Positions 1 through 64,000 of a stretch of DNA of 64,000 nt are shown here, in pieces. Source of the stretch: Polytrichum commune (taxonomy: Eukaryota > Streptophyta > Polytrichopsida > Polytrichales > Polytrichaceae). Each line of letters opens with the position of its first letter. Positions within the stretch are counted from its first letter, which is position 1. The translations under genes and the position numbers were made by a program. The notes beneath the pieces were generated by a model, which ran no database searches, was not told the origin of the DNA, and was given only the letters and a program-made list of their open reading frames with translations. Location: the NCBI GenBank assembly GCA_950295325.1, contig OX485808.1, positions 35,859,180 to 35,923,179 of the forward strand, written 5' to 3'.

Positions 1-379
1 CTCGACAAGCCATTGAAGAGTATTAAGAACCAAATATCATTCTGTTGGCGCCAAATAAGCCACAGGAGGCCACTCCTTAAGAAGAACCAAATGTGACTGA
101 ACCATTTCAATGTTTTGCACAAAGGTTGATCAAAGAGGCATTGCGTTATTGAAAAATATTTCCGAGGTCCAAGGCTACCTCTTTTGGCAAAGAGCTGCCA
201 CATCATGTTAGCAGCATAAGCTTTTGCAGAATCTTCATAACTTGTAGCTAACTACAGTTTCCCTAAAGCTCAAACAATGGTTCAACAAGGGTCGTTTTAA
301 GTTAGATGTGTCTTAACCCTAAATGCCCAAAAAGCCAAAAGTGGTTGCAAGCATTTTTCAAAGATATATTTTCTGAGGG

Positions 380-409
380 TTTTTTTTTTTTTTTTTTTTT
401 TTTTCCCCC
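380..409. repeat. T25 homopolymer followed by C5
   Basis: A run of 25 T (380-404) is followed directly by five C. It could be a poly(A) tail of a minus-strand retroposon, but no retroposon body was recognised beside it. Length may be unreliable in an assembly. Confidence 0.7.
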
Positions 410-631
410 TTGTGCCTTGACATAATAAAGTTATGCACCATCTAGAGCAAACCGATCATAATTTCATATCAATGACTCTAAGGTATGGACCTTGAAGTGG
501 TTGGAACCCTTAATTATTTCTTTGTTACAACTAAACTATTTTGGGAAAGCAATCATGTCAATGACATGAATATTTTTAGTTTTTCCCACCAATTTATGCA
601 ACTCACAGACCTTTAAGTGGCTTGTTTTCTT

Positions 632-980
632 AATTGGACCCCTATATTTGATTGGTATGTTGTTCGGTGAGGATCAAAGAGCAAACATCATAGAGACACA
701 TGCTTAAAAGAAATCATATTACGTCTTCACATATTAATAATTACTTGTACTCACAATAGTGAACAAATTTGGGAGGACCTATTGTATGTATCCAATTAAG
801 AAATCAACAAACATGCACTTTTGCTAACCATAACTAAATCAGGGGCAAGTCCAATTTTCAATCCAGTTTTGGCATATGTTTCATTGTAGATTTGCCAGTG
901 CACCATGAGTTTTTTTGTGTAAATCAAATTAGTAGAAGTTGGAGAACATGAAAAATGAACCAAATAACATCCACATACCG
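632..980 (+). mobile_element. Dispersed repeat family, copy A
   Basis: From GGACCCCTATATTTGATTGG to the ACATACC block the sequence aligns, with substitutions and small gaps, over more than 300 bp to copy B at 31935-32275. Shorter blocks recur at 48310-48540 and 55350-55570. Shared landmarks include AAAGAGCAAACATCATA, the AATTGGGAGGACCTAT region and TAATTAGTAGAAGT. No terminal inverted repeats or coding frame were seen. It is probably a non-autonomous transposon fragment of unknown class. Confidence 0.65.
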
Positions 981-2011
981 TAGAGTTACTTTAGATGGTG
1001 GTCTAAGGGGGAGGGTCCAACAAAATGAAGCGATCTTATTGGCCGCGAGGTGTAAATTGGACGGAAAGCCTTGAGATAAGGGTCCAAGACCAAGAAGAGG
1101 CAAAGTGAGGTGTCTTCTACATGGCATCATTTTGGAGGAAAACATTAGTGGTCCAAATTAAGAAATGTTGAAGCTCACATGAGAGCTCATGTTTTGGGGG
1201 ACCATTTTGAAAGGAAGGAGAGTCTAGTTCAGAATTTAATTTGCCTTAGATAGCTTCAAATTGGTCCCTATGTTTATGAACTGTGGACCCCCATCAAAAA
1301 CACCCTTTACACTACAAAAGTGGTTGTGGTTGTGGTTTGGGGGTAATAACCAACCACAACTACGATTAACCTCGTTCACACTTGTCTCGTGCAAATTTCT
1401 TGTGGTTGTGGTTGTGGTTGATGTTGAGGTCAGTTTTCTAGATCATAATCTATCATATGTTTAAGTCTGGAGCTAGAGAAAAATTAAAGTGCCATTAATA
1501 TCTTTTTTGACCTTGAATTTTAGTGTTTAGTGTGGTTGCTTCCTCAACTTTCTCTCCTACCCTTGGTCTTGAAGCCCTTTTGAAGCTTTCTAGTGGTGCC
1601 ACATGAGTATGAACAACCACCCTAAGGGTGGTATATCACGTGCGAGTAGTCACGGTTGATGGAGGTAGAGCATGGTTGTGATGAGCATTTAGTATGCACT
1701 TTCCATGGAAAAATACGAAAGAAAGTGAACCACATTAACCATGACCAACCCTAAAACATTTTCTCTTTCTAACCCTAGCAAAACCCTACTTCCACCCTCC
1801 CATCCACTTCATGATTAAGGTGAAACTAAAGCAAGATCTTGACCTACACTAGAATCAAAGTGCAATCAACTAGGATTCCTATAGGTGATGAGCAAGTTTG
1901 GCATGAAGTAATCTAAATTTGACCAAAGTACCTCATGTCACTTTTTTAAATTCAAAACACCTACAAACCAAATTCATGTATCACCTCAAGCAATATTAGC
2001 ATGTGTGGATG

Positions 2012-2289
2012 CAAAGTGTTGATAATAAATAACCAACGTCGGGCAACCTGAAGTGAATTTGAGTCGGTTGGCCCCACCCTACTAAAGAATCCTCTTGGTG
2101 CAAGGTGGGGTATACTGCCTACCTTGCAGTGGGTGGGCTCTTGGCTTCTTACCTACTTGGCTAGTTTTTTCCGTCAAGTAAAGAGAATATTTCACAGTGG
2201 GAATCAACTCGCCAACCACTCCATTCAGAAATGGGTACCTCTCCACTATCACCCAGTAGTGTAGGGTCATCTCGCACCCAAAGTGTTGA
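2012..2289 (-). mobile_element. tRNA-derived SINE, copy 1, with 11 bp target-site duplication
   Basis: Read on the minus strand the element starts near 2278. Its head contains GTGGAGAGGTACCC and a B-box-like GAGTTGATTCCC, as expected for a Pol III promoter of a tRNA-derived SINE. The head matches the element at 12061-12267. CAAAGTGTTGA occurs at 2012-2022 and again at 2279-2289, an exact 11 bp flanking duplication. The minus-strand 3' end is a short TTATTTATTA-type tail rather than poly(A). The 3' half differs from copy 2, so the two may be subfamilies sharing one head. Confidence 0.75.
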
Positions 2290-3803
2290 ACTTGCTTATC
2301 ACTTCCATGTATTCATAAAAAAAGAGAACTACTCTATGTTGATCATAGAACGTTTACATTGTGTGTGGATGATGAGTGAAGTGCACTTATAGTACGCTAG
2401 AATCCAAAATGCTCATGTGTTGGGAGCCTTGTACCACATTTTCTAGTGGATGGAAATTCACGCCTTGACTTTGGAACGTTGAGGTTGTGGTTAAAACTTC
2501 TATGGTTCTAAAGGTGCATGGACAAAGTCACTTAACCAATAGACTGTATGTAATAATCACTTTGTTTGATTTTATCATTGGTTTGTCCTATTTACAAAAA
2601 ATCTAAAAATAATAAAAGTCATATGCAACTAACATAAATTCTCAAAGTCGGTTTAAGGAAAGAGTCTTATACTTGTCAACTAGGGGGGTTTATTGATGTT
2701 GGATTGCTAAGTGAGAATCATCACAAAAGCATCCTTATTGCAAGTGAGGATCTTTCTGTTAAATGAAGGTGTTGCCTCCCTTTTGTGCATCACTTCTTAC
2801 ACCACCTCGTTGAGCGGATAAATCCCCGATTAGCCATGTGACTGGCCAAAAATGGTGCTCTTCTAAAAGAGATCTTGCAGCCTTCTTACACTACTAGTAT
2901 GATGAATGGCCAAAGTGGTGCTATTTAATACTCAATGCCACATATGATTAATTGCTTTTAACAATGACTTACTTTATGGCACCGTTGCACTCACTTGCTG
3001 ACAACTTAAGGATTAAAAATAGGTGCCACCAAAGGGAAGGTTTCACTTCAAGGCCTTTGTACCTTATGGAGTCAAGACTCAGGAGAAATTAAAACAGTGA
3101 AAACCTGTCCTTCAAAGGTGGTGCCTTTTGACTCTAACATGCACTCTAAACCTCGCATTATTATGCTTGTGGCAACCAAAATGCACGTGATATTAAGGAG
3201 TTTTGTAGTGTTAATATAAATGCGTGATATAAAAAAATGAGTGTAGCATGTGAGATTATAGAATAACGCAAAGTCAACATTGCAATAATGATAATAATCA
3301 CAATGATGACAATGTGATGTGTGTGATTTGACTTTTTGGATAGTTTATTTTAATGTCAAAACCTATGACATATGGAAAGGAAACGTGATAATAAGGAGTG
3401 AGATTGAAACTGAAAACATCAGTATTCTATGGTTTTAGGATATAAGAGGAGGAGTGACATTAAGGAGGTTGAGATTATAGAGTTTAGAATGTAGATCCAA
3501 GTGGATTGTGGTCCATGGTGTAAATGTATGCCCTAATTCATATACACAATCACATGCAAGAATATCCGATGACTTCTTGGATTGAGATTTGAGGAAAAGA
3601 ATCTCGTTATTCATCATGATATTGCATCTGCTATGGTTGTAACATGGGCCCTTGTTGACATCGGTATTGAAGGCAATGAGAATTTTCTACATATTCATGT
3701 TCATATTTTTCAAAACACACTACACAACACATTCTTATTTAGTGTGGCCCACATTATTCATTTTCGAATCACATTGATTCTCTTCAATCACAAGGTGGCA
3801 ACT
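2290..3803. other. Intergenic DNA with small repeat fragments
   Basis: No gene recognised. It contains a short foldback (3018-3125) and, at about 3715-3770, a fragment with ATTTAGTGTGGCCCACA. That signature recurs in the MITE-like elements at 49166-49337 and in sequence near 21.8 kb. Short open frames on both strands have no recognisable domain. Confidence 0.4.
3018..3125. repeat. Small foldback with about 28 bp arms
   Basis: The arm at 3021-3047 (GGTGCCACCAAAGG...TTTCACT) is an imperfect reverse complement of 3096-3125 (AGTGAAAACC...GGTGGTGCC). This resembles a very short MITE or foldback. There is no coding content. Confidence 0.5.
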
Positions 3804-4245
3804 GCACTGATTATCCCAGTTAGGGTGGGTGGGCTAATAGTGCATGTGGGAAATTAGTGAAGGTGATACTAAATTTCTTCACGCTATGAAATGAATGCCA
3901 CCAGAAGATCTAGGGTTTCACGAGCCCAGGGTGTCAAAGTGCTGGAAACTCTCAATGCAAGCTCTATTCGATTTCTTTATGTTAGGAGATGCCTCACGAT
4001 TGAGTGGTGCCAACTAAAAAGGAGAAGAGGAAACCTCGTTGAGGTCACCAAAACAAAGTATGTACAGTACTCTACAAAACTTTAGAGCTTGCACTAAGTA
4101 TCTTGAAATGTATGGTAATTGAGCATGTACTCATGAATTTAGTATCACTTGGTAAAAACTTTATACACACAAATTTTGAGACTTGGAAAAATAGTGCATG
4201 TTTTGGGAATCAATACCACATGCACGAAATGGGATAATTAGTGTA
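3804..4245. mobile_element. TIR element related to the one at 4833-5112
   Basis: The left end GCACTGATTATCCC is matched in reverse complement by GGGATAATTAGTGTA at the right end. The subterminal blocks AATAGTGCATG and CATGTGGGAAAT also pair. Its right third (about 4115-4245) is the reverse complement of 4840-4960 in the next element. No transposase frame is seen, so it is a non-autonomous element. Confidence 0.55.
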
Positions 4246-4832
4246 AAGAAGATGTTACATGACAAATCATGGAGACCACTCTAATTAATATGGCACATCA
4301 ATTTCAATGTCAAGCTAAATCACATGTTCAATGTAGTAACTAGGTAGCAATCAAGATTAGGATGAATAGGATGAACACATATGCTAGTTGGTATTTTGTA
4401 TTTGTTTATCAATGGATATATCAAATTTTTATACTAACTTGTATAATTTTCACATCATCAAGGTAGAAGTGCCTAATGTAGACATGAACCCAATGGGAGG
4501 AGCTTTTTTCTTGATCCAACATGAACAACTACATGCTTCAAAAATGATAAGATCATATTAAAGACCATAAATTTGGTAGGCTAGAAAAACACAAAGACAA
4601 TGCTCAACCCAATCTTCTTTTCTTTTGTGGGGGAGAGGGGGAGATATGCAAATATTTTAAATTGCACATCAACCTTGATTTTCAAAAATCTAAATCACAA
4701 GATGTTGTAATTTCATATACTCAATTGCCTTGGCTCTTTAGGGGTTACTAATGTTCTTAAGTTCTTATTCAAAATATTCAAGTATATTAATGATATGAAA
4801 TGCTCAACATTTTCATTATTTAAAGGTTATAC

Positions 4833-5112
4833 TACATTGATTATCCCCATTAGTGGGTGTAGTACTAATTCTTGAAACACACACTATTTTTCCAAGTCTC
4901 AAAACTAGTGAGGGCTCAACTTTTTACCAAGTGATACTAATTTCATGAATGTATGCTCATTTACTGATACTTTCAATGAATAATGTCGGGATGAACAATA
5001 CTTCCTAGATCTTTGGATGACACTAGTTGACAGCGTAAAGTAATTAGTATCAGCTTTGCTAATTTCCCACATGCACAATTTGGCCTTTCTCACTAATTGG
5101 GATAATTAGTGT
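4833..5112. mobile_element. MITE-like element with about 23 bp terminal inverted repeats
   Basis: The left end TACATTGATTATCCCCATTA and the reverse complement of the right end, TACACTAATTATCCCAATTA, agree at most positions. The interior shares blocks such as CCAAGTGATACTAATTTCATGA with the neighbouring element in opposite orientation. It is about 280 bp and non-coding, and ends about 350 bp upstream of the malate dehydrogenase start codon. Confidence 0.6.
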
Positions 5113-5465
5113 ACCTTAATCCGAGCCTTTACATACTAGACAAGATAGAGAGCCTCAATTTCAAGGGAATGACAATAATTAGTTCAGGGTTCCTAACTTA
5201 AAAGAAATTGTGGGATGAAGACAAAACCCAGGGAGAAGAACACGACCCAGGTCTTGAAATTGAGGACCAGGATAGCAACCTCGCTCGGGACCTGGAAACG
5301 CGAGCCCTGCCGCCGAAACTGGATAACATGGTGACCGGAAAACCTCCATACCAGGTCACTCATCACCGGTATGACGGGTCGCCAGGTCATCCTCGCCTTC
5401 CAGAAGTAATTGGCCTTCTCACTCTTTGTCACCGGAATTCGCCATATCCAGGAAGGTCGAGAACG

Positions 5466-8400
5466 ATGGAGCACGCCAGGGCCGAGGGACGCCTCGCGCG
5501 GATCGCTTCCCACATGAACGCTCCTGAGGTCAGCGCCACTTCGAAGCTATTTGTCTCGTCCAATTTGGTGTCCTGTGGAGGTAGCTGGAGTATTTCGCGA
5601 ATTTGATTTGCACAGGGTTAGAGAGTTTTGAAACGAGTTTCGAAAATGTTGATGTCCAGTGGTTGATATGGCCAATCCTTGGCTCCGCCATTTTGTGTAA
5701 TTTTGGGGCTTCTTTCTCTGAAATTTTAGTCGCCTGTGGAGGTCGCTGGAGTAACTTACAGATTTGTATTGCAGAGGGTTAGAGGTTTTTGAAAGAGCGT
5801 TTGAAAGTGTTGATATCCTGTGGTTCAGACGATGATTTCTTGGCTCCTCCATTATGTGGAATTTTGGAGCCCGCTTTTCTATTGAAATTATAGTCGCCTG
5901 TGGAGGTATCTGGAGTGATTCGTACATTTGGCTTGCAGAGGGTCAGAGACTTTTGAAAGAGTGTCTCGGAAATAGTTTCATTCTGTGAGAAGTACGGTGA
6001 TTTCTTGGCTCCTTAGAATGTGGGATTTCGGAGCTCTTGAAATTTAGTCTCCTGTGGAGGCAATTGGAGTGTTTCGCAGATTCGGCGTGCTGAGAGTTAG
6101 AGAGTTTTTAAAGAGAGTTTCGGAAAATGCGATAGCCTTTGGTCAATACGGTCAATCCTTGGCTCCTTCATTATGTGGCGTTTCGTAGCTGCTTTTCTCT
6201 TGAATTTTTAGTCGCCTGTGAGGAATTGGGAAGTTCAGCAGATTTGGCTTGCACAGCAATAATGAAATTCTGTGGTTGACACGGTAGCTTCCTGGCTCCG
6301 TCAGTATGTGGAATTTTGGTGCTGCTTTTTTCTTGGATTTGTAGTCGCCTATGGATGTAGCTGGAGTGTTTCATTAGGTGGCCGCAATGTCTCGCGCGGG
6401 GGTTTCATTTTGGAAAAATTTCATGCTTGTGTAGTGTGGTGTGGTGTGGTGTGGTTGATAGTGATAATAGTTATATTTCTTTAGTGGAATGCCGGTTTCT
6501 GTGGATGAGATTGTTCCTTTCTCTTGGTCTGCTTGATTAGAGAAGTCTTACGGGAAGACCTCCCTGGAGCAATTTGTGCTTTCCCGAAACTTCTCTCGAA
6601 GCATTGTATTGTGATATTTGTGACGAGCACTTCTACTGCTAGCTCGGGTACGTTAAGCCGTATACGTGGAATGTACTCAAGGAAAATCCAAGCACGATGA
6701 GGTCGTTCGTGAGATCTCCTCGGTGGAATCCGTTTTTAGGTGAAATGCCCGTCGAAGAATTGTCGCACTTTCGCTTCCAAATTGTTAAGTCTCACACGTA
6801 GAAGTTTTGATTACGCACGATGAGATCTGCCGGGGAGACAGTCCTGGAGGAATTGGATTTTAGGTGAAGTTTTCATCGAGGCATTGTTTTGCTCTAATGA
6901 AGACGTTCACTTTTAGCTTGGTTGAGTGAAGCCGTATATGTGGGAGGGTCTTGAAGTTGCGCTACTAGTAGAGAGCTAATGATCAATTTGCGGGGTCTGA
7001 GATAATTTCAGGGAAATAGTTCTGAATTCAATTTACATCAAGCAGAAATCTTTGGTAAATTTCGTTCTGATTTGGAAATTTCTGCAAGGATTTTTGAGTT
7101 GCACATTGCAGAATTTCAAATAGGGTCCATGTGAGTATACAGTCCTCTTTCCTCAAGAGTTTGTGCTTCGAACTTCAAATGCATATTCGTCCTTAATCTA
7201 ACAACTCATGGCTCAAGGTCCTTGGATTGCTCCATTGTACGTTTTTACAGTTTATAATGTGCTTGCACCAGTGTGTTGTTCAAGTTGAATCGGGTTACTT
7301 GTGGTTTGATTTCATCCTGTGGACCTAAACTATTCTAATGCCGCCTTTTTTAGAAAGACTTCTCATTCTTCCTTACTAGAACCTTTTCACACCCTTGGTT
7401 CAGTAACAAGAAAGCTTTTCTGCTCAACCCATTAGTTGAAATGGCAAACTGTCTTGTATTTTCTTCTTTCAATCACGTGTTCTCCTTGCTGGACTCTTTA
7501 AATTGTGCTGGGTTAAAAGTTATCTGAGGGAGGATCCATAAGGTGTTCCTAGAACTCAATCTACTTTGCAACACGCTCAAGTTCAGATTATCTGCTCAAG
7601 TCTATTTCAGCAGGATCGTTCAATTGTTTATGTATTGGAAATGGATGCAGAGGAGCAATATGGGTGGTATAGAGAGGGAGCCAACTCGTGCACGTGGGGC
7701 AGCTCCAGGATTCAAAGTTGCTGTTCTGGGTGCAGCTGGAGGCATTGGACAGCCACTATCTTTGCTTTTAAAGATACATCCTCTGGTGTCCACTCTCCAC
7801 TTATATGATGTGTTCAACACCCCTGGCGTTGTTGCTGATTTAAGCCACACCAACACCTCTGCTGTGGTACAGATCAGATTCTCCCTATAACTTTACGTTG
7901 TCTAGACTCTGTTTCACGTATGTGTCTCCCTTCTGCATGGCTAGTCTCCATCCCCTTGTAACCTTTCCTGGGAATTACATTACAATTATGCTTCCTGTTA
8001 AATCTACAGTATTCCCTGACATAGATCAGTCTCCGTAGTATTTTGATTGTGGCTACCTTTTATTGAGAATGTGGAATATGTGGATGGTGTGTCAAGTTTT
8101 CATACCAAAATTACTACCTCAATGGGGTTGGACTTGGTGGCAAGTGAAAATTGGGAGCTCTGCACTCTCTGGATTTGAGAAATATAGGAAGATCTTTATG
8201 TTTTATGGGTTCCTAATTGAGCTGTGAATTGATAATGTGTACTTTTCAAGGTGCGAGGATTTCTTGGAAAGGAGCAACTAGGACCAGCTTTGGATGGCAT
8301 GGATTTGGTCATTATTCCTGCTGGCGTTCCTAGAAAACCAGGCATGACAAGGGATGACTTATTCAAAATCAATGCTGGTATTGTCCGTACTTTGATTGAG

Positions 8401-10574
8401 GGTGTGGCCAAGCACTGTCCCCGGGCAATAATAAACATCATCAGCAACCCTGTGAACTCTACGGTACCCATCGCTGCAGAGGTGCTCAAGCTGGCCGGCG
8501 TATATGACCCAAAGCGATTGTTCGGTGTCACCACTTTGGATGTTGTCCGCGCCAATACATTTGTGGTCAGTGTAGACATTTCCTACCCTAGACATTTCAA
8601 TATTCAAATTCTACTACTGTGCTTTTAACGCCTGGTACAACTGCTTCAATCACTCATCAAATCATAGAAGTTAGCAGAGTAATAAGATGAGTGCTTCTAC
8701 ACATTGGTGGGGTGTGCATCTATATACTATCAAAATTTGATCAATCTTTATCATGCAGAAACTAAACAACGACTAAATCATGACTAAATGTTTTGGAATT
8801 TTTCAGGCAGAAGTGATTGGGGTGGATCCCAAAGCTGTGGATGTGCCAGTTGTTGGTGGTCATGCTGGTATCACCATCCTTCCTATTTTGTCTCAGGTGA
8901 GGATTTTCTCCTTCACAACCCTGCAACACAAGTTGCAGACAATATATTGTGGTCATTTATCTCATGTTCAAGGATAAGTTCATTCATTTAAATTCATTTA
9001 TATGCGTTGGTTGATAACAAGGATTCTGTCATATTGCCTGAAATGCACTGTGATTTTCTGACATTCAGGTGAAGCCCCAATTCTCATTCACAAAGAAAGA
9101 AGTTGATTACTTGACCAACCGTATTCAAAATGGAGGAACGGAAGTTGTTGAGGTACGCTGCTGTTTGTGTTCTTTTATCCTCAGAGTCTGTAAAATGCTT
9201 TACTACAGGCTACTGAAAGTAACCAACTAGATTTCTGCACTTCAAGGGAGAATATAAGGAATTGAGTGCTCGGCAAAGTTAACAGGCGCCCTGTGTGTTG
9301 CTTTGTACAGGCTAAAGCTGGGACAGGCTCTGCAACTTTGTCAATGGTGAGCTCCTAGATAGTGAAAATATTCAACATATGTCAGAGACCACCACTCAAT
9401 CTTTGGGTCCTCACCAATTCTCCAGATATGATCTTGTTGTCCAAAATTCACACCATCCTCTCCATTGCTTGTCAGAATCTTCTCCTCAATTATGATATTT
9501 TCTCAGTATTAGCGCCGAGCTTTTTGCCTGATCATTTACATTGATGTTGGTGTTAGGCATATGCTGCTGCTAAGTTTGGAGAGGCCTGCCTACGTGCCAT
9601 GCAAGGCGATTCTGAAATTATTGAGTGTGCATATGTTGCCTGTGAGGTAAGGAGGTCTCTACTATCATGTGTGAAATGGGATCAAATTGATGCTTTTTGT
9701 GTATAGGTCTTTTGGAAGCAACTGAACATTAATGCACTCGAGGATTAGGAATTGGTACAAAAGCATGAGCTCATGTCACATGGTTGATACTAGAAGCACC
9801 TCAATATCTGGATTTTAGAAAGAATTGAAGAAAATAGAACAGGATCTTCAAGAGGGTAGACATATGAGTCAGTTCTTTCATGCACAGTAATGGTGCAAAT
9901 AGCTGGCCAGACTTTGGTGCTGCAGCTGGATGTTCCATATCTTGACAAATTCAGACCCCTGAGGCTCTGAAACTAGTCATGCGGATGACCCTGTGACTTC
10001 TAAATCCTTAGTATAATACTTCGCTTGGCTGAACTAAAAATTGGGTGTTCCACAGGTGACTGAATTGCCCTTCTTTGCAACAAAAGTGAAGATTGGTCGC
10101 ACAGGAGTAGAGGAGATCTTCCCACTTGGACCCTTAAATGACTACGAGAGGTGAGCATAATTTCGTTACCTAAGGGTGTGAATGGGTGTGAATACAATCA
10201 ATGGGCGATTTTCCCTAACAATAAGCTTCAGTTCTCTGCAACCAACTTGTGTTTATGTTATTTTCAAGAGTTTCATGTACTTGTCTGGTTGGTGTTCAGA
10301 TGGTGACTTCCTTTGCATTTCAAGTATTTACTTGTGTCAATCAACCGTCTACAATAGTTGAAATAAAAAAATATTCACAATCATCTCTTACCACTCTGGT
10401 GAAATCATCCGGGAGATGGGAAAGAAACAAAGTGCTACAGTGCATCTATGACAATTTTGCTTACAAGCTGGCTCATTTTTTTGCAGGGAAGGATTGGAGA
10501 AATTGAAGTCAGAGTTGCATGATAGCATTCAAAAAGGAGTCCAATTTGTACACACACCACCAACAAAGGCTTGA
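5466..10574 (+). CDS. PMDH: Peroxisomal (glyoxysomal) NAD-malate dehydrogenase
   Basis: Interconverts malate and oxaloacetate with NAD in peroxisomes, supporting beta-oxidation, the glyoxylate cycle and photorespiration. Exons: 5466-5528, 7651-7866, 8251-8565, 8807-8896, 9069-9152, 9311-9346, 9557-9646, 10056-10150, 10487-10574. All junctions are GT-AG, phases close, and the product is 358 aa. Exon 1 encodes RLARIASHM, a PTS2 signal of the R-L-x5-H-L/M type at the position of the signal in known glyoxysomal enzymes. Exon 2 begins the conserved body ([19 protein letters not shown], the NAD-binding loop). The substrate-binding [10 protein letters not shown] and active-site VGGHAGIT blocks are intact. 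The C-terminus (TKA) is not a PTS1. Start chosen at 5466 because the signal lies near the N-terminus in this family. The exon 1 to exon 2 link is an inference from phase and homology; the other eight exons are secure. Confidence 0.92.
5581..6378 (+). repeat. Tandem repeat in malate dehydrogenase intron 1, about 160 bp x 5
   Basis: Five diverged units start at 5581, 5742, 5906, 6060 and 6223, with a partial sixth at 6357-6378. Unit lengths are about 134-164 bp. Each opens near TGGAG, contains GAGGGTTAGAG and CTTGGCTCC-type blocks, and closes with TTTAGTCGCCTGTGGAG. The array begins about 50 bp after exon 1. Short open frames across it are by-products of the repetition. Confidence 0.85.
6555..6980 (+). 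repeat. Diverged duplication in malate dehydrogenase intron 1 (period about 275 bp)
   Basis: Blocks recur at a similar spacing: CCCTGGAGCAATT near 6563 against CCTGGAGGAATT near 6843, and TAGCTCGGGTACGTTAAGCC near 6641 against TAGCTTGGTTGAGTGAAGCC near 6916. TTTTAGGTGAA also recurs (6733 and 6867). This suggests an old segment duplication distinct from the 160 bp array before it. Confidence 0.45.
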
Positions 10575-12046
10575 ACAATTAGACGAAAGACATTTATACT
10601 AAGGAGTTGGCACCTCACTTGTTCACCAGAATCTCTAGTGAGCTACTCCTTGCTAATGGATCACCCTAGTTGCCTATTGTGACACTTATATGTGCACACG
10701 TTAGAAGTCCACTATCCAGTTGCTGGGCTTTTCAAATTTTATATTCCAAATTTATATATCAAAAGAGTTTCTTGTTGTATTCACAAAAACCTCTCATCTT
10801 CTGTCCTGCGTCATACAACCCCCAAACATTTGTCAATGGTCTTCATCTAACCTTGAATCTGATTTTGTACACTCACTTCTTGAAGAATACACAGTAAACC
10901 TGTCATTCAGTCAGTTGTAGCAAGAAAATGTTTTACCACCTCCATGTCAAATTACTTGGGACAATAATTTGTGAACTGTACAGCATATCCTGCAGGCTAA
11001 GAAATGATTCTACCATTAAATATTGAATAAAGTTTTCACATTCATCTGCTGGACAGAAGAGATAAGTTGCCAAATGAACACTTCTCCTAGGAAATCAAGC
11101 ACACTGCCAGTACGAGATGATTAGCAAATACAATTTAAGGCTGTAGCCATTTTCTACATTACCAAAGTCAAAATGATAGTGACATATGACATATGATAGC
11201 CCACTCTCGGTGCATTGAAATGGAATGTTGATGTCACCAAAAACCAATGAAGAGCATGTATGGATTTTACAAAGTGGAAAACTGAAGGTACACATCAGAT
11301 ATGCATCCTGTTCGAAATACACCATCTACTTGGAGAAGGTCTGATGACATTCCATTAATTTATACCAAGGTGAAATCAACATTCCAATTCCATTCTTGCT
11401 TCCATTATGGGAATCTGCCGGGTATGGTATAATACACTAAACATTGTGACAACTCCCAGATTCCACTACACTGTTTATGGTAATGATTGTAACTTATTAT
11501 TTGGAAATACGCAATGCAATAACTTCTACTCCTGGCTTCAATGTTACTCATGAAAGCTGAATAGGTTGTTCAGACATTATAGAACGTAAATGACTTTGCT
11601 TGGTATAATTTTACATTCTCAAAAAATAAATTATAGCATTGTGTAATTTCGAATAGTAAGTGACACGAAATACCATAAATGGTGTAGTTGTTGGTTATAA
11701 TAGCAAGCAATTTTTACGTAAGAGAAAGCAAGACTAAATGGGGCATACAGGATGGCAAATTTCTAACCCTATAGTGCATAACAATGAATGGGGAGAACCG
11801 GCTGCTAGTTACAGATGAATTGGTCGAAGTTCAAGACTTCAGGAAAATTACCAATGGAACCTATGGAAGATACCTCAAATTAATAAAGGCAACTGAAAGA
11901 TGTCAACATGTAACTGGTGAGACTTGGAAACATTAGGATCTCAACCGATTATGCCCAAAAATCTTCCCAAACATTGGTGCATAATGCGCCACAAATTCCC
12001 AGCCCCATGGTGCATTGACCTATCTTAGTGATGTTACACAATATCA
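10575..12046. other. Downstream of malate dehydrogenase: 3' UTR and intergenic DNA
   Basis: The first few hundred bases are probably the 3' UTR of the malate dehydrogenase gene. Beyond that I see no recognisable gene, RNA or structured repeat before the SINE at 12047. Short frames on both strands lack domains. Confidence 0.4.
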
Positions 12047-12281
12047 ACAATTTTATGGGAATTGGTCCAAGACGGCCCTAAACTACCGGATGATGGTGGA
12101 GAGATACCCAAATCTTAAGGAAGAGGTTGGCGGTTTAATTCTTGACTATGAAATCTCCTTTCCATTTGACGGAGAACTTGCCAGGTGGTCAACTGCCTCC
12201 TGTGCTTTGGCACTGGCATGACAACCTTCTGTCTCAAAGAAAAGAAAAAGAAAAGAAAGGAAAAAAAACAATTGTATGGGG
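12047..12281 (+). mobile_element. tRNA-derived SINE, copy 2, with A-rich tail and target-site duplication
   Basis: The body (about 12061-12240) starts with a tRNA-like head containing GTGGAGAGATACCC and a degenerate B box (GGTTTAATTC), the same head as the SINE at 2023-2278. It ends in an A-rich tail of AAAG-type repeats (12235-12268). ACAATTTTATGGG (12047-12059) and ACAATTGTATGGG (12268-12280) flank it, a 13 bp duplication with one mismatch. The apparent reading frame through it is the incidental frame that conserved SINE sequence produces. It inserted about 85 bp from the tRNA pair. Confidence 0.85.
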
Positions 12282-12365
12282 ACTCTAACAAGTGAGATAA
12301 ATTTCATACGCAAGCATTCCAAGGGATGTTATGTTGAATTGATAAAATTAAAAGTAGGTGGAACG

Positions 12366-12390
12366 TGCGGTGAGCGTGGATCGAACACGC

Positions 12391-12433
<43 letters not shown>

Positions 12434-12438
12434 CCCGC
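12366..12438 (-). tRNA. tRNA-Phe(GAA): tRNA-Phe (GAA), cytosolic type
   Basis: A 73 nt cloverleaf including the discriminator A, with no intron. The acceptor stem starts GCGGGGA, the D arm is TAGCTCAGTTGGGAG, the anticodon loop reads CTGAAGA, and the T arm is GTTCGATCC. It resembles eukaryotic cytosolic tRNA-Phe rather than the plastid gene. A TTTT stretch lies about 12 nt past its 3' end (12350-12353) and another soon after, suitable as Pol III terminators. The upstream neighbour tRNA-Glu is only 14 bp away. Confidence 0.97.
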
Positions 12439-12452
12439 AGAGAGCCACAGAA

Positions 12453-12525
12453 TTCCGTAACCGGGACTCGAACCCGGGTCGCCTGGGTGAAAGCCAGGTA
12501 TCCTAACCATCTAGACTATTACGGA
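12453..12525 (-). tRNA. tRNA-Glu(UUC): tRNA-Glu (UUC), cytosolic type
   Basis: A 73 nt cloverleaf with acceptor TCCGTAA paired to TTACGGA plus discriminator A. The anticodon loop is CTTTCAC and the B box GGGTTCGAGTCCC. The sequence just upstream on the minus strand (TCAACATCAAAT) has CAA triplets of the kind that mark plant Pol III start sites. There is no T run between it and tRNA-Phe, so a shared precursor is likely. Confidence 0.97.
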
Positions 12526-14188
12526 ATTTGATGTTGACATATCTGTTCAAAAACAATCTATTCCATCTTCTTCGTTCTTCCTCACTAGCAAGAGGTACGG
12601 TGCTCGATATAGGATGCAATACCAGTTCCAATTCTCATTGAATAGTCATAGGACTAAAACCTTACGCACAAACAGGATACTGACACAAGTCACAGAGAAC
12701 AGGAAATGAAGACTTTTCATAGGTAATGAGAGGAGATTAGGTACTTGCTTTGATAGCGGTGATGCATAGAGGGTTTGATAGTAGTTTAATTGAGTGGAAG
12801 CTCGAAACTGTTCACCGTTTTCCTTTATCAGGCTCTCAAATTGCCCTGGTGCATAGAAATCCTGCGACGGATGACACAACTCTCTGATGGAACTGTTCCA
12901 TAGAAAATTACAAAAACACAGATCTTTCTTGTCCAGCTGCTGCTCAAGTAGCTATGAATATCAATCAATAACAATCACTCGTTCCTTAAACTAATACTCA
13001 GCTAGGTAACCCACTTCTGAACACATTAAATAACAGTTGCTGAAACCAACCACTACAATGATACATTTCTTTCAACTCAAGATGACTGATAAATGGACAA
13101 GAAAGGTTGGCCGAATGACATTTACAATGGCGTGCATTGAAAACACTGGTGAACAACAATCATGACATGGATACATCAATTGGTCTAAATACTTTGGACC
13201 ATTTAAAATAAGGTGCTGTACAATAAATCGCCCCATCAAACATTCACATTTATACCTGCCATACTAGGTGCTTTCTTATAGTTAAGGACTACATCCTATT
13301 CTACGATCCAGACTAGATAGAATAAAGAGTACAGTAGTACTGAAGAACATTCTTCATGAAACTAGACTTTCAACTATGAACAGGACCTCACACATACCTT
13401 CTTATGCTTCTGCCAACATTCTTGGGCTTCAGTAGTTCTCATCACAAAGTCTGAAGAACCTCCTGTGCTTTGGCTTGCAGTACATAAAACATGGGTCCTG
13501 CTCCAACTAAAATGGCAATATAGGACTCAGGTCATTTACAGTACTAACCAGTGTATCAAAAAGTCACAATGCAGGAAAGATGTTGAAATCACATCTGTCT
13601 CCGCAGATTCATTGCAGAGCATAGTCTTACATACACTCATGTCTTATGAGTGAATACAAGGGCTGCTAATGCAACAAACCTGGAAAGGTGCTGAATCCCA
13701 CCATACCTGAACATCTCCAACACAAGGAGTATGTCATGACACTCAGCTGAACAGAAGACCTAACAAGAGAGATCAGAAACCCTGGCATATGAATGTCAAT
13801 TTCCATCACATATGCTAAAATGGAAAGTATTTGTTGCCCAGACTTGCACCACAAGCAGGCCAATATAAATGCATTGCCAAGAAAAGTAAAAGTGATATCA
13901 TCCTGAGCAGTAAAAACTTCACAAGGCAAAAAGAATCCATGAAAAACTATAATTGAAAATGGTTAACTTCATAATTGGGTACACTGCACACGAGCTCCAA
14001 ACTAAACCAAATTGAGCAATCAACAGGTACTCATCAGAGTCACCCATGGTTAGGCCCAAAAGTGCTTCTAACACAATCTACATAATCGTCAGGATAACTG
14101 CATGATACCCACAACTTTTGATCTTTGACAATCACTAATGGCCACAAAAATGAACTAATACTTGGGTGTAACAAATGGCACCAGGAAA
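12526..14188. other. Downstream of RBM25: 3' UTR and intergenic DNA
   Basis: The part next to 14189 is probably the RBM25 3' UTR (minus strand). Minus-strand frames at 12646-12879 and 13666-13929 have no recognisable domain, and I could not connect them to a gene. The upstream sequence of the tRNA pair lies at 12526-12560. Nothing else was recognised. Confidence 0.4.
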
Positions 14189-17100
14189 CTAAGACTTGAT
14201 CCTTCCAGAAGCAAGACCTGTTTCAACTCGCCGGACTTCAAATATGAGCATGCGCCACATTTTTAAGACGAACATCTCAGCTTCATCGTCAAGAATTGCC
14301 TCTAGCAGCTCCAACATGGTTGCTGCTGTCACATGCTTCCGAGTGCTACTTACTATGAAGTCCACCAATGATTTCTCCTCTTCACCAAGAAATTCTGTTA
14401 TTTTCTTTGATATCCATGGCCGCATCTTCTCATGAAGTTCATGCTGGAAAACAAGAACCAAACTATTTTAAGTTAACATGTCACACAAATTTAGTGCCAT
14501 CACAATGCCCTTTAAAAAGAAAATAATTGTACAGTACTTGTAGATGCTTCAAACCTTGAGACCTATAAAATCTTCTTGCAGTGAAAATACACATAATGAA
14601 GTGAAAGTGAAGGCGAAGGTGAAGTGAAGTGAAATTCTCACCGAGTCATAAATGTTCCAATCCACAGGAAATCCAAACAGTTCTTCCTTTGTTTTCGGAA
14701 TGGTATCAATCAGCTGCTTGGCATCCACTATCTTTTTGGTTTCTGGGACCTTAGCCTCAGTTCTTGAAGAACGATCTCTATCCCTCTCTCTCTCACGATC
14801 ACGATCTTTCTCTTTGTCTCTGTCCCGGTCTCTTTCTTTCTCTTTTCGAGATCTGTCTCTGTCACTTGTTTTGTCCCTGGATTTTCTAGACCTATCCCTG
14901 TCATTGTCTTCCTTTCCTGAAGAGAAAGATAAGCTTTTTGCAAACTCTGCTGCAGCAGCTAGATTGTGAGCAAGCCCAGACGTAGGTGGCAGAAGTGGAG
15001 GGGCAGAAGAAGGAGCGGCTGCCACAACTTGCATTTCCTCTGCCGAGTAGTCAATGGGAACTAATCTCCGCAGTTTGTTTGCATCAGGACTTTCTTCTTC
15101 ATCCTCCTGACTAAACACTGACGGCACTGCAGCACGCCTTCCTGACCCCATCAGACCAAACCCAAGCTTTCGAGGGGCAGAGCTACTGCCAGGCTTCACA
15201 TCATTCACAGCTGCAGCTGAAGTATCCTCCTCCCTCTCAATTGGATGGACGCCATTGCTGACTGCTTCTGCTGTTATGGGACAAAAAAAAAAGACTCGTA
15301 AACTTTCAAGAGAGTCCAGATTTCCCATCTTGTGAAACCCCCTTAGAAGAAAATAATAGATATTGAGAGAACACGAATTCTATAGAGGTTCCGCATCATC
15401 TGAAAAATAACTACATATAATCTAACAAACCCAAGTATATCCTTCCTCCCCACCCTCCGTTCCTTCCTTCCTCTCATAGCTCTCTCCTCTCCCTTCCTTC
15501 CTACCTTGCGCTACTGTGAGTCTTCCCTTACATTCATACAATGTGTTCATTGAAGCTCTAGTAAGTTCCAAGGTTATGCCCATCTGTTCTAATGAAAAGG
15601 TAGAAGCATGCAAGAAGTGATGAAATAAACAGGAGTATAAAGTTACAACTACACTAAATATGATATTTGGAGTCACTTACTATTTGGAGTTACACATTCT
15701 TATATATTTTTACTATTAGTGTAATTATTTACCAAGTAAAGATGATAATGCTCTATAATGTTCAAACAACCAATTCGACCTTTGTAGGTAAATATTTAGG
15801 TGTACAATAAAATTTATAGCAATCCATGATTCCAAATAGTAGTGACATTACATATCATATTTAGTGTAGTTAACTAAAGATATAATCTTGGTTATAGTTA
15901 CTTTACAGAAAGACATCCCTCCACAAATTCAATAAATACAAACCAACGATGAATATAAAAGGATCTCAATTCATGATCATGACCGCTGAGTCTAGTTGAG
16001 ACTCTCCTACATAGCTGGAACTATGAACAGAAACCACCAACTGCAAAGCATTCAACTTACTCTGAGGAGGCTCTCCTTCTGAATCACTGTCAAACATTGA
16101 CACAGCTGGTGCAGCCACACGTGTCAGCTCCTCAACATGGACATTGATAAGACCAACTTGAACATCAACATCCATGTGATTCTCATTGTTAGCTACTGCT
16201 ACATGCTCAGGACTTGGCTTGTGACGTTTAGCAAGCTCAGCTAATGCTTCCTCTTCTTGCTCTCGGATGCGGTCAGCTGCATCTTCTTCATATTCTCTAT
16301 GGCGGCGTTTCCGTTTTTCATCATGGGCACTGCTTCGATATCGATGCTTTCGGCGTTCATCTTCATCACTCTCCTCTTCCTGTTCTTTGATCTCTCTGCG
16401 TCGCTCTCTATCCCTTTCTTTTTCTCGCTCTTTGTCATACAGCCTCTGTCTCTCCCTCTCTCTTTCTCTACTCTCCCACTCTCTCTCTCGCTCTTCATAC
16501 ATGCGCTCGGTCTCTCGTAACCTGTTCTCCCGTTCTCGGTCACGACGAGCCCGCTCTCTTTCTCGTTCGCGTTCAACACGTTCTACTTCTCGTTCCTTGT
16601 CACGTTCTATATCACGCTCTCTGTCGCGCTCAGAACCCCGCTCACTGCGTCTCCCTCGTTCAGCAGAGCTTGCCTCTAAGTCTACACTTGTTTGTTTTTG
16701 CTCGCTAAGAGTGTCGTCATCATTCCTCCCACTTGCATTATCTATCACCAGAACAGTTGTGACATCAGGACAGACACACTTATTCGACACAATACACCAT
16801 GTCTTGTAAAGGCACTGTCTCCTTGCAAGTATACATACAGCATCACAGAAAAAGGTGTGTAAAGGCACACTAACATGCAGCTTAGCAGTTCTGGAACCAA
16901 TAGTAAAGAAGCAGATGAAGCATGAAACACAAGGAGAGAGATACTGAATAAAAGGGGAGTCTGACAGGAAAGCAATAAGAAAGAATTAAAGCGGAGAAGA
17001 AATGCCAGAATTCTATAGTATTCCTTGCACTACATCCTCCCCTTCAGGGAGCTAGTAACATGTCAACAATTATATAAGATTGTGGGATTGAAATGTACCA

Positions 17101-20100
17101 CTCTTTCCTCCATCTGCAGTTGAGTCAACATCCTTCAAGTTGGCTGAGCCATCAGCGTTTGAATTGGTCTTAGCAGAAGCTTCCAATGCTGTAGGTAGAG
17201 GAGGCGGTGGGGGAAGTGGCCTCATCTTTGCCCTGGACAAACGCAAACCAAGTTTGTGTTTTTAGACCTAAATGAGAAAGAAACAGCCTTACTCATTTGT
17301 TTTAAGTACTCCTTCCACTCGTATAAGTGGGGACAAGTGCAATCTCCCATTCGGGAATTGATCAAACAAAGAAACCTCTGTACATAGTGATGTTAATACA
17401 AGAGACAAGCTTGAAGATAAATGTTGTTTGAATATACCTCTCAGCAAGCATAGCATTGAGCTTTTGAGAAGCTTGGTCATCAACCTCCTTGTCAGCCTCC
17501 GTCACAAGTCCAAATTTCTTTGCATCCTCTTCTGGGGTGGTTTCATCTTTCTTAGCATCAGTACCATTAATGGGTTTCTTAGGCTCTGGAACCACTTCTA
17601 CCCCAGGTGCAGCCTCCTCTTCTCTGCTGGCTGCCTCCTCTTCTAATGCTATTCTCTCCCGTTCTTTCTTCTTCACGACATAACGCTCTAAGTACTCCCG
17701 AGTTGCTTGATTCACATTCAGCTGCCATGGAAATATTTTCAGAATCTTCAAGCTCCAAAGTAGTGCTTACCAGAAAACACTTACCAATATCATCACAGCT
17801 GTTCACTCATTACAAACCATAAACAGACTGGGAAAAATCACAGCATGAAGAAATAACATTTGGTCACATGACTTTGTCGTTGTTGAAGTGTGTCAAACAG
17901 TGTACAGAGATATTTTCAAGTCCAGGCCAAAACACAAAAGAGCCCTGGCCACCCTTGACAAGACAATGTGCATCCACTCTTTATTGCCTTCATTAGCCAC
18001 AAACTTGTGGAGGAGCACATTATGGGACATTGACTCATTTTAGATACAAAACGAGGACTTCTGCAGAAGACAGAGGTAGAACTTCCAGTTCATATATTCT
18101 TGTACAGATATAGGGCATACGTAGCTGAGTTCCAGAAAACAAAGGTAGTAATTCATTGCAACATACCCTCATCGAATGTGTATGGCCTTTAAATGCGTCT
18201 ACGAGATGATGGAAACCCATGTGGTAAGCCAGTGACATGTTAAAGCACCATTAACAGCCTTCCTCACACAGGTCGAAGCCAATAAATCTGATGGACCAAA
18301 AGAGTGTCATTTAGAGGTATTCAAGCAGAAACCAATAATTTTGGCAGCACAAGTATCCTTGTGATATAGACTACTCACCACAAGTTCTTGCCCTTCAAGG
18401 GAATATTTGTTTAAGAGTCGTAGCGCTCTTAGCACACCCTCAGCTGATTCAAATTCGCAAAATCCAAATCCTTTAGGTGAACCAGTTGTAGGGTCTTGTG
18501 CACGTTTCCAGCTCTTAATACCTCCACACAGCTGCATAAGCAAAAAGGATGCATGTGAGAATCGAATTTCAACTTTTTGTGAACGCCCATACAAAGAATT
18601 ATGACTTTCCAGACACCATAACAATGGCATAGGTCGTCATAGCTGCAACTTAAGGTTTGCAAGAAGAAGTATATCCGGTACATGTCTAGAGTGATAATAA
18701 AACAAGTTCACTTTCTTTAAATTGCCCGCATAATTGCAAGCAAGAAAAATGTCAATTGTAGCAACTAAGAACCCCTACAAGAGACTTGAGAGGAACTTTT
18801 CATGCTTCAAGTAGAATAGAATTTCCACAATGATCATGATTATACTAAACCAGGATAGAGATACTCACTTCTAGGATTGCACGTAGAAACTCATCTTCAA
18901 TGGTAGGTGCTATCTTTCCCACATAAACGGTTGTGTGGGGCTTCTCTGGAGGTGCAGCAATCTGTCCAACACCTTTAGAAGCAAATTCATTAAGCATCAT
19001 GCCAGGTGGTGGCTTCAGGACTGGAGGCATCGGTCGTGGTCCAGGGGGCCTTGGCAGCACCATGGGCACAGGAGGTGGCCCAATGGGAGGGCGAGGTGTG
19101 AACACCGGAGGGCGTACCATGGGGACATATGTAGGTGCAGAATATCTCGGAGCTCCTGCAGAACCAGAAACAAGGACTGGGCAGGGCCGTGTCAGGACGC
19201 AGCTTTACAGATAAAAAATATGTGAACGCTTGTCAACAATATGAAAATGAACCAACTTCAAATGTTCAAAATAAGAAGAGATTGGTAAACTTACCTGACT
19301 GAGGCTTCAGTCCAAGATTGTTCATTGCACCAAAGGATATCCCATGGCCAGACTCTTACCTTCAAAGACAACCTTATTCAAGGGACAGCAACCCCACTTT
19401 CTTATAAGCGCACACACACTACTGTTATTTTTATGGGTAGTAGCGAGGAACCCAAAGGGTCTTCAGGTGTAAAACGATTCTGACAATACACCCCCCTTAA
19501 GACTTTCGAGAATTCCCCATAATTTGAGAAAAATCAATAATGTTGGATTGTGCGTGTGTAATATGTCCTAGAAGCTAAAATAGACAGTGAGAAGCGATGC
19601 CGATAAGAGAGTGATGGGACAACAGACATCATTAAGTGCTGTCGCGACTCTTTTGATAGGGAATTAAGCATACCACATAAAGACGATGAAGGCTCTTTAC
19701 CCGTGGGCGCCCTGTCCATGTTCACCATGACAACTCGAATGCACTGCTGGAGGAGAAAACAGTCCGTCACCCTCTTGCACACATGCATGTCCTCTCTATA
19801 TTTTGTTCCTCTCTCTCCCTCTCTTTCTCTCTCCCTCTGCGTGTCCATTCTTTCTAGTCTCACATCAGACAAACAACTGTAGATTAACGCATGCAACACA
19901 TGTCAACCCACCTCCAGGAGGCATAATTGGAGCTGTCGGTTGGCCTGGAACTGGTCCAGGCGATGGCATGTACCCTGCAGGCGGTGGTGCATATGGCCTT
20001 GGCGGCTGCTGTTGCTGCTGAGGTGGCAAACCATATCCGGGCCTCATCATCTGCTGCGTAGGAGGCGCAGGAATCCCTCCTCCTGCTTGCCCTCCTGTAC

Positions 20101-20146
20101 TCCCAAATGGGAGGTTCACCACATTGTTCACTGCGCTATTATTCAT
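14189..20146 (-). CDS. RBM25: RBM25-like splicing factor (RRM, RE/RD-rich, PWI)
   Basis: Nuclear U1-associated regulator of alternative splicing. Exons in transcript order: 20146-19912, 19354-19295, 19155-18869, 18531-18379, 17721-17438, 17232-17099, 16741-16061, 15270-14642, 14443-14189. Phases close to give 905 aa. The N-terminus is Pro/Gly/Gln-rich. The RRM follows, with RNP2 VYVGKI and RNP1 KGFGFCEFE split over exons 3-4. An acidic linker leads to long mixed-charge R-E/R-D tracts in exons 7-8. The C-terminal PWI domain spans the last two exons (about WNIYDS to the end) and contains MRPWISKKITEFLG. Start at 20146 gives the family-like N-terminus. Exon 2 (19295-19354) has a weak acceptor and is the least certain. 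On the plus strand the charged tracts read as Ser/Arg or Ser/Leu-rich frames, which are shadows. Confidence 0.92.
15436..15515 (+). repeat. Polypyrimidine tract in RBM25 intron 7
   Basis: About 80 bp almost entirely of C and T on the plus strand (CCTTCC and CTCTCC motifs), so purine-rich in the RBM25 transcript. It may form triplex DNA or act as a GA-rich splicing element. Function is not shown. Confidence 0.55.
15647..15872. mobile_element. MITE with long terminal inverted repeats in RBM25 intron 7
   Basis: The first 20 bases, AACTACACTAAATATGATAT, are repeated exactly in reverse complement at the right end. After a short mismatch the pairing resumes around ACTATTTGGA, giving ends of about 45 bp in a 226 bp element. 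A relative lies at 26569-26793. There is no coding sequence and no clear target-site duplication. Confidence 0.75.
19806..19850 (+). repeat. CT-rich microsatellite in RBM25 intron 1
   Basis: Imperfect TCTC/CCTC repeats lie in the 5'-most coding intron of RBM25. No other function is apparent. Confidence 0.6.
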
Positions 20147-21060
20147 CCTCCCTAACTACAGAAAAATCCGTTCGAAGTCCACAGATGATGTGGAAGCTTG
20201 ATAGCAGACACAGTTGTTTCCTTCCGACCTCAAAAATGATGCAAGGATAATAACCAAGAGAGAGATGGAACAGACAAACTGCAGAAGTTGTTCAAACCTG
20301 TCTGCACTTAAAAATGTTTGAACGAACCAACCACTTACACTCCACTGGCCCTCAGATGAGGCAAAATCAAAATCAAATGCACTCCTGCCTTGCGGATCTA
20401 CACTAAAAAAATCATCACAACCTTACGCGCAATCAATGCTCGTCATCTTTTCTCCCCCAAACCCTAACCTAACCAAACCCTGCCTTGCACACTACGAAAC
20501 CATCACCCTTCAATCATCCCACGAATGAAACCACCAATTCATCACTCGCGATTAATAACTAAACCTCCACAATCTTCACATCACATCATCAAAGGTAAAA
20601 ATCCAAACGGACAAAATCAAAAACACCTCCCAACACCGACACACAGCTACATTTCACTCCAAAATCCGCAGCAATTCACCATTCACACATCCACAAAGAC
20701 TCCAAGCAGACACACCACCTGAACCACGAACGCGGAGTCTGGAATACCCACAAACGGGGACCAAAGAATTCGCGAGCTGAGACCTAGGGTTTTGATGCGA
20801 GAATGTATCAAATTCGGGCTTAAAAAACTCAGAAAAAAACGCTGAAAAGATGAAAATTCGCAACGGCTTGCGAAGAAGGGAGCCGGAGTGCATGGGAAGT
20901 GGATGGAGGCGATGCAGGAAGGATGAAATGATAGATTTGAGTGCGAGAGGAGAGCAACCGATGCCATAGGCGTGGAGGGGAAGGACTCGGAGGCTTGGAG
21001 CGAGGGGCCTAGGGTTTGGCCTCTCGGGAAACCGTCGACCGTATCCTCGTATTGTATACA
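20147..21060 (-). promoter_or_regulatory. RBM25 5' UTR and promoter region with telo-boxes
   Basis: Upstream of the RBM25 start codon on the minus strand. Telo-box-like AAACCCTA motifs occur at about 20786-20795 and 21009-21018 (minus strand), and AACCCTAACCTAACC lies on the plus strand near 20459. Telo-boxes are frequent near transcription starts of plant genes for translation and RNA processing. A possible 5' UTR donor (TTCAG|GTGGTG) lies near 20720. A 145-codon minus-strand frame here has no domain and is treated as leader sequence. The transcription start is not resolved. Confidence 0.45.
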
Positions 21061-21908
21061 TACTGTAGTATGTACGCTCCATAGTCACATGACAATATCA
21101 CTTTGTGACACATATGCACCAAATGCTAACTACATCAAATACACTAAATATTGTAATTAGTGTCACCAATTCTATTTGTCTTGCTCAATATTAATTGTAG
21201 GCCGCCCATGTAGTGTCACCAACACTGAATGTAAACCTAAAAGTATTTCTCATTCCTTTGTAAAAAAAATTTTGAGCATTGCATATTCACAAATGTTGCA
21301 ATTATTGTCACTTACTAAGCGATTTTTCATTCAAATGTCAATCATCCATGTCAATGTATCATTACATAAATGTTTGGATGCAAAATATACAAGACTTTGT
21401 TTCAAATTGGCATATGGATGAACCAAAAGTAAGTTAGGATGATAGTACTTGTAAACTTATTCATAATAAGTGTCACTAGAAAAGTTACCAAAATGACATA
21501 AAACACCATATGACATTAAATACAATATTCAATGTAGTTCTAATATTGTGGGTTGTAGTAATTTTCTAGAGCCCACATTAATTCTCATGACGAATATAAC
21601 GATTATTTTGCAACCCATACTAAATTTCTAGTTGAAAAATAGCATGGGCCACATTAATTTTTTTCCTAGAAAATCAATGTGGGTGATTATATTATTTTGT
21701 GCTACTTTTGTCCCATAACTAGTATACAAGGTATTAGTCAAAGGTCTTTATGAAGACTAGGGGAAGACATGGGGTCTTGGACCCATGTTATGTCCACCTT
21801 GACTATAAATTTAGTGTGGCCCACGTTAATTATTTTCACACTAATAGGATTATTTTAGTGTACTGCCAGTGTTGGCATGTTGTGGCTAGTTGTCAACATG
21901 GTTATGAA

Positions 21909-22222
21909 CTAAGGGTGGGTTTACACTTGGGTCCAAAACCACAGAAACACCTGTATTGAGTGATCATATTGGCTGAGAGCAAAAAAATTGACCCAAGGAG
22001 TTTACACTAGGTTCAAGTCCAATGTATGAGATAATGAAGTGACGCTATTTTGATGTTAGTTTCCCACTAAATCTTCGTAGTTGCAAATAAAAAAGGTACT
22101 CCTCTTGGTTTGAGAAACTAATCTTCAAACTTGGACCCAATCTTGAAACCAAAGGTAAAGTATGTTTAGAGGGTGTTTTGAACCATGAGTTTCTTGAATT
22201 CAAACCTTAATGTAAACCCACA
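21909..22222. mobile_element. TIR element with GTGGGTTTACA ends
   Basis: GTGGGTTTACA near the left end is mirrored by TGTAAACCCAC at the right. An interior block (GGAGTTTACACTAGG and flanks) matches 33080-33165 in reverse complement, so the two loci hold related elements in opposite orientation. About 310 bp and non-coding. Confidence 0.55.
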
Positions 22223-23948
22223 CAAAGATGAGCATGTGTTGAATGGTCACTTTAAGCATTGCACCCACTTTTCTTAGGTTGCAAAACATGCAATTAGTGC
22301 GAGATGATGGCCAATTCCAAATTGTGTCCATGGTTTTTTCCTCCTTTTTTTTGAAGCCCGTTATGAATACCTTGTCAAACTTTTTTTATGACACTATTTC
22401 TAAAATGGGTGCTCCATGTACAACTTGTTCTAAAATGATGGATGATTTGCCTAAAGGCTTGCAACTTGAAACAATTACTTGTCAACCTCAAACTGGGCCA
22501 TCAACAACAAACAACGATGCAACTTCGTGCAATTGAATCCTCACTGTCACCTTCTCTCAAATATTAACGTTCGCGATAGGATTAACCTCACACCAACGCT
22601 AGAAACAAAATGCCCGCGAAATTCATCGAATTGTATCCACTTCAATTGTATGTCATCTTGGTTGCTTTGGGGCAACATGTGAAGATGTCAATGAAAAACA
22701 TAAGTCATGTCTGCCTCCACATCCACACTCTATCAGTTTGGAATGCACTCCAATGCAGCTTATGGTCAATAGCACATCACACAACCACAATGGGCAAGGT
22801 GTGCTCAAACCTTCGTGACCAATCCTGATAGTAGAAAAATGTAAGGTTCACTACATATACACAATATCACCATACACTTGGTACCCACAAGCATAGAAGT
22901 TCACCCCAAATTGCAAGTTTAGGGACTTCTTCCACACATTGCCAACTGCCATTGCAAATTGAGCATTGAACATTTAACATTTAGCAATGACCACCAAGCT
23001 TTGGAAGTCATCAAATTGCAAGTATGACACAACATTTCGGAACACGTGCTTGCGAGCACACATTACTATGGACATGAATCAAAATAGATTATGAAAAACA
23101 ACGTAAATGAACAAACTCATGTTTTGGCTTACTAGGGATGACTTGCCCATTGTGGAATGCACTCAACCAACATATACATATGGAGAATGGATAATGTTTG
23201 AAGAACCATGCCACACATATATGCGTTCATGGTATTAAAGAAATGGGAACCACCCGACTAAGTTTTTGATGGCGTCTCCCTATCCCAACTATTGCCATTC
23301 GTAGGTGACACGTAGGGAATCACAAAATATGGGTAAACCTATAAACTATGTTGCTAGTCCTACACAATGGTATGCCTTCACAATTAACCCAATTCCTTTA
23401 GGATGTGTGTATTTCCCACATCACCATGTGGACATGACAACCATACATAACCTAAAACTGCAATGTGGGAAAACAATGATTACAACATTTGGCAAGGCGA
23501 GTCTCGGACACCTTTTAGAAACATGACTTGTCATGAAACCCAAACTTGGCCCATTAAATAACAAAAACATTCTACTCACATTACTTTGCCATTGTTATTG
23601 ATTGTCGTGCAGTGCCTCGTGTTCTCTCATTGTCATTCAATGCCATGATGCCAAACAATAGAGGGTTTAATTGTTTTAAAAGTCTTGTCGACATACTTGT
23701 CCACAACCATCTGTAATTTCCTTCATGCGACATTCACTTCAACGCATATTGGGATTCACATCGTTCCTTCCACCGCCCTCCCTATAGTAAACTGCATATT
23801 ATACTTTACTCTACAAACAACAACATCACTATAATGTCCCCAATGTGACTTTCATTTCCCACAGTGACAAAATATAATGTCATGTTCCAAAAACTCGGAC
23901 ATCCCATGCAAAAATCCCATGTGTATGACACGTATGTGGTCACCAGTA

Positions 23949-23962
23949 CCCCCCCCCCCCCC
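23949..23962 (+). repeat. C14 homopolymer
   Basis: Fourteen consecutive C. Could form G-quadruplex or i-motif structures, and its length may be an assembly artefact. Confidence 0.7.
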
Positions 23963-24794
23963 GGATACTGTTTCATGCATAGTACCTTGCACAATTACCT
24001 ACTAAGGGAAAATTCCCTCCCTTGAAGAACAACTTGTAGAAGTCTACATGTTGTTAGTGTGTTTTGTTGGTAAAGCTTCTTGGTTCATAACCATGTCACA
24101 ATGAGAAAATAGATTGGGGGCACCCTCATCAACATAATGCAAACACTCATACGTCAGGGCCACATGGAGTTTGTACATTCTTTGCAAGTTCCCATGTATT
24201 CGTGTAGCACCAAGCATGTATGCGGCGTTACGAACATCCCCAACATCCTCCAAGCACATGGATGCGCAACCACGACATTAAAACCATTACACAACATCAC
24301 ATGTGGTGTAGCCAACATATAACAATAACCTCCACTGCCATCCGTGTATATTAAAATCCCCTCATGTGCGCCCATGTGAGTGTGCATGCACTGTCAAAAC
24401 ACCTCACAACAACTGCTAATTTACTTGTGGTGCAACACATACAACATGGCAATACACACATACCAATGCCACACCCTATATGTCATGAAAGGAGTAGTGC
24501 ACCTTGCCCAACAAGGGAGCGGGTTGCGGTGGGTTGGGTGTGTAAGGTCTACTGTTCAAGTTCAAGTCATCATGGCCCCAATCTTCCATGTTCCAAGGAT
24601 CATCAGATAGATAGAAACTCCAACCCCTTTCAAGCAAGGGGCCGGCGTGAATAAAGTGTCCGTTCGTAATGCCAATGACCCGATGCCCACTGGACAAGGG
24701 GACATTGGAACAAATACTACTCTCCCCTTTCGAGGATGGACACTATAGTGACACACTATACAAGTTCCTAGCTAGCCACTAGTGCCTTGAAGAT

Positions 24795-24962
24795 ACCGGA
24801 CATGATATCCCCCCAAAAGGCTTTGAGGTACCCATACAACAAGGTCCAAGGACCCCCCACCGTAGTTGGGTGGACTGAGGTGATGAGCACCACGCCGGCA
24901 TGGGGAATAGAACCCACAACCTCCTCATTGGGGGCCATGAGCCCTAACCACCAAGCCAAGGC
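24795..24962 (-). mobile_element. Possible tRNA-derived SINE head
   Basis: On the minus strand GGCTTGGTGGTTAGGGC resembles an A box, and about 35 bp later GTGGGTTCTATTCCCC resembles a B box, spaced as in tRNA-derived SINEs. No A-rich tail was found and the only flanking duplication is a doubtful GTGCCT. It lies just left of the 1,037 bp TIR element. Confidence 0.45.
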
Positions 24963-24975
24963 CCGTGGTGCCTCA

Positions 24976-26012
24976 GGGCCGGTTTACACTACGGTGGAGA
25001 AGGCCTCCGGTCGGTCAAGAATGCTTGGCCAAGACATGGTTATATGAGGCAAATGATGGATGTGCCGGAGAAGAATTAAAAGCAATAAAATATTTTTATT
25101 GAGTTGGGCTTCTCCGGAAGAGGAGTTTCTTGTCCGTCCTCTTGAGGCTGGACAAGAAACTCCTCCTCCGGAGAAGCCCAACTCCAAAAAGTGCCGCCAT
25201 GTAGGCGGCCATGTCATTTTATCATCCATGAGAAAAGTTCACCACCATTGTTTTCTTCACCTATCGTAGACATGCTACTAACCGTGCAGCACCACTTACC
25301 GTGCATGTCACGATACTCCACCATGCCACTTACCGTGTACTTATAATCTCGGCTGTCAAATTATATCACATGCAATCTCAACCGTCCGATGTCTCTCAAA
25401 CTCAATCATGACCGCGCCAATGACCTAAAACATCACTGTCAACTCACACTCATCATGGAGTTTCCTTCAGTCGAATCACATAGCAAGGTGTAGATGTAGC
25501 AATTTGATGAAGATGAAAAGAGCAGACCTTGCCATGGCCAAAAAAGAAGCAAAAATTTCAACAACAACTTGAGAAGAAAATGGCTACACAAGTCAAAAGG
25601 ACAATATCAAAACCTCATCAATTTCCTATGCCTACAAAGAAGAGGGCAACATTTGTAGCTCCTTTAGTGAAACCTAACATGCACGGTTAGTGAATGGCAC
25701 ATTGATAACACATTGATGCATATAGTTGTGAACTTGATTGTAGAAAGGTTACAACTTTTCAAATACAATTGTCATTTCATTTTACCACAATACTCTCATC
25801 TCATTTACTAATTACAAATTTTTTTAAAAAAATTAAAAGGTTTAACCCACCTTGTGGAAAACCATTTGAAACCCAAATATGCACGGTTAGTAGCATGTCT
25901 ACGATAGTGTAAACACCCACCGGTCAAGAGTTGCATTTTCGACCAATCACAATTGAGAAACGCCCTTTTTTTCATGACCAGTGGACTTCTCCACCGTAGT
26001 GTAAACCGGCCC
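24976..26012. mobile_element. 1,037 bp non-autonomous DNA transposon with perfect 27 bp TIRs
   Basis: The 27 bases at 24976-25002, beginning GGGCCGGTTTACACTACGG, are repeated exactly in reverse complement at 25986-26012. TCA precedes the left end (24973-24975) and follows the right end (26013-26015), consistent with a 3 bp target-site duplication. The GGGCC terminus and 3 bp duplication recall PIF/Harbinger, whose usual duplication is TWA. CACTA elements also make 3 bp duplications, so the superfamily is open. No transposase frame is present. The interior holds a strong hairpin at 25101-25184. Perfect ends suggest recent movement. Confidence 0.85.
25101..25184. repeat. Hairpin with 35 bp arms inside the TIR element
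   Basis: 25101-25135 and 25150-25184 are reverse complements with one mismatch, separated by 14 nt. The loop itself contains CCTC..GAGG. The arms start GAGTTGGGCTTCTCCGG. The fold is strong enough to be a small-RNA precursor or a replication-generated palindrome. Confidence 0.85.
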
Positions 26013-26568
26013 TCAAGGATCATCATCTACAAATGGTGGTGACACAAGCCTATGCATTCAATCGCAAACATGCATGTCATTGATCTTGAACCCCAACCTG
26101 TTCTTTGTCAGGGGGAATATGGAGTTTATTAATGGCACCACCTATTTTATGACCGCCAACACTGGCCTCCGACCTTGTGACGGTGTTATTAAGAATCAAT
26201 TCAACATTCATTGCTTGTCCACAGACATTCTCACAACCTTTTTTGTGAGAAGCCCGCGACATCGTGCTAGTAAGAAAATCATATACAATCACATGGATGA
26301 ACGCCCAATTCGGGTACTAATCCTAGGTGGTAAACTTTATGCCTAATGTGTGGCTAGTTCTGGATCCAAAAATGGACACCGATAATTTTTATGTGGTCCG
26401 CCTACCCATCTAATAAGAGGCTCCACATGAGCCTTCTCTACGTAGGAGAGGTTGGTAGCAATGAGGGGCATACTTTTAATGTTCATGGGATAATGGGATT
26501 GCGTTGGACCCTATCCTATTCTAACTGCATTGTCCAATACTATGTACTGGCCCACATGGAAAAACTCA

Positions 26569-26793
26569 GTACCCTAAATATGATATTTAGTGTGACTTAC
26601 TATTTGGAATTATGCAATTCTATATTTATTTGTTGTACATCTCATATTTTACCAACAAATGTGAAATTGGTAGTTTGGACATAATAGAACATTAACAACT
26701 TTACCTGGTAAAAAAATATTTCACTGGTAAAAAGATATAGCACCATGTAAATCCAAATAGTAAGTCATACTAAATATTTTATTTGGTGTAGTT
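26569..26793. mobile_element. MITE related to the RBM25-intron element
   Basis: The left end (CCTAAATATGATATTTAGTG, then GACTTACTATTTGGA) pairs with the reverse complement of the right end (CTACACCAAATAAAATATTT, then ATGACTTACTATTTGGA). Size and ends match the 15647-15872 element. Non-coding. Confidence 0.7.
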
Positions 26794-27103
26794 ACTTGAA
26801 TGTGGAAGGCCACATGGACTGGTGCATTACATCATGCCTTTTGCTCACATTGCTAATTTACATATGCAATTGTCACAATCGTTGTTGGACTACATAATCA
26901 ACAAGAGAAATGTGTAGACCTTGGATAGTTGGCCAACTAGCATCACCTAGCTAAATTTTCCGGGCCCTTATTTGTCACTTAGCTTTAGCTATCTAACTTT
27001 TTTATGAACTCTCATTTTCACTCAGTTTTGACTAGCTAAAAATTTGTGTGACATGCATATTCTTTCTAAACCAGAGAGAAATCCATTCAAACGAAACGAA
27101 ACT

Positions 27104-27130
27104 ATATATATATATATATATACATATATA
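27104..27130. repeat. TA microsatellite
   Basis: An (AT)n tract of roughly 27 bp with one interruption. Nothing else is inferred. Confidence 0.7.
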
Positions 27131-28172
27131 TAATTGTAATACTTTTGGTTGGCTTTGTATTTTCATGTTGTTGCACAAGGAAATTGAAAGGCTTAAAATC
27201 AACATGTATAGTCGGCTTCCTCACTTTTGACTGGCACTGGTGATAGATCATCATCTTCGTCATTATCATCATCATCTTCTTCATTTTCATTATTATTGGA
27301 ATCGTCAATGTCATCTGGCAATTATGGACAAGATGGAATCAAGGTGTTCCAAATTGAAGATTTTGCAACATCTACTGGATTATTATGAATTAGGCTTGTG
27401 TTGAGTTTTGAAATCATTTTTGTTGTAATGAGTATGGGTCTGAGAGATGACCGTTTGGGTGCAATGACATCATTCATTTCACCAAGATTACATTCAAATT
27501 CCAACTAGCTATTAGCTAACTTTAGTTGGCTAACTTTCTTCGCCTGGATTATGGCACTTAGTTTTAGCTAGCGATTCTTTTGAGGCACCAAATTCATGCG
27601 TAGCTTAAGATAGTTGGACTTTTTAGCTAGCTAAATAATTGCCCACTTAGTTAGTTGTTTGAGGTCTGGAAATGTGGATGACGAATTGTGGTGGTTGAGC
27701 TCGGACAACTACCTACTCAAAATTATTCTGGACATAACCAATAGTTCATCTAAGAATAAAAAAGTTATCATAACTTGTCGCATTCTTCATCCACAAAAGG
27801 CATAAATGTCATTTATAATACGTAAATTTTGTCCATGAGTTGATAAATTAGAATAGAAAATGAACTTTAGTAGGTGGATGACTTGCTGCTCCCTGGCTCG
27901 TTATTTGTCTTGCCTCTCTTTGGCTATCCAAACCATAACCAATATGGTTTTAGAGATACTCCAAAGATTATGTATGGAAATGTTCTATGCATGGATTAAA
28001 AAACACAAGGAATTGTTGGAACGTGCTCTCCACTTTGATGAACGACTGGTTAAGCTATGTCCTTATTTCTCTTCTTTCTATTTGTATTTTCATAAAAGTT
28101 TAAACGTGAAGATGCAGAATGTGTCATGAAGTGTGGCCACCACTCACATGTATTTCTTCCTCCCCTGTTTTT

Positions 28173-28196
28173 AGGGTTTAGGGTTTGGTAGGGTTT
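28173..28196 (-). promoter_or_regulatory. Telo-box cluster upstream of the SANT membrane protein gene
   Basis: AGGGTTTAGGGTTTGGTAGG and the next bases hold three GGGTTT units, which read AAACCCT on the minus strand. It lies about 200 bp before the start codon at 28393, a typical promoter or leader position for plant telo-boxes. Confidence 0.55.
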
Positions 28197-28392
28197 CGCA
28201 TCGAAATCAGTCTTCAGACACCTTCAATCTCCATGCGACAACCCTGCCGCTGCAAAATCTCCGTGTATCATCACCCGAATTGCGTGATGATGAATGTTAC
28301 GCATTTGTTTTAACGATTTTCTTGGCTTCAAACGCCGAATTTGAAAGCTTCCACCTTGGGAATAGGTCGCATCTTGTTCCAACCGAAACAGA

Positions 28393-29094
28393 ATGGATTT
28401 CGACATCGTAGATGATATCAAGCCGAGATTCCAGTTGCGATCGGAGCCTCTCAACAATGCGGAAGAGGAAAGCAGCAAGGATGTGGACAAAGTGCTAATT
28501 GCAATCTGCGTTAGTGCCGCAGTTTTATTAGTAGGTCTTTCTTGGTTCCTTACCGGTGTGCTTCAGTTTCTTACTCTGTGGTTGGCGCTCTCTCTCGGTC
28601 TCGGCCCTTTCGCGCCTTCCGCTTTTACGGGCGGCGATTGTAGAGTGGGCAAAGGGGAGCCTCTTCCCGAGGTGGAATCGGTAGAAGTGACCCCAGCTGA
28701 AACTGAGAGAAGACCTAAATTCGGCAGTAGGAGGTCGGATGCAAGCGTCGCTAAGGTTTCGTCAACGGATAATCTACAGACTCCAGTAGAGGTAGAATCG
28801 AATGGCAATCATTTGCAAGGGAGCTCAAAGGATGTGGCAGAGAAGGACCTTCCGAAAAACGGCAAGGATGGCAATGTCAAAGGGAAATCTGATTGGACTG
28901 AGGCTCAGGATAAAGCACTTGTGTTGGCGTTGAAGACATTTCGGAAGGACACTCCAATGCGATGGGACAAAATTGCTGTTGCTGTACCTGGCCGTTCCAA
29001 GGCCCAGTGTTTCAAAAGGTTTTCAGAGCTTCGAGAGGGCTTCCGAAATGCAAGGAATGAAAACAATCAGGGTGGAGATTCAGGGTTGGAGTAA
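28393..29094 (+). CDS. Two-TM protein with C-terminal SANT/Myb-like domain
   Basis: A single-exon gene of 233 aa. Residues about 34-56 and 58-75 are hydrophobic and can form two adjacent membrane segments. They are followed by GPFAPSAFTGGD, a block I recall from a small plant family annotated as homeodomain-like or SANT membrane proteins. A charged linker leads to a SANT/Myb-like domain at about 166-215 (DWTEAQDKAL, then MRWDKIA and GRSKAQCFKRF). That domain resembles those that bind histone tails or DNA. Membrane anchoring with a SANT domain suggests an inner-nuclear-envelope or ER protein, or one released by proteolysis, but no experiment known to me supports a role. The start gives an N-terminus (MDFDIVDDIKPRF) like the family. 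Confidence 0.85.
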   Translation: MDFDIVDDIKPRFQLRSEPLNNAEEESSKDVDKVLIAICVSAAVLLVGLSWFLTGVLQFLTLWLALSLGLGPFAPSAFTGGDCRVGKGEPLPEVESVEVTPAETERRPKFGSRRSDASVAKVSSTDNLQTPVEVESNGNHLQGSSKDVAEKDLPKNGKDGNVKGKSDWTEAQDKALVLALKTFRKDTPMRWDKIAVAVPGRSKAQCFKRFSELREGFRNARNENNQGGDSGLE

Positions 29095-29870
29095 CGGTAG
29101 ACTGATTGCAGGTTCCTTCTGAGTTTTAGAAATTGTTGTTTCTGCAATTTTGGATTGAAACATGAAGAGCTAGATAGAGGGAGTCCTTTATACAATAACA
29201 CACGCCATGCTCAGAGTTGTATTCTAAACAAGGGTTAATTATCTACAGGATCTGTTTCTAAAATGAGCAGGTCTGCAGTTCCTTCTTAGACTGGATCATT
29301 GTTGCAAGCTCCTATGATGCTTGCTGCTCAAGAATGATATTCATTATTTATCTCTGAATCTATTGAAGTTGGTCTGCCCCTCCAACCATTTTCTTAGTCT
29401 CATGGCGAACTCTCGGCTGTGGACATACATTGCACTTGAATTCTCTCACAACTGTGTAGCGTAGAAGTAGCGTTTCTCATTGAGAATATTGATGGATCCT
29501 TATGTTGTCTATTGACATGCTCTAGAAACCAGCTGATGAATTTGCAGTGGACTGCCTTTGGATGCAGAACCTCATGATTCAGAAGCCTTTGGATTTCTTG
29601 AATCCGCACAGCTTTACAGCTTGATAGGTACTATGAGTTTAGTGATTGAACATGCTGTCTTGGTGATGTTGCTGGACTTTTCAAGGCTCTCTAGATTTGT
29701 CTTCTGAGTTCCCACATCACCCATATTCAAGCAACACAGAAGACTTTCTCTTTGTGAATATGAAATAGATTGTTTACTGATTGTTTACCACGGCAATCTT
29801 GGATAGAGGTTCTGCTTCGATGTTTACACATGGGTAATATTTCTATGTTGCAGAATCATTTTGTTCCAGG

Positions 29871-30172
29871 CAGGTATGGAATGCTGAGTATCTGCATATG
29901 AGAGAAATGCATTTATTTCAATCACTTATCTGCGGGCAGTCTTAGGTTTATGATCAGGTGTTTGAATCTGTTGATATTGGTTTATACATTCTTCTGTTTA
30001 TATCTGGATAGAAACCAGAGCAGCAGGAACATCGCAGATCCATGCAGGTATGGGAGGTTGATTACGTACGAAGAGAAGTGTATTCGTTTCAAACATTCAT
30101 CTGAGGGCAGTCTTAGGCTAATAATAGGGTATTTGAATTTGTTGCCATTGGTTCTTACTCATCCTTCAATTT

Positions 30173-30213
<41 letters not shown>

Positions 30214-30440
30214 TGCAGTTATGAAAGGTTGAGTATGTACACATGAAATGAAGTACATTCATGTCAAACACTCATCCGAAGGCAATCTTAGGCTTATGAT
30301 TAGGTTTTTGAATTTGTTGACACTGGTTCTTATATATCCTTCAAGATATATGTGCATAGAAACCAGAGGAGCAGGAATATTGGGATCCATGCAAGTACTG
30401 CAGGTTGAGTATCTACACATGAAGAAAGATGTGCATTGCA
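29871..30440 (+). repeat. Tandem repeat, unit about 170 bp, also found in the gene at 38091
   Basis: Units start at 29871, 30044, 30215 and 30391 (the last partial). Each begins near CAGGTATGGGAGGTTGAGTA or a variant. Each carries CATTCATCTGAGGGCAGTCT and TTGAATTTGTTG blocks and ends in GCAGGAACATTGCAATCCAT or similar. In the second unit the last part is replaced by a (GA)16 microsatellite. The same unit occurs 2.7 times at 41018-41460. Confidence 0.85.
30177..30208 (+). repeat. (GA)16 microsatellite
   Basis: Sixteen GA dinucleotides within the second unit of the 170 bp tandem repeat. In plants such tracts can be bound by BPC/GAGA-type factors; nothing here shows that they are. Confidence 0.8.
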
Positions 30441-31621
30441 GTCGGCCAGAATTCTTGACAAAATTCCTTGTCATTTCTATACACTAAGATTACCCATAAA
30501 GCAACACTTGTTGGACTATGGAAGAGTTGGATCACAGAAAACCCTTAGAAACATCAAGGAGAATTAGACAGGTGAAGAGTGGTATCTTAAAGAATCTGAC
30601 CAGACTTGGCATTCTTTGCGACATGATGGAAAAATCCAGTAATATAGCAGATGCATTGGCCACCTTTCGAAGGCGTGTGGTCTGGTCACAAGTCCGACCC
30701 TTTGGTTGTTGCTGAGGGAAATGGATCTTAAATGGTTACTTTTTTCGACTAGCTCACTTCTCCTAGGACATGACACACATGATTAGTACAAGATGATTAG
30801 CAAGCCACTTCCTCATAATTTTTGGAGCTCATGTGGAGATCTTTTTTATTAAGGAAAGTGAAGATTCTTGTGATCATTAAATGGTCATACACGTCCCTTC
30901 AATTGTGTTGATTATTGAGCTTTGAATGGTTATCATATTTTGAGCACATAATCCAATTTCTTTTACGTACATGTCTTTTTGGTATCCGTTCTTGGAATCA
31001 AATCCTATACCTCACAAATACAAGTGTCTTAATACTTTGGTAAGATGACCTTCACAAAAGTTTACACCTCAATTTCATGATAGTGGACCTTTACCTCTAG
31101 CAACTTCATGAATCTTCCAAAGAGATTTCATAAATTTTTATACACTCTGTTTTTCATATTCTCAACTTTTTGCCTCCTCGTTGTGCAATCTTTGCCTTCT
31201 TGTTGTTCATTGTGTCTCATTGTTTTGTGTTTACTTGGAAGTCTCGCCTTGATGTTGATTTTTCTTTGGTCTTTCATTACAATACCTCAAAGTAGGAAGC
31301 AAGCAATGCTGATTCATTCTTTGGTCATTGATTATTGTACATCAAAGCAAGCAACACAAACCCGATGTAGTTGGAGTGCGCAATCTCGTGGATTTGAGAG
31401 TGTAGTGATTAGGAGTTATACATGATGTATCATTCTTTGTGTAATAAAGTTAAAGAGTTCATGAAATTGATTTTGTGAAGTTGTGAATATTGGTACCATA
31501 TCATGAATTTGTTCACAGCATGTAGTTAAATTGGTTGAAAGTTGAAGTTAAATTGGTTGTCTATATAGTGAACTTGGTTCATGATTCCAATGAAATTGTT
31601 AGAATTGATTGATAAATTGGT

Positions 31622-31748
31622 TTGTAAAAACATGAAATTGATTTTGCACTTCCGTGAATTCATTTTTATAGACCAAAGATATTCGTGTTCATTACTTGGT
31701 CGTAAGATGAATTTATGGAAGTGCAAAATCAATTTCATGATTTTACAA
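31622..31748. repeat. Foldback with about 54 bp arms
   Basis: 31622-31676 and 31695-31748 are imperfect reverse complements. The central 23 bp (31631-31653 against 31717-31739), starting CATGAAATTGATTTTGCACT, pair perfectly. The loop is about 18 nt. A further partial copy of the arm, CATGAAATTGATTTTG, lies at about 31458. It resembles a MITE or a young small-RNA hairpin. Confidence 0.75.
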
Positions 31749-31934
31749 AAAAACCTAAACACGACCACCTAAATACGCGGGCTACTTGGTGGGTGTGTAT
31801 ATGTTTTGATTGTCTATTTGGTTCTTTGGCTCTTTTTGGTTATTTTTGGAGTTTATATTTTGAGCACCACTCTTTGACATAGTTTCATGTTCCTATTGTA
31901 ACCATATTACTTAAGGTATGCAGGTGTTATGTGG

Positions 31935-32275
31935 ACCCCTAAATTTGATTGGTATCTAGTATGGTGAGGACCAAAGAGCAAACATCATAAAGACACATGT
32001 TTAAAAGAGATTGGACTATGTCTTCCAATATTAGTCATTACTTTACACTCAACAATGAACACAATTGGGAGGACCTATGTATCCAATTAAGAAATCAACA
32101 AATATGCACTTCTGATAATCATAACTAAAGCAAGGTAGGTTTGATTTTCAATCCAATTTTACATATGTTCCATCGTAGATTTGCTCATGCCACACAAGTA
32201 TTGTTGTGTAAATCTAATTAGTAGAAGTCAGAGAACATGGAAAATGAACCAAGTAACACTCACATACCTTAATGC
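31935..32275 (+). mobile_element. Dispersed repeat family, copy B
   Basis: Aligns with 632-980 from GGACCCCTAAATTTGATTGG to the end of the ACATACC block, with shared words such as CAAAGAGCAAACATCATA and TATCCAATTAAGAAATCAAC. No coding capacity or terminal repeats were identified. Confidence 0.65.
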
Positions 32276-32887
32276 AATGACAACATTGATTTGCTTCCAA
32301 AAAGAAAAAAGAAAATGAAGTGCATTGCCATCATTTCAAGCATTCATCCGAGGGCAATTTGAGGTGGCAAGAGGAAATGTTTGCATATGAGCATATCTCT
32401 TATCATCCAACAAGAACACCTTGAAATAGAATGTAGTTAGGACGTTGTTTGCTTAAGATAAATTGACACTTGAATCGACCTCAAAGACCCCAAATTAGTC
32501 TAGTGGACCACATTTGAAATGAAACTAGCACAAACACACATGGAGTAGGTTTAAAACATGGATGGATGATAGATACACTTGTATACAACAACCACTCTCC
32601 CCATTCAAGGTTTATGATGACTCCATAATGTCCTCATTTCCTATTATTTTTTTTATCAAAGTTTAAAAAATATTTTGCAAGTTCAAGAACACATTAAAGA
32701 ACACATATTGTTTGCATATGGTATGCACAATTTATAAAGAATTCAACATAGAATTGGTAGGTGACCCAAGACCGACACCTAAATCAAATGTTTAGGTGGT
32801 ACATAAGTTCTCATAACCAATTTGTAAATGTGATAAATTGATGGGTGTTGGTTTTGGGTTAGTGGTGGTTTTGGGTATACATATTTG

Positions 32888-33165
32888 AAGGTGGGTTTAC
32901 ATTAGGGTCTTGGTCTAGGAAACTTGGGGTCCAAAACACCCCTTCATAGACATCAATTTCGGACTCAAGATTGGATCCAAACTTGAAGATTGATCTCTTA
33001 AACTAGGATTGTTTTCTTAAGTGGGGATTGCTGTGATGGATAGTAATGCCACGCCAACTCTACCTCAATTTTTCATACCTTGGACCCGGACCCTAGTGTA
33101 AACTCCATGGGTCCAAATTTAGCTCTCTATCAATACACTCACTCAATTTTGATGATTCTTTGGTC
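32888..33165. mobile_element. TIR element related to 21909-22222, opposite orientation
   Basis: The left end GTGGGTTTACATTAGGGTC pairs with GACCCTAGTGTAAAC around 33090. The region to 33165 is similar to the reverse complement of 21945-22010. Exact ends are unclear because the two TIR-like blocks lie at different distances in the two copies. Confidence 0.5.
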
Positions 33166-33229
33166 TTTGACCTTTTGATTGTTATCCCACCGTTAGTGAC
33201 ACGAGTTAGCAACCCTTGTTTTATAAATT

Positions 33230-33715
33230 GATTAAGTATTTTTGTGTTTTTTTTAATAAAAATTTATAGACAAGATTTTCACAAAAATATAAAAAATTAT
33301 ATAGTTAAGAAATAGTAAAAAAATTAAAGTAATTATATGTTAATAAATTATTTTTGTCAATGCCAAATGAAACTAAAATTTATTTTTTATTTTAAAAATA
33401 AAATGATAAGCTTATCATTTTATTAAATTTTTTTTTTATTTAAATAAAATTTATTTTCTATAGAATCTACAATAAAATAAAAATAGTGCTAATATTAAGA
33501 GTATTTTTAATTGGAATAAGAAAAACTAAATACATATATAAAGAAAGGAAAAAAATGGATAGTAAAACAACAATTGAATAGGACCAAAAAGGGGACTCAT
33601 AAATTTCTCCTAAAATTTACGTTTAATTTATTCAATTTATTTAAAAATGCGCATATATAAATATAACGTTTTTATTTATTATTATTTTTGTTATTTTTTT
33701 ATTATACAACGATTG
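33230..33715. repeat. Very AT-rich block with a 28 bp perfect palindrome
   Basis: Nearly 500 bp composed overwhelmingly of A and T, clearly above its surroundings. 33397-33424 is a perfect palindrome centred on AAGCTT (half site AATAAAATGATAAG). Candidate matrix-attachment or nucleosome-poor DNA upstream of the fusion gene. No gene is present. Confidence 0.6.
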
Positions 33716-34052
33716 CATTTGCCACCTCAGTGATGTTCCTTGTAGCAAAAGTGAAAAGTAAAAATACAAAACAAATTCAAATTCAAAAGTAAAAGTAAAA
33801 GTAGAAATATTGAAGTCTTCATACAACACGTGCATATTCAAAGTATCTAGTAACAAAGTAAAAGAATGCAAAGTCACAGGATATTTTTTACTTTAAGTGC
33901 CAAATATATATATGTATATGAGCCATTTAATGTGTAATGTATTTAGTATCATCCCATTTAGAGAGCAAGAACTCTCGTTCCTACGTATTCTGCTCGTTAC
34001 AACCTAGTTCGAAGTAAGAGAGTCATTGGAGAGGAGACCAGAGTACTCGATC

Positions 34053-34285
34053 CAGTGTCCGGGGAGATTCTTGACACAATCTGTCGAGATCCTAGTGTTT
34101 TGATCCAAGTCCAATCGGTTAGGTGTTGACATCTTTCGGTTTTTCTTCATTAATTTGAGGTATACTCTTCAAATTCTTCTACAACGATCGGTAATCTTCC
34201 TGAAGTCTTGAACTTCAACTGCTTAATTCTCAAACTAAACCGGTTCAGCTGTCACTAGCGGTCGGCTCTCCCCGTTTATTAGTGA
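34053..34285 (+). repeat. Leader repeat, copy 1, directly upstream of the fusion gene
   Basis: A 233 bp segment from CAGTGTCCGGGGAGATTC to CTCCCCGTTTATTAGTGAG, ending 8 bp before the start codon at 34294. It carries TCGAGATCCTAGTGTTT, TCTTTCGGTTTTTCTT, GGTAATCTTCCTGAAGTCTT and ACTAGCGGTCGGCTCTCC. The same ordered blocks recur twice downstream of the gene (36138 and 36464). It is the likely 5' UTR or a long-terminal-repeat remnant. Confidence 0.85.
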
Positions 34286-34293
34286 GCAACAAG

Positions 34294-36051
34294 ATGGGGT
34301 TTTGTGTGAAGAGGGCTTCTCAGCGTGAAGATCATAATAATGAGAATGGTGAGGAGCTTGCACATTTGAAGGATATTGTGGGTGACAGGAGCTCTGCGTA
34401 CTACCTGGTGAAGCATTGGGATGCTTACCGCAAGAGGATTAGTAATCTCGTCAACCATGTCACCGCAGACAATATTAAAGTTGTTGTTGCAGCTCTTCTC
34501 AAAGAAAACATGTCCGACGGAGCAGGAGTGTTCACAAGCTCGTGTCTGAAGGCGCAAATGGTTGCAGCTCCTGAGATGACACCTGTATTTGCCGCGTTGG
34601 TCGCAAAGCTGAACTCAACCGTTCACGACATCGGACAACTTGTCCTCAAGAGGTTGCTAATGCATTGGAGGCGGGCCTTCAAAAGGAACGATAAACATGT
34701 GTTGCTGAAAGCAACGAAGTTCCTTGCGCACCTTTTGAATCAACAGGTGGCCAAGGAAACCCTCGCATTGGAGATCGTGACGCGGTTGTTGGCAGAGCCT
34801 ACTGAGGACAAAGTAGAATGTGCAGTTGAGTTCGTAAAGGAAGTGGGTCGTCTCTTACGATTCTTCTTGCATAAGGAAATAAAGGGTATTTTTAACAGGT
34901 TCCTAGAGATTATGTACGAAGGAGGCATCGACAACCGAGTCCAAACCATGATCGAAGACCTGTTTGCAATCCGCAAGGCCCGGTTCCAAGACTTTCCACC
35001 AAAAACTCCGGAGTTGGATCTACTTGCAACGGGTGAGTGTAAAATTCACGAGGTTACCCTTGACGATGAGTTGGAGAATGAAGAGAGTGGTGCTGATATC
35101 TTCGGAAGATACCCTAGCTTCATGGAAGATGACAAAACTAAATACGAATCCATCATACATGAGAATTTGGGTAACATTCCAACTGATGTTGACCTTGACT
35201 TTGGTGATTACTGCAACAATGATGGGGAAGAAGATCGAATGGAAACTAGCCTTATTCGTCTGCGGCGTGCTATCTGTGGCACCCTCTCAAAGTGTGTTTC
35301 CATTGAAAAGTCTGGTTTTACATTAGATTCGACGCATCATGTCCTCAACATCAAAGTGCAACCTGGCCAAGAACTAGAGCTATGGGTAATGCTCATAGAA
35401 TTTTGTGGTCGGGAAGAAACTTACACGCCATACTATGCTCGTGTTGCTGAAAGTCTATGCCGGAGGAATAGAAACTTATATCAAGGCATCTATGAGCGTT
35501 GTTTCACAATGCAAGTTGCACTCATCAACCGATTGGACAACAACAATCTCCGCAATGTGGCCAAGTTCTTTGGCCATTTGGTAGGCAGAGGTTCAATTTC
35601 ATGGAACAATAGTTTATTCCCCGCCAATCTCCCGAAGGAGGCTACCAACTTATCGTCACGCCTTTTCATCGACATCTTGTTCCAGGAGGCTATAGAGCAC
35701 ATCCGGCTGGGTCCATCCAAAGTCAAAGCCCAACAAGAACATTCACGAGAAATCCACATCGAGAGGAGAATGCCTTCCATCATCGAGAACAAGAACCAGG
35801 ATGTAAAGGTAGACCAACAAGTGTTGCAACCTCAACCCGAATTGGTAGGCGAAGACATTGAATATGAAGTGGAGGCTATATTGAATAGCAAGAAGACAGG
35901 CAAACGAGGGAAGCAATATCTCGTGAAATGGAAAGGCTATGAAGTAGATGAGGCAACTTGGGAGCCGGCGGCGGCTCTCAAGAATGCAAGGGAGGCGGTG
36001 CGAGAATTTGAGGCCACGAAACGACCAACAAAACGGCGACGAACACATTGA
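34294..36051 (+). CDS. CWC22-like MIF4G/MA3 protein fused to a C-terminal chromodomain
   Basis: One uninterrupted 585 aa frame from ATG 34294. Residues about 50-230 form a MIF4G domain collinear with CWC22, the spliceosome/exon-junction-complex factor that escorts eIF4A3; shared blocks include FAALVAKLNS, KRNDKHVLL and VQTMIEDLFAIRKA. An acidic linker (about 255-315) precedes an MA3 domain (about 316-435) with NNLRNVAKFFGHL, close to CWC22 LRNVAKxFAHL. The normal CWC22 basic/RS tail is absent. Residues about 520-577 are instead a chromodomain (EYEVEAIL, QYLVKWKGY, EATWEP) with the aromatic residues expected of a methyl-lysine cage, of the type found at the end of chromovirus integrases. The end KRPTKRRRTH is a likely nuclear signal. 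Lack of introns points to a retrocopy. There is no stop or frameshift, so it may be active. Function is inferred, not known. Confidence 0.88.
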   Translation: MGFCVKRASQREDHNNENGEELAHLKDIVGDRSSAYYLVKHWDAYRKRISNLVNHVTADNIKVVVAALLKENMSDGAGVFTSSCLKAQMVAAPEMTPVFAALVAKLNSTVHDIGQLVLKRLLMHWRRAFKRNDKHVLLKATKFLAHLLNQQVAKETLALEIVTRLLAEPTEDKVECAVEFVKEVGRLLRFFLHKEIKGIFNRFLEIMYEGGIDNRVQTMIEDLFAIRKARFQDFPPKTPELDLLATGECKIHEVTLDDELENEESGADIFGRYPSFMEDDKTKYESIIHENLGNIPTDVDLDFGDYCNNDGEEDRMETSLIRLRRAICGTLSKCVSIEKSGFTLDSTHHVLNIKVQPGQELELWVMLIEFCGREETYTPYYARVAESLCRRNRNLYQGIYERCFTMQVALINRLDNNNLRNVAKFFGHLVGRGSISWNNSLFPANLPKEATNLSSRLFIDILFQEAIEHIRLGPSKVKAQQEHSREIHIERRMPSIIENKNQDVKVDQQVLQPQPELVGEDIEYEVEAILNSKKTGKRGKQYLVKWKGYEVDEATWEPAAALKNAREAVREFEATKRPTKRRRTH

Positions 36052-36068
36052 TGAGAATATCAACCTCC

Positions 36069-36084
36069 AAGAGAGGGGAGCGGG
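36069..36084 (+). other. Polypurine-tract-like sequence followed by TG
   Basis: AAGAGAGGGGAGCGGG starts 17 bp after the stop codon of the fusion gene and is followed by TGAAAATAAATAG. In chromoviruses the chromodomain ends the pol frame and is followed closely by the polypurine tract and the TG of the 3' LTR, so this layout matches. No full LTR pair has been defined. Confidence 0.5.
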
Positions 36085-36137
36085 TGAAAATAAATAGATA
36101 TTATCCTGCTTGCAACATTTAGGTTCATGCTGATGTT

Positions 36138-36363
36138 CAGTGTCCAGGAAAATTTTGGGCAGAATCGGTCGAGATCCTAGTGTTTCCAAGACCAAACGAT
36201 TACATGTTGACATTATTCTTTCGGTTTTTCTTTGAAGAGTCGAAGAATATTTATGTAAATTCCTCTCAATAAATCGGTAATTCTCCTGAAGTCTTGAACT
36301 TCAACCCGATATTTCTCAAACCCAACAGGTTCATCTGTAAACACTCATCGGTTTTCCCCGTTC
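36138..36363 (+). repeat. Leader repeat, copy 2
   Basis: Aligns with 34053-34285 from CAGTGTCC through CGAGATCCTAGTGTTT, TTTCGGTTTTTCTTTGA and CCTGAAGTCTTGAACTTCAA to TTTTCCCCGTT. It lies 87 bp after the fusion gene stop. There is no gene start after it: the sequence continues into AAAGCTTATG without a comparable frame. Confidence 0.8.
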
Positions 36364-36463
36364 AAAGCTTATGTTGTACTTGTGCTTTGTTAATAAAATG
36401 CAATTCAACAAGATGTTGGTGCGTATGTGCAAGTGGTAGTAGGATGTGTCTACGTCTTCTGAG

Positions 36464-36780
36464 CAGTGTTTTGGGCACAATCAATCGAGATCCTAGTGTT
36501 TCCAAGTCCAACCGGTTACACACTGACATCTTTCAAATTTTCTTAATTAAATCGAGGAAGATTTTCTAAATTCCTGGAAAATGATGGGTAATTTCTCTGA
36601 AGTCTTCAACTGTGACCTGTAAATTCTCAAATTCAACTGGTTCGTTTTGCATTCGTCATCCCAGCTCTTTTATTATGGTTGATAATGACGTGCTTAAGAA
36701 GTAAGGAAGTGATGTAGCGATTGTTTTGATGCTTTCTACACATCTGTAACTAGCGGTTGGTTGTCCCCGTTGTTTATGAG
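36464..36780 (+). repeat. Leader repeat, copy 3, with an internal insertion
   Basis: Shares CAGTG, CGAGATCCTAGTGTTTCC and CTGAAGTCTTCAACT with the other copies, and ends with AACTAGCGGTTGG then TCCCCGTTGTTTATGAG, very like copy 1. About 90 bp of extra sequence sits before the last block. No CWC22 or chromodomain coding sequence follows. Confidence 0.75.
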
Positions 36781-37224
36781 GCTAAGTCGATGGAAAAGGA
36801 TCAAATTAGTTGGGCGAGCACTTGGTGATGGTAATCTTAGTTGGGGATATGTTCATGTGGACACTAAAGGCCCTTCCTGCTGGGCTTTAATAATACCAAA
36901 TAACCAAAATGTTTTTTTAAACCTAGTAAAGCTCTTTTGGTTATAGGGGAGGCACCTGGCTATCCCGGTGCACTTACAAGAACTTGCTGTGGAGATTTTT
37001 GAGTAGGTTTTAGTTAGGTAGCTTTCACACATATTCATTTTTATTTATCGAGCAACAACATATTGAATAGTTTTTGTCCCATCCCTGAATGCCTTACCAC
37101 TCATTTGTCTCATCATCATGTTTTTTTAATGGAGCTCCTTATGCCCTCATAGCTAAGACTAAAAACAAACAATCACAAGGACCGAAGACGACACTTTTGA
37201 AAATCCTACATTCTTGCTTCATCT

Positions 37225-37315
37225 CTAGGTACTGATGGGAGGGTCGGTGCTTGAGGCTTCAAACCTCCGCTCTTAAACCATATCACGTCGTCCTTTACCA
37301 ACTAGGCTCGGGACT
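37225..37315 (-). mobile_element. Possible tRNA-derived SINE or tRNA fossil
   Basis: On the minus strand GCCTAGTTGGTAAAGGAC resembles an A box, and about 25 bp later GGAGGTTTGAAGCCTC resembles a B box. The acceptor stem does not pair, so it is not a working tRNA gene. No tail or flanking duplication was found. Confidence 0.4.
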
Positions 37316-37429
37316 AGATGATGTCAATGATGTGAAGGCCGTGTTTTTAGACCAAACTTTTAGGATAAGCTAAAGTCAGGTGGCAAGGGGCAGCAAACTA
37401 AAGAACTCCATGATGTTGTTTGGAACCGT

Positions 37430-37664
37430 CCACGTGTCACCATTTGTAACTTGGCTTTGACCCTAAAGTGTTGCCATATTGACTGCTTTAAACAACAATG
37501 AGAAAGTTTCCAACATTAAACCAAATACACGTAGAGAATGTTTCGATTTTAATCTGAACCCAAGCTCAAGAAAATGAAAGGATTCTTCTCGTAGCCCCGC
37601 CTTCACTGACTAAAAACAGAATGACCAAAATGTCCTTTGGAAATGTCCACGTGTCACCACGTGG
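37430..37664 (+). promoter_or_regulatory. Duplicated ABRE/G-box sites upstream of the hydroxyacid dehydrogenase
   Basis: CCACGTGTC occurs at 37430-37438 and 37647-37655, each preceded by a TTTGGAA..GT block and followed by ACCA, so a block of roughly 25 bp is repeated. A palindromic CCACGTGG follows at 37657-37664. These ACGT cores are bound by plant bZIP and bHLH factors in ABA and light responses. They lie about 430-660 bp before the start codon. Confidence 0.5.
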
Positions 37665-38090
37665 TAGGCTACGACTCAAAAAGCATGCTGTCAGCTGGTT
37701 TGGTTTGGGCAGCACGGGGGCGGCCGAACCAGGTACTAATAAATCCGAAGGTCATCTTTTGAAAGGAGTAACGACACAGACTCATAGTCACTCGCACCTT
37801 GATACTCGAGCTCATTCGACATGAACTAAAGTAAGTTCATCAGGAATCTTGCGGGAAACACTCCAGTTGGGGGAGAGAAAAATCATGGTTGACATCTGCT
37901 TAGCTTAACTTACCTCCCTCCACATTCATTGCCACTCGGCCTGCTCTGCAATCGATCCATCTCCTCGCATTCATCATTGTTTCGTTCTTGGCACAATCAG
38001 TCAGACAGAGTTTGTTGCCTTTAACGCAAACAGGTTGAGAAGGACAGGAAAGTTGTTTGGTAGGTTTTATTTGTGAGAGTTTTGAGTTCA

Positions 38091-41000
38091 ATGGGAGAGG
38101 TGGGGAAGGAGCCTAAGCCTCTGCGCATTATCTTTTGCGGGACTGAGTTTCCGGGCGCGGAGATTTTCACTCGGGAGAGTCTGAAAAAGTATCCACATCT
38201 TCAAGTAAGCTCCCTCTTCTCCGGATTTGGCAGAGACATTCTCGAGGGGTTTCTTTTGCATCTGGGATGGGTGCCTCACTTGGGGAGGGTTATGTTTGCC
38301 AATGTCCTTTGCTGTTTTTCGTTTTTGGGGAAATTGGCACGGATTTGTTGGTTTTGGTCAAGGTGGGCGCCAAAAATCCAAATTGGTCAGCTCTGGACAC
38401 CCATTCCATTGGTGATGGGAATTTTTTTGTGTACCTTATGTATTCTTTCCTTCTTGAGACGTCTTTGATTCAAAGATGATTAGGTGCAGATTAGCAGCTG
38501 TTCTTGCATCTGGGATGGGTGCCTCACTTTTGGAGGGTTATATTTGCCAATGGGGCGTTGCTTTTTTCCATTTTGAGGAAATTGCTACAGGATGCTTGGG
38601 TTTGGTCATTTTTCGTAATTCCAAAAGAATCTGTGAAGAATTCTTCTCAGAGTTTCCATAGTTGATGGATTTTGTCAAGGTGGGCGCCAAAATCCAAATT
38701 GGTCAATTCTGGGTATCCATACCATTGGTGAGGGAAGTTTTAGTGTACCATGTACTCTTCCTTCTTGTGATGTCTTTGACTCATAGATGGGTTAGGTGCA
38801 AATTAGCAGCTGTTCTTGCATCTGGGATGGGTGCCCCACCTTTCGAGGGTTTTGTTTGCCAATGCGTATTTCTTTTTTTATTTTGGGGAAATTGGTACAG
38901 CATGCTTGGGTCTAGTCATTTTTTGTAAACCCCCCCGCCCCCAAAGATGTGAAGAATTCTTGTCGGAGTCTCCATAGTTGATGGGTTATGTAAATGTGTG
39001 CACTCAAACCCAAATTGGTGAATTCTGGGTACGTAGACCATTGGTGAGGGAAATTTTAGTTCACTTTCGGGTTTTTCCCCTTCTTGAGATGGGTTAGCAG
39101 CTGTTCTTGCACCTGGGATGGGTGCCTCAGCTTTGGAGGGTTATGTCTGCCAATGTGCATTGCTTTTTGGCTTTTTGGGGAAACTTAAATAAGTAGGGGC
39201 AGTAACTAATTTGTGGGCATTTCCGGGCAGCTGTGAGCGTCCTATTGTTGTGAAGTACTGATGCAATGCAATTACAAATCAGTTGGATGCTTGGCCCAGG
39301 GAGGAAGTGCCTGAGAAGATAGAGGACTATGATGTCTGTGTGCCCAGGATGATGCGCCTTGATGCCGCGGTGATTGCCCGTGCCAAACGCTTGAAGCTGA
39401 TTTTGCAGTATGGTGTTGGATTGGAAGGTAGGCGTTTGCCCCAGACTATGAATTGTATAAGAATGTGAAAGTAAAGCTTCTATGTCTGTCACGTGCGAAG
39501 ATTGTTTCAGCAATACCTGGGTTACGAGCCTTGGGTGAATTGCAGAAGTTGTATATTTTGAAGTTTATCAAAGTCTGTCTATGTTTCAATTTTAAACCGC
39601 GATCATAAGAAAGCCCTGCAGTTGGTGGAGTAATGTTGAGGACTAGGCATCTTTAGTGTACAGAAATATAACTTCCCAAGATGACTGCAAAATTGGGAGA
39701 TCATCTGAGCCAGCCTTTTTTAGGATCCGACGTGTGTCACCTATCGAGGATGTTCTCACACAGCATATACAATTCTTTAAGGTTATCGAATTCTGTCTCC
39801 AAACTTCATATCAAGTCGCGATTTTAAGACACTGCTGCAGTTGGTGGACTAATGTTGAGAATCAAGCATCTAAAGTTTACAGAAATCTTACTTTCTAAGA
39901 CGACTGTAAAATTGGGAGATAAATCTGGGAGCCACCCTTCTGCAGGATCTGACTTTTGTAACCTATCGAGGACGTGGTGAGTTCCAACACCTGTGGAAAC
40001 GGTCAGTGGGTTCTACAGTACATAATAGTGTAATTTTAGATTTGTGATGTGGATTTTCCAGGGGTGGATGTAGAAGCCGCCACACGAGCAGGGATCAAGG
40101 TGGCAAAAATTCCAAGTGCAAATACTGGGAATGCATTAGCATGTGCAGAGCTTAGTATATATCTCATTCTCGGCCTCCTCCGGAACCAGGTAGAGCGTGT
40201 TATCTGTTGCTGGATGTATTTACTCTTGTTTTGAAGTTTCTGGCTAATTTTTGATACATGGACTGATTCATTTTGCAGTTCAAAAACCATTCTGGGTCGA
40301 GTCTTAGTAGATGATAATCAGTTAGAGTTCCAGTGTTTCATCTACCATACTTTGCAAATAAGAGTTACTTGAAAAATATCATGCAAATTATCATTGGATG
40401 GTATTGGCTAAGTTTTATCCTGCTTGTGTCCTCCACACATCTGAGGATATTTTACAATTTCTGTGTTGGCAGAAAGGCATGGCGTCAGCAATTGCCGGAA
40501 TGAGGCTAGGTGAACCCACTGGGGATACTTTGTTTGGAAAAACGGTACGTAAACAACTATCAATCCTACTTATTGAGTGTGTGCTGTGATTCAAGTCACC
40601 CGTGTTACTCTGCTTTTTAATTTATTGCAAGACATACTATATCCCAGAATCTGTACAGTGTTGATTGATGTACTCGGTTAGATCATGTTGATTATATTTC
40701 TGGACTAAGGTTGTTTCTAGAGGTTTTTTTTATTGTTTAGAGATGGCTAGTGTCTGGCAAATTGTGGTAAATGCTAAAACCTGAAGGCCCTTTCTGTTAC
40801 TGGGTGACCTGCAGGTATTTATTCTTGGATATGGTAATATTGGCAAGGAGTTGGCAATACGACTACAAGCATTTGGAGTTCACATACTTGCAGTCAAACG
40901 CTCTTGGACAGGCTTGATCTCCTCAGATGACATCCATTGTGAGAAAGGTATTGAGTTCATCAGAATTGGTCAGAACTTGCATTCAAAGTGCGCTAGCAGT

Positions 41001-43599
41001 TTAACTTATCAGCGTTTTTCCCAAAGTGCATTCAGTTCAATGATTCACTCATCTGAGGGCAGTCTTAAGATTACAACCAGGAATTGAATTTATTGGTCCA
41101 TAAACGTTCTGCAAGTTATATTTGCATAGAGAGCAGAGTTCCAGGAAGTGTGCAATCCATACAGGTATGGGAGGTTGAGTATCTACATAATAAAGAAGTG
41201 CATTCTTTTGAATTAATCATTTGAGGGCAGTCTTTGGATTATCATTGGTACTTGAATTTGTTGCTACTGGTTCTTACATATCCTTCAAGTTATATCTGCA
41301 TAGAAAACAGAGTAGCAGGAACATTGCAATCCATGTAGGTATGGGAAGGTTGGAGAAGTGCATCTGAAGGCAGAGGTTTAGGCTTTTGATTAGGTGCTTG
41401 AATTTGTTGGTATTGGTTCTAGTACATCCTTCAGGTTATACTTGCATGGGAAAAGACTAGCGTGAATTGTACAATAAAAGTGCACCGGCTGGTTAATCTC
41501 AGGTGTTATGCACAGGTTTGCAGATTGATATCCAATCAAAACCCTGTGTGGAAGATGATTTGGTTCATGAAAAGGGCAGCATGGAGGACATACTTAATTT
41601 TGCAAGCCGTGCTGACATTGTTGTAACATGCTGTGACTTGAATCCTTCATCGGTGAGATCCACAGCTTCACCTAATCTTGCATAGAAATTTTCTATTGCT
41701 ATTTCTACACAAAGATTACAAGCAGCTTTGACTGATTTAGGTCCACTGACTGTAAGCACTTTACATGAAGAAATGCACAAATTCACTGCTAATTTAGAAC
41801 TGTACAAGTACTGTATGATCAGGTCTGATTGGGCACTTCTCTGCCGAAATTCCACATCCATGTCATATTGTAGCAAGTTTCCAACCAATTATATGATGAC
41901 ATGCGGCAATGTAAGACAAACAAAAAGAATCTGCGTCTACTTTGACTCACTTGTAGGGTAATCTACGAACATTGCCAATTTTGTCACGATTTTATCCCTG
42001 CTGACTTTCGAAGCCTAACAACCAGCTGTGTTCTCATCCTTGCTTCCAGTCTTGCTGAAATAGAACACTCTGACATAATGACATTTGTTTTGCTCATCTC
42101 TACCCATGTGTGTGATTGGCACATCAAGATTTCGTGTTGGAAGGCAGAGGGGTCTTACTGATGATGTATTATCTGCTGGTACTTGCAGAAAGGGATTGTG
42201 AATGCAACTTTTCTTTCTGCAATGAAGAAGGTGAGCATCATTTGTTAGGCAGACTCCTAAATTCTCATTTCTTGGTGTCTCGCACTATTTGCAGCATCTG
42301 GTAAGTACAAGGGAGTGAAGAAATTACTACTGTCATGTGCAATGTGCAACAAGGATTTTGTGATATGAATTTGTAGTACAAGTACTGTACTGCCCAACTT
42401 GGAAAAAGGTGACGATTTGGTGAATTTTTCCAAGGATTTTACAAAATACCAAGTAGGGTTGCTCCTTAATAACTTTGGGCACATGACTGGTGAGTTTGAC
42501 CCTTAATAAAAAGATAATAATGTATGAAACTTGTGTTAGCTGGGAACTTAAATAGACACGGTTGGATCTTGTAATATGAGTTTAGGTAAGTAGGTTTCAT
42601 CTGGATGTAGACAAATCTTACTTCTTTTATTCAGAATTATCTGTAACAACAGAGTTATTCATAATGTCCCTCAAAGGAGGAGCCTAATTTTGAAAGTTGG
42701 GGGGAAACTCCTTTCTTGACCTCTTTCAATCCAACATACTTTGAGAGAACTTTAGGATCCATAATTGGGTCAGATCCATGGGACCTGTTACCCTAGAACC
42801 TTGCTCAACCTATGCAAGACTAGCTTTGGCCATTGTTCCTAGAATGAAAAGATAGAAAGTTGATTTTTAATAACCCAACCCCACTCCTTTAACATGCCAA
42901 TCTAAGCCTTAAGAAGACTTGGGTGACTTTATCCATAAGTTCTCGAAGCTCACCTTTTAGTCAACTCACCTGGAGTTTGATCTGGAGACTTCCTGAATAA
43001 CTCTAATATCTACATCAACAGAAGAGGACTGTACTATTTGCATCCCATTTTACAGGGTGCTCGTGTGGTGAATGTTGGACGGGGAGGATTGCTTGACTAT
43101 GATGCAGTCATGGCAGCCCTGGAATCAGGACATCTGGGTGGGCTAGCTATTGATGTGGCATGGACAGAACCCTTTGATCCCTCAGACCCTCTTTTGAAGT
43201 ACCCCAATGTTTTGATAACACCTCATATTGCTGGGGTTACCACATTATCTTATCAAAGTATGTCAAAGGTATGTTTGCACATCAATGCTTTTCTAGTATT
43301 TCATGTCATTTTCAATCAACGAAAACTTTACTTCACTTCTCAAAAGATCTTGCAGTTCAATGTACACTCAAGGAAATCAGTGAAGCAATAATCTCTTTTG
43401 TCCAACTGATTCCACTGAGTCTCCATCTTGTGGACTAGATTGTAGTGGTTAGTAGAGTACATGACTTAGATTTCTTATGAATTTCATAGAACTTATCATG
43501 CCTTATTTGTGCTTTCCGTGTGTTTAACAGGTGGTTGCAGATAGCATCAACCAATTCTCGACTGGCTCTCCCATGCCTTTGATTGAATTTGGTAATTAG
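38091..43599 (+). CDS. D-isomer-specific 2-hydroxyacid dehydrogenase family protein
   Basis: Predicted NAD(P)-dependent reductase/dehydrogenase of a D-2-hydroxyacid; the natural substrate is unknown. Exons: 38091-38204, 39283-39427, 40062-40189, 40473-40544, 40815-40947, 41516-41652, 42189-42230, 43056-43268, 43531-43599. All phases close for 350 aa. The Rossmann motif VFILGYGNIGKELA is in exon 5. The catalytic triad is present: Arg in NVGRGGLLDY, Glu in AWTEPFDPSDP, His in LITPHIAGVT. Overall order and sequence match the plant clade of Arabidopsis AT1G72190 rather than the plastid serine-pathway phosphoglycerate dehydrogenases, which carry an ACT domain that is absent here. The N-terminus (MGEVGKEPKPLRIIFCGTEF) shows no obvious transit peptide, suggesting a cytosolic enzyme. 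Introns 1 and 5 carry tandem repeats. Confidence 0.92.
38251..39190 (+). repeat. Tandem repeat in hydroxyacid dehydrogenase intron 1, about 250-310 bp x 3.3
   Basis: Units start at about 38251, 38501, 38813 and 39103 with CTTGCATCTGGGATGGGTGC or a variant. They contain GAGGGTTATRTTTGCCAATG, TTTTGGGGAAATTG, CAAGGTGGGCGCC and AATCCAAATTGGTCA. The array fills most of intron 1 (38205-39282). It is unrelated in sequence to the malate dehydrogenase intron array. Confidence 0.85.
41018..41460 (+). repeat. Tandem repeat in hydroxyacid dehydrogenase intron 5, shared with 29871-30440
   Basis: Two complete units and a part (starting about 41018, 41162 and 41337) with the same order of blocks as the array at 29871: CAGGTATGGGAGGTTGAGTA, GAGGGCAGTCTT, TTGAATTTGTTG, CATCCTTCA, then AGCAGGAACATTGCAATCCA. 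Unit ends and starts abut as CAG|GTATGG, which resembles joined splice sites. Confidence 0.85.
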
Positions 43600-45240
43600 T
43601 GAAAACTGCAATGATCAAATGTTACTTGTTAGGCCATACCTAGTCTCCTAGATGATTTTATTATCCTTGGAAGGTTTGGACGTTACTTGCTAAATATAGA
43701 ATAGGTGGTGATGTTGAATTTGGGCAGATGCGTAGACAATGGTTGTCCTATAACCTATTATGACAGTCCTAATCCTGACCTCTTATTTTTATAACCAACT
43801 CAGCAAAAGGTTGCCACCTGTTACTGTAATACACTTCAAATTTGAACCAAAATTCTTACGGGTGCAACCAAGAACGCTCAAGTAGAGCTATTCCAAATTG
43901 GTGAGGGGCAACTTGAGATTGAAACGTATGTACTAGATACTGGCCATACGCTGAATATACCCACAGTTTTTCTCTGGGAAAGAGGATCTTCGAGTGAAGA
44001 AACTGCAATGTCCAATGGGTAACTTGTTATTAATGTAGTTTTATTGATACAGTGGTGTGCTGGCCTACTAATTTTGTGTGATATTATACCGACTACTGTA
44101 CACTTCCTTTTTGGAAGTAACTCTATGGAATAAGCTATCATAATCATGTATTAATGTCTGCATGAAGAGAGGGAATTATTGTATACGAACATACCTCTCG
44201 TCCATCCAATATAAGATTTTCTCCCCTGTACGTTTGTTGCCAATTTATCTTGAATGACCTCAAGTTAAGTAATTTGGGGGCTTTACTCTAAACTAATTTT
44301 GGTGTCAAATTAAGTAAAAAAAGAAACCTTTAGGCTTCATACTATTCAAGGGCTTTTATGTTGGATGAATGAGAGGTATTCTCATATAGAATAATAAGTC
44401 CCACTCTTGTTTGCATCATGAACTCAATAATGTTTCTATGCATGTTCAACATTACATATGGCAATGTGTGCAAGACCTTGACGTGACATACATCTCTTAC
44501 ACCAATTATTGTGGTCCACTATAACTTTGTCATACTACAATAACTTTGGTCAATGTAACTTTTCTTGACCCTATATATTTTGAAACCCACTATGTCATAT
44601 ATTCAAAGCTACGAATATGGGAACAATAGTCTCTATAAAAACATGAATTACTGTTGGTTAAAAAGAGGAAAATGAAGGCAAAAAGGATGTGGCACACATA
44701 TAAGGCACCTATCATATGTGATTGTATTTACAACTGTCAATTTCAGTTTGTAAGTTTATAGGCTCAGGACAGTTGCCTTGGATAAGTAAAACAAGTGGAT
44801 GATAATCACATTGTCATATTCAGAGGGAACAAATTTTACACTGGCAAGCAACACAGCACATTGCAAGCTCTTGAAAATAATCCTTGCAACTTCTATTTGG
44901 CAAACAAACTAAAGAGGCAACTCAATAGCCTTTGGCCAGTTCACTGACACCAGAAAACTCTAGTAGGAACTTGTAAAGTTGCATGAACCATCACTTCATA
45001 GGACTAAATTCTGATGTAGCTTGGCTGTATGCAAGCACCAGGGACTGGGAGTACCTACATGCAGGTCACATTGGGCATAGATTATTTTTTTGCCAGAAAG
45101 TGCCAAACGTCATCATGTGATTGGTCGGAACATCCTAAATAATGACATGGACATTGAATCTAGGCACAGAAATGCCCAATCAGCCCTGAACGTACAATAG
45201 ATGCTTGAGGTCGACACTGACCAATAGCAGGGTACAAAAA
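43600..45240. other. Convergent intergenic region with a MITE
   Basis: The 3' ends of the hydroxyacid dehydrogenase (+) and glutamate synthase (-) genes face each other here, so both 3' UTRs lie in this stretch. A MITE occupies 44173-44398. The remainder shows no recognisable gene. Confidence 0.5.
44173..44398. mobile_element. MITE with about 42 bp terminal inverted repeats
   Basis: The left end contains ATACCTCTCGTCCATCCAAT. The reverse complement of the right end gives ATACCTCTCATTCATCCAAC, with pairing continuing on both sides for about 42 bp. About 226 bp, non-coding, and not similar to the other MITE ends in the window. Confidence 0.75.
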
Positions 45241-45273
45241 TCAACATTTCTGCTTCTGGAACGCAGACCTGTC
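45241..45273 (-). other. GLT1: Possible alternative last exon of NADH-GOGAT
   Basis: A strong donor, GAC|GTAAGTATAAG, lies inside exon 27 (exon would end at 45388). A TTTATTATGTAG acceptor starts a 33 bp in-phase exon at 45273 that encodes ten residues (DRSAFQKQKC) and a stop at 45241. Splicing would replace the read-through C-terminus ([18 protein letters not shown]). Both forms keep frame; the sequence cannot say which is used. Confidence 0.4.
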
Positions 45274-45330
45274 CTACATAATAAAAGTCCATAGTATAAC
45301 TTAGAGATTGGCTAGTCAGCCAAAATTTCT

Positions 45331-64000
<18,670 letters not shown>

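Follow-up and report, generated by a model that had tools for sequence, protein, structure and literature searches.

A single open reading frame in the 64,000-nucleotide stretch of Polytrichum commune DNA analysed here (hereafter the window) joins the MIF4G and MA3 domains of CWC22 to a chromodomain. The explanation that we favor, with moderate confidence, is an old chimeric gene of mixed host and chromovirus descent, in which a CWC22 core of 480 residues, a linker, a chromodomain reading methyl-lysine, and a basic tail would have been kept open as one frame by selection. Residues 1 to 480, with their MIF4G and MA3 domains, would descend from CWC22, and the chromodomain most likely from the C-terminal end of an integrase encoded by a Ty3/gypsy chromovirus. 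The original prediction had named these parts (MIF4G and MA3 of CWC22 followed by a chromodomain, in an uninterrupted frame) correctly, as both the Pfam assignments and the matches to solved chains confirm.

The frame (34294-36051, plus strand) runs from ATG to TGA over 585 codons with no internal stop. It lies in a stop-free run of 615 codons, open since a TGA at 34201, which is the longest in the window; by comparison, no run exceeded 214 codons when the window was resampled 30 times with a Markov model, or 282 codons in 10 resamples at the composition of the frame itself. The 585-codon frame is not a product of chance. Its translation gave 3 Pfam domains above the gathering score, namely MIF4G (residues 47-228, 34432-34977; E = 3.1e-15), MA3 (residues 339-435, 35308-35598; E = 5.4e-11), and Chromo (residues 524-573, 35863-36012; E = 5.1e-16), while the linker ahead of the chromodomain (residues 481-521, 35734-35856) is without a significant relative. 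That two separate genes have been read as one frame through an error of assembly or annotation is scarcely credible; nothing was observed in its favor, one frame crosses the junction without a stop, and the GC content at third codon positions hardly differs between the parts on either side of codon 486 (0.50 in the first, 0.515 in the second). Upstream, a TATA-like TATATA (33905-33910) might mark a promoter and no ATG occurs between 33940 and the start codon; downstream, a putative polyadenylation signal AATAAA (36089-36094) lies 38 bases past the stop codon. Together, these features would suit a transcription unit, although such short motifs prove nothing.

The kinship of the first part of the protein was determined from solved structures. 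The 5 best-matching chains are all CWC22 or CWC22-type, with E-values from 5.7e-90 to 6.7e-79, and match within residues 24-480 (34363-35733), while weaker matches to other CWC22 entries extend to 4.4e-17 and eIF4G is reached only at 0.0038. With MIF4G preceding MA3 and CWC22 as the best match by a wide margin, this part belongs to the CWC22 family. A query-anchored alignment was built from the matches to 4 chains, those of human CWC22, cwf22 (which we take to be from Schizosaccharomyces pombe), 8xi2 (which we take to be from Chlamydomonas), and 9l5s. Across the core, the fused protein is 44.6% identical to 8xi2, 40.9% to 9l5s, 40.4% to human, and 37.3% to S. pombe, compared to 52-58% among the 4 references themselves. 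At 1.06 substitutions per site, its branch is 2.9-3.7 times as long as those of the references (0.29-0.37). Where all 4 references are identical, the fused protein keeps the residue in 86 of 136 columns (63%; 64/96 in MIF4G and 22/40 in MA3); in leave-one-out comparisons, each reference kept 75-92% of the columns on which the other 3 agree, and the fused protein 53-67% of the same columns. The CWC22 part of the fused gene is therefore, to judge from this alignment, a fast-changing relative and no ordinary CWC22. Its origin from a cDNA, as originally proposed, might be inferred from one feature only, the absence of introns.

The losses probably include the contacts of CWC22 with eIF4A3. In residues 38-57 (34405-34464), the region that corresponds to the eIF4A3 anchor of human CWC22 and its surroundings, Asn171 is kept as N54, whereas Lys172, a lysine in 4 of 4 references, is replaced by H55 and Gly168 by N51, so that the Asn171-Lys172 pair is not preserved. 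This interval retains just 4 of its 13 invariant positions, whereas 60 of 83 are retained elsewhere in MIF4G (Fisher p = 0.008, a value qualified by the choice of the interval after inspection of the list of losses). A second motif, Y133/R140, lies in a region matched in the human, S. pombe, 9l5s, and 8xi2 chains (with a lysine at position 140 in S. pombe); the similarity of the fused protein begins at human residue 141, so this motif falls outside the match. In a study on human CWC22, N171D/K172E is reported to abolish eIF4A3 binding and Y133E/R140E to lower the affinity about 100-fold (PMC4482076). With a histidine for Lys172 and no counterpart of the Y133/R140 motif within the matched region, the fused protein would have lost its eIF4A3 contacts, and the loading of exon junctions was probably lost as well. 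The protein would thus no longer load eIF4A3 and would not be a standard subunit of the spliceosome.

Loss of eIF4A3 binding does not by itself abolish splicing: according to the same study (PMC4482076), the splicing function of human CWC22 does not need eIF4A3 binding, the segment 110-665 suffices for it, and in human cells this segment carrying N171D/K172E supports splicing while leaving the endogenous exon-junction function unperturbed, whereas full-length CWC22 with the same substitutions strongly impairs viability. Both kinds of loss present in the mutated human segment recur in the fused protein, whose core is shorter still. The CWC22 similarity ends at residue 480, equivalent to R500 of 9l5s, which is the first 9l5s residue matched by a conserved block (human 602-649) present in the human, 8xi2, S. 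pombe, 9l5s, and budding yeast chains; this block, which precedes the S-domain of the human protein (665-717), is not matched in the fused protein. Since the similarity ends where the conserved C-terminal block begins, the breakpoint lies near base 35733, and since the block is contained in human 110-665, even the minimal functional core is incomplete. The protein instead ends in 12 residues, ATKRPTKRRRTH (residues 574-585, 36013-36048). The original prediction described a basic tail in place of the usual RS tail, and the tail is indeed basic (6 lysines or arginines and no acidic residue), but the replacement extends further, as the conserved C-terminal block is missing too.

The extent of change in the core bears on how the frame has been maintained. 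At positions where 8xi2 and human agree, 90 of 216 are changed in the fused protein. When neutral substitutions, and substitutions only, were simulated on the frame, 2.2% of 1000 copies stayed open at 5% change per site (3.8 stops on average) and 0.1% of 1000 at 10% (7.1 stops on average). As neutral change so rarely leaves the frame open while 90 of 216 of these positions have changed, the frame has probably been maintained, and we infer that selection held it open as a host gene. However, the substitutions themselves do not resemble those in a conserved splicing factor. Columns conserved in all references are retained at 86/136 and those partly conserved at 40/80 (p = 0.064). The changes at conserved columns have a mean BLOSUM62 score of -0.11, compared to -0.46 for one random step (-0.11 was reached by 25 of 1000), -0.93 for two, and -1.08 for three, and to +0.71 for the changes in 9l5s and +0.81 in S. 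pombe; positive-scoring changes (33 of 90) are no more frequent than after one random step, with 207 of 1000 reaching 33. This pattern argues against conservation of the splicing function and is in line with constraint that has been relaxed or altered, and whatever selection maintained is, on this pattern, not the old job of CWC22. The near-random substitutions and the loss of core CWC22 features would also be expected of a functionless chimeric retrocopy in decay whose frame is open by luck. Given the small chances of an open frame at even 5% or 10% neutral divergence, set against the changes already accumulated, as well as the coding-like GC content by codon position (0.54/0.34/0.50), we regard such a decaying copy as very unlikely.

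The chromodomain is complete, with the cage aromatics that had been described for it. The equivalents of HP1 Y24, W45, and Y48 are Y524, W546, and Y549, which together with the chromo box YLVKWKG give it the features of group I chromodomains. A model of residues 480-585, calculated from the window sequence and 7 chromovirus rows, has a mean pLDDT of 73.7, rising to 91-94 over residues 530-569, and superposes on the chromodomains of CDY1, MPP8, Rhino, and HP1 bound to methylated peptides with an rmsd of 1.0-1.5; a full-length fold from the single sequence (mean pLDDT 42.9) was set aside. The domain therefore models like readers of H3K9me3. In HP1, N60 and D62 line the peptide groove. Their equivalents are A561 and K563, so that binding of methyl-lysine is not certain.

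Whether this domain came from a chromovirus or from a host gene is less easily decided than its fold. In one study, group I chromovirus chromodomains have the Y24, W45, and Y48 equivalents as well as the chromo box, and the same features occur in host HP1-type domains, so the cage and chromo box cannot separate the two sources (PMC3350952). For comparison, a panel of chromovirus chromodomains was obtained by scanning prokaryote assemblies with a chromodomain alignment, which returned 11 loci (L001-L011). The contigs concerned are filed under bacterial or metagenome-assembled genomes (for example, NZIP01000057.1, CALGTL010000116.1, and CADCWO010000016.1) and carry chromovirus polyproteins, evidently through eukaryotic contamination; the polyprotein frames of 6 of the 11 loci were scanned, and all 6 contain RVT, RNase H, integrase, SH3_Tf2-1, and Chromo domains. 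The identity of the fused domain to 7 chromovirus C-termini is 28-44%.

A profile of 9 chromovirus domains scores the fused chromodomain at 75.7 bits and a profile of 8 host domains at 62.3 bits, a difference of +13.4. None of the 8 host controls exceeds +5.0 (range -5.9 to +5.0), while the chromovirus controls, each scored with itself and its close relatives left out, span -5.0 to +14.3, with 2 of 9 clear of the host range, 7 within it, and 4 below zero; the test has little power, since it misses most chromoviruses, and its controls were trimmed somewhat differently. In the tree, which like the whole assignment draws on about 50 residues, the fused domain joins L005, L006, and L008 with a support of 73, followed by a split towards host domains with 59, and the chromovirus domains L009 and L010 fall among host domains with a support of 25. 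The linker was considered as a candidate remnant of the integrase SH3 module and rejected as such: when residues 468-521 were compared with 8 chromovirus segments, the best scores were reached by 22 of 500 shuffles (L008) and 31 of 500 (L005), not significant for 8 comparisons, and the L005 alignment starts in CWC22-derived residues. Extending the profile over the linker brought no gain (73.7 bits compared to 75.7 for the chromodomain alone).

A fusion of 2 host genes, with the chromodomain taken from a cellular LHP1/HP1-like gene and no transposon involved, would account for the cage and chromo box, which are common in host domains, and for the poor separation of the two groups by the profile test. 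A basic stretch likewise follows the chromodomain of LHP1. Furthermore, the solved structures matching the fused chromodomain are those of host domains, although no chromovirus chromodomain is among these matches. Against such a fusion, the host profile scores 13.4 bits lower, a difference beyond every host control, and in sequence similarity LHP1 comes after CDY, CDYL, and MPP8; we consider such a fusion rather unlikely. A chromovirus source of the chromodomain is thus favored by the profile scores and the tree, yet not proven. For the chromovirus type put forward in the original prediction, the 13.4 bits and the tree placement speak in favor, while 7 of 9 chromovirus controls lie inside the host range and the supports are 59-73.

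The surroundings of the frame raise the further question of whether it is the cargo of a transposon. A repeat of about 230 bases occurs 4 times in the window, with copies 68-76% alike. Three of these cluster around the fused gene on the plus strand: copy 1 (34053-34281) lies in the 5' leader and ends 12 bases before the start codon, copy 2 (36138-36367) is downstream of the frame, and copy 3 (36454-36643) is followed by a further piece at 36741-36776. Copy 4 (11795-11977, minus strand) is dispersed and sits about 400 bases from 2 tRNA genes. The repeat has no match in Rfam, whose search of the window found only these 2 tRNAs (Phe GAA and Glu TTC, 13 bases apart at 12365-12526 on the minus strand).

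The direct repeats on both sides of the frame would be expected if it had replaced gag-pol in a nonautonomous long terminal repeat (LTR) element, with selection keeping the element and not a host function. Other features agree with such an element: the fourth copy is dispersed, no domain follows the chromodomain before the stop, an arrangement also seen in chromovirus frames, and a 12-base purine run (36069-36080), which may be due to chance, lies 17 bases past the stop codon, at the site expected for a chromovirus polypurine tract. Plant LTR elements are known to capture genes, as described in the literature (PMC13317346). However, copies 1 and 2 were rejected as an LTR pair. They agree in 136 of 177 gap-free columns, and copy 4, the dispersed one, agrees with either of them in 134. 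The two copies beside the frame are thus no closer to each other than to copy 4, which gives no indication that they are LTRs of a single insertion. The similarity between copies 1 and 2 could also not be extended outward to LTR ends (96 of 300 shuffles were as good on the left and 175 of 300 on the right), and neither a primer-binding site nor a target-site duplication was recognised by eye around the frame. In a tblastn search of the window with 9 chromovirus polyproteins, all 9 matched the chromodomain, and a single other match appeared at E = 0.35. Six-frame Pfam searches of 29000-43900, 29900-34293, and 36052-40445 found no reverse transcriptase, integrase, or gag, in a weak scan that recovered Chromo from the gene's own frame and missed its MIF4G and MA3 domains (at 4966 and 1464 residues); this absence carries limited weight, and a nonautonomous element would lack reverse transcriptase and integrase anyway. 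It should be noted more generally that hmmscan of long six-frame translations with X at stops can miss real domains, as it did for MIF4G and MA3, whose E-values are 1e-10 or better when the protein itself is searched. The second possibility raised in the original prediction, a transposon with a host gene as its cargo, finds no support here: tblastn found no other chromovirus sequence in the window and the repeats do not behave like an LTR pair, and we hold it to be distinctly unlikely.

The window is otherwise eukaryotic, gene-bearing DNA. To the left of the fused gene lies a frame with a Myb domain (28393-29094), and to the right a 2-hydroxyacid dehydrogenase gene with a probable start at 38091 and Pfam matches from about 39.3 kb. 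Farther right, minus-strand frames contain GXGXG and pyridine-nucleotide oxidoreductase domains, presumably as in NADH glutamate synthase. The fused frame itself occurs once within the window, and no relatives in viral contigs were confirmed.

Several other repetitive features were observed. An apparent intron of the dehydrogenase gene contains imperfect tandem repeats (38232-39170), some of them spaced by 316 bases; the same spacing separates copies 2 and 3 of the 230-base repeat, and blastn detected no similarity between those copies and the intron repeats. A repeat with a period of about 170 bases forms 2 clusters (29923-30428 and 41046-41372) that are 10.8 kb apart and flank the fused gene, and an inverted repeat of 46 bases, 91% complementary around a 37-base loop (31621-31749), resembles a small foldback element.

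Returning to the old chimeric gene as the preferred explanation, the chromodomain would tether the protein to chromatin methylated at H3K9 or H3K27, where the MIF4G/MA3 part could scaffold an RNA helicase or some RNA-processing partner. The original prediction had envisaged a new host protein linking splicing factors to methylated histones. The in-frame fusion of CWC22 and chromodomain and the better chromovirus score agree with this, whereas the presence of a working CWC22 is doubtful in view of the altered anchor, the missing block after MA3, and the near-random substitutions. More speculatively, a domesticated chromovirus chromodomain might re-target a CWC22 core freed of exon-junction loading to methylated chromatin, as a dedicated chromatin-guided regulator of RNA processing (e.g., for transcripts from transposons or heterochromatin) that would have arisen independently of Rhino-type HP1 proteins; we put this forward only tentatively, as a scenario that is itself rather improbable. 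Rhino is not known to contain a MIF4G/MA3 part. It would be an analogue in function only, through the link of a chromodomain to the control of RNA processing, and kinship is claimed for the chromodomain alone; Rhino is described as an HP1 variant that defines fly piRNA clusters in which splicing is suppressed (PMC9531945).

Compared with known systems, the fused protein shares with CWC22, a factor of the spliceosome and the exon junction complex, the order of MIF4G and MA3 and a core identity of 37-45% to the 4 reference chains; it differs in its altered eIF4A3 anchor, the unmatched block equivalent to human 602-649, and the chromodomain found instead. With the group I chromodomains of Ty3/gypsy chromovirus integrases, it has in common the aromatic cage, the YLVKWKG box, and the position as the last domain before the stop, but no integrase, reverse transcriptase, protease, or gag was found with it, and the domain is joined to a cellular protein. 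Mouse R2d2 includes CWC22-related copies, and in this respect is similar; in the 64-kb window, one copy is present and no amplification is seen. As in maize Bs1 and other plant genes captured by LTR elements (PMC13317346), host coding sequence is joined to retroelement sequence, whereas here no LTR element is demonstrable and the host part spans both CWC22 core domains instead of segments of several genes.

New genes are known to arise as chimeras of a host gene and a transposon domain, the familiar cases mostly involving DNA-binding transposases or capsid genes. The fused gene would belong among host/transposon chimeric genes, a kind already known, while its pairing of CWC22 with a chromodomain was not found described. 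The earlier expectation that no protein of this architecture had been reported accords with the titles and abstract beginnings of the listed open-access papers on CWC22 or MIF4G with chromodomains, on CWC22 and retrotransposons, and on chromodomain domestication, where no combination of MIF4G, MA3, and chromodomain was found; likewise, a term search of a paper on accessory domains in polyproteins did not return the word MIF4G (PMC6338049). The architecture may nevertheless exist unnoticed in related genomes. If our reading is true, the joining of a spliceosomal scaffold to a retrotransposon histone reader would constitute a direct physical link from chromatin marks to RNA processing. It would furthermore mean that the eIF4A3-loading part of CWC22 is separable in evolution, as it is by mutation in human cells in the study cited above (PMC4482076).
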